A DNA stretch of 64,000 nucleotides, taken from positions 298,303-362,302 of the forward strand of contig JAJEKV010000305.1 in the NCBI GenBank assembly GCA_021234155.1. The letters are read 5' to 3'. The position numbers and the translations under genes are program-made. This stretch comes from Isoetes taiwanensis (taxonomy: Eukaryota; Streptophyta; Lycopodiopsida; Isoetales; Isoetaceae). Shown here in pieces: positions 1 to 64,000 of the stretch. Under the pieces are notes generated by a model. It was not told where the DNA came from and searched no databases. It saw only the letters and a program-made list of their open reading frames with translations. Numbering within the stretch: the first letter of the stretch is position 1; every line of letters starts with the position of its first letter.

Positions 1-379
1 CATTGCGTCTGTGGGTTTTGAAATAGCTTAGATTTGTACCTTCTTGATGGCTATTCTGATGAACAATACTCGGGGTGTGCTTTATGGTTTGGAATATGGC
101 CATTGGGCAGTACCAATCTGTGATCTATAGGAGATTGTAATAATTGCATGGTCTTTTCTCTTGGACATGATTGGAGGCTTCTCTTATTCTGAAAGTTGTT
201 GTTGGGCACCAGTTTGGCCCGTGCTCCTTTGTCCCAGCCAAGGGATGCTTTGTTTGTTTGTAGGTGATTTCAGTAGTAGTTCTGATAAGGCCATGGGGTA
301 CCAGAGGAGGAGGACTCTTGGACCATCCCATTCTTGGCCCAATGGTTTTGACAAGATCCAGTTGGGTTAGATGCATATG
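1..379. other. No gene recognised
   Basis: Unique-looking, moderately T-rich sequence. Short overlapping open frames occur on both strands, but none has a domain or motif I recognise and none extends across the interval. Confidence 0.5.
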
Positions 380-755
380 GGCTAGGCACAGATGTTAATA
401 TTCGAGGCGCTTTGTTGTTGCGTTGCTCGCAACAATGCATTCTTGATTTTGGGTGGGCTTCATCGAGTGTCAACATCTGTCCAAGTATTGTATCCATGCT
501 TTATCTCCACTTCATTTCAGTTGCTTGCGCAAAGACAATGTGCTTATATTTCTAATCATAGGGCCAGGTTTTTTGAAGGCAAGTGTAGTGGATGCATGGA
601 GAAGAGCTGCTTCTATTTGGGGCAGTTTTGTACCTATTTTCTACTGTACTTGTTATGTTATAATTCTTCCATTTGGCTATGAGGGCCTTTTGAGTCTAGG
701 AAATTGGCTGTTTGTATGTAACTTTTATATCAATAAAAAGCAGCAACCTTACCTT

Positions 756-786
<31 letters not shown>
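380..786 (+). mobile_element. poly(A)-tailed retrosequence, 3' end
   Basis: An AATAAA hexamer at 732-737 is followed about 20 nt later by an uninterrupted run of about 30 A (757-786), the arrangement expected at the 3' end of a reverse-transcribed mRNA or LINE copy. The upstream 350 bases have no recognisable reading frame, so I cannot say which gene or LINE it came from. I see no clear target-site duplication. The lysine run at the end of an open frame here is only the translated tail. Confidence 0.4.
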
Positions 787-788
<2 letters not shown>

Positions 789-992
789 AAGAAAGCTCCA
801 ATGGTTGTGCCTCTGATGGTTGTGCTTCTGTGGAGATTAAAATCTTGAGGACCTCTGGTTTGGTATTTCTTGTTTGATGCTGGCTTATATGTTAGATGCT
901 TCTCTTTGGAGCTTTAACTAGATGCTTAGAGGCAAAAAAAAAAAAGGGGGACCATTGATTAGAGGCGCTCGACCGGTTGTAGCAAGAAGTTC

Positions 993-1076
993 TGTTCCAT
1001 TGCTTTCTCGTAATAAAAAGAGGGATTTTTGAAAGAGTTTTGTTCCATTGCTTTCTTGTAATAGAAAGAGGGATTT
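993..1076. repeat. Tandem duplication, about 48-bp period
   Basis: Two near-identical copies of a segment beginning TGTTCCATTGCTTTC and ending GAGGGATTT. They start at 993 and 1041 and differ at a few bases. Confidence 0.8.
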
Positions 1077-1144
1077 ATTATAAAGAAAATGTGCTCTGGT
1101 GACGTCGATCTGACTTGGAGGTAAGGATCTCTCAGTCTAGAAGA

Positions 1145-1257
1145 GAGATATTCACTATTTCTCCCTAGAAGAGAGATATTCACTATTTCTCCCTGAGATA
1201 TTCACTATTTCTCCCTGCCTATTGCCTGAACAAGAGAAATATTCACTATTTCTCCCT
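1145..1257. repeat. Minisatellite, TTCACTATTTCTCCCT core
   Basis: Four copies of GAGATATTCACTATTTCTCC-type units start at about 1145, 1173, 1195 and 1234. The spacing is irregular (28, 22, 39 bp) and the last copy reads GAGAAATATT. With the duplication just upstream it may be the edge of an old LTR, but I see no LTR ends. Confidence 0.75.
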
Positions 1258-1261
1258 ACTT

Positions 1262-1875
1262 ATTGTCCGAACAGGGTTCAAGCATACCGCATTCAATGAT
1301 TTATAAGATTTTTTGTTGTATTATTTGAATAGTTGTTTTGCACAATTTGTTTTTGTTTTTGTTTTGCACCATTAGTTTGGGCATGAGTTCTCAAATAAAA
1401 AATTGCTGACCTTGGATGTGGAAGATTCCAAGGAATTTTTCATGGAATCTTTCACAATCCGAGCCTCTAAAAAATAAGACTTTATGATCATGCATAATAA
1501 TTCTTTGCTGGCTTTATGTACATGGTAGAGAAAAATGCATCCATCCTCAATTTTCTTACGTTTTTAGTCCCAACGCTGTTTTACCAAGAACTATATAGCA
1601 AAGAGAGAAAGAGACAGCATTAAAAGTGAACAAGCTTAATATTTCTGAATGGACACGAAATTCATATCTGATACTTTATGAATGGTTTTATTACAAAGAC
1701 ATGTTAAGCATAGAATCACCCCCAAGACGTTCTTTTGAGGAGCCGAACAATTTGTCCAGCTTCAGAGGACAGGATTGGTAAAATACAAATAAGTTAAGCT
1801 TCCCAAAGTTCCATTGCAGCTGGAAATAAAAATGGCCTTTTCTTATGACCAAACTACAAAACAGACCTCCAAACA
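1262..1875. other. 3' flank of the RETICULATA-related gene
   Basis: AT-rich non-coding sequence. The last 200 or so bases (about 1,640-1,875) probably include the 3' untranslated region of the minus-strand gene that ends at 1876. No other feature is visible. Confidence 0.5.
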
Positions 1876-3015
1876 TCAATTTTGAGAACCAACTTCAGCT
1901 GGGCCCTGTGAGGATCTGGCCTCCTTAATCTCTCCCAAGTTTATTTTCGAGTTTGAGATCAGGTTCTCTGTGACCTCTTTACAATAATCTGCTGAAGCAC
2001 TCTCTGATTTCTGTGAGCCAGTAAGGCGAGCCAATAGAACAAAAGTATAGCCACCTAGAAGATTATTCAAAGCACGAGTGAACAGCACAGAGGCCTTAAA
2101 GGCTGAAGGAGGCAGCATATTGGCAAGGCTGAATTCAAATCCATTCAGTGCCTGATATCTAAGATTGCTGCTGAATGCCATATGCAAACCCCATGTTACA
2201 GCATTAAGAAAAGTTGGAGGTGGCTTGTTCTGAAGAACAAAATTTTGATCCATCTTTTTTCTGGCATTAAGCAGACCATTTGACAAAGCAGTTCCAAACA
2301 ATCCTGCCAAAAATCCTACTCCAGAAAATATCAAACCCTTATATACGAAAGTTCCACCCCTGTCTAGAAGAGAATAAGCACCGGGCTCAAACATATGTCC
2401 TGCAGGACACTTAGCAAAAATTCCTGGCAATCCTGCCCCTATTGCAGCAGCAGCAGATGTAGGGGCCAGCAAATACATCAGAGTAAAATTAAGTATAGAT
2501 CCTACTACTATAGTCGAGAAAACAAAATCCAGCTCATTGAGACCAAAATTAGGGCGAGAAGCCATGTCTCCTAAAACATTAGCTCCAACTCCGACAACTT
2601 CTTCCATCAAAACCTTGAAAGGAAACTGAGGATCTGCTTTCACTCTGTCTTTCCAACCTTGAAAAAAAAGACTTAAAATACCTCCAGGGTTATTTAATGC
2701 CGAGCTATCATCTGATCCGCCATTATCACCGCCTTTTCCCCACGATCCACCATTGCCACCATCGTTATTGAAACCTCCTGTGCCGTTATTACCACCTTCC
2801 AGGATCATGTAAGGCTCTTCATGCAGTGTGGAAGAAGCTAAGAAGAGATTTTGAAAGGAAGTATGAGAAGAAAAAAAAGATCGAGGTAAAAGCTTTCCTT
2901 GAAAGCTGAGATTTTGAGATTTTGGGCCGATCCGGATTCTGTTATATGCACAGAGCAATGGAGGAGCAAAAAAAGTTGTATTCGCCATAGCCAGAGATGC
3001 CGCCGCCGGATCCAT
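1876..3015 (-). CDS. RETICULATA-related protein (DUF3411), chloroplast
   Basis: Single open frame of 379 codons, intact from ATG to stop. Residues 1-70 are rich in Ser/Ala/Phe with few acidic residues, like a plastid transit peptide. Residues 74-101 are a Gly/Asn linker. Residues about 110-333 match the DUF3411 domain of RETICULATA and RETICULATA-RELATED proteins: GGILSLFFQGWKDRVKADP (111-129), a hydrophobic segment around 165-185, CPAGHMFEPGAYSLLDRGG (203-221), a second hydrophobic segment at 225-244, and SSNLRYQALNG (282-292). Family members sit in the plastid envelope and affect leaf mesophyll development and metabolism; no catalytic activity is established. The start was chosen as the first ATG ahead of the transit peptide. 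No intron interrupts it and it is not embedded in a recognisable element, so it is the best candidate for a working host gene here. I cannot say which RER paralogue it is. Confidence 0.92.
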   Translation of the reverse strand: MDPAAASLAMANTTFFAPPLLCAYNRIRIGPKSQNLSFQGKLLPRSFFSSHTSFQNLFLASSTLHEEPYMILEGGNNGTGGFNNDGGNGGSWGKGGDNGGSDDSSALNNPGGILSLFFQGWKDRVKADPQFPFKVLMEEVVGVGANVLGDMASRPNFGLNELDFVFSTIVVGSILNFTLMYLLAPTSAAAAIGAGLPGIFAKCPAGHMFEPGAYSLLDRGGTFVYKGLIFSGVGFLAGLFGTALSNGLLNARKKMDQNFVLQNKPPPTFLNAVTWGLHMAFSSNLRYQALNGFEFSLANMLPPSAFKASVLFTRALNNLLGGYTFVLLARLTGSQKSESASADYCKEVTENLISNSKINLGEIKEARSSQGPAEVGSQN

Positions 3016-3077
3016 ACTCCCCCCCCTCTGTTTAGAGCTCGGCTTCTGTTTGGGTACTTAAACGGTCCATATTGGCT

Positions 3078-3156
3078 CCCTTTTGAGATCTAAAGGCTTA
3101 GAAAGAAGGTTCTCCACTAGCCCTTTTGAGATCTAACGGCTCAGATAGATTCTCCA
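3078..3156. repeat. Direct repeat in the promoter region
   Basis: Two imperfect copies of a 37-39 bp segment, CCCTTTTGAGATCTAAAGG-type and ending TTCTCCA, start at about 3078 and 3121. They lie 63-141 bp upstream of the start codon of the minus-strand RETICULATA-related gene, so they could be part of its promoter or 5' leader. Confidence 0.6.
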
Positions 3157-3401
3157 TTGTGTTAGTGAACCTTGAACTGTATTTTTTATTTTATACAAGC
3201 GTTTATAGTATATTTGTCGTTGTCGCTTGTATGCTTTCAACACGTTCTCTCTTTGTATCAATCTCCCTATCAATTGTTGCATTTACGTATTTGATTAGCA
3301 AATATGCAATCTAAGTTGCCTAGTGGCATGTGCACCCATTGTGTATAGACAACTATATGCTCAACAACAATTACCATCCGAGTACGTCGCTAAAATATCA
3401 G

Positions 3402-3516
3402 TGATTAGGATACATGCTTACTTATGAAAGCCCCAACCTTCCAACCATGCCAACATGCATCATTGATTAGAATGCATGCTTACTCACGAAAGCACCAACC
3501 TTCCAACCATGCCAAC
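3402..3516. repeat. Tandem duplication, about 60-bp period
   Basis: The segment GATTAGGATACATGCTTACT through CCTTCCAACCATGCCAAC is repeated as GATTAGAATGCATGCTTACT and so on from about 3463. It lies just left of the foldback hairpin and shares the phrase GCCAACC..TTGGCG with other nearby repeats. Confidence 0.75.
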
Positions 3517-3546
3517 TTGCCAACCGAAATTGGCGAAAGATGGGGT

Positions 3547-3694
3547 AGATAACGCCCTGGGCCGAGGGCGTTACCATAAAAAAAGATTGAGGCATGGCCA
3601 AAATGGCGAGGACGTGCGCAGCACGCCCGAGCCATTTTGGCCATGCCGATTTTTTTTTTTTTATGGTGAACGCTCGAGGGCCAGGACGTTATCT
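3547..3694. repeat. Foldback (hairpin) MITE-like element
   Basis: The two halves are inverted copies of each other over about 70 nt. AGATAACGCCCTGG at the left end pairs with the right end, whose reverse complement is AGATAACGTCCTGG. The centre has a perfect 17-bp arm, GGCATGGCCAAAATGGC at 3591-3607 and its complement at 3631-3647. A/T runs next to the central arms also pair. Such a structure is typical of foldback elements or a recent MITE. No unambiguous target duplication was found. Confidence 0.8.
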
Positions 3695-3886
3695 CCCTTA
3701 ACACACTGCCCCGAGAGTTTTGGGCCATCCGATCACCATCAAAATCGATCAAAATCGTCCATTCGATAACATCCTAGTAACACCCTAGGATGTTTTGAAG
3801 TAGCAATGTGTTATGGCTCATAACATCATTGACCAAGATTGATCTCAACCGTTGGATCACTATAAACTTGAGGGGCAATGTGTTAA

Positions 3887-4228
3887 GGAGAGGTTGGTCT
3901 GAGAATGCGCCAACCGAGGTTGGCTTTGTCTATTTTTAGAGTATAAAAAAACATGGAAGTACAAAAAATTCAAGAAAATTCGACATGTGAGAGAATTTGC
4001 AATCGGGAAGCATAACTACCTATGATCATGTCGAAGCACACTGACCTGCCAACTGAATTTGGCGAAAGATGGAGAGGTTGATCTGAGAATGCCAATTGAG
4101 GTTGGCCTTTGTCTATTTCTAGAGTATAAAAAAAATATGAAAGTACAAAAAATTCAAGAAAATTCAACATATGAAAGAATTTGCAATTGGGAAGCATAAC
4201 TGCCTATGATCATGTCGAAACACACTAA
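3887..4228. repeat. Tandem duplication, about 184-bp period
   Basis: Unit 1 starts GGAGAGGTTGGTCTGAGAA at 3887 and unit 2 starts GGAGAGGTTGATCTGAGAA at 4071. Both run through AGAGTATAAAAAAA and AAAATTCAAGAAAATTC to TATGATCATGTCGAA. The copies differ by scattered substitutions, mostly C to T or G to A. Confidence 0.85.
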
Positions 4229-4829
4229 ACGCATGCTAGATTTGCCAAAAATACATAAGCAAAAGACGGAATTGCCAAGGTGAATCCTGCATCTGATTCA
4301 AGATTGGAATAGAATTTTCTAGCCTTTGATTAATCAACTGGATCTGGATATATCGATGCGATGCTGGCAACAGAGCAGCAACAATAAGTTCGCGTTGATG
4401 GGAGCATGGAGGCTCCAATTTCGCGCAGAAGAGGACAAAAAAAGGCAGCCAAACCATTTTTTAAAAAGATTGTCAACTTCGATTGGTGTTGACCAACTCC
4501 AACTGCAGCTGGAAAAGGTTAGGAAAAAGGGCCTCATGAAAGTGATTAGCATGCTTGCCTAAATGGAAGTACAAGATTTTTCAGAATTCTAGCATGTCTA
4601 TGTATTTGTTCACCTGTGCAAACTTTGACGTGACACATGCAAAGCTATTTTCATATCAAGCGTCCAGAGAAAGAGAAGCAAAAGTAAAAAGCAACAACAA
4701 CAGCAAAAAACGCAAAAAAAGAAAAAAAAAAAACTTTCGATCTCTCGAATTCCAAGTTCTTCAAGTGAGACAAGCAAACTACCTATTCCATAGTTTCAAC
4801 CTTTTGGGTTGGTGGCTTTCTTGCATCAA
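4229..4829. other. No gene recognised
   Basis: Non-coding sequence with short open frames on both strands and a purine-rich AAAAAACGCAAAAAAAG stretch around 4,700-4,730. I see no domain, repeat end or RNA gene. Confidence 0.5.
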
Positions 4830-5861
4830 GATTGCCCCAGTTCCTTTGTTGCAAGCATCTGTAGCTCATAAGGTTTCTCTAGGGCAGGGAGCACTAGCAT
4901 TGGTGTTGTTGTGAGGGCTACTTTTAGTTCCTCAAAAGCACTATTGCACTTATCTATCCAAGCACCTTGCCATTTCTTGGTGTTCTTCTTTGTCGTCTTT
5001 GTTAGAGAAGCTGCTATGCGTGAGTAATCCCCTAGGCCTAGTAAAATTAGAAATTCCTTAACATTCTTTGGTGTCGGCCATTTCTCTATTGTTTTGACTT
5101 TGGCTATAGGTCTGTGGATAGTCCATTTGCTCCTACTATGTGGCCTAGGTAATCCACAATAAATACCGCAAATGAGGACTTGCTCCTTTTTGCATATAGT
5201 TTGTTCTTCCTAAGAACATCAAAATCATGTCTCAAGTTTGTCACATTCGTGTTGAAGGACTTGAGTACATGAGCACGTCATCAAAAAATGTGCTAATAGA
5301 CTTATCCAAGTATCTACAGAAGATGTAATGCATGAACATTGTTGGTGCGTTGCATAGGCTAGAAGGCTGTGAATTTGTAATGGCGTACCATGTTCTAGAA
5401 CCAGTTTTATGCATGTCCACTTCTTTGATACCACTTTGATGGTATCCTGATTGGTGATCAATCTTTGAAAAGAGTTTGGCACCTTGCAATTGATTAAACA
5501 GATCAGCTGCTCTTGAAAGGGACGTGTTCTTTATAATATCCTTATTCAATCTACATTTGTTGGCCGATCTTATTTTCCAAGAAGAAGGATGGCTCGTAAG
5601 AATGTGCATCAAAAACTTCTTTAGTTGAACTTTGAGCTCGAACATTTTGCATTTTGCATGCCTATGTAGTGGCTTGACCATTGGCTTGGCATCTGCGACA
5701 CGCTTAATTTCACATTCTACTTCCCGCCATAGGGATATATGAGGAGTCTTTTCTAGAATTTATCATCATACTCTGCCTTGAGTTCTTTTATCTTTTATAG
5801 AACAACTTTTTTTTCTTGGTTTTCTTTCAACTCGAGTAACACTAAGATTAGCTCCACATAA
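4830..5861 (-). pseudogene. Ty3/gypsy reverse transcriptase fragment
   Basis: Minus-strand frames give the Ty3-type RT palm: LFNQLQGAKLFSKIDHQSGY (catalytic D in FSKID), NAPTMFMHYIF, and FFDDVLMYSS, where the active-site box reads FFDD. Towards 4,830 come YLGHIV and a WPTPKNVKEFLILLGLGDYS thumb-like block, then the start of RNase H (YELQMLATKELGQ). Upstream (5,700-5,860) is the acidic linker that precedes RT. Several frameshifts separate these blocks and integrase is absent. It belongs to the same element as the protease at 18.8-19.3 kb. Confidence 0.8.
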
Positions 5862-6588
5862 TCTATCTATCTATATATATATAGTAATAAAAGCAAAAAA
5901 TGATAGTTTGTGCAGCATCTCTCGGATGTTAGATGAAATGGAAGGTCGAGATGTCTTTCCCCAATTTTCATGAGCAGTTGGGGTCTCCTTCATCCTTATG
6001 TGGTTTCTTGCCATGCTTTCTGTGAGGCACCTACGTAATAAGTTCTCATCTTTTATATGATCTTCTTCATTTTTCTAAATACTAATACATCTCTAGATAC
6101 TCTGCCATCAATTTGCTTAAAGAGAATGAGACCTCGCTTGGTCGGTAGCCTTGCACTTGCACCAGATTCTAGATTCTGACGACCATCTTTCGACCATCGC
6201 TTCATTCCTAAGTAAGCATGCATCCTCCTATAATTTCTTTTCTTTTCTACTCCAGTAATGAACATCATAACTTATGTTGAGAGCCACGCAGGAACTATTC
6301 TCACATCCATTTGTTGGTTGTTTTCATAGGTAAATGCCCCTTATTGTAATTTCTTTCTATTTATCATTGTGGAGACTAAGAAGATACTCAATAACGACTT
6401 TGAATTTCATTTGGTAGCCTCCTTAAAAGAGCAAGACATGCAACAGAAGTCATGCCCTCTCATGTATCTGGAGTTGGTATCTCATGTAAGTTTTTTCTTG
6501 CTTGCTTAGACGAACTATGTTTTCGTATTCCTTCAAACAGATTGGCGGCAATATGTTTAGCAGTTAGTGCTAGCTAATATTTATTACA
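5862..6588. other. Left part of Helitron body, no gene
   Basis: Contains (CTAT)n/(TA)n at the terminus and otherwise non-coding sequence. A minus-strand frame at 6,053-6,268 has no similarity I recognise. Confidence 0.4.
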
Positions 6589-6592
6589 TGCC

Positions 6593-6614
6593 GGGTAAAA
6601 GCATGAAAGGGTGT
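6593..6614 (+). repeat. Left terminal inverted repeat of the 9.27-kb transposon
   Basis: Begins GGGTAAAAGCATGAAAGGGT and matches 15844-15865 on the other strand without mismatch over 22 bp. It is preceded by target duplication TGCC at 6589-6592. Similarity ends right after GTGT. Confidence 0.9.
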
Positions 6615-6699
6615 ACGTACATCGTACTGAATTGAAGGACGAATTTGTGCTTTTTTGGGGTACATTTTAGATGTACATCAAGATACTATGGTTTGTCGT

Positions 6700-9600
6700 T
6701 TTGTGTCAGATATGCAATGATTGCAAGATCATCCCTGACATTCCCCCCGAAATTCTTGGTTAACCACCGAACCACCGAACCAATTCGAATGGATCCGTCC
6801 CTCCCTTTCCGAAATCCCCCCCTTTCACAGGACGAACACCGAACGAATTCCAGAAGCAAATACATGCCAATTGAATCTACAAGAAATACAAATCAATTTC
6901 AATGCTCATGGAGGGTGAGAATTCCAATGGAAGTGATGGTTCTAAGCGCCAAGTATGCCGACATTGGCGGTGTTATGCCACAAAACAAATAAAGCGGCGT
7001 GTTGGCAAGGTCGGTGGATTGCATCCTCGATTCCGTCGGCCAAACGCTTTCGCCCAGATCAAAGATTAGTTTTTGTGATCGCTTTGTTGCAAGATGACAG
7101 CTTTTTTTCGTTTTCAAACCCGTAATTGGAAATCCTTCCGGGTTATTGTTATGAAATCAATGATCAGAAGCTTGAAAGATGGGCTTCAAGAAGTAAAGTC
7201 CGCTAATAGCAAAGATAAATTGGATGCAAAACATTCATCATTATCAATGATTGTTGGAAAAAAGGAGATATAAACAAGAATGTTTCTTCAAAATTGCTAA
7301 AGATACGACCAAGAAATTTATCCAAAGTGCAAAAGAAGAAGGAAGATAATGTCATTAAGTGGAGCAAATGTATGGGCTTTGGCCGGAAGGATGCCAAGAT
7401 CAAATAGAATCGATGATTCAATCAAATGTCAGGGTTACGTGAATTTTGGCTTGATAATACCAAAGTTTCACCAAAGGTTAGAGATGTCATGAAGAGGAGA
7501 ACACAAGCAATACAATACCTTGATATCTCCTGAGTGTTTGCTCTTGTAATTGAATCAATTCAGTTTTGGAGATTATGTTTTCTTCCAAAATTCTTTCATG
7601 ACTTTCTTCTGTACATTCTAGTTCTGTTCCGAGTGACCTGTTAATGAATACACATGGTTTTCATGAAATGTATTGCATTTTACATTGTTTACATTTATAC
7701 ATTGTTTACATAGTAGCAGAAATCTTGCAGTGATGTGCTATTAGGTACTTTTTAGATGTACATCCATTAACACTTACATGTCCATGCAGCTGCATTTACA
7801 TGTACTTGAATATCAAAATTACATCATTTTACATTTTAGTGTACTTTCAGGTAATGAAGCCAAACAAATCAGACATATGTACATTAGTTGTACTAATATT
7901 GTAACATTAATGTGATGTACTAATATTGGAACATTAATTAGATGTACATTAGATGTACACTGGATGTACATTGGATGTACAATAACAAATCAGTGGAACT
8001 GTTGGCTGTACATTAGATGTACTGATGTACATTAGATGTACAGTAACAGATCAGTGGAACTGTTGGATGGACATTTTATGTACATAGAACATACATTAAT
8101 TGTACAATAGTATAGTTCAATACTCTTTTGGCATCCGGGTTTGACATCATTTTGCTAACATGGTCTTTAATGCTTTTGTTATTGGTCGAAGCTTTATCAT
8201 CAGTTTGTATATCGTAATCCCCGATACCAAAATTACCGACCGGCTCGAAGTATCCAAACCCTGATTGCATAAGGAAATTGAAGGAGAGAAACACATGTTG
8301 TTGTGTCAAACATGAGCAAGCAGATCCGCACGTAAAGGCCTTCAATGATATGAGGAGATCCCTACATGTTAATTGCACTTTTGCCGGCGGGCAGTTGTTC
8401 CGCGGCATCCCAAAGAAACAATGGAGTATGTCAAGCAAACAAGAAGACTTTTGATAATGTTAGTATCTTGTGGAGGTCAACAAGTTATGAGAAATATGTG
8501 ACGGATGAATGGCATAAACTAAAATGCATCAAAGGCTTAATGTGATGAATATGGAGGAAGAAATTAGACATCCGTCCAAATGAGGAAGATGGAGTTGAGA
8601 ATGTGGTGGCAAGTATATGCATATGTCAATGAGCCATCCAAAAGGTACATCCGAAGGCTTAGATTAGTTGATCGTAATGACAAAGCATCTGCTTTGTTAA
8701 AGAACATGAAAAATCAGCTTGCTAAGTTCCTGATCATAACTTTACAAAGACAATCGGGCAGAGCAAACGGTTTAAAAGATGTGTTGAGAAACTCCCGGAT
8801 AATAGTGTGTTGTCCGTTGTTGACTTTGCGAGAACTACACATTGAAACCAGGGGACGTAGTGCAATCCGAGCATTGGAATCTGATCAAATTAGTATTTTG
8901 GTCCATATTTCAATGATGAAAATAGAAGGTAAGCTTAAAAAACGGTGCATTTCTATGTTTCGATGACGGTGAAGCATGACACTCATTTTGTGCAACATGG
9001 TTTTAAATTACATTTGGGGTGGCTTAAGAATAATGGAGGTGGACACATAAACCTTCATTATGTGTGGTCGGATAGTTGTGCATCTCAATTCAAATCTGCG
9101 GGCATGGTATGGAATCGTAGATACCATGTTGAAAAATAAAATTCGAGTGATATGGAATTTCTTTGGATCCGCCATGGGAAAGGCACGCATGATGGCGAGC
9201 CCGGTATAGCAAAGTTGTGGCTTGAGAGCGAAAGCAGAGAAAACAAAATGGCATGCCGGTGACAGTAAAAGCGGCTTTTGTGCGCTTTTAAGGGCCAAGG
9301 AATCGATTGTGAAAGGGTGTTTTGGGAGGTTGGAAAACAGATGTGAACAGCAGCAAGCATTCAATTGCAAGACTTTACCACGGTACTCGCCAGATACATT
9401 ACAGGTCAACTATAAACCCAAAGATCCAACAAAGTTGCTATATGCACCACTCTCGTGCTTTTGTGATGCTTGCATTAACTTCAATTGGTTGAATTGTGAG
9501 AACATTAAACATTGTGGAGAATGGTCTCTAAAAGTTTGAGCCCACGTGATCATATTGCCTCTCGTGTTGAAGCTGAAAAATGATGTGGATGTTTTGTATC

Positions 9601-9880
9601 AGAGGACTAGGCCGGGTTTAGATGACACCTTGAAGTCGCTGTTCGGATGTATTTGTGTCTTTTGCAAAGCACTGCACAATGTGGAAGGTGTTTCATACTA
9701 TGTTCTCATGTGCACCAGGAAAAGCATGCATTGGAAGAAGATTCAATTGATGACTATGGAAATGAATACTCTGCCGGCACTAGTGTCATTGAAGGACAAT
9801 ATTATGAACTAATCCCCGCCGCCACAATAAGTATAAACCGCTTCCTACTAAGAATGTTTTGGTACCTGCAGAACTGGTGA
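6700..9880 (+). pseudogene. Transposase of the 9.27-kb element (DDD type), frameshifted
   Basis: Fragments in several + frames make one protein. An N-terminal block at about 7,440-7,530 reads LREFWLDNTKVSPKVRDVMK. A putative first catalytic Asp lies in VVDFA at about 8,817-8,830, in a block whose shifted frame continues ENYTLKPGDVVQSEHWN. VKHDTHFVQHGFKLHLGWL at about 8,965-9,020 is followed by WSDSCASQFKSA, with the second Asp codon at 9071-9073. After a frameshift, HGKGTHDGEPG has the third Asp at 9191-9193. A Cys-rich block SCFCDACINF at 9,450-9,480 and a C-terminal YYVLMCTRK/GQYYELIP block follow to about 9,880. This order matches a plant transposase-like family I remember but cannot name formally; the second copy at 53.4-55.7 kb has the same blocks. 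Several frameshifts and a Gly-to-Ser change after the second Asp make it non-functional. Confidence 0.7.
7736..8106. repeat. TGTACAT/ATGTACA palindrome array 1
   Basis: About 15 GTACAT or ATGTACA motifs in 370 bp, many as the compound ATGTACATTAGATGTACA. A 50-bp stretch ending in CAGTGGAACTGTTGG is duplicated at about 7,990 and 8,050. The same motif recurs at 10,083-10,146, 13,908-14,330 and near both ends, and is rare elsewhere in the window, so it belongs to this transposon. By analogy with other DNA transposons, such arrays can be transposase-binding sites. Confidence 0.8.
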
Positions 9881-10082
9881 TTGGGGTTGAATCCCATTCA
9901 AGAAAGTAAAACACAAGATGAAGGGGCAAGCACAACATTTCACTTGCCGATGAAGTCCATGAGACATTGTTATCACAACTTCCAAAGAATTGTAGATGAC
10001 ATGGACTAAGTCGATCTGTAGTACTTTCCAGAAATATTGTAATACTTTGTTATAAGAAATGAAGAACCGGACTACTTCGAAG

Positions 10083-10150
10083 TGCATTATGTACATCAAT
10101 GTACATAAGATGTACAACAAATGTACATCTTATGTACATATGTTGTACAT
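10083..10150. repeat. TGTACAT palindrome array 2
   Basis: Seven overlapping TGTACA/GTACAT motifs within 70 bp. It lies between the 3' ends of the plus-strand transposase and the minus-strand HAD gene, that is, in the tail-to-tail interval. Confidence 0.75.
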
Positions 10151-10389
10151 TCGTAAATATTATAAAAATTTGTTAAGTGTAAGTTGATTAGAATTGAACA
10201 CAAGAAAGTTGAATTGCATAAACATTAAAAAAATGGTTTCAGTCATGGCAAAGATAAGAAATGGACAGTTTTCATGTACAAATGGTTGATATATTTATAT
10301 TGTGGACATAAATACAACACACTTAGAAAATGAGCATGGCTCATAATTCATGACCAAGCTTCAAAATGTCGGTAGGAGCCTGATATCTT

Positions 10390-11049
10390 ATGACTATTGC
10401 ATCATGTCTTCCGGCCGAGAGGCTCAAGAGATATCCTCTAAAAGCAAAGAGTCCATGCGGTTTCTATAGCACGTGCCATCGGCAAACCTTTCCATCCTAC
10501 ATGGCTCGCGTGATCTTCCAGACACGTGCCTTCCCCAAGGGTTGTGCAACAAGTGATTTGTTGCCAATATACCTTTCATGGTTGCTCGTTCCTCATAATT
10601 TTCAATTTGCTCAACCTTTTTCCAAAGTTCAGAACAAAGAAGATAGAGGGCGATAATCGGTCCCCAACCCTATGTACTTGCAGCTTGTGTTGGTTTGTAT
10701 TACCTCTGGGTGCAAAGCAGTAACTCTATCTCTTAGTTTCTTAATAGTCTTTTGTGTTTCAGTCCATTCATCTACAAAGCAAATGAAGATCACTTAATTA
10801 TGTATACACACTCATAATTGTACCAATAAGAAAGACAAGAAAAACAGAGTACTCAAGTGCAATGAACAAAAACTTTGATACATATATTCATAACATTTGA
10901 ATTTGTACATCAGTCAAAGTCTGTACCAACAATGGGCCAGTCAAGAGGCCAATAACATGATGGCGCTTTCTCCATTCCTTTGTTCGTGATATTGACTAAA
11001 TTTAGGCAACAAAGCACCCAAGTTTGCCATAGTTTGCCAAAGAAAAATC
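10390..11049 (-). other. Coding-like minus-strand sequence, unidentified
   Basis: Minus-strand frames near 10,390-10,660 and 10,980-11,100 have coding character but I recognise no domain. They could be the 3' part of the HAD gene. The expected HAD motif IV (acidic VDD-type) was not found here. Confidence 0.3.
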
Positions 11050-11700
11050 TGTTCCACCGCCCGATATGCCATCTGCTGCATTAGTCATTGGATGCTCTTT
11101 CACATAAACTATACCATCTTTCGCCATTTTGAATCCATTAAGCCATGGAATGAGCTCCATGACAAGCAATGTCACCGCCTAATATCGGTATCAAGAGAAA
11201 GGACATATGTAGCTTCCACACGGGATTCAAAGTGGATTTGTATCTTTCGCCGTCGATCGAACTGTATGTTCATAGTACTCTGGGTACTCTTTCCATACCA
11301 CAACTAATGGTTTCACAAACAACCCTTTTGAGGTTCAAGTAGGGTGTTTGTGTGGCGAGTCCAACACCGCGCTCCCCGGTTGTAAACAAACTTCACTTTA
11401 TGGAAAAAGCATCACAAATATGTTCCACAATTGGTTGAAGATTTTTAGAAGTGAGTGAAGACCAGATGGCAACATCAAACCCTTCTCTTACAAATGCTAA
11501 TAGTTGATGCTAACCCGGCTTAAAAAGAAAAAGAACTGTTCATTTCCTATATTAAATTGAAGCTCATCTTTACGGATCTGTTGGTATCTTGAGTTAATAT
11601 TTTCATTCTTGTGCACACTCTTGCCCAACACGTAATTTAAGTCAAAGATAATGAGCTTTCTCCCGAATTAGATGATTCACAAATTCTCAGCAAAAACACT
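11050..11700 (-). pseudogene. FCP1/SCP-like HAD phosphatase, transposon cargo
   Basis: Reading minus strand, 11,650-11,626 gives LIIFDLNYVLGKSVH, the DxDx motif I of FCP1/SCP-type HAD proteins with Asn in place of the second Asp. About 60 codons on comes a block reading HQLLAFVREGFDVAIWSSLT at about 11,510-11,450, motif II with its Ser/Thr, then SKNLQPIVEHI. Downstream frames (FTTGERGVGLATQTPYLNLK) continue but are frameshifted, and motif IV was not located. Family members dephosphorylate phospho-Ser/Thr, classically in the RNA polymerase II CTD. The D-L-N motif would be expected to weaken catalysis. The gene lies tail to tail with the transposase. A second copy of this domain is at 57,588-58,160. 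Confidence 0.7.
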
Positions 11701-11899
11701 TGAGATTCACAATTTATAATTACATTTCAGGATCACACAATTGAGAAAACACATTGATAATTACACGATTGTTATTTGCCGAGGTGTAAGTGAGACAAAT
11801 AAATTAATTTTTCATTACTTATTGAGTACAAAGAAGCTCTGAGCATGGCTCATACAAAATTGTAATTTACAAACAAGTCAAAGGGACTATCTACCCCGT

Positions 11900-12680
11900 G
11901 TAGGAACAAGCGCTTGTATATTCATCTGCGCCTTCTACAATTAATGCCTCCATTAGATGATCCCTCCGTGACTTGGCATAGGCATCGATGAACCAACCGG
12001 GTGTCATACGCATGGTGCACAAGTATTAGAGGACTATACCAACAAATAACTAATAGGAAAATAACATGTTCTACTTACAAAAATGGAGCTTGGCATTGCA
12101 TCAACCACGAGCATCTATGAATTTGTGCATGTAAGCCACAATGTACATGCAAGGGTTCTTTGGTACTAGTTTTCGCATTTTAGGATGAGAACACGTGAGC
12201 ATCAAAGTTCTTCCTACCATGGCTTGCCGCTGATCCGAGCATCATGTTATTGATCACAAGCTTATGAAACCTCGCAAAATTGCAAAATGTGAGAATAAAT
12301 CAAGCATAAGAAATTGCAATATGAGAATAATCAAATCATAAATACAAAACGAAACTCATACTTACCTCGGACCACTTTAGCATCGGTTACATAGCCTTTT
12401 GAGGGAGAGGATCTCAGATACTTGGGCTAGCTATAGATGGAAAAGAGCTTTTCTTTGGACCGCAAGCACAAGTATTGCCAATGCCACATTTGGGCCTTTG
12501 AAGAATTGGAACAAATATGTATTGGCATCTTGCAATCAAAATGCCATCCAGCCCTTCCTTTATGTTAGTGTTACGTATCCGCCACTTGTTCTTGAGGGAA
12601 TTCACAAAATTCTAGAAGGTGTCCCATCGAACAGTAAAAACTTGTGTTTCCAATCGGATGGAACACTTGCTACAAAGGTA
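11900..12680 (-). pseudogene. Ulp1/C48-like cysteine protease, transposon cargo
   Basis: Minus-strand exon-like blocks: CQYIFVPILQ followed, in a shifted frame, by a block with WHWQYLCLRSKEKLFSIY (His codon about 12,478-12,489), matching the H-W plus hydrophobic strand of Ulp1 peptidases. The residue 17-18 positions after His, normally Asp in YDS, is missing (TAT runs straight into AGC then a stop). A splice-donor-like GGTAAGT follows near 12,365. After an intron-like gap comes LVPKNPCMYIVAYMHKFIDA (Cys codon about 12,149-12,151), resembling the catalytic Cys block, again followed by GTAAGT. A last block MRMTPGWFIDAYAKSRRDHL ends at a stop near 11,900. Ulp1 proteases cleave SUMO and are repeatedly captured by plant DNA transposons. 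Family assignment is by motif pattern only. Confidence 0.5.
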
Positions 12681-13190
12681 CCGCACACAAATACGAGAAT
12701 ACATATTAATACATAAGATGAGTGACTTAGGGAATGAAATAACATAAATATGTTGAAATGCTAGCCTACCTCCCATAGACATCTACCATCTTAGAGGTCA
12801 AGTCCACTTCCAGGAAACCTCGCCAACATCACTTTGAAAGATAGAGGGTGCGGGGCTTAGGAGGACAAAGTCCTATAAAGGAGTGAATGGAACCAACCTT
12901 TTAGTGGGTTCACTAAACTGCATAAGGAAACAACAAAGATTAGCAAAAAGAATATATCTATTGTAATCAATTGTATATTACTCACCTTGTAAATTCATCA
13001 TCCGCTTCAAAGATCTTCGTGGATCTATTTGCACCTTATTTGTTATCACATCAATATTTGTTTGTAGATCCTCTTCCTCTTAGGTTCGGAGCTTGAAGGA
13101 TCGGGATCAGCTTCCTTCACGCCTGTGATGGTGTCCTATGTACAAAAAAAATGTGGTTAATTATCATAAATCTGAGATGTTTAACAAAAA

Positions 13191-15640
13191 TTAGTTCATC
13201 TTGGACATACCTTTTCTAGGTGGTGGTGGCACTTTTTTTTGCACGGAGATTTTCTTTTCAGGAGGACATTTTTTTTTGTTTTGGAGATTTTGCCTGTTTC
13301 TTTTTTTTCCTCTTGGAGTGCCATCACCAAAGCATTCTTTTGCCTCCCTCTTTGGAGTGGACTCAACTACCAAATCAACTTCCTCTTCCCCTGGTATCTC
13401 CGGGATAAAATCACGGATCTGTGTCCTTTGTAAGCTTCTTACGTAACGGGTCCAGGCTGGGACTCCGCAGATGATGCCGAGGAGGAAAATTCGAATCTTT
13501 CTTAGCTTCTCCAATTACTAATTTAGCACTTGGTGATGAAAGAGTTTCGTTGCGTAGCCATTGAAGGATGCAGACCGCAAGAATCGCTTTTAGCTTTCAA
13601 GTGCCATCCTCTCAATTTCCTCAACTTCACTTTGCCATGTTCGAGGAGGCATTTTGCATGGTTCTATTAACCGGCTTGTAAATGTCATTGGTGATCTGGA
13701 GCTGGAAGGTTGAGGGTCTACGTATTGGCCCCTTATTATGCTCAAGAAAATCACAAAGAGAGTCGATGCAGATGGCTCAAGAACATCAGCCATTAAAGTC
13801 GCTCGGGAGGAACACGACCTCATCTCGCAAAACAAACAAATGATCTAAATTTCAATAGACATAAAAGAACATGAAAAAGAACTAATGAGAAATATCGGTA
13901 CATTTCGCCAAGCATGTACATTTCATGTACATAAAATGTACCAAAAATGCGTAACTACATTTAACTATAGCCAAATGTACATGTACATGTTCCTCAATGT
14001 ACATAGAGGTACCTCAATGTACCCGGATGTACCGGGATGTACCCGTGTATCCAGTTAGGGAATGTAGATCTATGCCCAAAAAAGCACATATATGTAAAAA
14101 TGCACATACTTATGAATCCATCTACGATGCACTCTAAAGATAAATGCATGTACATCTATTTGCGATGTAGACTCCATTAGAGACATGTACAACTAATACA
14201 ACCGCAGTCCAAGCTCAAAAATAAAAAGCATCAATAAACAAGCAAATATATGCCTATGTACCTCTGCTTCTGGATGTACATTAAAAGTTATACATGTACA
14301 AGGAATAGCAATGCAATCGAAAAGCCATACATGTAGAACTATCTGATTACAATAACAAATATGAATTAAGAGAAATATAAGTTTAAATTAGTTGAGAGCA
14401 ATGCATACCTTTCACAAAGAGGGAAACCAAGCTGAATTTGAATGCCCTCATCCCGGATGCAACCTTTATGCAATTCCACGTCTTTCATGGACGAAGATAA
14501 CACAAGCGTAAGAGGCAATAAGCATCTCTCGCATGGAGCTAGCAAAGAACAAACCGTTTTGCCAAAGCCTTGGCCACAACAGTACATGAACTGAATGTGA
14601 TAAACCGCTCTATAGAAGTAGTTCCTACAGGGGGCCTGGGTGTAAAAGAACAATAGGTCCCGCTCTCCCCATGAAATCCAAAATCTGGAATGCCTTTGCT
14701 GAACCAATTCAATGCAATTAAGTTTTTCCTTTGCTTGTTCAATTGAGATTTCATGCCTTTCAATTTCTTTTAGTTGCTTCCTCGCAAACCAATTTCTAGC
14801 TTAGAAGAGTGCTGCTCTTTATCATGTCTACTCATAACCAAGTCTTCCAACTTGGACTTCAACACCAAGATAACTTGATTTCCAGCAGGATCCACGGGAC
14901 AATTTGTCAAATTCTGTTTTGTCTCATCTATTTTCTCGCAGATCTCACAGATCTTCTGGATAGCATATCCTTTTCTACCCTCAATCCGGGGTGATGACCT
15001 TCAATGCATCCCTCCTTTTTTTCTTCCGGGGCTTCTACTTCATTCAATAGGTTAGTTTTCTCCTCCAACCCATGCTTAACTAACTACTTTATTGTGTCAA
15101 CATCCGATCTAGAATAACCCAAGGCTCTAATATTTCACGCAACACGATGTCATGTTTGATAGTTGAGGATTTACCATTGTAGGGTCCTCAGAACGCCTCG
15201 AAATGAGGTTTTGGCAAGATCTTTGGCGGCCCTAGCCACGTCCATCCAATCAACAAGCCGTCCCTTCAAGTGAAAGAGCAAATGCTCGCAAAATAGGTAG
15301 AAATATAATGGTTTGTAACTTTGTTTCTTGCCATAAACCAATTCATAATATTTAAAAATCATCTTTCCATCGTTCGGATTCTCCCTTCCTTGAATCCTCG
15401 CCTCTTTTTTGAGCTTCACCCCATACCTCGTTCATAACCATCTCTAGGTTGGGTATGTGGGCCTCTCGTGATGTTTATCACGGAGGTCTTTGGCTTGGAT
15501 CACCTCGTAACCCAAATGTAAACTCCTTGGAGGTAAAATTCCACCGCCGGGAAGCTTGGCTTCTTGCTTGGCCGTGATGTGAGCAAGCACTCATCCGGGG
15601 CGTTTTGGGGCCATAGCTAGATGAAGAATTCGCGGATCGA
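13191..15640 (-). pseudogene. Minus-strand coiled-coil/lysine-rich ORFs of the transposon
   Basis: Several open blocks on the minus strand probably formed one or two genes upstream of the Ulp1-like exons. From the right: MAPKRPG near 15,610, a block LPGGGILPPRSLHLGYEVIQ, then 15,419-15,171 (MKLKKEARIQGREN..., ending RGVLRTLQW). A helical, charged block at about 15,000-14,700 (SKLEDLVMSRHDKEQHSSKL) precedes a Cys-containing block to 14,366. Further left come 13,835-13,590 and a Lys/Pro-rich tail at 13,514-13,191 with KKRNRQNLQNKKK, which could be a nuclear signal. I recognise no domain. Position suggests the N-terminal part of the Ulp1-like protein or a separate accessory protein. Confidence 0.4.
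13908..14330. repeat. TGTACAT palindrome array 3
   Basis: About 14 GTACAT/TGTACA motifs in 420 bp, including ACATGTACATGTTC and the run AATGTACCCGGATGTACCGG. It is embedded between two minus-strand ORF blocks and mirrors array 1 at a similar distance from the other end of the element (about 1.5 kb in, versus 1.1 kb). Confidence 0.75.
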
Positions 15641-15843
15641 ATTCAAGCAGAGAAGGTGGGGGATAGTGAACGAGAGGCAAACCAAGAAAGAATTTGGGAA
15701 AGAATTTCAAAATCCGATAATTGCGGGTTCAGAGTAGTGGATAGCCATTAATCATGGCAGTTACTAGCGGGTCATGATGACAGTTATTCCAAAAATGTGC
15801 ATTCGGTACATATGTATACGTACAAAAAGGGCTACATTTATAG

Positions 15844-15865
15844 ACACCCTTTCATGCTTTTACCC
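15844..15865 (-). repeat. Right terminal inverted repeat of the 9.27-kb transposon
   Basis: Perfect 22-bp inverted match to 6593-6614, followed directly by target duplication TGCC (15866-15869). Confidence 0.9.
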
Positions 15866-15869
15866 TGCC

Positions 15870-17143
15870 ATGATCTAAGGCGCTATCCAATAAAAGTCAT
15901 TCCTTCTTTACAACAACTGTAAATATCTATGGTTTTCTATTGTTCTATAATTGTGCAAAATGAGAACTTGAAATGGGCTGGTAAAAAGGACACAAATTCA
16001 CAAATATAGAATGGTTTTGATGGAAATGTGGAACCTTGTAAGATATAGCAATTTGGTATTGTCAGTTGGCAAAAGCTTCTAATAAATTTGCATACAGTTA
16101 GAGCTATTCCACATGTGGTTTTGTGAGGCACGAAAGTGCATGCATATGCATGCGAAACAAGACTTTATATAAGGAAAACAAATGGACAAACTCAAATGAT
16201 GTCTTCGATTCTTACCCATATGCCCAATTCCCTTGGCATGGCTATGCTCATTGCAAGTGGTTGCAATTGGAGGATTCTTACTCATTATACCCATCATGCC
16301 CCTTGTTTCTCTTGTTACTGGTGGATTTTTGTCTACAGAGGCTGCTGTCCCAGCAATTGCTAAATCACATTTGGAGAACCTCAGAATCAATGATAATTTG
16401 ATCAGTGATATCAAGCAGCCTTAATGCCATAATATCAAGCAATCAATGATTCCCTGGGAAAATGGTATGCAGCATTTAGAATTTGGATTCATGTGCAAAT
16501 CTGGTTTCACATTATTTAACCAAACAACTTACACGAATCAAGTTTTTACTGTTCAAAAAGACTCCGCATAAATAAAAAAGTTGGAGTATTTTTTTGGTTT
16601 TAGATAGCTGGAGTAATTTTTTTTGTTTTTGACAAGGGACAATTGGTTTTAGGGCTGGTCTAGTCTAGATGAATGGGTTATGGTATAGGCCATAGCTTGA
16701 AAAATGATTTGTATATTATCACCAATTAGACATATTCGGTCATTCAATGTTATAATTAATTATTACTTTGTACTACTTTGTTACGATTATTTCTGTCATT
16801 ATGTCATGAATTCTGTATAGCCAAGATATGGTCTTGAAATGAAGTAAAGAAAGAACAAGATTCTTGAAGTGAATAAAGGACAACACATTACCTGACATGC
16901 TCAAACGGGAAGTGATATTTTATCCTCAACCATCTCCCAAATTTTAATTGAAGCGCTGGCTAGAACATTAGCAAAAGCAACCATAACAATACTTACGAAG
17001 CAACCCAACTTTCGTTTATTGTTATTAGCCATCGCACTCCATGCACAATCTCACACCTTAATATATTTTCAACTTCCCAAACCACCTTCAAACATACATC
17101 GTTACCCATATGTTATGCGATAAATCATATGTTAAAAGTTTTT
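15870..17143. other. Right part of Helitron body, no gene identified
   Basis: AT-rich. Overlapping open frames at about 16,080-16,424 on both strands are the only coding-like sequence; a hydrophobic plus frame (VVAIGGFLLIIPIMPLVSLV) could be a captured gene scrap but I cannot assign it. The rest is non-coding. Confidence 0.4.
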
Positions 17144-18168
17144 GGGTCAATTCCCACTGGAAGTTAGGTTAGGTTAAATAGGGCAAATAACGAAAACTTG
17201 CTTTCACACTAGCACTTAAGTTACTACCAGTTAGGTTACTATGGTTAACTTAACCAGGTCACTTTCATACTGATAATAGTTAAGTTAAGTTAAGTTAAAA
17301 CTTTAACTGAACCCCTTATTTTAAACTAAAAATTAAGTGACCCAGGAAAGGTACACTTAACTCAGTTAAGAACTAACTTAACCTAACTGTTAAGTGAGAA
17401 AGGGATAACAATCTAGTTAGGTTATTATTATTATTATTATTATTTTAATGGAAATGGCTTATTTCATCTCTTTGAACAGCTAGAGTAGCTTGAGGATCAA
17501 AAGCTTTTTGGATTTCCTCCGCTCAAGGAACAATTCATTAGAATCGAATACAATCTAGGGTAGTTTTCGCATCTTAGAGCATATTTTGGGCATATTTGAA
17601 CATCTAATGACTAGAATTTGTAGTTCTTTTTTCGATAGTGGAAACATTTCTCAGATTTTTTCAGGGAGCGTGTACCTACGGTTTTTCGCATGCCAAGAAA
17701 AATGTGATACCCAGACATCCAAATTAAGGTTAAAAAAGAGAGAAATACAGAGAGAGAGAAAATAAAGACTGATAAAGAATATCAAAAATATAGAAAGAGA
17801 AGAGATAGAAAATAAACCTTGTATCTCTTCATGGATTGTTGGTTTCAACAACTAAAAAATACTTTAGATATCTTTAACTTAATGGCATCTCTTAACTAAA
17901 GTGAGAAATGGACTTAGTTATCTCTAATCTAACAAAGCCTCTTAACTACTAGTATGAAACATCAACTCATTGTAAGTGTTAGGTTAAGTTGGTTTTTTGA
18001 ATCTAACCTAAGTGATCCCTAACAAGTCTAGTGGGAATGTATATCTTCATAATCCGTTTAGTCTTAACTTAACAACCTTAATGGGAAAGCATAATCTCTT
18101 TTCGGTTAAGTTAAAAGATAACCAACCGGTTAAATTAACTTAACTTAATGGCGAGTGAGAAATGACCC
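17144..18168. mobile_element. 1.0-kb MITE-like element with TTAAGTTAA repeats
   Basis: The left end GGGTCAATTCCCACT and the inverted right end GGGTCATTTCTCACT match at 13 of 15 positions. Both are followed inward by GTTAGGTTAGGTTAA or GTTAAGTTAA runs, extending similarity to about 40 bp. The interior is packed with TTAACTTAA/GTTAAGTT motifs and degenerate GTGAGAAATGG phrases, and contains a (TTA)n run at 17,426-17,444. No coding potential and no convincing target duplication. It lies inside the Helitron-like element. Confidence 0.7.
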
Positions 18169-18722
18169 TTAATGCATTTTTTTGGTATTCGACAATTGAA
18201 TCTGATTCTAATATCTTAGAAAAAGAAGTCGTTTCTAGAGGACGAAAGCTTTAAAAATAAACAGACCTCAACTTTTGCTCAAGCTTGATGAATTGTCCAC
18301 GACCACCAAGATTGGACCAAATGACATTCAAAGGATCTACTTTTGCTTCATTTTGAATATGTAAATGTCCCACTTCATACATAGTTTGGCTAAATTTTTT
18401 AGTTCTATGAAGAATGCAAACTCTAACATTGCCACATGTCTTTAAGAGGGGTGCTCTTTTGTTTGTAAGCAAACTTAAGATCTATGGCAACTTTAATTAT
18501 ATTCCTCGTCAATAGCGAACTTATTGGGTTTAGAATGGACATTTATTCTTCAACGTAAGAAGCTTAATGAAGGGCTTTAAAGCTAGACTATACATTATTA
18601 TTTTTGTACATCAGTCGTGTTAATGAAAAGTATCTTCTCAACTTATATAATTTCTTGCTCTTAATATGTTCGACTTAAATCCATTGTATTTATTAGCTTT
18701 TGTATTTATGCCCGACCAAAAG
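18169..18722. other. Helitron 3' region, no gene
   Basis: Non-coding, ending in the terminal hairpin and CTAG at 18,749. Nothing else recognised. Confidence 0.4.
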
Positions 18723-18749
18723 CCCAGCAACGCTGGGTATTTTTTCTAG

Positions 18750-19324
18750 TTATATATATTGCTTCGCTCAACTTCTCATTTGATAACACCTTAAGTTATT
18801 GGGTTAGATGTCTACCTTCGATTGTTACTCTGGTGTTTCACTTGCCGAGGACCAAGAGTGTCCTATTGCAATAGCGTATGAATACTATATTTGGATTAAG
18901 CCACTTTATACCGATGATTATATCATACTTTCTCGGTGATGTTACTTGGGGCTAAGACTTGTGCATTGAGGTTGGGAAGACTACATCATAATCTATCCTT
19001 GTTGCATAGTCATAGTCTTTGGCTATTGGCTAATTCTGATTTTTTCCTATGTTCACCTCCTTTGTTGAAAACTTATACCTCTGACTAACTTTGGGGAACA
19101 TGAAGTGGGGAGAACTTCCCATATCCATAAGAAATGTGACAGGTTTTCCTCCTATTTTGGCTATAACAACTATGACGCTAGGTTGATCATCTACTTTACA
19201 TGTAGTGGTGGTGGCATGATCATTATTGTTTCATCTCGCCATTCTCTTCTATTGTTGCTAAAAGGGATTTGAATTCCTCGCATTCCTCTCTGCTCCGGTT
19301 CCCCAATCGAAAATTTCAAAGTTG
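18750..19324 (-). pseudogene. Ty3/gypsy aspartic protease fragment
   Basis: Minus-strand frames read VIVVIAKIGGKPVTFLMDMG (about 19,180-19,120), the Ty3 protease motif with MDMGSS where the active site normally has D[ST]G, and later KYDIIIGIKWLNPNIVFI (about 18,930-18,880), the C-terminal Y-D-[IV]-I-[LI]-G-x-x-W-L block. The changed active site and stops mark it as dead. The left boundary is the Helitron-like insertion; the right boundary is the 3' end of the inserted LINE. Confidence 0.75.
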
Positions 19325-19658
19325 GCGAATTTCGACTTTTTTTTTTTTTTGGAAAGATCAAGTTAACTAATATTAATACGGAGTAAATACAAGACGAGCG
19401 ATGCTAGGGTACTCCTGCCCACACTGGAGCGAGAACCCACACAGCAGGTATACCTACCTACGACTCAAGACACAAACCTGCAAATACTGTCTACAATGAG
19501 GAGGGTCCTTTCCCAGACCGCTGCCTAGAACTGTTCTTTTCGAGGGGACGCCAAGTAAGAAAGATATAGTTTGTACCTCAACTGATGGATCAAAACCCCA
19601 GGCTGCACCTCCTCATTCCTGAACACCTTCATGCGACGTCGCTTCCAAATGAGCCACA

Positions 19659-20867
19659 TCAACCAGGCTTTACACAAATGGAAGGCCAGACTCTGAAGCT
19701 GGGCCACCCGCTAGGTACACCCCCAAAAGAACCTCTTGACTCCGGAGCGAGATGTGAAAGAGGCGCTGGACCCACTGCCATGCCGGCTGGATGCCTGAGC
19801 AAAGAAACATAGAGTGCTCCAGGGTCTCTACACAGGCACCACACATTGGACACAGGTCGCTGATTAGCGGATTGATCCTGTGAACCCACGTGTTCACCCT
19901 CAGGGATCGGTGCACTATCTGCCACAGCAACACCCGAATCTTGGAGGGGCGAGATTGGGTTCCACACCCGTCTCCAGATGTTGCCCAAGTCATCTCCCGG
20001 CACCTGGAGACTCCAGCCGTCCGAAGGAGACAGCTCATCCTGAATTGCCAGAAGCTCATAACAGGACTTTACGAAATTTGAAGGATCCACTTTTGGGTGA
20101 CACCTCCACACTCGTCCTGGCGCCTGCGGGGAGTTTAGCGGCAGCGCATTAGCCACCCGCGCCCAGATAGCGCAATCCCATTCCTGAAGTTGAAACTTGT
20201 GGCGAAAAAGCTGCCAGGGTGCCAACTGCCTGTCAACATACCACTCCCCCACCGTCAAGACCCCATGCTGCGCCCATCTGCGCTGAACTCGGGGATCGAC
20301 GGATGTTGCCAGCACCAAAGGTGATGCACCAGGATCGAGCGGGATCCATCATGGCGATGCCTCTAACTGAATACAACTAACAGCATCAATCGCAAACAGC
20401 GGGCGGACCTGCTCCCAGGCTCGTAGAAGCCCCTTCAGAAAAGGCAAAGCATGAGCATACGACCTGATATCCGTGAATAATGCCCACGGGAGCCACGCAA
20501 GCACGGACGGCTTGTGGAAAACTATCGAGTGAGACAACGACTGGTGAAGCAAGACCATGCCCGGGGAGTCAAGCATGTTCTTGAGGATCGCAAAGACAAA
20601 CTTGGACAAGAGGACCTTGCTATGGAGCGAGAGGTCCAAGAAGCCGAGTCCACCCGCAGCTTTGGGGCGCACGCATTTCCACCAGGCCACCTTGACAACC
20701 GCCCCTTCCTCATTGCCTCCCCATACGAAGTTACGAACCATGGAGGAGATTTCGAACTTTGCTTTCTGGCGCCAGGATGATAGATGCCATATAAATATGA
20801 GTTGAGCATAAAGCGGACTTATGCTAATCGCGGACCCCGCCAAGCCATGGAAAGCCCCCTCCACCAA
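19659..20867 (-). pseudogene. LINE ORF2, C-terminal part with zf-RVT
   Basis: 20,867-20,349 carries the post-RT block (FVWGGNEEGAVVKVAWWKCV, AAGGLGFLDLSLHSKVLLSK). 20,318-19,659 carries WNPISPLQD-type and, in the next frame, LCPMCGACVETLEHSMFLC, the C-C-H-C zinc knuckle of plant L1 elements. The frame shifts between the blocks. Confidence 0.85.
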
Positions 20868-21052
20868 TTAAGGTGTCGACCACGGTCCCACCCGAATGTC
20901 CTCCCACACACTTGCCGCCGAGATGTCGATCTTTGAGCGGGATACCCAAAAGCCTAGAGCATATGCCTGTAAGGCGTTTCGCTCAAGGAAATTGAGACAC
21001 GACGGCGAGCATGGGTGCGATGCGGCCATAATGCCCGAGCACTTCGTCCAGT

Positions 21053-22448
21053 TCATGAGGCACCCGAAGCCGGGGAGAATGTGTCCAACAGCTCCTTCGT
21101 GTTTAACAGATTCCTCTCATTGGCCCATCGGCGTACTGACTTCCAATCTGCTGCGACCCGTCTGCCATTCTCAGCCCCTCCATAACACCAGCCTCTACTG
21201 CGGAGATCAACAACTGCGAGAGGGCCTCTGCAACGATGGTAAATAGGAAGGGCGCCAAAGGGCATCCCTGGCGAACTCCACGCCCCACCCTAGAGATCGG
21301 CGATGACTTGCCGTGACATAGGAGGGTGGCTCTGGCGGACGTCAAGAGCTTCAAAGCCACTGCCGTAAAGCTCTCGCCACACCCAAATGCTAACATCATC
21401 CTTTTCAAAAAATCCCAACGAACACTATCATAGGTCTTTCTTAAGTCCGACCCCGGTACACAATCTGCTGACACTGTTCTCTGGCGCTTGATGAATGCCC
21501 TCAAATGCCGCCGCTACATTGTTAAGAATCTGCCTGCCCAAAATGAAGCTAGACTGCATGGGACTAATAGCCTTCTTCAGGGCCCCATGCAGTCTAAGTG
21601 AAAGTGCCTTCATGGTAATTTTGTATACTGCCGACAAAAGCATGATGGGGCGCCAATCAGAGATGACAAATGGCTCCTTCACCTTCGATATCAACGAGAT
21701 GCAGCCAGTGTTGAGCCTATAATCCAGCGCCTCTGCCTGAAGCAGATTTTGATAGGTCTGCAACACTGAATCCCCCACCCAATCCCAATATTCCTGAAAG
21801 AACTCGACCGGAATGTCGTCCAGACCACGGCACTTATGAGGGGCCAAGGCACGGCACGCCTCCTCAAGCTCCTGCTTTGTGAGCGGGTGCTGCAACGCCT
21901 GCCTTGCATGACACTTTACTGAGCACGATCTCCTCCATCACGTCCGTGTAGGGATATCTCTTTTCCTGAAAAAACTGAGAGAAATGCTGAAAAGTAGCAT
22001 GTTTGATGTCTACAGGCGAGTGCAGAATACGACCACCGGCCAATGCCAGTGACGTCATTGAGGCCGCATACTTCTTCTGTCGCGCCGCCCTAAAGAACAT
22101 TCGAGAATTGGTGTCCCCTTCCCGCAGCCAGGTGATCCCTGCCTTCACCCTTGCCTGAGCAGCCCTCTTGGATTCCTCTGCTGCAATGTGGCGCAATATC
22201 TCATTCTCCCGCACCCCATCAGATGGCTGCGATCTAAGGGTTTCCAATTCGTGATACAATGCCTCTAACACCTCCCGCTCTTGCCGTGCTCTCCGACTTC
22301 CCCACGACTTGGGGAATGCCTTGACCTCAGCCAGGGCCTTCACCATTCTTGTCATCCCGAAGTTATCCCGAAAGGTACGAAACCAAATCTGCTGGCATCC
22401 CCAAGAGAAATCAACATCCTTTAGGTAAGCGGTATTTAACGTGAACAC
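21053..22448 (-). pseudogene. LINE ORF2, reverse transcriptase domain
   Basis: Blocks in order: FPKSWGSRRARQER and GITWLREGDTNSRMFFRAAR (pre-RT, 22.4-22.1 kb), ELEEACRALAPHKCRGLDDI and ISDWRPIMLLSAVYKI (RT 1-2), DLRKTYDSVRWDFLKRMM (palm, D in place), RGVRQGCPLAPFLFTIVAEA, then QYADGP where L1 has YADD. The YADG change and at least two frameshifts inactivate it. Typical plant L1 clade. Confidence 0.88.
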
Positions 22449-23057
22449 TGTGCGCCCGGCCTGACTGCACTTGAACCCTGGGAGATTAACTGAGGAAAAT
22501 GGTCAGAGACTGCGGTAGACAAAATGTTCTTCCGCTTGAGCTGAGGCACCTGGTCCGATGCCAGGGTATTAGCATAGCATCTGTCGTGTCGAGCGTACGC
22601 CCAGTCGGCCCCCGTCCACTGATTACACCGAGTAAATGTAGAGTCGTCCGGCGCCTCTGCCAAGTGCAAGGAGTCCAACAACATCACCCACTGCTGCCGC
22701 TCAAAACCCTGCACCACTTCCGCTCCTCTGCCACACCTATCCTGAATGGACTCGACCATGTTGAAATCGCCCAGCAGCAGCCAAGCCACACCAGCCCCCG
22801 AAGATGCGACCTTGTGCCTCAGCAATGCCCACAACGCCCCTCTCTGTCGCGCACTGTTGTGGGCATAGACATTCACAGTCCCCCACTCGTGCGGTCCCTC
22901 TCGCCACTTGACAATGACCCACCTGCCCCAACGGTCGGCCAGGGTAAAAGTCACCTGCACATGCATCTTCCATGCAACGACAGTCCCACCTTTAGAGGCC
23001 CCAGAGGTGGCAACTGCAGCAGCGTATTGCGGCCCAAACATGTCCAGTAATGCCCTA
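22436..23057 (-). pseudogene. LINE ORF2, endonuclease domain (partial)
   Basis: Minus frame with WGTVNVYAHNSARQRGALWA, VAWLLLGDFNMVES (the GDFN box of APE-type endonucleases) and a C-terminal TAVSDHFPQL (SDH box). The N-terminal catalytic N/E blocks are missing through 5' truncation. The longer open frame that runs on to 23,191 is a chance fusion with flanking gypsy gag and should not be read as one protein. Confidence 0.85.
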
Positions 23058-23072
23058 GCGAATTTCGACTTT

Positions 23073-24345
23073 CGGCAACTATGGGACAAGTGTCTAGCTA
23101 ACATGCAAAAGAAACATAACTTTTTGGATCTAGCTATTACCTTCTGATCAAGTATCGGCTTGTCTACAAATTTCTTAAGCTTTGGGTGCAATGGTGGCCT
23201 CTTTTCTCTTTCGAATTTTCTGATGTCTGGCCTTTCACTCTCAATTCTTCGAATCCTATCTTGTCAGCTAAATTATGTTCCTTGGTAAATTCCTATGTCT
23301 CTTTTGAAATTTCCTAACATTTCCTTGAAGAAACCTCTCCTTTCAAAAGGTTGGCAGTAGATCTTCCTTTGTTGTCGTCGTCGTTGACATCATCGTCATC
23401 ACTGTCGTCGTCTCTTACTGATAATGCAAAGCTTACATGCTTGCTGCAATAGACTCTACATTCTTAGCATAGTTTTCTTCCTCCCTTATGATCATGGGTC
23501 TACAATTCTTGACCTGCTCCTTTATTTCTTGTCAAACACCTTCAATGAATCCTTCGACGACTTCTTCTTCTAAGATGCATTTGTAGAGTTTGAAACTCAT
23601 GTAAATGCACGTGTATTCATATATGGATTTATTTTTTTGTGTTAGCCTTGCTAAAGCTTGTCTTTTCTCTATCATAGTTAGAATTTAATCTCTTTGGTAG
23701 ATTGCTAGAAAGATTTTCATTTAGTTGTGCCTTATTTCATTGTTCTCATTTCCGCAAGGTTTCTGCAGCAAGATGCGTGCTACTCTGGTTAACCTTCCCA
23801 TAGCTACTCTTGTGATGCTAATAAAATTCAGTTGGTTGCCAATACAAAATTGTTGTACCTAGTGAAACCATACTTCTAGTATGATCCATTTTGTTCTCTT
23901 CACACCTTAAAGGTTTGGAGGTTTGTGTTCTTCCACAAGGCTGCAATGATATCTTGTTGCTTTCTTACTTCCTCGACATCTTTATGCTATTTCTTATTGT
24001 TGTTCCAATCGTTATGAGATGGTGATGAGCTAAGAGATTTGTCCTTTTCCGTCTTGTTCTGAGCGAGTCATGCTAGATCATCTAGTAGCTAATGTCACTC
24101 TTGCGTGCATTGCTTGGGAATGTGAGCATGAGCATGAGAATACGCTCTTTGCGGATCTTGTAGGAGATTTAGGGTGTCTTCTTTGATATCCTAAGGCGTA
24201 GAAAGTCTCAAATTCTTTCCTCATAGTTCGAGATGTTTTGGCTACTAATTGCCTTATCTCCTCTTGGTTCATTAGGGTAAGAGGTTATAGTTGATGTGTG
24301 TATCATTCTTGTAGGCTCCATTTCTATTGTCGCATATGATTTCGT
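23073..24345 (-). pseudogene. Ty3/gypsy gag with CCHC knuckle
   Basis: Minus-strand fragments: near 24,330-24,080 a start-like MNQEEIRQLVAKTSRTMRKE block, and near 23,150-23,075 KKLCFFCMLARHLSHSCRKS, which fits C-x2-C-x4-H-x4-C with the usual Gly-His spacing altered. Gag capsid-like sequence between them is frameshifted. The LINE at 19,340-23,057 inserted a few codons after the knuckle. A short acidic repeat (23,376-23,412, GTCGTCGTCGTTGACATCAT) may be part of gag. Confidence 0.6.
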
Positions 24346-24483
24346 TATTACTCTATTTCTTCTAGTTGGTACCCTTAGTCTAAGAGTAATATGCAAATAT
24401 GCTGCATGATTGCATTTATGACTAATCATACAAGGGTTACAGTAAACATCAACTGTATATAGGTTATGTTTTTATTAATGGTA

Positions 24484-24512
24484 CTAGTAATGATGCCCAG
24501 TGTGGTTGGGCA
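24484..24512 (-). mobile_element. Helitron-like 3' terminus, minus orientation
   Basis: On the minus strand the sequence reads hairpin TGCCCA-7 nt-TGGGCA, six nt, CTAG, then host T (positions 24512 down to 24484). This is the same architecture as the end at 18,749. The element would extend to the right; its 5' end was not found. Confidence 0.5.
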
Positions 24513-24631
24513 TAAGTTGGAAACCTGTGTAGATAGAAACCTATTCAGCTCAGACTCCTTTTCATAAACAGAATATAATGGAAACCAAGCTCAACACTGT
24601 TGGGCTATGAGAGGTTTTTGTGCGTTCGGCA

Positions 24632-25936
24632 TCGTTTCCCTTCCCTTTGTCTTTTGCTCTATCCCTCATTTTTTCCTTTTCCTTTTCCTTTTCCTTTTCC
24701 TTGTCCTTTTCCTTTTCCTTTGCCTTTTCCCTCATTTTCTTACACACTTTCCTTTTATCTCATTTTCCCTATGCATTTTCTTTTTTCCCTTTTTTTCTTA
24801 ACCCCCTTTTTCCTTCCCTTCTATTCCCTTTCCCCTCCCCTTTTTCCCTTTCCCTTATCTCTGACAGAATTTTTTCCTTCCTTTCTATCCTTTTCCCGCC
24901 CTTCCCTTTTCCCTTTCCTTTTCCCCTTCTTTTTCACTTTCCCTTTTCCCATGCCGTCCTTTTCCCCACCTTTTTCATATGCCCCTTTTCCTCCTTTCCT
25001 CATCGTTTCCTTTTTCTCGTGCCCATTCCCCCTCCCCTTTCCTTTTTTCTTTTCTCTTTTTTCCATGCTCTATTTCACCCTTTCCCCTTTCCTCACCCTT
25101 TCTGTCTTCCCCTTTTCCTCGTGGCCTTTTTCCCTTCTCTTTTTCTAGTTTCCTCTCCCATTTGTCTCGTGCCCTTTTTTCCTTTACATCCCCGTTTCCA
25201 CCTCCCTTTTTCTTTTTCCTTTCTCTTCATTTTTCATCCCTTCCCCACCCTTTCCCTTTTTCCCGTGGCCATTTTCTCTCTTTTCTTTCTCACTTTCTTT
25301 TCCTTGTCTCTTTCCATTTTCCATGTCTTTTTGGTCCCCTCCTCCCCCAACCCCCCTTCCCCCCCAACCCCACATTTTTCATGTGCCTTTTTCCTCCTTT
25401 TCTCTGCCCCTATTCCTTTTTTGTGTGGGTGCCCCTCCTTTTTCTTTTTTTTTTCTTTTTTCTTTTTTCTTTTTCTTTTTCTTTTTTTTCTTTTTCTTTT
25501 TTTTTTTTTTTTTCTTTTTTCTTTTTTCTTTTTTTCTTTTTTCTTTTTTCTTTTTCATTTTCTCATGCTCCTTTTCCCTTCCTTTTTCGCCCTTCTTCAC
25601 ACTTTTCCCCTCCTCTTTTTTTCCCAGGTCTTTTCCTTTCCCTTTCCCTTTTCCATTTCCTTCTTTTTTCTCATGCCATTTTTTTTTCCTTTCCTTTCCC
25701 CTTTTTCTCTTTTTTTTTCCTTTCCTTTTTTTTTTTTTTTGTTTCCCTTCCCCCTTCTTTCCACCATTTTTCTCTTCCCCATTTCCTCCTTTCCCTACTA
25801 TTTCCATCCCCTTTTTTTCTTTTTCCTTTTTCCTTCCCATTTTCTCTTTTCCCATGCCATTTCCTTTCTCATCCTTTCTCATGCCATTTTTCCCTTCCCT
25901 TATTTCCTTTCTCTCTTCCTCTTTTTCTCGTCCTCC
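24632..25936 (+). repeat. 1.3-kb polypyrimidine (CTTTTC)n-type tract
   Basis: Nearly uninterrupted C/T sequence on the plus strand made of TTTTCC, TTTTCCC and CTTTTT blocks, with occasional CATG or GTGC interruptions such as CTCATGCC and TCGTGCCC. Long open frames on both strands arise only because the tract has no stops; their proteins are Phe/Ser/Pro/Leu or Lys/Glu/Gly repeats. It could form triplex or slipped DNA. Confidence 0.9.
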
Positions 25937-26183
25937 TACAGTGGCAAACCCTCACTTATGTGGGTTTGTGGGCAGAATGAGTTTTCAAATATTAAGATCC
26001 CTCAGTCAGTTTCATTCCTGCATATCCAAATCCTATTGATATTCATCAATCTTTGGATCAGTCTAGCTATTTCAGCTTCTTCAGTTGGTCATCACTGGAA
26101 GAAAGCAGACGGATCATCGAGCTTAGAAGGCAAATTTATTGTTTCATTTTGGCCATTTGTTTTTTGAAGAGTTAAATATTTAG
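25937..26183. other. Short interval, no feature assigned
   Basis: Sequence between the polypyrimidine tract and the exon-like ORF. Open frames run through but give no recognisable protein. Confidence 0.4.
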
Positions 26184-26493
26184 ATGGAGTTGTTAACGCA
26201 AGTTTTTGGACTTATTACAACTGGTAAAAGTTCAACAAAGGTAGCATTGCTTAAGCAGTTCGCGAAAGGTCTGGCAAATTCTGGTTACTTTGATGTTCCA
26301 ACGGACACATCTGAGGTTGCTTTAAAGATCGCTATTTGCCTATTTGTGCATTTTTTCTTGCTATTTCCACAAAATTAATTGGGCAGTTTCATGTGACAAA
26401 ACTACTAGAAGCAAACAGAATTAACAGAAGAAGACATGTCTCATGTTCTTGCTGAAGCATTCAAGGCGCAAGATGGTCAAACTCAGCCTGCCA
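26184..26493 (+). CDS. Exon-like sequence, unidentified (possible host gene)
   Basis: A block MELLTQVFGLITTGKSSTKV...SGYFDVPTDTSEVALK at 26,184-26,330, and after an acceptor-like AACAG at about 26,420 a block ELTEEDMSHVLAEAFKAQDG to about 26,490. Amino-acid composition is protein-like, but I recognise no family. The copia element is inserted at its right edge, TGCCA at 26489-26493 being the target duplication. It may be an upstream part of the ARMC8-like gene right of the copia, but the sequence does not match the ARMC8 N-terminus I know. Confidence 0.3.
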
Positions 26494-26827
26494 TGTCAAG
26501 GTTGCACCAAGAAAGGGAGAGAAGGGGATGCACACCAATATCTGAGAGCGCAAGCTCCCAAAACAAAGGCAAAATGGAATTGTATTGAAACGTATATGAG
26601 AATACAAGATATAAAAAGGGGCAGTAAATAATAGCTGCTCCCGTTACCAACCACACTTAATTATGCCGTAACTAATAAAGGCAAGTGGGTGCCGTAGCTA
26701 ATTAAGGCAAGTGGGTGGCAAAATTTGGCGAGGTGTCGATGAAGTGCTGATTCGGCCACATAGTCAGACCTATGTGTGAAAGTCTTTTCAAAGCAAGATG
26801 GTGATCTCGATATCATATATCTCGACA
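26494..26827 (-). repeat. Copia 3' LTR
   Basis: Starts TGTCAAGGTTGCACC and ends ATATCTCGACA as read on plus. About the first 215 bp and the last 45 bp are almost identical to the other LTR. The intervening segment (about 26,715-26,785) is markedly different. Confidence 0.95.
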
Positions 26828-26845
26828 CTCCTCCTTGATGAGAGG
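26828..26845 (-). other. Copia polypurine tract
   Basis: On the minus strand the sequence next to the 3' LTR is CTCATCAAGGAGGAG, a purine-rich primer for plus-strand DNA synthesis. Confidence 0.7.
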
Positions 26846-26959
26846 TCACCATCTCCATGCTCAACCTCCTCCTCCGGAGATGAGATCTGGAATCTATCAA
26901 GACCAATACCAAGTCGATGTCGCTCAAAGAGCTCCACGAGGCCAAAGGCTTAGTCAAGA

Positions 26960-27820
26960 GATCCGTAGTATTGTCCCCGTAGGAACATGCTCAATCACGA
27001 ACACCTTATCGACCACAAGGTCCCTTACAAAATGATAATGCTTGGGAACATGCTTAGATTTTGATGCGAACTCGTGAGGAGCACCAATCAATGCCACCTT
27101 TGTTATCCATGAGCATCCTTGCTGGTCCAGAGAGTCGTTGCCCAACGCCGCAAGAAAGTCCTTGAAACTAATGATCTCACCGCCGTGGAGATTTGCAACA
27201 TACTCCGGCCAGTAGATGAAAGAGATACATGCCCTTGTTTCTTGCTGATCCAAGCAATGGCAGCATTGGCAAGCAGAAAACAAATGTCGGATGTGGACCT
27301 GGAGTTGTCTATCACATCGCTAAGTGAGGAATCACTATATGTCAGCAATGAGAAAGCATCACTATTGCTGCGGTATGTAAGGCCATAATCAGCGGTACCC
27401 TTTAAGTAGCCCGGAGAATGTGCTTGGCCATTTCCCAATGCTTATGACCGGATCTCGCTGAAAATTGGCTTAGAGCTATAACAGCAAATGCAATATCAGG
27501 TCTGGTGCAAACCATGCAATACATGAGGCTGCCAATCAATTGCCGAAATGGAACTTTTGCCATAGAAAGACGTTCAGCATCAGATTGTGGACAATCTTTC
27601 TTAGTGAGAAGAGTACCTGGAGTCATAGGAACTTTAGATGGATTGCAATCAGCCATGCCAAAGCGCTCAAGCATTTCTTCAATGTACTTCTTTTGAGAGA
27701 TATGAAGAATCCCATTGTTCCGGTCTCTTGTAATTTGCAAACCCAAACAATAGCGAGCTTCACCCAAGTCTACCATTGGAAACTTAGCAGCAAGCTTTGT
27801 CTTGAATTCAGCAATGTGCT
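26960..27820 (-). pseudogene. Copia RT C-terminus and RNase H
   Basis: Minus frames read FKTKLAAKFPMVDLGEARYC and LGLQITRDRNNGILHISQKK (27.8-27.7 kb), FGMADCNPSKVPMTPGT, RQLIGSLMYCMVCTRPDIAF, then RNase H blocks LTYSDSSLSDVIDNSRSTSD and SKKQGHVSLSST. These are standard Ty1/copia signatures. A frameshift after the RNase H core moves the remainder into another frame. The RT N-terminal half continues at 34,580 on the other side of the insert. Confidence 0.9.
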
Positions 27821-27824
27821 CATT

Positions 27825-28805
27825 CCTAGGATGGGTTCTATAATAGGCATATACTGGCCGGAAGTGAAGTGGTGTTCTCATTGAGCTTTGTAAAACATTG
27901 AGTACAAATGGATCCCTCACTAGGGATAGATAAATTTGGAAATATGAACTTTAAATGCTCCGAAACTAGACAATCATCGAGAGCATGATGAAACTGAAGA
28001 ATACAACATAAAAAATGGTTTAATCCGCCACTTGGTCGATGCAAAGGTGAGAAGACCCGGTGACTGCTCCTCATCGGGAAGAAGAAGCACTCCTTCTTGG
28101 GTTTTTGAGGAAACCCAAGCAAATAGTTGAAGCACGACCCCACGCACTATGGCAACCACAAAGCCTTAAACAAACCCCGGCAGAATCAAAAAATTTGAGA
28201 AAAAAATAACCCATCAATGAGTTAGATGCCATAGGCAAGAAGACCTCTGAGGCTCCAGGCCACGCCAGAAAGAAACTCTGACCAACCCAATCGGGAACCG
28301 TCCGCGGAATGACCATCAGCGGGAAAAAAACAACCGATTAGTCTTTGCTGCCGAGGAGGCTAAATACACGCCGAGAAAAACAATAAATATGATCTCCGGA
28401 GGCAACAGCCACTTGCCTTAGAGAAACATGAATAATAAATATTGACTCGCAGGCTACAAAGCCACACAGAGAAAACATGAATGAATAAATAAAAATACTA
28501 GTGCCATACCGAGAAAAGAGTAAACCAATAAGTATGCCTCAAAAGGCTACAAAGCCAATGTTGAGGAAATAAAGAATGCAAATTTAAAGAACATAGAAAA
28601 AAGAGATAACGAACACGCATCAAATGAAACCATCAAGGGAGGGAGGGTGAGGGAAACTGATAGGATAGAGAAGAAGGAGAAATCTAGCTCAAGAGAACGA
28701 AGCATGATGATAGAACAATGAAGAGAGGCTGAATAACAGGAGGAGGACAAAGGATCGCCCCCATCCAGGAATGTCGGCTCTATTGCCGTCGCAATAGAAC
28801 CGTGG
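27825..28805. mobile_element. Element A of a CATT-flanked insertion pair
   Basis: A 981-bp non-coding element inserted in the copia RT. It starts CCTAGGATGGGTTCTATAAT and ends CAATAGAACCGTGG, flanked by CATT at 27821-27824 and 28806-28809. Its last 165 bp or so are near-identical to the end of element B, and its first 30 bp to the start of B, while the interiors differ. I cannot assign the family; the TATTTATTCAGCC phrase near one end (minus strand) resembles a retroelement promoter. Confidence 0.7.
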
Positions 28806-28899
28806 CATTCCTAGGATGGGTCCTATAATAGGTACATATAATCCGCCGATAGAAGAGGAACAAACTAAAAAAACTACTCAAAGATGGAAATAAAAGAAG

Positions 28900-31800
28900 A
28901 GAAGCTAAAGAGAAATATAGTATAAAGAAAGGAGAAACGAGTCTACAAGGTCCTTTGGAAAAGAATGCACAGAGCAATGAAAAGAATCAGAGTAAAACGA
29001 AGGAAGAGGAAACTAAGAAAAAAATGGAGGAAAAAAGGGATAAAAAGAAGATGTAGACAAAGGAACAATGAAGAAGCAGAAGAGCAAGTAATGCCTAACA
29101 TAAACAATGGAATAAATAAAAATGAAGGAGAACATGATGGAGGAATGCTATGAGAGATGGAAACGGGAACATAAGAATGAAGAAGACAATGGAAAAATGC
29201 AGTAAGAGATGAGGGAAGGAACTGATGGGACAACATCAGACAGAGCCACGAACATGATGTCATCAAAGTAACAAACTCAAATGACTAATGTCCAATAAAT
29301 ACTACACTAACAAAGATACTATAAAAGCAAACTATCCTAACTAGCAATAGAAAAAGAGCAAGAAGATAAAGAAACCAAAGAAGGAACCAATGTGACTAAT
29401 ATAGTAATAATGTCACTAGAGTTAAACGAAACAATAAGCTAAAGAAAATAAATTAAGGAAACAATGCAAACACAACCAAAATAGAGAAATGATATCAAAA
29501 ATGGAGCTACCGAGATAATGAGGAGTGTATAGCAAATGGAGCGCACCAAACCCAAATGGAGCATGCAGAATCTAATAAAAGCGATTGAAAATGTGGAATA
29601 AAGAAAGGGAGGAACGAGTCTACAAAGGTCACTGCAACAAAATAGAATGCACAAATGAAGCTGATGGGACACATGGAACAAGTGGAGTGAATTCACAAAT
29701 AGAGATAACAAAGGATCAATGCGAAAGACATAGAAGCAAACACCCAAGTGACCCAAGCGACCCAATATAAAACAAATCGACTGATAGACTGGAACAAATG
29801 GAGAAAAAAAGGCACTGGCAATCGGGAAAAAAGGGAAAATATGAAAAGAGATGAGCAAAAGGAGGGAAAAAAAGTTAGATAATGAAGCAATGGCAAATGG
29901 ATGGATTAGAATAGCAAAAAACATGTCCGGGGAATACATAATAATTGGAATAATGATATCAAGAAAAGAAAGAACCTAGAGCAAAAGGACAATTGTGGAT
30001 AAACCGGACTAAGCATAAAAATTTTAGCAAAAGACTTGGCAAAGGTGCACAACTCGCAGTTACAAGCATAGAAAAGTTATGCAAAAGACCCGAGTGAAAC
30101 AACCAACCACGAGTAAATGGCACAAAGGGAGCAATATAACACCATAAACCACGAAAGTTCTCCAAGGCCTGGTGGAGGTATTTTCAAAAGACGATAAAGA
30201 TGAACAAGATACAGAATATCCAGCATGGCACCAGTCTTCAAAAAGAAACAAATGAATAAGAAACAAATGCTAAGAATGAATCAATGCCCATACATTCCTA
30301 GCGAAGAAGAATGCATCAGATGAAACCCTAAAAAATGCCCATGGCACAACGAAACTATGCAGTACAAGCCAATGCACATGACCAAAATACGCCTCGAACA
30401 TACTGTGCAAACGTTGAAAGCCAAAAGAAGAATATAAATGAAACTCAGAATCGAGGATATGAAATTATCTAACATGAATGTCACCCTTACATACCAAGAA
30501 TTCAACAAAAATGAATGCATAGGAATCCAAACCTCAGTTAAACCTAATACAACAAATAGTGATGCAAAAGCACTTCCCGAGCACGTTTTTGGTTAACGAC
30601 TCCAACTAAATGCACAACTCTGCAAAAATAAGAGAAGACGAAAGAACAGTCTCCTACGAGACCATGGTCCTCCTGAATCCATAGAACATGCGAGATGGGC
30701 AATCATCCAAGCCAGAAAGGGCAAAACAACCACCAAGATGTGTAGAGAGAGCAAGAGCACACGAAAAAAGGGTGAACAAATTAAAACTGACCCAAGGTCA
30801 TATCAGAACAAGCAGTGCACTGTGGTCACAGAAGAAGGTGCTAACCACAGGATCAATAGTAAACCAAAAAAATAACCCTACAAAACACGAAGAGCTGCAA
30901 CACTCCGAAGTAAAAACAACTAGAATAAAAGCACAAAAAAAGGGATCAATAGTGGGCAAATGGCACAAAGGGGTAACATCTGACGCAAAAATCAAACTGA
31001 AGCAAAGGACTAGATGACAATGGAGCCAATACATACAAAGGGGCAAAGGAACTTATGAAAACCATGGAGCAAACACACGGCAAAAAACCAAAAGGCCAAT
31101 GGTTTAACAAAGTCAATGGGGTGAAAAAGGAACTAGCCAAGCAGACGGACAACAATGGAACCTATACGACCAACAAGACCAACTGCACACCTGGCACTGA
31201 GACGAGAACCTAAGTACAGAACAACCATAAGAGAGTATCAGAAAGAGAGGAGCAAAACGAAACACACGGTCCATCAATACCACAAAACCTGCTCGAGAAA
31301 TGCTGGAGGTAACTAAAGATGACCATAAGGAAGTACGATGATAAAAAACAAAATCCACGAACAATGTATAAGAGATCCCAAGCATGGATCAAGTGATCAA
31401 CTGAAACAAATGAGTTATAAAAACCAATGCTAAGAATGGATCTATGGAGGAGAAGCATATATCAGATGAAACCAGATAGGCACCTGTCCAACTCCTAAAG
31501 CACCATAAAACTATGCAGTACAAGCATTATCTACCAGATGCATATGACCAAAATATACATTAAACAAACAGCGCAAAATGTCGAAGGTCAACGGAAACTA
31601 TATGAATAAAACCATATAAGAATCGACGAAGTGAAAATATTTAATGCGAATCACCAATCAAATATACAAACAAGTATTCTCACACCCCTTACCTTTAAGT
31701 CAAGATAGCTATCACTCTCAATGTCATCTAAATGACAACATAGTACGTAAAAAGATCTCGATCCAACCATGGCAAACAGGAGTCAATGATAGAAAGAACA

Positions 31801-32100
31801 GACAAACAGTGACTAGGTTAACATGGCGACAATTGGACATGCAAAAGCAAATGAACATGAAATATAGAAGCAAAACGCAACAACGAGTTTACAATGGTCA
31901 ACAGGATGCCCAATGTGTCAATATCAAAATGAAGGGACCCATCAAACAAGAAAACAAAGTGAAACTGATAGGAAATGGGATCGTAACAAGAGGAACATAG
32001 TACAAATGGAAGAAATAGAAGAGTTAAAGACAACAAAGGGGACATAATGGAATACATATGGTAAAAGGAACCAACAATAATTGATACTACAACCAGGAGT
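28900..32100. repeat. Decayed long-period direct repeats in element B
   Basis: The phrase ACGAGTCTACAA..GGTC followed by GAATGCACA recurs at about 28,938 and 29,618, and in weaker form near 31,880. A 250-bp block around CTATGCAGTACAAGC at about 30,352 recurs at 31,500, an offset of about 1.15 kb, with flanking phrases TGCTAAGAATG and ATCAGATGAAACC in the same order. The copies are only moderately similar, so the amplification is old. Confidence 0.6.
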
Positions 32101-32849
32101 GGATAGGATGAGACACATATGATAAGAAAAGAAAGAGAAGAAAAGGGCAACAAAACGAATGAGAAATTGAACAAAAGGAGCAAATCAGGAAGAGGCAAAA
32201 GGAAGCAAATGGAATCAAAAGGAAGCAAATGGAAGTAAAGAGAAGGCAGACGTTAGATGGAGTAAATCGATCATAAAAAGGTAACGAGAAGGCAAAAAGT
32301 TAGATGGAGCAAACGGGTCAAATAAGACAATATGGCTATGAAGGAGCGCCGACAATCTATGAAACCTCCACTAATGTAGCCTACCACATGAAAAGAAAAC
32401 AACAACAATATAGCCAACAAGGACGGAAAGAATGGGAGAAACGAACCTAATGAAAAGTCAAAAGGACTACGTGGAATGAAGTGAATGGCGCAATCAAGCT
32501 AAACAAAACAAAAAAGTACTCAACTAAAAACCATGTGCAGTTAAAATGACACAAAGAAACCTATATGGGGCCAAAAGATGTAAACACCATCATGTGAAAT
32601 GCCGTGGATATAGGAGTAAAGGTTGCAAATGTTCCAAGAATCTTCATCGACATCATACTTCTAAAAACCCAAAACAATAGCCAAATAGCCAAAATCGAGA
32701 CATACCTCCACTTAAATGTTCTAATGAGAGGCAGATGATAAAAAAGAGGCCATGATGCACTTAGGTGGGTCCAGCGGGAATTGAGGCACCAAGGTTGGAG
32801 GGCATGTTGATTGACAACAAGAAAGGCTCAAACTGGCTGATGACTTCTT

Positions 32850-33265
32850 TAGTATGACGAAGGGATAAGGATAAGGAACCCTACGAGAGATTGGTCCAAA
32901 GAAACGTTTTATATCATTCATATATAACAAAAAACTATAGCAAAAAATAACCCCTTCTACTTCTTTAGCATCATGAAGGGATAAGGAACCCTACGAGATA
33001 TTTGTTGCAGAATAATGCTAGTGAAATGCATATCATCCATATAAAACAAAAATACGGCAAAAATATGTTTTGCTGCATATCGTTATATAAAACAAAAAAT
33101 AACCCATCGTGTGCTTGTGAAGATTCGAACCCAAGTCCCTTTGCAAACAAAATGCATATCATTTAAATAAAACAAAACATAATCCCATCGTGTGCTTGTG
33201 AAGATTCGAACCCAAGTTCCCACCCTAACAGGCGAACAATGTTACCAATGCGCTATCTAAATGGA
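32850..33265 (-). repeat. Duplicated tRNA-like/SINE-like segment
   Basis: CATCGTGTGCTTGTGAAGATTCGAACCCAAGT occurs at about 33,107 and 33,187 (quoted here only as its key parts: GTGAAGATTCGAACCCAAG). On minus, the right copy reads TAGCGCATTGGTAACA (A-box-like), then GGTTCGAATC (B-box-like) about 40 nt later. Left of it, GGGATAAGGAACCCTACGAG is also duplicated (about 32,865 and 32,978). It looks like a tRNA-derived SINE head amplified within element B. Confidence 0.5.
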
Positions 33266-33760
33266 TGTTATAACAAATGGAATACATTTCTATTTACGAC
33301 ATTAATAAATCTGAAACCAGACATGGCGGACATTACCTGAGCTCTGATCCATCGACAACAGTCCATCCGCAGTTGCCTATACCTGGTCGATCCAAGATCC
33401 GGAGCTGGAGAGGGTGTAGGATGGAGCCTGTAGGAGCCCACAAGTGAAACGGAGGGATTGAAGCCACAACAGAGGCCTGGTGGGCGGCCCATAATTGTAA
33501 TCGATTCCTTGGACTAAGAGGTAAATATCACTTTAGAAGCATCACGAAAAACAGAAGCAATCTAATTTTTAGCTATGAAGAGCAACCATCCTAGACCCAT
33601 CTAAGTACCAGCCAGACAGAAACCAACCGAGTTGACAAAAGAATATACACATCAAACCTGCTGTCATCCTCTATTAGAGCACAAGACCTCAATCACACCG
33701 ATTAAACTGCCCAGATTGGAAAAAACCCTGGACCAAAATACCAAGAACCAAATCTGAAGC

Positions 33761-34086
33761 AAACGATGCAAGCCTACCTCTAAAGCCAACCAAGAAAGAA
33801 ACCACTTTTACCAAACGATCATATCAAAAGATCACCAAATCGACAAAGAACAGAAGACAAAAAGCCCCAAATCTGCAAAGAACAAAGCCACCAAAAAATA
33901 GAAGAAAAAACGCAGTTCTGTGCAAACGAGGCAAGCCTACCTCTAAAGCCAACCAAGAAAGAACCACTTTTACCAAACGATCATATTAAAAGATCACCAA
34001 ATCGGCAAAGAACAGAAGACAAAAAGCCCCAAATCTTGAAAGAACAGAGCCACCAAAAAATAGAAGAAAAAACGCAGTTCTGTGAT
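33761..34086. repeat. Tandem duplication, 163-bp period
   Basis: GCAAGCCTACCTCTAAAGCC starts at 33,768 and again at 33,931. Both copies run through CCACTTTTACCAAACGATCA to AACGCAGTTCTGTG with only a few differences. Confidence 0.9.
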
Positions 34087-34583
34087 AACAACTTATCTGA
34101 ATAGAGGTCGCTCTGTAGACTGTAGACGATGGTACCTGGTAAAAGAGCGCCGACAAAGGGCCGTCCCCCGAGCAAGAAGGCAGCGTATAATCTCCTTCGA
34201 TACAAAGAAGGCAAAGTAAACAAATACCATGGATTAACTCGTTATAAGGCTAGATCACGATTGCGGCAATACGCAGAGCGAAAACTCCACCGTCAAGGAT
34301 GAGATGCACTAGGGCACAAGGAAGAAGAGCTACGGCAGGTGTAAGGAAGATGAGACATACTGAACAGGGATGAGAAACTGCTAGGATAGAAAGAAACGAA
34401 CTTCAGAGAAAGCTAGACAGAGACAAGCAGTTCAATGAAACTGATAGGATAGAGAAGAAGGAGAAATCTAGCTCAAGAGAACGCCGATGATAGAACAATG
34501 AAGAGAGGCTGAATAAATAGGAGGAGTGACAAAGGGACGTCCCCATCCAAGGAATGTCGGGACAGCAATAGAACCGTGGCATT

Positions 34584-35270
34584 ATTGTTGCCAATGAGCA
34601 AGGAATCATCCACATACAAAGCAATGATGAGTAAGAACTTGCCTTGACGACGGATGTAGACATTAGAATCAGCCTCAATAGGATGGAATCCTTGGTCTTT
34701 GAAGAAAGAATCTATGGTCTTGTACCAAGCACGTGATGCTTGCTTTAACCCATAAAGTGCCTTCGTCAATTTGCATACTAAATGCTCAGCACCAGCTTTG
34801 ATATAACCCTGAGGTTGCTTCATATATATTTCTTCATCAAGTTTGCCATTAAGAAATGTTTGTCTTGACATCCGCTTGATGAACCTCAAGATTATAATGA
34901 GCAAGCAAATGCAAGAAGAATGCGAATGCTCATCATTTTGACCACCGGAGAAAATGTTTCCAAGTAATCAATGCCATATTGTCGGGTTGAACCCCACGCG
35001 GCAACCAAGCGTGCTTTGTAGCCTGCCGATGGTGCCATCGGGGATGGAGCTTGCATTTGTAGACCCATTTGTTACCAACAACCTTCCGATCATGAGGAAG
35101 AGGAACCAAATCCCAAGTGCCATTTTGAACAATAGAATCCATTTCGTGGTCCATTGCCCACGCCAATGAGGTGCGAAGACATGAAATAGCTTCACGATAG
35201 TGGTGGGTTCACCGATAATAGCAAAGACCACAAAACTCCATAATGTTGGGCATAATTTCAGCATAGAAAG
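34584..35270 (-). pseudogene. Copia RT N-terminal half
   Basis: Minus frames give [28 protein letters not shown], then FLNGKLDEEIYMKQPQGYIK, LTKALYGLKQASRAWYKTID and ALYVDDSLLIGNN (catalytic YVDD). Frameshifts lie near 35,060 and 34,900. The protein stops at the 34,580 junction with element B and resumes at 27,820. Confidence 0.9.
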
Positions 35271-35988
35271 CAAACCTTTGAGAAGGAAAAACGTTTCCTT
35301 TTACCTCGACCAAGTTCTTCTTCAACTCCTCCTTGATCAAGATGATCAAAATCACCTCCCTGGATCGGATGGGTCAAGATCTCCTCCTTGATCGGATGTG
35401 TCAAGATCGTGCTACCGCGGATCGAAACGTGGGTGCTTCAGGACGCAGTGCGGACCGCTAGCGCCTGGAACCGCTTCTGTGCCGGAACCGCTTTGCAGTC
35501 TTTGGAATATCAGAAATTGAGTCCAGATGGATTGGAAGCTATGGCGCCATCGTTATCCAGCAGAGATATCAATAAATTCCACATTAGAGTGTTTGAACAT
35601 TCTTTGAAATGCCGAAACATCTTCATGGAAAATAACATCGCGACTAACACAAAGCTTCTTAGTATCAGGATCAATCAACCTATAACCATGCTTGCACCGG
35701 GTCGAGAAACCCACAAAAATCATTTTCTTTTTGGTATGCTCAAGTTTCTTTGCGGTTAGCTTTGGGAATAAGCATAAAGGCAAGACATCCAAAGACACGC
35801 AAAGCGAGACAAATTTGGCTTTATGCCGCTGAAAGCTTGTTCAGAGTCCGATTTTTCACAAAGACGATGGGCAATCTATTGAGAAGGTAAACCGAGTACC
35901 TTAACCGCCTTCAGCCCAAAGTTGAATGGGTGTCGAGGATTGAGCGAGCAAGCAACATGCCATGTCAACAATGCCGCGATTCTTCCGC
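35271..35988 (-). pseudogene. Copia integrase C-terminus
   Basis: Minus frames contain HSIIFV/RNRGIVDMACCLLAQSS (about 36,000-35,900) and LPLCLFPKLTAKKLEHTKKK with FVGFSTRCKHGYRLIDPDTK (35,798-35,600), the GYR-containing C-terminal block of copia integrases. It is frameshifted relative to the upstream integrase core. Confidence 0.8.
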
Positions 35989-36987
35989 TCAAAGAACGCC
36001 ATTATGTTGTGGAGTATGAGGCTCGATAAGTTGGCGCTCAATACCATGATCAGCACAAAAATGATTGAATGCTTGACTGGTAAATTCTCCACCATTATCA
36101 GATCTGAGCTTCTTAATCTGATGGGCTACTTGATTCTCAACAAGCGCTTTCCATTCTTGGAAATGGGCAAATGCATCAGATTTTCGCTTCAAGAAATAGA
36201 CCCATGTTTTCCTGCTCAAATCATCAATGAATGTCAGAAAATAATAAGCACCCGAGAGAGAGGGAACATGAGTTGGACCACAAAGATCCGTGTGTACTAG
36301 TTCAAGAACAGCAGTAGCACGAGATCGAATGAGAGTAAAGGATCTGCGGTGTTGTTTGCCCAATGCACAAGCCTCACAACTTGCAAGAGTAGGGTGCTGA
36401 TGAAGATCAAAACCTTCTACAAGTTGAGGCAGCTGGTTGAGTGCTTTAAGACTGATGTGTCCAAGCCTCTTATGCCACAAATCACAAGTACCATTACCAG
36501 CAGCTACAAGAACAACTTGATCAGCATATTCTTGGCCCAAATGGTAGAGATTACCCGTACGAATAGCACGAGCAAGGCTCTTTCCTGTAACTTTGCTGCG
36601 AACAATGCAGTCATCACTATCAAAGATAACTATTGTGCCCATATCAGCAAGACGTGCAACAGAAATCAGATCTTTACGCAAAGTAGGCGCATACATTACC
36701 CCTTTTAGAGTGAAATTACCAAGACTTGTGGGTACTTGAATGTCACCCATTCCGCAGATTTGATGCTCACTATTGTCGCCGATTTGAACAATGTGATTGG
36801 AAGAGGTAGGTCTGAAACTTTCAAACCAATCTTTGTGCCAACTAATATGAGCTGTAGCACCAGAATCCATGATGAATTTGATAGAGCGAGGGGCTGCCAC
36901 TTGTTTACAAAGATAGACATAATCCGGGCTGCAAGGAACCACATTGGCTACGCTTACTTCTTCAACAATTTATTTACATTGTTTTGA
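35989..36987 (-). pseudogene. Copia protease and integrase core
   Basis: A long minus frame (317 codons). FIMDSGATAHI is the aspartic protease active site; CDLWHKRLGHISLKALNQLP is the pre-integrase block with C/H zinc residues down to SCEACALGK; VHTDLCGP, FIDDLSRKTWVYFL and LRSDNGGEF supply the integrase D-D; IERQLIEPHTPQHNGV supplies the E-region. The block is well preserved, but the frame is not continuous with gag or RT. Confidence 0.93.
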
Positions 36988-36989
36988 AG

Positions 36990-37900
36990 CTTTGTTTGTC
37001 TCCAAAGCTTTCAGTTTGTGCTCAAGATCCTTCATCTTCTTCCTACATTCTCGCCGCGGTATGATTGCCTTTCTTGCAATAGTCACAAACCTCTTTGCTT
37101 GATGTGTGCCTTTGTTGTCAAGACCCTTTGAAGGCATTGTTGCTCATGTTATTTTTCTTTTTCTTAGCTTTTTTCATTACCTTTTGCATAGGATTTAGGC
37201 TCAGAATGACCTGCAAAGAAAGCATTATGCTCATCTTTGATAATCCCAAAGATCCTTCCTCATCATAATCTCCTCCTTGACGGAAGTGATTGATTGCGAT
37301 TGAGGTCCATGTCAAGAATTTGCATGAGATTGCTCGCAAGAAAGCATGGAAAGAATTGGGTAAGGATCTAAGAAAGAAGAATAATTGCAATGAAGGAGAG
37401 ATCTTATTCTCTTCTCCGGAGGCTTCAATCTGCGAAAGGTGTTCTTCATGCGGTCTGCGAACTTGTCAAGACTCTCGGTCTCTTCCCCAACAAGATATTC
37501 ACCCTTCAAAGATACAAATGCCCAATTTGTGTATGGGTCTTCTTTTTCATGCTCTTGGATGAGAGCATTCCATAAATCATGGTTGTTCTCCTTCTGAACC
37601 TCATCAAGAAGAGATTCAAAGAACAGAAAGCCCAATCGTAGCCATAGCCTTGTCATCCGTACCGCCAAGCATCAAGAACAGATTTATTCTTGCCATCTGG
37701 CCGCAAGCTTTCGGGTCTTTGGTTCTTGGCCACTAACAATTCCCCAGACTCCTTCAGCCTTAAGAATGAGAGTCATTCTTCTCTTCCATTGCTGAAAACC
37801 TGTGCCATCAAAGATTTGAATCACACGACCGCCAGGGAAGGTAATCTGGTTGTAGCTTGCATCCTTCTCTATTGCTGTGTTGATCTTGAATCAATCTTAG
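36990..37900 (-). pseudogene. Copia gag region
   Basis: Minus frames carry NHDLWNALIQEHEKEDPYTN and LDKFADRMKNTFRRL (gag UBN2-like), and upstream fragments ending near the primer-binding site. The CCHC region around 37,080 is disrupted. Several frameshifts. Confidence 0.75.
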
Positions 37901-37910
37901 CACACCTAGT

Positions 37911-37922
37911 GCTCTGATACCA
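37911..37922 (-). other. Copia primer-binding site
   Basis: Reads TGGTATCAGAGC on the minus strand, complementary to the 3' end of initiator tRNA-Met and directly abutting the 5' LTR. Confidence 0.95.
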
Positions 37923-38251
37923 TGTCAAGGTTGCACCAAGAAAGGGAGAGAAGGGGATGCACACCAATATCCGAGAGCGCAAGCTCCCAAAACAAAGGCA
38001 AAATGGAATTGTATTGAAACGTATGTGAGAATACAAGATATAAAAAGGGGCAGTAAATAATAGCTGCTCCCGTTACCAACCACACTTAATTATGCCGTAA
38101 CTAATAAAGGCAAGTGGGTGCCGTAGCTAATTAAGGCAAGTGGGTGGGCAGGCGTATGTGCTGATGAAGTGCTGATTCAGCACATAGTCAGCACCTATGT
38201 GCTGAGTGCTGTCAAAGCAAGATGGTGATCTCGATATCATATATCTCGACA
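37923..38251 (-). repeat. Copia 5' LTR
   Basis: Starts TGTCAAGGTTGCACC and ends ATATCTCGACA on plus, next to target duplication TGCCA (38252-38256). In the region where it differs from the other LTR it carries a short repetitive pattern TGTGCTGA/CAGCACATAG. Confidence 0.95.
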
Positions 38252-38463
38252 TGCCATTCTAAGGAAAACAAGATTTTATCATGTCTACCTTCTCTTTTAG
38301 TTCTCTGGATAAGACACTGCATTTCCCTTTTTAGAATGAAGTGTTCTTTAATATAGGCTAATGCTACTTCTGCGTGACATGAGCTGTCAAACATAGGTTG
38401 AAATAGTTTTGGCATTTTATCTTCTTGCATGAAGAAGCCATTTCTTTTCATCCGACAAAACAG

Positions 38464-39167
38464 GTAGTTGAAGCAAGCGCATGGTTCTTAAAAATGATAT
38501 TCCAATCTGCACTTGCACTTAAGAATGACATGTTTCAAGGGCATAGGATGGAACTGATCATGGCATTGCTTAACAGTGGAAACGATAACACTGCCGAAGT
38601 TGCTGCAAGTGTTTTAGCACGCTGCTGTGAAACCCATGAACATCAGAAAGCACTTGCTGATGTGGGATGCTTTCAAAGTGTTATGGACCTTCTTACAGGG
38701 TCTGTAAACAAAAGAGAAGCAGCATTAGATGTTTTAGCAGCTCTTACGAGAAATAATCAGCAAACCTCAACAATGCTGAAGGCTATGGAACAGGGAGCTG
38801 CTGTAACAAAGATTATGAGATTAACAAAAGATAAGTCCTCTTGTAGAAGGTTGCTTGCTTGCATATGTCTCTACAATGTTGGGAGAGCATGCCCATCTGG
38901 ACACGAAAATGAGATTGAAATTAGGAAGTCTATGTTAATTGGATGAATCAGGACAAGTTGGTGAGCAAGCTTCTGGAATATTGGCCGACCTAGTAGCAAA
39001 CTTTGAAGAGCTTCAGAAGTTTGCATATGAGCTGAACATAATTAGGAAACTTGTGGACTTTCTACTGCAAAGGACTTATAGAGAGGCGGCTCGAGGGAGT
39101 GCTCATGGCACTTGCTGAGGTATGTTCGAGGTTGGAGGAGAGTTGTAGTCAGTTGCTTGCACTTGAG
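38464..39167 (+). pseudogene. ARMC8: ARMC8-like armadillo repeat protein, partial
   Basis: Starts after an intron acceptor (AACAG at 38459-38463) and ends at a donor-like GAG|GTAGGC (39167). It encodes armadillo repeats matching the middle of plant ARMC8: SGNDNTAEVAASVLARCCET, QKALADVGCFQSVMDLL, SVNKREAALDVLAALTRNNQ, KDKSSCRRLLACICLYNVGR, then in a second frame LDESGQVGEQASGILADLVA and in a third LEGVLMALAEVCSRLEESCS. ARMC8 is a scaffold subunit of the CTLH/GID ubiquitin ligase. Two frame changes (about 38,935 and 39,085) without splice signals indicate a pseudogene or sequence errors. No other certain ARMC8 exon is seen; the copia lies about 200 bp upstream, presumably in an intron. Confidence 0.75.
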
Positions 39168-39858
39168 GTAGGCTTGCTAAATGTTCTCTATATCTTTTGA
39201 ACGAGCTCATTCCATGTTGGCAGGAGGGCAATTGTCTTTTGCAATTTATGCCTATTCATTAGTGTAGTGTCCTTTGTAAATGATTAATTTGTGCCCACCT
39301 TCATATAATAGAATCCTTTGCATATATCTTTATATGCAGAAAAGTTCAACGTTGATAACTATACCATTATTAGATGCTAATGAAGTCAGTGGAATATCTG
39401 TAGCAGCTAGTTTCTTCTATGCATAGTATGGTTGATTGGCTAGGTTCATGAGCTGTCACTTAATAGACATATTTTTCATTTAGTCATGAAATTGTAATTT
39501 CATAGAATGGATCTCAAGTATTGCTATAGCTGGTCTGTTTGAACACAATCGTTCCATTAGTTAAAGCTGGAGTTCTTGGTATACTTGCAACACTAGTGAT
39601 TGTATACCAGATATTCAAGATGGTTCTTGTGCTTCCATTTTGTAGGGTCAAATTCTATAATAGTGTCAAGTTACCAATCGTGCATATCCTGTGTTCCTGC
39701 AATCAACAGAAGGCTCCATTATAATGGCATATGAAAGCAAGGCACATTGAGCAAATGATCTTCCCTTCTCCTTTGATTTGTCTCTATAATCTGCAAGTCA
39801 TGAACAATAGTCATTTCCAAATTGCAAACACTAGTTAAGGAAAAAGAGCGAAGCTCAC
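39168..39858. other. Intron/intergenic, possible scrap of a further exon
   Basis: A plus frame at about 39,545-39,600 (IVPLVKAGVLGILATLV) could be a decayed armadillo-like exon. Otherwise AT-rich non-coding. Confidence 0.3.
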
Positions 39859-39964
39859 CTTATCTGCATCTTCAGGAAGTGATGCGATGCTTTCTAGTGT
39901 TGGAGTCCACACTTTTTATTGTCTTGTCAATGCCACTTGTTGCTAAAATTGTACCATGTGGTGG
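39859..39964 (-). CDS. WD40/DCAF-like protein, one exon
   Basis: The minus strand starts after an acceptor-like CTCCAG (39965-39970) and ends at a donor GTGAGC (39853-39858). The exon reads PHGTILATSGIDKTIK and, after a 1-nt frame change, VWTPTLESIASLPEDADK. This matches the last WD repeat of DCAF-type substrate receptors (DCAF8 and relatives; ATSGID..IK.W.P), which bind DDB1-CUL4 ligases. The frame change suggests a pseudogene or a sequencing error. Sequence to the right (about 40,190-40,270 and 40,777-40,850) may include the preceding exon. Confidence 0.55.
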
Positions 39965-40189
39965 CTGGAGTTGAGTTTAGTTTGAACAACTCAACCCCAG
40001 CCATATATGTTGTTCTACCCCCTATTGTTGCATTCCTATAAAACCAAAGAATCTGCCAGCAATGAAACCATTATTGCACTTAATGGCCAAGTCAAAAAAA
40101 TCTTAAATTCCATGGCATACCTTATAAGATTTCTGTGCACGAAGCTTCGAAGATATCCCTGCATGTCGGACTTGCACTTCTTTTTGTGA

Positions 40190-40850
40190 ACAACTACAAA
40201 ATGGAGAGGAAAGCAAGTTTGTTCATAGCTCAGTAGATCACCATAACCATACACCAAAAAATTGCCATAGTGTAACGGGCCCATGATAGATGGCTCGAGT
40301 ATTCGAACCTTGAATGTGCCTGTGGGGCATTCCTGAGACACCGGCATAAATGGGTAGAAGCGACTACTCATAAACGTCTAGACGGTTTTGTCCAGTTGGT
40401 TAAGGGCATGTCGGTTAGGAACGTCACAGTTGGTATCAGAGTAGGTCTCGAGTTCGAGTCTCCATGGGTGCCTATATGCATGGGTAATTTGCAAAGACAT
40501 GGTATGGCATAGACATGGTATAGACTTGGATGCTAGAGGACGAGCATAGTTCTAGTGGGAGAGACTATAACGGGCCCATGATAGACCGCTCGAGTATTAG
40601 AACCTTGAATGTGCCTGTGGAGCGTTCCTGATACACCGACATAAATGGGTAGAAGCGACTACTCATACTGTGGGGCATTCCTGATACATCGACATAAATG
40701 GGTAGAAGCGACTACTCATAAACGTCTAGACGGTTTTGCCCAGTTGGTTAAGGGCATGTCGGTTAGGGACGTTACACATAGCCGTTGCTTCCAACAAAAA
40801 TGACAGTGAGATCAAAGTCAATGATGAATCTTGCAGAAAAACAGAAGATA
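40190..40850 (-). pseudogene. Possible preceding WD40 exon interrupted by TRIM
   Basis: Across the TRIM, minus-strand sequence reads FVGSNGYG then NFLVYGYGDLLS, which resembles the S-G-S-D-D-G-N-F/I-x-x-W block that precedes the ATSGID repeat in DCAF proteins. The TRIM target duplication (CATAG) falls within this block. Weak assignment by position and pattern. Confidence 0.3.
40271..40776 (+). mobile_element. TRIM (terminal-repeat retrotransposon in miniature)
   Basis: A 506-bp element flanked by CATAG (40266-40270 and 40777-40781). The left LTR (40271-40428) starts TGTAACGGGCCCATGATAG and ends CGTCACA. The internal region starts two nt later with the primer-binding site TGGTATCAGAGTAGG and ends with AGTGGGAGAGAC (polypurine). 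The right LTR (40566-40776) starts TATAACGGG and ends CGTTACA, and contains an internal duplication of about 53 bp around ATAAATGGGTAGAAGCGACT. No coding capacity; it must have moved with another retrotransposon's proteins. Confidence 0.92.
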
Positions 40851-42421
40851 TAAGACAATATCATGACCCAGCAAATAAAAACCATAAATCTTGAACTAGC
40901 AACAAAGCCCCCGAGATGCTTAATAGTCTCTAGGTTGCTCATGGATCCTTCTATTAGAATCTAATATTTTATTTTGACGCAAACATGGGAGTTCATTAGG
41001 AATAAATCCTGCAAAAGCTTCCTTGCTACAAAAGCTGTAAAACATGGCACCTGATAGCTGCTCGCAAATCTCAACTGATTTCAATTGCTCAGTTCTGAGA
41101 CAATGCTAAAGTTTAAAGCATTCTCAACACCTATTTGAATAGCTGATCCGATGGCCTTACTTGCAGGAACAAATAAGCATGCTCAACTCTAGCCCTCTGC
41201 GGATCTTATCCACCCAAATGCATGTTGAAAAGCTTGATAGTGCAGGACACGAACTTACAGATATGGCAAACACAAAGGCAATAAATCAATCTTCAGCATT
41301 CTTATCCAATAAAACCATCAATGCTTTATGATGTCTTACATGGTAATACCATTTACTGAGCCACGAAATTGGAGCTACAGAGTTCGAATTCAACTTCCAG
41401 GATTCATAACGATATTTTAGCAAAATAAAGATTGCTGATCCTCCAACCTAAAGAAATAATAGATGTTAAACTAGTGATGGATAGAAGTGAAGAAAAAGAA
41501 GAGATATGCTACAATGCAAGTCTCCATACTGCAAACCAACAATGAAAACATTAAGTATATCTTATCTCTAATAGCTATTCATGAGAATCCAACCCAAAAC
41601 ACAAATGCAAGGCAAATGCAAAGTGTGAAAGGGGAGGATCTCCATTCAAATTTCATCCTAGCTGAAGGTATCCTTGTTTAACTTCAGAAAAGTGTAGTCG
41701 AAAGAAAATGATGCACCGCGATGTTCTGATTCAAATAAAATGGGTCTGTTTGGAGCTCTAACAAAAGAATAGGATAAGATTTAGGGCATGATGAAATCGG
41801 ATGAAGAACCCAAAACAGACAATCCATGAGGACCAAAATGCATATTTATCAGAGAATGAGCAGTTGATAAAGAATTTGGCTTATGATCTTAAGCAACTAT
41901 GCCAGATTTGGGTGGATTCCATAATAAAAACATATGCACTATCCAAACACAAAGATCAAAGTCGACCAAACCAGATTAGTCATGCACATCCATCGCAACC
42001 TCTGGTAATCCATTGCAAATTTGTTGCAGAGCTTTGTTCAAAGCCTTCCTTGTGCAGGAAATGGCTGAAATTTATCAATAATTCAACTTGAAAATGGATT
42101 TGAAGAGTCGGGAATAGGATTATTTAGGCATTGTCCACCTTACACCCAGTGTAACGGAATTTGATGCCGGAATTTGAGGCCTGCAATTGAAAGTAGTTGT
42201 TAAATCGACATGCTATAAAGAAAGCTCCAAATCTAGCAAATATCAAAACGTGGATGGTCCAACCTTGCCTCCTTGCGACAAGCAAGACCTTGAAAACAAA
42301 TTTCAGGTGCGAACATAAAGACAATGCTCTTCTTTGGTAAAGAGCTTACAGAATTGGCCTTGCACCAACGATAGAACTTTTCTGATTAGGATAGTCGAAA
42401 ATCAATTATTAGATGCAGGTC
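40782..42421. other. No confident gene
   Basis: AT-rich sequence. A minus frame at about 41,070-41,200 (KAIGSAIQIGVENALNFSIV) has protein-like composition and an exon-like block lies near 42,120-42,190, possibly upstream exons of the WD40 gene, but I cannot assign either. A run of 23 A at 42422-42444 on plus may be another retro tail. Confidence 0.35.
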
Positions 42422-43478
42422 AAAAAAAAAAAAAAAAAAAAAAACCCAACTCGGCAAAATCCATAGCTAAATATACTCCTGCCCCCTTTTTTTTTTTTGG
42501 AAAGTAAGAGATGTTTTTTCTATTAATTAATAAAAGCCATACATATATCTGCTAATAGAGAGCAGATCCATGAAGGGGAAAAAAACCAGCTACTATAGTC
42601 ACATTTTAAGTCCAATAAATTGTGCACAATACTAATAGTATGAAACTTGAGAAATAAACATGGAAAAGTAGATTTTGCAACAGTAATATCTTTGACTGCA
42701 ATATAATAGCCAAAACTTGAGTCAATACCCAAGCAAAATGTTAACCAAAAACAAGATTTAATATTGAGCATTAGCATTGGTCGGCAGATAGGGGGATGAA
42801 GGCCTAGTGTGAAAGAGGCCTGTTATAATGAGGCTCTGAGAATGTGGCAGAAGTGTAACAGAAAGATCATTGCACGATCTGATCAAAGATAGAATTGTAT
42901 ACCCAGTAAAAACCTGCTGTTGTACCAAACTTATAACTGACATTTGTCTGTGCCATTTTCCATAAGAAGGTAATGAATATCCTCTTTTTCCATGAGGATA
43001 ATGATTGTGCCATAGAGGTCTGCTAGCATCTTATGAGACTAGTATAATTCTCTATATCTGCTGAGCTGTCTATCAGTTAAGGAGTAATGATACATGAACA
43101 AGAAGTTGAATAAGCAGTACATCTGCACAACCTCCCTTTCATTACTGTTTGTTCTGACTTCATACAATTTAATCTCGTCTGTTGTAGCACCAAGACCTGG
43201 AGGTTGAATGTTTGAAATACCTGTGCTGTTAGTGTAAAGAGTTGCGTCATGGTAAGTCAACATAGTGTCGAACTTGTTTCTGCCCTCACCCATACAGAAC
43301 TCCAGATATTCTATCAAAATCATCAGAGTAAGGAGCATTAGAATGGATCACATTAAGATGAGATATGAAAAGATTAAAAACACCATAGAAGGTACCAATT
43401 GCATCCCATTTCCTGTCATAATTAGGTGCAGGGCAGGGGATTTCGTAGAGGCCTCCGGATTCCGGAGGAGGCTACGAT

Positions 43479-44205
43479 ATGACACGAAGTGGCAAAGCAA
43501 AAGGTTCTTCCCCAGAAAAGGGGAAACCTTTCACTGAATATGAAGAGGATTCAGCAGCGATTCTAGGCATTCTGCAGGACATACAAAAGCAAATGGGAGG
43601 TCTCCAAAAAGAAGTCTCAGAACTGAAAAAAACGGTGGAAGAATTGGTCCTCCAGAATGCTGAACTGAAAAGACAAAATGTGGAAATGCAGACTTCAATG
43701 GGTAAAGAACCCAGCATATTATCGGAGGATAAATGGCATATGCAGTTAGAAGAACTGCAAGGGAAGTTGTCCAATGCGGTAACTGAAGCAGCAAGAGCAC
43801 AACAAGAAATGGCCGAATCAGAGAAAATTGAGCAACAAGCTAAAGCTAGAAATCTGAAAATATCTGGTATCCCGGAATCAGAAGTTGAAGACCTAACTCA
43901 GGTGCTCCATCATTTCTTCTCTGATACTATGCATTTACACGAGCCGGGGTTTGTAAATGGTAAACGCCTTGGGCGGTAAAATGTTCCAAATAGAGCAATT
44001 CTTGTCAAATTCAAGACCACAGAAGTAAAAGAAAGAATCTTGGCAAATAGAAGCGCCCTTAAGGGACAGAAAATTTGGTCAGACGGTCAGACCATGATTT
44101 AACCCAGGCTCAACAGGAGCTCAGAAGAAGAGAATGGGAAAAAGTAAAAGCTGCTAGAGATTCTGGCATAATAGCTTATTTGGATAGAGCAGGGAAGGCG
44201 TAATC
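43479..44205 (+). pseudogene. LINE ORF1 (coiled coil + RRM-like), frameshifted
   Basis: The first frame, 43,479-43,979, has a heptad-rich coiled coil (IQKQMGGLQKEVSELKKTVE, LVLQNAELKRQNVEMQ) followed by ARNLKISGIPESEVEDLTQV, the start of an L1-ORF1-like RNA-binding fold. After a frame change, RAILVKFKTTEVKERILANR and LKGQKIWSDGQTM continue the RNA-binding domain, then another frame change leads to AQQELRRREWEKVKAARDSG. This matches ORF1 proteins that coat LINE RNA. The distance to ORF2 is short. Confidence 0.75.
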
Positions 44206-44238
44206 ACAAAAAGGTAAAAAGCATAGGGAACCCGAACC

Positions 44239-45067
44239 TTGAAGGTTCTTGTCTGGAATGTCAGAGGAGCAAATGAGGCGAGGTTACATGCATCAAATGA
44301 AATTTGGAAAAATCAAGATCTTGTGCTAATGTGTGAGACATGGCAACACCAATTCAATTCGTTACCACAAATGGATAATTTCCAATTAATTGGCACAGCA
44401 TGGAACGAAAAGACTACAACAAAAGGAAGAGGTCATGGCGGCTTAGCAGCATACATCAGAAAAGATCTTGCACATCTGGTTAGTTTGCAGTCTAAGCATG
44501 AGTTTAACAGCTAATGGATCAAACTCTCATTGCATCAACGCCATATTTAATCTGCCACCTGCACCAGTAAAAAGCAGCATAAAGCAGAAGCATGACAGTG
44601 AAAGCGTCTTTAGCTCATTAAGTAACGATATCAGAGCATATCAAGCGCTGGGTGAGATCCTTTTGGTTGGAGATTTCAATGCAAGAACAGCTAATATGCA
44701 ATCAGTGACCTATGACACATCGAATGATCTCTTACTGGACGAATCACATGATGTCTCCTTCACACGTAACTCTGCAGACCTTGGTACCAATCAGCAAGGC
44801 TCACAATTGTTGGAACTTGGGACAGTATGTGATCTAAAGATCCTAAACGGGATAGCAAAGTATCCAAGCTCAGCTGCAAACACTTGCTTTACATACATAG
44901 GAGCTTCGGTAGTGGACTATGCTCTTGCCAAAGACCCAAACATAATTCACTCTTTTGCAATTGGAGAGAAGGCACCAGAATCAGACACGTTCCATTGCTC
45001 TTGGAGATTCAGATGCAAAACCATGAGAAGCCTGATGCATATAAAAGACAGCCCAGATTCAAAATAG
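44239..45067 (+). pseudogene. LINE ORF2, endonuclease domain
   Basis: Starts with LKVLVWNVRGANEARLHASN (N residue of the APE fold), DLVLMCETWQ (E residue), RGHGGLAAYIRK, then after a frameshift GEILLVGDFNARTA (GDFN box), and later ASVVDYALAKDP (D-Y box). The catalytic order is intact but split over two frames. The true start codon is uncertain; the frame is open from just upstream of 44,239. Confidence 0.85.
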
Positions 45068-45443
45068 ATTATAAGAAGAGCGAAGCATACAAAAAGCGTT
45101 TAGACGAGAAGTAGAAGGCGCCGATTGGCAGGATAACGTTGAGCAGGACTCAAGGCTCATATCAAGTTTTATTGCAGCAGCAGCACATGAAATTTTTGGC
45201 CAAACAAAGAGCAATTGCAGGCGAAAACCGTGTAATAGCTGGTGGGATTTAGAATGCAAGGAAGCGAGATCAAAGCTCCCACAGGGATGCATTAAGAAGC
45301 CACGATGGTATAGGAATTTGCTAAGAAGCAAACAGAGAGCCTTCATGCATAAGAAACAGGAAGATTTAAGTAGAAGTCTATCTAAAAATCCCAAAGCCTT
45401 TTGGAATACGATCTAGAAGAAACCAGCTCAACATAGTCTAAAT

Positions 45444-46994
45444 ATGGATGACCTTGCACAACTAGTTAATTCAGTATATAATTGCCCAGAAGCAAACAGC
45501 ATGGCGACAGTAGAATGTAAAGAGGACATCTTTACAGTAGAAGATATCAGTTTTGCTCTTAAACACATGGCTAATGGGAAGGCACCCGATCTGGAGGGCC
45601 TATGTATAGAGTTATTGAAAGGGAGCAGCAAAAAGACATTGCAAATAATAACAGACATGCTGAATCAGGCAGTAAAGAATGGTCTTCCAGAGGCTTGGAA
45701 ACTAAATAGGGTCCACCCGATCCATAAATCAGGAGACAAAATGAATGCAAGTAATTATAGGGCCATCCTAATAGGAAGCACCTTTTCCAAGTTGTTAGGA
45801 TCGCTCTTGGAGAAAAAATTGAGCGCATATACAGAAGAGCATGGCTTGAGATCATTGTACCAGGCTAGTTTCAGGCAAAACCATAGCACATTAGACCATG
45901 CTCTTGCATTAAGGGTCTTGATTGAAAGGGCTAAAAGGCCAAGGAATGCATTATTTATTGGATTCATAGATTTTACAAAAGCATCTGATAAAGTGCCTAG
46001 AAAAGATTTAGGAGAACGAATGGAGCAGTTGAATATCTCTCAATCAATCAGAGGGGCAGTATCCAAATTATATGCGGAAGTAAAAGTGAAACTATCCAGG
46101 GATATGGACTTGGAAATTCACAGCACCATAGGAGTCCGTCAAGGGTGTCCATTATCACCCACTCTCTTCGGATTGTATATTGATGAACTCGATGCATGGC
46201 CGAAAGAGAATAATCGGGCAGGTACCCGGTTGGGAGATTACGTAGTCCAGTTGCTATTGTATGCTGATGACGTAGTACTCATTGCGGATAAAAAGGAAGG
46301 GCTGCAGGCACATCTCGACAGAGTGGCACTCTTTTGCAAAGCAAGGCATATGCAGGTAAATTTGACAAAATCAAAAATCATGGTTGTAGGCATTTACGAC
46401 AGACCAACTTTCTACTATCAAGGAGAGGAGCTCGAGACAGTAGAATGCTTTAAGTATTTGGGCATTGATTTTTCAGCCAAGTATTCATGGATAGAATGCA
46501 TCAAAAGACGTGTAACAGGAGGCAAGGCGGCTCTTTTCAGCATGCTCTCGAAGTGTCATAATGCATCTCTTCAGCAATGGGGGCCCAAAAAACTTTTATT
46601 TAGAACTTTGGTGCAGACGGTAGTGCTCTATGGAGCACCGATCTGGGGGCCTGGCGCAACAAGCAAGTATTGGCAACAGATAGAGCAAGTATTGAAGCTA
46701 TTCATAAGAGAGGAGTTGGGCGTTAAGGCACAAACACCATATGCAATCCTATTGGCAGAAACCAGGTTAATTCCGCTAGAAGCAGAAGCCCTCTTCCAGA
46801 CTATAAACTTTGTAAATCGGGTGTGGCAGCAGAATGATGAGAGGCTTTCAAGGCAAGCATTGCTGCATTCTATGGACTCAGGGTGGTATAAGGATGTACT
46901 GAATTGGGCAGGACGATGGGGGATAGATTTAGCGAGCTGGCCTGACACGGAAGATGGTGCTAGAGATCTCATACAAAAAAAGGCACTGGAATGA
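45444..46994 (+). CDS. LINE ORF2, reverse transcriptase block
   Basis: Open for 516 codons. RT motifs in order: NGKAPDLEGLCIELLK, NASNYRAILIGSTFSKLLGS, FIDFTKASDKVPR (first catalytic D), STIGVRQGCPLSPTLFGLYI, LLLYADDVVLIADK (catalytic YADD), LTKSKIMVVG, FKYLGIDFS (thumb). All catalytic residues are present. Upstream linker and endonuclease lie in other frames, so the whole ORF2 is not continuous. The motif set GVRQGCPLSPTLFGLYIDEL differs from plant L1. Confidence 0.9.
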   Translation: MDDLAQLVNSVYNCPEANSMATVECKEDIFTVEDISFALKHMANGKAPDLEGLCIELLKGSSKKTLQIITDMLNQAVKNGLPEAWKLNRVHPIHKSGDKMNASNYRAILIGSTFSKLLGSLLEKKLSAYTEEHGLRSLYQASFRQNHSTLDHALALRVLIERAKRPRNALFIGFIDFTKASDKVPRKDLGERMEQLNISQSIRGAVSKLYAEVKVKLSRDMDLEIHSTIGVRQGCPLSPTLFGLYIDELDAWPKENNRAGTRLGDYVVQLLLYADDVVLIADKKEGLQAHLDRVALFCKARHMQVNLTKSKIMVVGIYDRPTFYYQGEELETVECFKYLGIDFSAKYSWIECIKRRVTGGKAALFSMLSKCHNASLQQWGPKKLLFRTLVQTVVLYGAPIWGPGATSKYWQQIEQVLKLFIREELGVKAQTPYAILLAETRLIPLEAEALFQTINFVNRVWQQNDERLSRQALLHSMDSGWYKDVLNWAGRWGIDLASWPDTEDGARDLIQKKALE

Positions 46995-47396
46995 ATATGG
47001 CTAAAAAAAGGTACCATAATGACCTTTTATTCCACTGAAATAAATCCGATGCTCACATATACGGATCAGCACTATGTAAGAGCACACATTCCCTTGTTCT
47101 TGAGGAAAATAATAGCACGCTATAGAACATGCTCACATCATTTAAATATTGAGACAGGGAGATGGGCTTCTGTTGCACGAGATGAAAGAATATGTACTTT
47201 ATGTGACTGGCACGAGGTTGAAGATGAGCAGCATGTCCTATTGGATTGTTCAGCATACCAAGACATTAGAGCAAAATTCCACATAGATGCAAACAATTTA
47301 TATATGCTGTTTGATATGGATCCTTCAAGTTTAGGTCCATATCTTAAATCGGTAGAATCACACCGAGATTTATTGATAAAAGTAAATACTCTGTAA
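46995..47396 (+). pseudogene. LINE ORF2 C-terminus with zinc knuckle
   Basis: Follows the RT block after a stop and frame change. Carries ERICTLCDWHEVEDEQHVLL then DCSAYQDIRAKF, a C-x2-C-x(8-10)-H-x4-C type knuckle found at the C-terminus of many LINE ORF2 proteins. Ends at TAA 47,396, about 55 bp before the CAATA tail. Confidence 0.8.
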
Positions 47397-47462
47397 TTAT
47401 GCCTCCATAACCTTCAAGGTTCGACGGAGCATGATCAATACAATACAATACAATAATTCTCT

Positions 47463-48209
47463 CCAAATTTCCTTTTATGTGCAGTTACAAAAACCTCAAT
47501 ATCTAATTGAAAATTCCATAATCAATTTCTTACCACGATGCACAATTCTATTTCTTGCTTTTCAAATATTCCACAGGGCATTGAACATGATAATATTAAC
47601 AAAGGAATCATTATTTTGAATATATCTCAACAAATTTCCTTGATTGTCAACATGAAAATACTCACCGAATTTATTATAAAACCAAGTCCAGAATTGAGCA
47701 ATTTTAGGACATTTGAAGATATGCTCCATGGTTTCCATCTGAGAACAATGAGATTGGCAAGCAGGAGAAATAATTGGAGTTCTTAGAGAAAGGAAAATAA
47801 GATTTGGAACACTTTTCTGGGCTATCAACCAAATGAAGAAATTTACCTTTAGAGGACAATAAGAATTCCATATGTTATTAAACAAAGATTTGCACTCCTC
47901 CTCAAAAATGGACCATTTATATTGAGCTTTGACAGGGATATTCTTGCAATTCAGTCTGGCATAAACAGAGCTAACCTTATATCTTATATTTCCATTAATC
48001 TTCCATGTGAGGCCATTGTCACAATTTGTCAGATTAGTAAAATGCATCAAGATATTCTTGAGATGAAGGAAGATCATTTTATCACTTGAGGTACCATGGA
48101 TCAGCTTTCTAAGATTAGTCCACAAAATGATATGACCATTCCTGTATAGATCTTTAATGTGAATAATACCTTTATCAAACCATTTCCTATAAGTTTTAGG
48201 ATGCTTCAA
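47463..48209 (-). pseudogene. L1-type LINE ORF2 C-terminal domain
   Basis: Minus frame (215 codons plus a tail in another frame) with WKINGNIRYKVSSVYARLN, YCPLKVNFFIWLIAQKSVPN and CQSHCSQMETMEHIFKC, the zf-RVT of plant L1 elements, then FNALWNI and, after a stop, KARNRIVHRGKK. It continues to the nested LINE junction at 47,463. Confidence 0.85.
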
Positions 48210-48324
48210 AACAAGAACCTGACCATTACAGTCATTGAAGATAGGAGACCAGAATAAGGAAGAGTACTATGATGATCTTAAATTTCAGAGCCATGAAAGC
48301 ATTGATGCACAACATTCCAAGCCT

Positions 48325-48732
48325 TTAGGATGTTACACATAAGAGGAGAAGTATTGGCACTAGGATGAAGAACATTAAAAACAGAATTAGGGAGGCAATG
48401 TTTATCCTATTGCCCAATTTCATATCCCAACTTGGAGTCTTATTAATGTCACCAGAGATAATCCAATCAATAGAAGGTTGAGAGCTAATCCAAGAATTAA
48501 TATCTGGCCATAAGATTTCTTTATCCTTAGGATTGGTAGGAGCATAAATGTTAATCACTCCAAAAGTAGAATTAATTGAAGAAGCTCCAGGGTAGATCCA
48601 GTCAGCTAAGCTAGAGCTTTCAAATTTAGGAAGCTTGGTTTCTTGAAGCAGAATAATGTCAGCTTTGTAATGCCTTAGTTGAGAAATAATTCTTCTTCTC
48701 TTTACAGAGCCTTTCACCCCTCTCACTTTCAC
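48325..48732 (-). pseudogene. L1-type LINE ORF2 endonuclease
   Basis: Minus frame with RRRIISQLRHYKADIILLQE (E residue in LLQET), FGVINIYAPTNPKDKEILW and DWIISGDINKTPSW where the usual GDFN reads GDIN. The frame ends soon after and RT is deleted. Confidence 0.82.
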
Positions 48733-48791
48733 GGCAATATAAAATAGGTGAGAGGATAAAAATAAGAAAAGGATAACAGAAGACAGAAAGA

Positions 48792-51266
48792 CTATCTTCT
48801 TCTTTTCTGTTTACTTCTAGTATTCCCTGCAGGTGTTTTATGGAGATAAGAGAGAGGTTCAACAAGAGATGAAGTTTTCTTTTTTGATTTTTTGCCTCTT
48901 TTTTTGTTATTGACAGAAGTGCTACTTATAAGATAACTATATTTACTCCAATTCTCCTTGTCACTACCATAATCTGTGTCAGAGGTACCCCCAGGGATGA
49001 ATTCAAACACATTAACAACATTCTCATTAGAAGTAACATTACTAGAGTTATAAAAGAGAGGTACTTGCCTGGGAGGTTTGATTGCATTACTGCATCCTAA
49101 TGGTAGAGTCGAGGTCTGAGTAGCAGGACATTCTTTGGAGCAATTATAAGCAGAAACATTTGACAAATTTTCTTCTTCTGTACTTACTTGATCTGATGTT
49201 TCTTTGACAATATCTGTCAAAACAGCACTATCTGTTTCTCCATTCTCATTACCAAACTTAACCCCTTGATTGTTGATTCCTGATAGGAGCCCATCTTGAA
49301 GTGTAGCAAGCTGCTCTGCAATTTCTTTGGAAATAAGAGAAGAAAGGGTAGATGATGGAGAAGGCATATGAGATAAACAATTAGGGAATCTGAGTGAGGT
49401 TGTTGGCAAGGGATGGAAATATCTCTATTGACCATGGAATTATCAAGGTTATCTAGGTTTGCTTTGCTGCTCAATAAAAGATCTAAATCTTGATCAACAT
49501 TTAAGCTAGCAAGTACCTCAAATTGGTTGGAACAACCAATTTTATCTTCAGACTTGTCTTCAAATTTGTTAATCATTAGGATCTTTGTTTTTGCTGATGC
49601 AGATGGAGCAGGAACATTTGTTTCAGTTTCTTTATTAGAAACTAGCAGAGCTTCAGAAATATTGATTGTGGAAGCCTTCATAGGATTAAAGCAAGTATTT
49701 GCATGTGATCTGGTCTCTGCATTGACTGTTTAAGAGATATCCCTTATTGCAACCACACCTTCAAGTTTCTTGGCCATAGCATTTTCTGTTGCTTGATCAC
49801 AATTTTTAGTCCGAGCAAATGTTACAGTCCCAAACTTTTTTACATTTCCATGTCCTCGAGATAAAACTTCATCACATATTTTAAGACCTTTGAATACGGC
49901 TGGTTGACGACTATGGGAATTTTTCCTTTCACGACTATTATAGCTTTTATTAAGTAATGGAACATTCTTACCCTTTGTTTGAAGAGGAAAGTCTATCAGA
50001 GAATAAGACTGCAGCTTTAGATTTACTTTAGTATCTGCAATGACCTAGTTAAGCCTAATATGTAGATCATCTATGTGAGATTCCTTAGCTTGCATGGGAG
50101 ACTTTCCCTAATCCTTTGCCTTGTCATAAAATTGCAGAACCTTAACCCCTGAGAATCTGTTAGCATCAGAAGCAACCTATTGATAGTGTTCAGAATTATC
50201 CATGATCTCTTTATGCTGATGATCTATACCCTGTCTCTTCAATTGATTGTTTCTAATTCTCTTCTACTTCCATTCACTCTTGTCCATTGAAAACTTTTGT
50301 TGATGTTATTTTTCTTATAATCTGATATTGTCGATGTAGAAGTTACAGATTTATCATTCACTTTAGCAATGTAATTTACATTTGTGTCGCCAGAAGGATG
50401 AATGAAGTCATTAGGCTTATCACTCTGAACCATATTCCATGTAGAAGAAGTAGGGTGAGAAATTCCACGTAGAGTATTATTATTCTCAGAAACTTCTTCC
50501 TTAGAGATAATACATTTGTCAATTCAAACAATTGTGGCAATGAGGAGGCAAGTCAGGCCATCTCAAGGATAGATGAGATTTTCGGCCAAAATCATCAGAG
50601 AATGGAATGGATGTGGGAATGTTCTTGGAGAGGTCAAGTTAGACATAGGCTCTTGGAGACTTGGAGGGAGAATATTCAGTGGAAACATAATTGCCAATGG
50701 AATTGAAGAGTAGTTTGAAACATTCTTCATTCCAATAAATAGGATTCAGGCCATGAAAAGTGGTTGAAGCAACACATAAACTATCCAGGCTATCAGAGTT
50801 CAATTTTGAATCCCATTTCAGGAATGACAATTGATAAGATTCAAAGGAAAAAAGGTCCCTGCTTAAGAAAGAAACTAGCAGTTATTTGGATACCACATTC
50901 AACCATAATATAAAGGTAGTTTAACCAGTACATGTCATTGATAAGGATACCCTTATATAGGCTGAGGCAGAAAGACCATAATTTTTCAAGCTGGATACCA
51001 CTTTTTGTAACTTTAATAAGAATAGCAGTATCTAAGAGAATAGACATTTTAGCATGAACTGAAGGAAGAACTAAAGAAATACCATGATAGAACTTTTGTT
51101 TGCTCCCTTCAATTGGACGAAGTTCCTTCAGAGCAGCATCATAGGTGTCATCAGATTGAATCTCAACAGAAGGTTTCGTGACCCCATAAGGAAGTGGAAT
51201 TTGGGTAGCAGGATCAAGCAAAGGTAGACGCCCCCACATATTTGGATCTTTAGAAAATTGTCCCAA
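48792..51266 (-). pseudogene. L1-type LINE ORF1
   Basis: Fragments at 51,266-50,841 (PYGVTKPSVEIQSDDTYDAA, HAKMSILLDTAILIKVTKSG), 50,830-50,639 (SLCVASTTFHGLNPIYWNEE, a DUF4283-like end), 50,433-50,239, and 49,681-48,792 (Ser/Asn-rich with KKRGKKSKKKTS near the end). This is the N-terminal RNA-binding domain followed by a low-complexity tail, as in plant L1 ORF1. Stops and frameshifts separate the pieces. Confidence 0.7.
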
Positions 51267-51299
51267 ATGAGTCTTGAAGGTTTTTTTGGGATTTTGATG

Positions 51300-51541
51300 A
51301 AATGAGCAGATTGCTCAATCCTCGTGTGGGCGAGATAGATAGATAGTAGTTTTTAACGCCACGCCACCAAAATCCAAGACATGTGACCACACCACAAATT
51401 GCTCGGTTGGGCCCCCCCCCAACCACCTTTTAAATGAGCTGGAATTTGACCCCCAACAAGAATGAAAAAGATTACGGACGGCTCAACTCGAGACCACATT
51501 GCTAAGGAACTAGTGTGTTACCACTAGACCAAACGCCCAGA
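51300..51541 (-). mobile_element. tRNA-derived SINE-like element
   Basis: Minus strand starting near 51,541 reads GGGCGTTTGGTCTAGTGGTA then ACACACTAG (A-box-like TCTAGTGGTAAC) and, about 35 nt on, GTGGTCTCGAGTTGAGCC (B-box-like GGTCTCGAGTT). It is followed by an unrelated body, including a C run at 51,411-51,420, and ends near CAAAATCCCAAAAAAACC. This is the arrangement of plant pol III SINEs. It lies next to the 5' end of the L1-type LINE. No clear target duplication. Confidence 0.6.
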
Positions 51542-51545
51542 GAAG

Positions 51546-52669
51546 AAAAAGCATGAAGCAGAGGTAAAAACTTAGGTAATATAATTTTTATTTTCCATAA
51601 GAAAATGCTCAGAAGGAAGCAACAAAGGGCAAATTAAATGCAGAGAAGAGAAATTGTAGAAAAGGAAGGAAGAAAAGGGAAAATTGGAGGGGAAAAGAGG
51701 AAGATCAAGAACCTATCTATGAATGAGAAATCTGGAAGACCCCCTCAAAGCCAAAATCTCAGACATATGAATTCGTTAATTGCCTGAAAATTCTCCTATA
51801 TCCGCTTTCGAGTACAATTTTACAGTGATTTTAGAGTCCACCCAGTCACAATATACTCAAAGAACAGCACTAGCTTCTAGATTCTTGGATCCAATGAATT
51901 CATCTAACCAAGAATCAATGATTTGAATTTCAAATTGTTCACAACCTGGGATAAAGGAGTACTCTAAGCGAAAATTTTTATGTGGAAAGGATCTCCTGTA
52001 GATAAGAGAATTCCACAAATCGGATGAAGGGCCTTCAAGAAAACCACAGATCAGTCTATTTTCTTGTTTTATAATTGCAAAAAATTTGGTATCCTACCTA
52101 TCCATAGGCAAAAAATTTGGTATCTATTGGTATCCTAAATTCATCAAGATGCTAGCCTCTACAAGGCTAGCTTGCAGTTCGATTGAATTCGGCTGTCAAT
52201 CAGATCAATTCGTGGTGTTTCTCTCTTGAAATTGGCAAGAAAATTTTTTGAACAAAAAAGGGGGGTAAAGACAAAAAAGTCAAGATTTTGGGCGCTCTCT
52301 CTCATGGTACTCCTGCTTGGCCTACAATTTGATCCCATATCCCCGCTAGCTCTACTTAAACTTATGCCTGAATCAACTTGAAGAGTCGGGGCACGGATTT
52401 AGGCGTTTACATCTTCTAGAATAACGGCTACCACCGCCCACCACCCAAATGGGTAGCAGAGGAAAGGAAAATTTGTCTAATTATATTTCAAAGTTTTTCC
52501 CTTATATTTTTTTGGCCAGATTATAATTTTCTGATCCCAAAATTTTGCTATTCTGCCGGATTTAAATATCCATGAGCGGCCAGAAGGAAGAGGATACCCA
52601 CTCCAAAAACATTTTAAATAAGTAGATATTGTAATGTTTTTAACTTCAATCTTTTTTTTTTTGTGGCAG
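51546..52669. other. No gene recognised; intron of the following gene?
   Basis: AT-rich non-coding sequence upstream of the exon at 52,670. May include an intron of that gene. The phrase GAAGAGTCGGG..GGATTTAGGC near 52,380 resembles one near 42,100. Confidence 0.4.
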
Positions 52670-52972
52670 CAATGGGTGGCCAGGATCTGGTGCCAAAAGT
52701 TAACAATGTAATAAAGGAAGGTAGTCCCAAAAAAGATAAAACTTTGTAACACTATATTCTTTTCCTTCTTATACTTCTTTTCCTTACTTTGTTTTTTTTT
52801 TACAGTTGAGATTGTTTCTACTATAAATGGTGGAAAACTTGCTGATGGAAAGAAAGAGGATGCAACAAGTGAAGAGGATGTGATTCCGGACCCTGACATA
52901 ACAATTGACCAGGATGATTGGGCTATTGAATTGAAGAAATATCAGGCCCTTGCATCCAAGATTAATAATTGA
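52670..52972 (+). CDS. Last two exons of an unidentified gene
   Basis: An internal exon 52670-52720 follows a polypyrimidine tract and GTGGCAG acceptor and ends GGAAG|GTAGTC. The last exon starts at 52806 after TTTTTTACAG and ends with TGA at 52970-52972. The phases match (a valine codon is split across the junction). The joined C-terminus includes DLVPKVNNVIKEVEIVSTIN and an acidic stretch ending DDWAIELKKYQALASKINN. Good splice signals and reading frame support a real gene, but I do not recognise the family. Upstream exons are not identified. Confidence 0.5.
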
Positions 52973-53377
52973 GATCTGCTGCACTGCTGAAAGACTGCTA
53001 AAATCCACTTTGTATCAAATACTTATGGGCATAAAGCATTTTGTAACATAGTCCACACTTGGACCTTTTTGTAAATGAATGTTCAATAGTTCAATGGTCT
53101 ATTTCCAATGTTTAATGGTTTCACTTTATTTCTTTTTGTTCTAATTCCAATACAAGTTCAAATTCAATGGTTTCAAAGAATGAATATATTGGTAAAATTG
53201 TGCTCAAACTTAGTTTTTCAATTCTTCCTTTTCAACTTTTCTTGCATCTTTGTTCACCTTTTCCTTTTCACCCTTTTTGTTGGTTTACTGCTGTCTTTTG
53301 CTTTTTTGCTCTTGTTTTTCAATTCTTTTTTCACTATTTTTCTTACTTGTCTTGCATGTGACCTTGTTTGCAATCCT
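52973..53377. other. 3' flank, T-rich
   Basis: Contains the likely 3' UTR of the preceding exon and a T-rich stretch (53,200-53,377). No separate feature seen. Confidence 0.4.
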
Positions 53378-55700
53378 TCAACCTTTTGCTTGCGTGCTGG
53401 TTTGCTGTTGTTTTTTATTTGTTCTTTTTTTCACTTTTGTTGCTTTTCTTGGATTGGGCTTACTTGCTGGTTCTGCTAGCGTGCTATTGTTTGCTGCATC
53501 ACATTGGGCTAGAATGGAAGATTGAGCTTGCAAACTTTCTAGTATATGCTCATGGACCTCCTCTTGTAACTCATACATGTTACCTTCTACATCTTTCATC
53601 AAGAAGTTACATGATACAACTAAGTGACTATACACATTGCAGTCTTATTCATGTCTTAGAAGTTCATACTTATTATCACCAATAAACTTATAGAACTTAC
53701 TATTACTACAGATTCCCTCCTTCCAAAATTCTGTTCCAGGGGTCTTTGAAAGCCTTCTTAACAACATTCTTAGTTTGAGTGCATGTAAGAATGTAAAAAT
53801 CAATTTTCTCCTTATTATCTGTTGGAGCAACAACAAAGAAATTCTCTCCAATATTTATGATATCAGACTTCCACTCAACATCACCTTCATACACTGGCCC
53901 ATCACACGCTTCTATTTCTTTCTCAATTCCTGGCCTTAATTCTGTAAAAAAGAAAAACCCATGACCCTATTCTTTCTTTGTTAACGCACTTGCTGTGCTT
54001 ACCACACCAACAGTGGTGGCAAAAGCAGGAATAATTCATGTGTGCAACCATAGTAGGATCCTTCTTGTTGACTGATCTAATGCTATGGATCTTGTTGGAT
54101 CCTATCAAAGTTGCAATTCAAACAATTCAACCCTGCACACTTCAACTTTACCCATTTTCCAAAAGTACCTGCAACCAACTAGATGAGCACAAAAATTTGT
54201 TATTTACAATACAACCATATACTCAACCTTTACCTATGCTTGTCCAGGATTGTGAAGTGTTCTTGGCAAAATATTACAGTATCATGAGCATTTCTTAGTG
54301 GTCTAGAGTTCCTCTTCAACATTTCATATGTTCTTTTGATCACTGCCCCTTCCCCATCATGCTCATCTATAAAAAGAAAAACGAGAAGGTTACTTTGAAG
54401 TGTTCCATTTAAGTAAATCAATTGTGTTGCCTTACTTTTTCCATGATAAGAGGCAAAATAATTTCAGATAAATGGAATACTAGAATGAAATAAAATGTAA
54501 GGTTCATTAGATGCAAGGTAGTCACATACATTAAAATTCGTACGCATCTCGTGCATTTTCAAAATTTTTTAAAAGATTTTTCAAATCTTTTCTAAAAATC
54601 TTAAAATGCCTTTTTTTTCCTAAAAAAATTTAAAAATGGCTAAAAATCTTTAAAAACCTTTAAAAATGTCTAATCAACTCCAATAGTTAAACTCCACCTA
54701 AAATATAGTCCTCTGATTGTAATCCATAGGTTTTAGTCAACTAATTGGCCATACTGACTTGTTTCTTCAAAGGATACTAGTGGATCTTATATACTAATTG
54801 TGAAGACTTAAGGTATATTTTAGTCTTACAAAGCATGCCACAACATGCTATAACATTACCTCACTAAGTAGACCTTCGTCCTCTTAAAAAAAAGGAAGAG
54901 AGAAAAACTTAAAAAACAAAATTGAACTTGGCAAAATCTATAAAAATCTTCATAAGAACATAAAGATTTTTAAAACATTTTTATAAATACCTAGATTAGA
55001 TGGTTCGAACAAACTGTTGAGTATAAGAAATCTAAAATACAACAGCACACTAAAATAGTCATAAAAGCAAGGGTTTACTCTATCAAATGTCTTCCAGTCA
55101 ACTGTGACAACATCACGTCTATTCAAGTCTTTTGGACAGATGGATAATTTGAAAGGACCACGTGAACTACATTTCAATAGCATAAATATGTTGATATCAC
55201 TCATCGGATATATCCTTGGCACAAACCAATGACCTCCACATGTCACTTGATGACCTATATATATGTCATCAATTTGGCTTCACATTTAGGGTCAGAAATA
55301 CATACAACACATGTACAATTATATTATATTCCATAAATCTTTGTATTCAACCTCATCTTGTTAATTGCTTGTCTTACATAATCTAACCTCATGTGTTAAA
55401 CACAGGAGCAGGTCTCCCCGTCCTTCACTTTCTTTACAAAGCTAGATTTCAGTGCATGGAAGGCTGAAAAAGAGACTAAATTTTGGATACTCGACATGGT
55501 AAAGTAAACAAATAAGCATGGGAAGTTAAACAAAGTTTGTTAAACCAACCTCAGTCTCTTCCAAGAAATGTAGAGAATGCAATATTTTATTGCCTTTGGC
55601 AATCCTAATTTTAACTACATGCTTCTTGTATGGAGACACTCTTGAATTGTTGGTCCAGAACTCAACACAAGCTGTTGTTCATGATAAGTAAGTTTGTCAA
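53378..55700 (-). pseudogene. Second copy of the DDD transposase family
   Basis: Minus-strand blocks match, in order, those of the 9.27-kb element. CVEFWTNNSRVSPYKKHVVK at about 55,670-55,605 (N-terminal EFW..N..VSP). TCGGHWFVPRIYPMSDINIF at 55,246-55,150. DEHDGEGAVIKRTYEM at about 54,360 (third-Asp block HDGEG), then LRNAHDTVIFCQEHF. MNYSCFCHHCWCGKHSKC at 54,040-53,985 (Cys-rich). FFVVAPTDNKEKIDFYILTC at about 53,860-53,790 and a FYKFIGDNKYELLRH block. Finally a Lys/Gln-rich tail to 53,378. The first two Asp blocks were not found, so it is decayed or has lost exons. Gene order next to it differs from the first copy. Confidence 0.65.
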
Positions 55701-57290
55701 ACTCCGTTTGTTTTGTTTCCCCACTAATTTTCACGCTACTCTTCTATGTGTTGCTGTTGAAACATATTTTTTACTCAAATTCAAACATTTAGATAGCGTT
55801 CTATAGTTAGTTTTTTTAGAGACCTCAACTAGTAGCACCAATTACTGCTCAGATTTTTTGATATCAATCTAAAATTTTCAATGTCATCCATTAACATGAA
55901 ATACGTATGGTACAAACCATAATATTATGCATATATTAATGGCGTGAACAACCATCAGAAGAAAGCATTAAAATCATAAAATTTAATCTACAATAGCTCT
56001 AGTGGCTCCAACCACTCCATAAACTTTTAACAGGTTCTCTATCCTCTACTTTTAAACCACAATCACTGACAAGCAAACTCTAATCACTAGCAACTAGAAA
56101 TAATGGGACTCATAAAGATGCAGTTTACATTGTTTGGGCTTTCAGATTAGTTTGGATAAAAGTAGATTCGTCGACCGTAGATATAGGAAGATCAGAGATC
56201 AATCTTGGCCAAGGAGATGGATTGTCAGCTTATTTAGGCTTGATTTGAAGGAGATCCATTTTGGCAAAAGAAAATGGATTGGTAAGGTGGGATAGTCTCT
56301 GGGCCCCATTGCTTATTTCGAATCACCTCTACCTAATATATTGATAGATGTTTCCCGCAACAAAAAAGAATGCCATACGATATTCAAGGGCTGCTTTAAA
56401 AGGCTCTCTTGCTTTTAAGGATCATATTGGTAAAATAGTTCAAATAAATTAAATTCATAGAGAGAAATCATTTAGGTTCTCATGATAAGGGTTTCTATTC
56501 GCTTTGTAATCACCAAAGACTAACTGATTTGACTTTGCAAACCTCAAGAATAGTCAATAAGAATTCTATTCCAAATTTATAATTCTAGCACCGGAGGATG
56601 ACTTGCAAATGTCAAGAATAACCTGCTTCCTCATACCAATTGTTATGGATCACACCAATGAACCATACCTTTTATAGCTTTGAGACCTTATTCAAGACTT
56701 CTTCAGCAATCCATGGTTCTCACAATTTATAATCTATACATAATTGCTATTTAATCAACAATCAAATTATTAGCAATTACAAAAGATCTCTATTTGAAGT
56801 AATGGGTCAAATAAACACAAATCAAATAAACAGAGGATACGAGTTACATCAATAACTCAAATTGGCCAAGCTTTTAGTTCTCCAAAATTAAGGTAGTTCA
56901 CCACTCAACCGGGTCAATCGGTGCTAAGAACCGGTGCACTATGGCAAGGCCGCATAATCTTCCACTAGTAGCTTTTCCTCGAAAGCTAGCCTTCTTTGAC
57001 CCCCGCCACTCTTTTGGCATACATCTCTCATTCAAACAAAGTAGACAAAGTGGTGCCCAATCCTAAACTAGACTCCAAGACAGCCTCCAGAGAAGTAAAT
57101 ATTGCCCAAATTTGTTCAACCTCTATTTATAGATCTTTGATACAACCATCATTCATTTAAATTGATTTATGTATGTTCCAAAAAGCACGCCACTTTTGCA
57201 TACCTTTTTTTCAATATAGTGTTGTGGTGTGTGACATGCTATTTTGCAAGGGTGCAAATTTTACATTATAGTAGTGGATGGTTTAACATT
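55701..57290. other. No gene recognised
   Basis: AT-rich, with a segment at about 56,130-56,400 of different composition that may be another element scrap. It separates the second transposase from the second HAD domain. No inverted repeat ends like those at 6,593/15,865 were found. Confidence 0.4.
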
Positions 57291-57295
57291 TCCTT

Positions 57296-57531
57296 TGTTT
57301 TAGTGAGAAGAATGTTGTTTGATTAGCATTTGTAGATAACAACACATCAATATACACAGAACACTTTTTACATTGTATTCACTTGATATGAAGATTACTT
57401 CATGGAGGGACTTGTTTTAATGAGAAGAATCGTTGTTTGATTAGCATTTGTAGATAACAATACATCAATATTAATGTAACACTTTTTACATTGTATTCAC
57501 TTGATATGAAGATTACTTCATGGAGGGGACT
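57296..57531. repeat. Tandem duplication, 118-bp period
   Basis: TGAGAAGAAT, GTTGTTTGATTAGCATTTG and ACATTGTATTCACTTGATAT through CATGGAGGG occur twice (starts about 57,303 and 57,421), with a handful of differences. Confidence 0.9.
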
Positions 57532-57587
57532 AGTTCTTTCTTTTGTCAAATAACTCTCAAGGTAGGGATCCATCTCCTTAGTCCCAT

Positions 57588-58160
57588 CTAGTTCTCGACG
57601 CTGTTTTGACAACATCCGATACCGCTTTTACCAAAGCTCAACCCACTCATGATGGACATGAATAGTACTAGAAACTCATCTGCTGAGTAATTTAGTGGAG
57701 TATAACTTGGTGGATTTAAAGCATGACCTTGATTATAAAAGCACTTAAGAGCATCATCATCTACTATTATGATGTCCTCTTTCTTTTGAATGCCAAGCTG
57801 ATCCATCATAGTACCAAGATGTTTGCCATCCGGATCTCTTGGATGTGGAAACTTTATGCACTTAGTTTGGTCCCAAATCGTCACAGTCTTTATTCATTTC
57901 TGGTAACACCCTAAGAACTTCTTCAATATTTTTGTGCTCCATTGAGGACCAGATGGCAACTGAAACAATCTGAACGCCTCATTCATCATATCTTCTAAGT
58001 GTGGGCAAGGATAGATCACTTAGTATTCGATTCTAGAGGGACTTGTTCGAAGTCATCCCTGTTAATAAGCTTCCTAGGAAACGTTTTACACAGGACACCA
58101 TTTAGATCGAAGATAATGATTTTGTCACATGCAGGTGGAGCCCGAACCATGGAAAACAAA
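57588..58160 (-). pseudogene. Second FCP1/SCP-like HAD phosphatase domain
   Basis: The minus strand reads CDKIIIFDLNGVLCKTF (motif I, 58,114-58,091) with D-L-N instead of D-x-D. Then VAIWSSMEHKNIEEVLRVLP (motif II, about 57,960-57,900), and in the next frame TIWDQTKCIKFPHPRDPDGK (with the motif III Lys region), EDIIIVDDDALKC (motif IV acidic pair, 57,780-57,751) and ALNPPSYTPL. These are all the landmarks of an FCP1-type domain, more complete than the copy at 11.0-11.7 kb. Two frame changes occur between motif I and motif III, so as it stands it is broken or has unrecognised introns. The Asn at the general-acid position would be expected to reduce phosphatase activity. Confidence 0.75.
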
Positions 58161-58362
58161 AGTTAGCCATATAAACATTATGCGCAATACCACGCCAAGC
58201 ACGTTTTGTCGGTCATAAGTATTTTTATATATCGCTACCGTGTGAATTACCTTTCATCATCAGAGCCTTTGTGGTCATCCCCGCAATCGTAAGCGTCTAC
58301 TTCATTTCCTGATGCTATCGCGTAAGCATCAACTCCACGGTTTAGTTCGAATATGTTCTCTT

Positions 58363-61313
58363 CTATGAACTACCTCTCGGGTTTTGTTTCCTAGCCTCAG
58401 TGGTTGAATCTGAGCTTGCATGATCATGCTGGCTTGTATCAAGAACTAGCATAGTCGTACCCCCAAGTGTAACATTACCAGTTGGAATATTACCAAGCAT
58501 AGACTCCATACTTTGCTCCATGATCTCACGTTCCCGCTCTAGCATTGCGGCATTCTCCTTGGGGTTGCATTGCTTTTTGAACATTCTGGAGTTGTTCTTG
58601 GAGGCGATTGTGAAATACTAGTCTGCTTCTTCCCATTGTAAGGTACCAAAGCAAACATGCTTTTATCTTTGACAAGACCACAATCAGTAGTGGCTAGTAC
58701 CTTTTCGAAAAACACTTCAAGGAAATTCCTGGACTGGTCATCATTGACGAAACTTAGACATCTTCTTGATGTCTATCAATGTACCCTCCAACATGAAGTT
58801 CACAACAAGTGGTATCAAGAGGTTCAAAAGCCTCAACAAGATAGCTAGCTAGATTGATTGCAAACCCATGTTTATTCAAGGGCCCCTTTTCTTTTGTTAG
58901 CAATTCCAGAGTGATGTCTCTTCGGTAAAGGCCAGGAACATCAAATTCCTGACATTCATTCGCTTCATCCTCATCATCCACTTTGTATAACACATTTTTT
59001 AAGCTGGGTTCATCGAAAAGAAAACACTGCCATGCACCTTTATTTGATGTCCCTTTGCTCTTAGCTACCTCATAGCCATCATCCGCACACAAGGGATATC
59101 ATTACGAAAGATACAAGCGCTTTTAAACCGCATCTTCAAATCAATATCCTTTGTCTCAAAGAGAAGAGAACCTTCCCTAACAACATTTAGGCATTCCAAG
59201 TCATATGAAGCCATCAAAGCATGCATTCTATCTATTGTTGGCGGGCATGACGAGTTGTTCCAATGGGGCTGCCGCGAATAAGAAAAGCATATCATCCAAA
59301 AACACGCGGGACATATAAAATATACCACTTTTTGATCAAGCCCGGCAGGATAATCAAGAAAGGACAAATCCACGCATGCCCAATTTATGAGCATGTACAC
59401 ACGCCGGTGAATACAAATTGGCGGCATGAATATCAATACTAATTGGCAATCTTCCGAGTGCCCCATTCGGCGCTTGACGTACTCATGCTAACAATTCACG
59501 CCAGACGCGAATTGGCAGCATGAATACAGCCTGACCTAGTCTATTGTTGTTATTCCTAACCTAATATACTAATCTTTTATAAAGGAAGACTTTGCCCATT
59601 TCATTTAATGTTACACTAATCTCTGCGAGGTCCTCTGCAGGCGTATAGGGGCTTAGAAATCGACATCTCTTGTAGTTGTAATGAAGCACATACATGATTT
59701 GTCTTGTTTGCTTAGCCTAGTTGGAGAGGGATTCTTGTGCTTCAATAGAATGTTGTCCATCAATAATAAGAAAGCATACATTTGGGTTCTCTCTTGAAGC
59801 TCCTCCGGTTGTCCACTAGAGTGGAGCATCCTTTTTCCTATCCCAAGGAAGCACTTCTGCTGGTATGGGGACTTGGCCTAGATTCCTCACCATCGCCCTC
59901 ATGATTTCTCTTAGGATCATGCCTCCTGCTAACAAATGTTGACTTATGTGATCTCACCAAGCGGTCAACATGGATGGGATGTGTAAAAGATTGGCCAAGT
60001 GGGTAGTTGTCTGCATACTTGACTAACCTACTCATTGCCTCCAGCTGCAAATGTTTTTCCTACTCATTTTCTGCCAGCATGGCATCAACTATTGCAGCTG
60101 GGATGTCCTTTCCTAAGTCCAGCAATCTTCGTACATCCCTGATATCATTTTGATGCTTCAAGTCTTCCAGGTAGTAGCTTGGAGACGGTCCTCCAAAGCT
60201 CTCCTCACCTGAACACTCCTTCACTTATAGACTTGGAGTGAGAGCAGTATTTTTTGAGGCCATCCATACTTGAAACATGACTCAACACTCACATCGTTCT
60301 TCATCAGACCATCTTTGAAAGCTGTTGCCCTGGCATGTGTAAATCTGACGAGATCTTTCTTGTCCACTAGGAGTTGACAATATGTCATCTGCTCCTCACA
60401 AGTGATAAGAATACCTTGTTTCTTCATGAGATCGGTCTCTTTTCTTCCGCAGTATAATACAAGATCCACCTTACCATTTGTTTTACCTACGTCAACATAC
60501 CACTCTGCACTATCATCCATCTTCTCCTCGGGGCATCGAGGATTTGTGTCTGCTCTGATAATGGATCCGCTATCATCCATTGACAATGCATAGGGTACTG
60601 CATCCTCATTAGGCTTTCCCTTCTTTTGTGAGCTTGAGGTCGCAGGAGCATCTTCCCAGCCTCTTGCTTTCTTAGGAGGAGGTGTAGCAACTACCGGTTT
60701 TGCCTTTTCTTCCCTGCAAAGGAGGGTGCAATATATACTTAGCGCAATTTCGAGTGGTCTACCATTCCAGACAGACTAAACTGTAAAGAATGGCATACAG
60801 TCGCTAATTATAGAAGCAGACTAATCACGGGTATGACAAAAGAGCAAAGGCTGAATAATCACTCCGGTGCAGGGCTAATTAAACATGGGCGAATAATTTA
60901 CTCATCGCCAAACAAATTATAGACCAAGCGCCTAATCACGCCCCGGGACAAACAGAAGGACAATTATACAAAGCGGATTTAACTCACTTCGCCAGAGAAA
61001 TGATAGACATAACAATTAGGTCGGGCGGAAGATTTATTGACAAAAAATAAAGAACAAACACTGTACAATAAACAAACCAATGAGCAGAACCTAAAACTTT
61101 GAACAAAGAATCGAACAATGAATGAATGACATGAGAATGATGAAGAATACCCGACCTTGGCGGCTTCTTTATGGCTCGACCCGGAGTTGAGAAAGACAAC
61201 CTTTGGGCTGCATTTTCATGACGATCTTGAGTGCCTCGGAGTTCTTGAGTTCTTGAGTGCCTCGGCGATCTTGAGTTCTTGGCGCCACGGAGCAAGTCCG
61301 CAATAAAAAGCAA
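58363..61313 (-). CDS. Unidentified multi-exon gene upstream of the HAD domain
   Basis: Minus-strand coding-like blocks. 61,313-61,140 contains LSFSTPGRAIKKPPRSG. An exon starting near 60,713 after TTTGCAG reads EEKAKPVVATPPPKKARG (nuclear-signal-like) then AEWYVDVGKTNGKVDLVLYC and KDLVRFTHARATAFKDGLMK to about 60,230. 60,050-59,838 is a further block. 59,466-58,754 contains SLKNVLYKVDDEDEANECQE. 58,584-58,363 contains EREREIMEQSMESMLG (coiled coil). I recognise no domain. It could encode the N-terminal part of the HAD protein or a separate nuclear factor. Exon boundaries are only partly supported. Confidence 0.4.
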
Positions 61314-61716
61314 GAAATAAAATTCAAAAACTTATATAGATTTTCATAAAGTCGGCGGTCGGGTTTGATTAGCCGATTCGACTTTGGATTGACGGGGTTT
61401 CATTTGAATCGACTTTAGATCGACGGTCCAATAGATGGGAGCGTTATTTAGATTTCATGGATCGACTTTACATCGACGGGTCGAAATCTTACGATTGCTT
61501 CTAATGGAATGACATGTAATTGAACCGCGGTTAATGGTTCAAGGACGCCAGATTATGAAATCCAAAATTAGATTCCACTCGACCATCAAAAAGCGTTACA
61601 ATTAACGGATAATTTGAAGCTGCCACCTAATCTTGCCGTCAGCCTTTCTTGCCATTCGAAAGCCCATATCAGGAAATCAAAAGAAGTCAGAAGAACTAGG
61701 AAGACGCCTGCGTCTA
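61314..61716. other. Divergent intergenic region
   Basis: Lies between the minus-strand gene and the plus-strand exon. Contains CGACTTTA(C/G)ATCGACGG repeats around 61,380-61,480 but no coding sequence; it may hold both promoters. Confidence 0.4.
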
Positions 61717-62041
61717 AACTATGTCGAGCGCCTTCATGTAAGTTCATCTACTCTTTTGGATCGCCCACTGCAATTTAATCCCATAATCTTACGAGATTGA
61801 AATCGGAGAGGAATTACGAGTCGGCGATGAATTTGAAGAGGATGATGGGGAATTGCAAGATAGAATCAATCGATCCGAAAGCAGTATGCCATGGAGTTCC
61901 TCTGGGAAGTGATCATGTGAAGATCCTAATTACCAGTTGCCATTTCAATGATGAAGCATTACCCAGAAGGCATCCTGATGGAGACATAGTAGGAGAAAGC
62001 ATCGGAACCTTTGTTGCATGGCCAGTCAGTCGCTTAAAAAA
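61717..62041 (+). CDS. DUF8039-like exon of a transposon-associated gene
   Basis: A short first exon ATGTCGAGCGCCTTCAT ends at a donor GTAAGT (about 61,722-61,744). The second block (about 61,797-62,041) reads KAVCHGVPLGSDHVKILITS and DGDIVGESIGTFVAWPVSRL and ends at AAAAAAG|GTAAGAG. The pattern, a V-H/C-G-x-P-L start and a G-x-F-V-x-W-P end, resembles DUF8039, found in plant transposon proteins that often carry a Ulp1 protease domain. No downstream exon was identified. Confidence 0.5.
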
Positions 62042-62275
62042 GGTAAGAGTTTTATTTTTTTGAAAGAAATAGAGGAAGATGCATCAGAAGAAATAGATTG
62101 AGTACATATACTACGATGCTCAAGTGATTCTGTCATATGTATAAAATTAATAGACCTGCAAACCAGACCATTCAGTCAAAATTTCAAAACTATAAGGCCT
62201 ACAGACCAGACTATTGAGTTTACAAAACAGCTTGACACTCTTTACATTTTTTTACATAGATCTGTGTATTATTCC
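62042..62275. other. No feature
   Basis: AT-rich non-coding interval after the DUF8039-like exon, probably intron. Confidence 0.4.
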
Positions 62276-62518
62276 TCAGTAGTATCGAATCCGGCACGAG
62301 AAGCCGGGGCAGAAGTAAAAACAAGAGAAGCCGGGTACGAGAGGTTTGAACAAGAAAAGTCGGGCAACGTAAGAATCTGATAAATTAGATGGCGTAGTTA
62401 TTGGGCTATTACCCAAATAGCTTCGAGCTCTATTCATTCTCAGCTGAGCATTCTCTATTTCAAGCCTCTCCAGAGCATGACATAACTCCTCATTGAATAA
62501 GCCTATGCTTGTAGCCAT
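62276..62518 (-). CDS. Small coiled-coil ORF, doubtful
   Basis: An 80-codon minus frame whose first third (NEELCHALERLEIENAQLR) has heptad-like leucines typical of plant gag or DNA-binding proteins. The rest is hydrophobic and not informative. It may be a first exon. Confidence 0.25.
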   Translation of the reverse strand: MATSIGLFNEELCHALERLEIENAQLRMNRARSYLGNSPITTPSNLSDSYVARLFLFKPLVPGFSCFYFCPGFSCRIRYY

Positions 62519-62879
62519 CCCTTCTAAAATATCTAATCAAGAACGCCATATTATGGCCGTTAAATATCAAGACCTTCGCGAAACTCAAAGATTAATATAG
62601 GCCCCGGCGCTAAATGTCCTTTCCGGCACATGAGGAACTTCACAAGCGTGTGTTCAAACCTGCTCAACCTCAACGTCATTAGAGTTCGCTTAGGCATCGA
62701 GGAGGGGGGGTACCTCCTCCATCCCGATCATGAGTCCCGGGCATTCTTGGCGGAAGAGATAATTAATGATCTACGCAAAAAAAAAAAAAAAAAAGATAGA
62801 TAACAACCAGATTTGAACCGAAGGAAACAAAAAAAAAAAAAGGATTTGAAAGGCGTTTATTCGCGTTTGAAGCATTATA
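62519..62879. other. No gene; two A-runs
   Basis: Contains A-runs at about 62,777-62,794 and 62,829-62,841, close together, possibly small retro tails. Nothing else seen. Confidence 0.4.
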
Positions 62880-63215
62880 TAAAGAGATTAATAATAGCAA
62901 TCACCGTATGTGAATTCCACGCCGGAATTGTTGCCAATTTATAATTTAAACTCTTTGAATGCAAATTAGATTTAGTAAAAGGCACTTTATGCCCATTTGC
63001 TAATTCGGCAGTGTGTAGGAGATTAATATTAAGAAAACTAGTTATTGTATCCAATTCACGCAGTTAGTGAATTGGACTAATTTAAAGTTTAAACTCTTTG
63101 AATGCATTAATAGAATTAGCGTAAGGCTTTTGTATAAGAGATTAATAGTAAGAAAAACTAGCCATTGTATGCAATTCACGCGGGGGCATGACTGATTTAC
63201 AATTTAAACCTTTTG
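62880..63215. repeat. Three diverged tandem repeats, about 118-137 bp
   Basis: AGAGATTAATAATAG, GGAGATTAATATTAAGAAAA and AGAGATTAATAGTAAGAAAA start at about 62,882, 63,019 and 63,137. Each is followed by a GTATG-type, CAATTCACGC-type and TTTAAACTCTTTGAATGC-type block in the same order. Confidence 0.7.
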
Positions 63216-63927
63216 CACAAGAAACTTAACCCGCTACCGGTGAATTAACAAACTTTTTCAGAAATAAAAAACTAGGATTTCAAAACTAAGGTTGAGCTCT
63301 CTCAAAACTAAGATTGAAAGAGCAAGAATTCAAAGCAGGTTCTGAACTTTAGACTTGCTCTAGATGTGTGTTTAACAAATCGGAATTAAAAAGATGTGGG
63401 GCTTACCTTGATCAGCAACTCTAAATCAAGCTTACCTTGATGCATACAAAGAACTCCCTTACCTTGATTCGCCCACAAAGAACTCCTAAGCGCTGGAGAG
63501 AAAGCCAAAAGAACGAATTCTTATGCGCCTAAGCGGAGAAAAGAAAAAAAAAAAAAGATGGCTTTTTTTCAAAGCATTAATATAGAAGGGACAAGTTAAA
63601 GCAAGTCAAGAAATTAAAGTACAAAGATTAAAAAGTGAGAGTAGAAATAAATTATAGAAATTAAGTATTTATATTATCAAAAAAAAAAAAAAAACATAAG
63701 GAGGGCCTTTTATTAGAGTTGCCTTGACTCTTTTATTCAAGATGATTCCAAAGCAGGTTTAAGGAGATACCTAGCTCCATTCAAAATCTTAAGGTGGGGC
63801 CTTTTTTGGAGATGCCCATTTCGCTTTCATGAACTAAAAATAAATAACAAAAAACCTCATCCTTAGCCCTCATCCTCCGCCGTCCTCCTTCTTCTTCCTT
63901 CGGCTTTAGTGCGCCATCTCCTCAAGG
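63216..63927. other. No gene recognised
   Basis: AT-rich; contains short direct repeats (CTTACCTTGAT three times at about 63,404-63,465) and an A-run near 63,680. It may be the upstream region of the ORF starting at 63,928. Confidence 0.4.
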
Positions 63928-64000
63928 ATGGCTTCTCTCGCGAACATCTTCATCATCGAGGAGGAGAGGGCATTCAGATTATTTCTTCTCTTCTTCCACC
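63928..64000 (+). CDS. Possible start of a gene running off the window
   Basis: ATG at 63928 in CTCAAGGATGGCT context, then open to the window edge (MASLANIFIIEEERAF...). The composition changes to GC/CT-richer sequence from about 63,860, as at a plant transcription start. Too short to assign. Confidence 0.25.
   Translation, partial: MASLANIFIIEEERAFRLFLLFFH

Follow-up and report, generated by a model that had tools for sequence, protein, structure and literature searches.

To our knowledge, anti-silencing genes of transposons have been described mainly from Arabidopsis MULEs. Excerpts of a 2026 review describe the VANC and KIU genes of the Arabidopsis VANDAL and Kaonashi elements, non-TIR MULEs in which they form the second gene of a DNA transposon; some VANC genes (KIU) carry a Ulp1 domain, whose function is given there as unknown (PMC13317346). 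VANC21 of Arabidopsis targets tandem repeats that lie within VANC21 and VANB21 introns and also upstream of VANA21, and that vary among related elements (PMC5735166, in excerpt). MULEs have also captured PMD genes, which encode a silencing-related plant domain, and one family member, MAIL3, joins PMD to a Ser/Thr phosphatase domain (PMC5418596, in excerpt).

We analyzed a 64,000-nucleotide stretch of the Isoetes taiwanensis genome (the window; contig positions 298303-362302), in which positions 6593-15865 are one degenerate copy of a 9.3-kb DNA transposon family. With VANDAL and Kaonashi elements this copy shares a second gene (gene 2) with, as in KIU, a Ulp-type region (PMC13317346, in excerpt), and with VANDAL elements it shares short tandem motifs in introns and upstream regions that differ between related elements (PMC5735166, in excerpt); it departs from both in having another transposase, 4-bp target site duplications, clear TIRs, and an added NIF domain. 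The likeness to the PMD-carrying MULEs is that a silencing-related plant domain travels aboard a DNA transposon and that a phosphatase domain likewise occurs in a family member (PMC5418596, in excerpt), whereas the domains and the transposase are unrelated and the MAIL3 phosphatase is not of the HAD/NIF type. No report of a NIF-carrying transposon was found in the open-licence PMC literature, judged by titles and abstract openings.

Element structure and superfamily placement

Two 25-nt inverted repeats with 96% complementarity occupy 6590-6614 and 15844-15868, and comparison of 15 full-length copies set the ends of the element at 6593 and 15865. Identical 4-mers border both ends in all 15 copies, the window copy included; flanking 5-mers agree in none of the 14 others. 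The ends and the transposase gene are as follows.

6589..6592, no strand: left 4-bp target site duplication, TGCC (flank comparison, 15 copies)
6593..6614, plus strand: left terminal inverted repeat, GGGTAAAAGCATGAAAGGGTGT (repeat detection and copy comparison)
6974..7530, plus strand: transposase gene, N-terminal coding part, degenerate (tblastn with the L030 frame)
8248..9987, plus strand: transposase gene, core and C-terminal part, degenerate, with an RNase H-type DDD core (similarity searches, conserved Asp, homologue model)
15844..15865, minus strand: right terminal inverted repeat (repeat detection and copy comparison)
15866..15869, no strand: right 4-bp target site duplication, TGCC (flank comparison, 15 copies)

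A DNA query from the cargo region gave at least 41 matches in the genome (1,658,258,908 bases in 1,110 contigs; 40 of 503 first-look candidates scored), counting the window, with the rest at 88-92% identity. Fourteen of 20 retrieved copies are full length (9.11-9.40 kb), pairwise identity among copies is 91.9-95.7%, and two copies, L009 and L018, diverge directly inside the left inverted repeat. Because these 20 copies were drawn with a cargo-region bait, the presence of cargo in them proves nothing, and the recurrence counts given below use other baits. Both genes are disrupted in the window copy, which probably represents a dead copy of a two-gene cut-and-paste transposon. The assembly combines Nanopore, Illumina, and Bionano data (1658.30 Mb, 204 scaffolds, 909 unplaced contigs; PMC8566536, in excerpt), so residual Nanopore indels in repeats may have produced some frame breaks that are not real.

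MULE/Mutator elements make 9-11-bp target duplications, CACTA elements have CACTA ends and 3-bp duplications, and Sola elements combine 4-bp duplications with a DDD-type transposase. The initial annotation had pointed to Ulp1 capture by plant MULE/CACTA elements; the present element belongs to neither group: (i) MULE membership was rejected on the 4-bp duplications in 15 of 15 copies and the integrase-fold transposase, and (ii) CACTA membership on the same two features and on the ends, which read GGGTAAAAGC. Three transposase residues, D171, D256, and D297, are conserved and would form the catalytic triad, and the predicted model of a homologue, P0002, suggests a fold like that of RNase H integrases. 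Foldseek returned no match to the model at E <= 0.001, with NurA and Argonaute chains ranked first; a second structural look pointed to integrases. No NCBIfam model matched the window-type transposase (P0001), and none of 139 pattern-matching stretches in viral contigs was confirmed as a relative. The 4-bp duplications of the window family, seen also in the element of a second, distant family (L032; ACCT, read by eye), together with the three conserved Asp and the RNase H-like homologue model, make the element look Sola-like, a likeness of features rather than of compared sequences. We know of no Sola element with NIF or C48 cargo. Elsewhere in the window, 53959-54117 (minus strand) is a second short match to the C-terminal part of the transposase (E 2.5e-5), perhaps a fragment of another superfamily element.

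Domains of the second gene

The initial annotation had placed an FCP1-like HAD phosphatase and a Ulp1-like protease on the minus strand between the inverted repeats, tail to tail with the transposase, and this layout was confirmed by the 25-nt repeats, the ends at 6593 and 15865, and a transposase end near 9987. The parts of gene 2, all on the minus strand, are listed here.

10347..10778, minus strand: conserved C-terminal exon (similarity to family copies)
11062..11664, minus strand: NIF (HAD, UBLCP1-like) domain, 7 stops (family query match, Pfam, PDB)
11930..11995, minus strand: short exon between the C48-like and NIF parts (similarity to family copies)
12110..12263, minus strand: C48-like exon carrying the retained Cys (..PCMYIVAYMHKFID) (family comparison, profile against PDB)
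12417..12680, minus strand: C48-like exon in which the His site is altered (family comparison, profile against PDB, L036)
12772..12926, minus strand: exon upstream of the C48-like exons (similarity to family copies)
13190..13842, minus strand: coding-looking low-complexity part, lysine- and acid-rich (by eye, likeness to L031)
14480..15640, minus strand: further coding-looking region (MAPKRPQ... in the consensus), coiled-coil-like (consensus); either a third gene or the beginning of gene 2

The exons upstream of NIF are present in the window and in the fetched copies, often with breaks. In a sister copy, L031, eight GT-AG models join the C48-like exons to the NIF exon without a stop, six of them giving 492-502 aa. 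No DNA-binding domain was recognized in gene 2.

The NIF part of the window (11664-11062) matched the family NIF query with 219 bits. Pfam model PF03031 was found in a typed consensus piece (E 2.2e-11, 44.1 bits; gathering cut-off 21.8), in L030 (E 1.9e-14, 54.1 bits), and in a 423-aa frame of L032 (E 4.6e-19, 69.1 bits), and the kinship with HAD phosphatases was thereby upheld. The FCP1 part of the assignment fell: FCP1_euk (TIGR02250) was absent at E <= 1 for the NIF domains of both L031 and L032, and a host gene in L033, serving as positive control, scored 139.2 against its cut-off of 135.25. The nearest NCBIfam models were HAD_IIID1 (TIGR02245) for L031 (5.1e-8, 32.7 bits, against a cut-off of 192.25) and, for L032, HIF-SF (1.7e-10) followed by HAD_IIID1 (1.2e-7), both far under their cut-offs. 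UBLCP1 (HAD-IIID; 3shq) was the only convincing PDB match (E 9.7e-6 for L031, 0.011 for L032). Judged by these comparisons, the domain is nearer to UBLCP1/HAD-IIID and HIF-SF than to FCP1; it differs from UBLCP1 in lacking a visible ubiquitin-like domain, in scoring far under the NCBIfam cut-off, and in its first motif. A large protein set gave no NIF homologue at E <= 0.001 for L031 (1220 candidates) or L032 (268), in a search that needs shared 5-residue words and so does not imply absence.

The evidence for the C48 region is divided among relatives. A Pfam scan of the L031 region did not find Peptidase_C48, and an NCBIfam search with a C48-like row gave no match. Searched against the PDB, a four-row family profile reached two chains at E <= 10, both of them SENP7 (whole-chain E 0.0035 and 0.0044), through two collinear stretches around the His and Cys motifs, neither of which is strong by itself (i-E 0.51 and over 100). 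In L036, a relative from a third group, the equivalent region, which adjoins a third-group transposase, matched Peptidase_C48 (PF02902) with 27.8 bits against a cut-off of 20.7 (2.8e-6, from hand-joined exons). This single region, searched against the PDB, gave four chains, all at E >= 0.077, with a designed protein and a methyltransferase ranked above SENP7. From the profile match and L036, the C48-like domain is concluded to descend from a C48 peptidase, SENP7/Ulp2-like enzymes being the sole PDB family that the profile reached. The profile placement proposed in the initial annotation stands for HAD through PF03031; for C48 the Pfam outcome is divided, with L036 (hand-joined exons) above the cut-off and L031 missed.

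Active enzymes would be one reading of such a protein: the Pol II CTD, the proteasome, or silencing factors would be dephosphorylated by NIF, and C48 would cleave off SUMO. It is in line with the NIF scores above the Pfam cut-off, with L029 and L009, where the Asp pair of motif IV and further NIF motifs can be read, and with the E-H-F and P-Q-Q-N of L036, in which His and Gln are retained. Active phosphatases, however, carry DxDx(T/V) as motif I, and all five NIF sequences compared read DLNSV, DLNFV, or DINGV (DLNYV in the window), with Asn for the second Asp; the Tyr/Asn variants bring no restoration. From HAD enzymology, this Asn would weaken catalysis. In the window subfamily and L031 the C48-like part keeps its Cys, but Asn replaces the His, the Asp has become Ala or Val, and the Gln is now Thr; the Cys codon of L036 is unreadable. 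Proteolysis has probably been lost in the window subfamily, and we consider active enzymes unlikely. Thus, the C48 kinship proposed at the outset survives, but neither an active deSUMOylase nor Pol II CTD phosphatase cargo is supported for the window subfamily, given the altered C48 residues, the motif-I Asn, and the distance from FCP1.

Recurrence and selection of gene 2

All recurrence counts are lower bounds, as loci without a listed NIF match may or may not carry one. With transposase P0001 as bait, NIF lay within 9 kb at no fewer than 27 of the 88 loci scored (of 11,688 candidates); all 28 NIF-transposase pairs were on opposite strands and 27 were tail to tail, 20 of those 1.1-1.6 kb apart, where 0.14 pairs would be expected by chance. 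The L032-type transposase gave at least 15 loci with NIF within 9 kb (150 of 8,344 candidates scored; 92 NIF matches), and here too all 15 pairs were on opposite strands, 14 tail to tail, corresponding to 13 distinct NIF loci (one pairs twice; chance 0.15). Each family's NIF set pairs with none of the other family's listed transposase loci, and the other 58 listed NIF matches, judged by hand to be host-like or partial and kept apart, paired with neither set. Left-end DNA as bait found cargo at 15 or more of 40 matches, 13 of them NIF.

The NIF domain recurs more widely than the pair: in L032, read by eye, NIF is present and no C48-like region was seen. Recurrence of both domains, a check named in the initial annotation, holds for NIF and not everywhere for the two together. 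In the 3.2-kb pieces of the third-group relatives L035 and L036, NIF was not seen by eye, and none of the listed NIF matches adjoins transposase loci at about 50-59% identity. In L034, also of the third group, an apparent LTR-type or other insertion lies upstream of 4259 (minus strand), just past the C-terminal exon of gene 2, followed by gag-like frames (by eye).

Ratios of dN/dS were taken from stop-free stretches only and are biased toward intact ones. For NIF, subfamilies compared with one another gave 0.20-0.33, and a pair of near-identical copies, with 11 changes, gave 0.92; synonymous sites were saturated against L032. Compared with L031, the two main C48-like exons gave 0.16-0.35 (0.44 in one short stretch), the exon before them 0.10-0.32 (0.71 in one stretch), a 36-aa exon 0.31-0.36, the less constrained C-terminal exon 0.37-0.55, and the transposase 0.22-0.37. 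Between L031 and L030 the values were 2.2 for the 36-aa exon and 1.0 for the C-terminal exon, each from few changes. For most of gene 2, the synonymous distance between L031 and the window family was about 0.4-0.9; the transposase had a lower one, 0.26-0.53, which hints at gene exchange between subfamilies.

Host phosphatase and protease pieces caught in a single transduplication, and carried as functionless passengers, might also explain the cargo: the window NIF has seven stops, many copies have stops, and capture of gene pieces is frequent in plant transposons, according to excerpts of the review (PMC13317346). Against such passengers stand recurrence and constant tail-to-tail geometry in two distant transposase families, dN/dS mostly at 0.2-0.3 between subfamilies, and the unbroken spliced frame of L031, and we consider the idea very improbable. 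The one-off capture that the initial annotation had set against its own reading is contradicted by the same recurrence and ratios. At the level of sequence, these results show gene 2 to recur under purifying selection, as a gene of the element. Here a lycophyte harbors a transposase lineage, apparently unrelated to that of the MULEs, in which a phosphatase-like domain occurs regularly and under selection; in one family it is joined to a SENP-like domain.

As the catalytic residues of both domains are altered in the window subfamily and selection has continued, we infer that the gene-2 protein acts through binding and not as an enzyme. That selection has maintained two pseudoenzyme-like domains raises the question of their binding partners.

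TGTACA arrays and the possible role of gene 2

The motif TGTACA occurs 32 times in the element (2.8 expected) and five times in the remaining 54.7 kb of the window; ATGTACAT occurs 19 times in the element against 0.27 expected. The motifs lie in non-coding parts, often 11 bp apart, near one helical turn, in three arrays located by motif count.

7610..8106, no strand: TGTACA array between the transposase coding parts, probable intron
10090..10280, no strand: TGTACA array between the two gene tails
13915..14300, no strand: TGTACA array upstream of the low-complexity part

The 14 full-length copies hold 29-34 TGTACA each, as their common descent accounts for. At the L031 locus there are 28 (4.1 expected), clustered at corresponding places (by eye), though the synonymous distance of gene 2 is about 0.7. 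L030 has 15 (2.7 expected), the L032 element three (1.6 expected) and is hardly enriched, and L034 carries a GAGTACAT-type array in place of TGTACA.

SBP-box proteins bind a GTAC core, and the motif, read as RNA, is similar to a portion of a Pumilio site. The arrays, and perhaps the conservation of gene 2, might therefore serve host regulation, by SBP-box proteins on GTAC or Pumilio on UGUA RNA, with gene 2 doing something else. The TGTACA arrays are palindromic, as would suit host factors, but the exact Pumilio-like TGTACATA occurs merely five times per strand in the element and the type of array differs between subfamilies; we think this quite unlikely.

A different role would be that of a transposition helper, with gene 2 binding subterminal and internal arrays and assembling the transposition complex, as TNPA of En/Spm and mudrB of MuDR are thought to do. 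The two-gene layout, the short motif repeated in non-coding parts, and a constraint on gene 2 about equal to that on the transposase are all consistent with it. The arrays, however, are internal (7.6-8.1, 10.1-10.3, and 13.9-14.3 kb) and not at the element ends, and we regard a purely transpositional role as possible but doubtful.

We lean, with a confidence that stops a little short of even, toward gene 2 as a VANC-like helper or anti-silencing factor acting through binding. By analogy with the VANC proteins of Arabidopsis VANDALs, the gene-2 protein would probably recognize the element's own short arrays and bring SUMO- and phosphoprotein-binding modules to them, countering silencing or assisting transposition. 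Several observations weigh against this VANC-like reading: (i) the transposase or a host factor, instead of gene 2, may be what uses the arrays; (ii) neither the C48-like region nor TGTACA enrichment is universal, as the second family illustrates; (iii) the C48 match of the window subfamily is weak by itself; (iv) gene 2 has no recognized DNA-binding domain; and (v) NIF was unseen in the third-group L035 and L036, L034 appears interrupted, two dN/dS values are outliers (2.2 and 1.0), single stretches reached 0.44-0.71, the C-terminal exon is less constrained, and Foldseek by itself matched nothing to the transposase at E <= 0.001.

A role for gene 2 in silencing or regulation is possible. Were it to act on silencing, transposons would have recruited Ulp-type domains for this purpose on more than one occasion, and a comparison could shed light on the unexplained Ulp1 domain found in KIU elements. 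As a speculative extension, which we hold to be rather unlikely, a lycophyte Sola-like lineage may have evolved its own anti-silencing independently of MULEs, through a C48-like/NIF-like fusion that recognizes TGTACA arrays with 11-bp spacing and that, in the window subfamily, has changed from an enzyme into a reader, array and protein changing together between subfamilies.

Other sequences in the window were read by eye. Ty3-like reverse transcriptase remains (4826-5759, minus strand) lie directly left of the element, and other retroelement-like frames are found at 19659-23263 (minus), 27402-36969 (minus), and 44447-46994 (plus), among them Copia-like pieces and a frame of 525 aa that resembles reverse transcriptase. 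A 393-aa open frame at 1876-3057 (minus) resembles a host plastid membrane protein.
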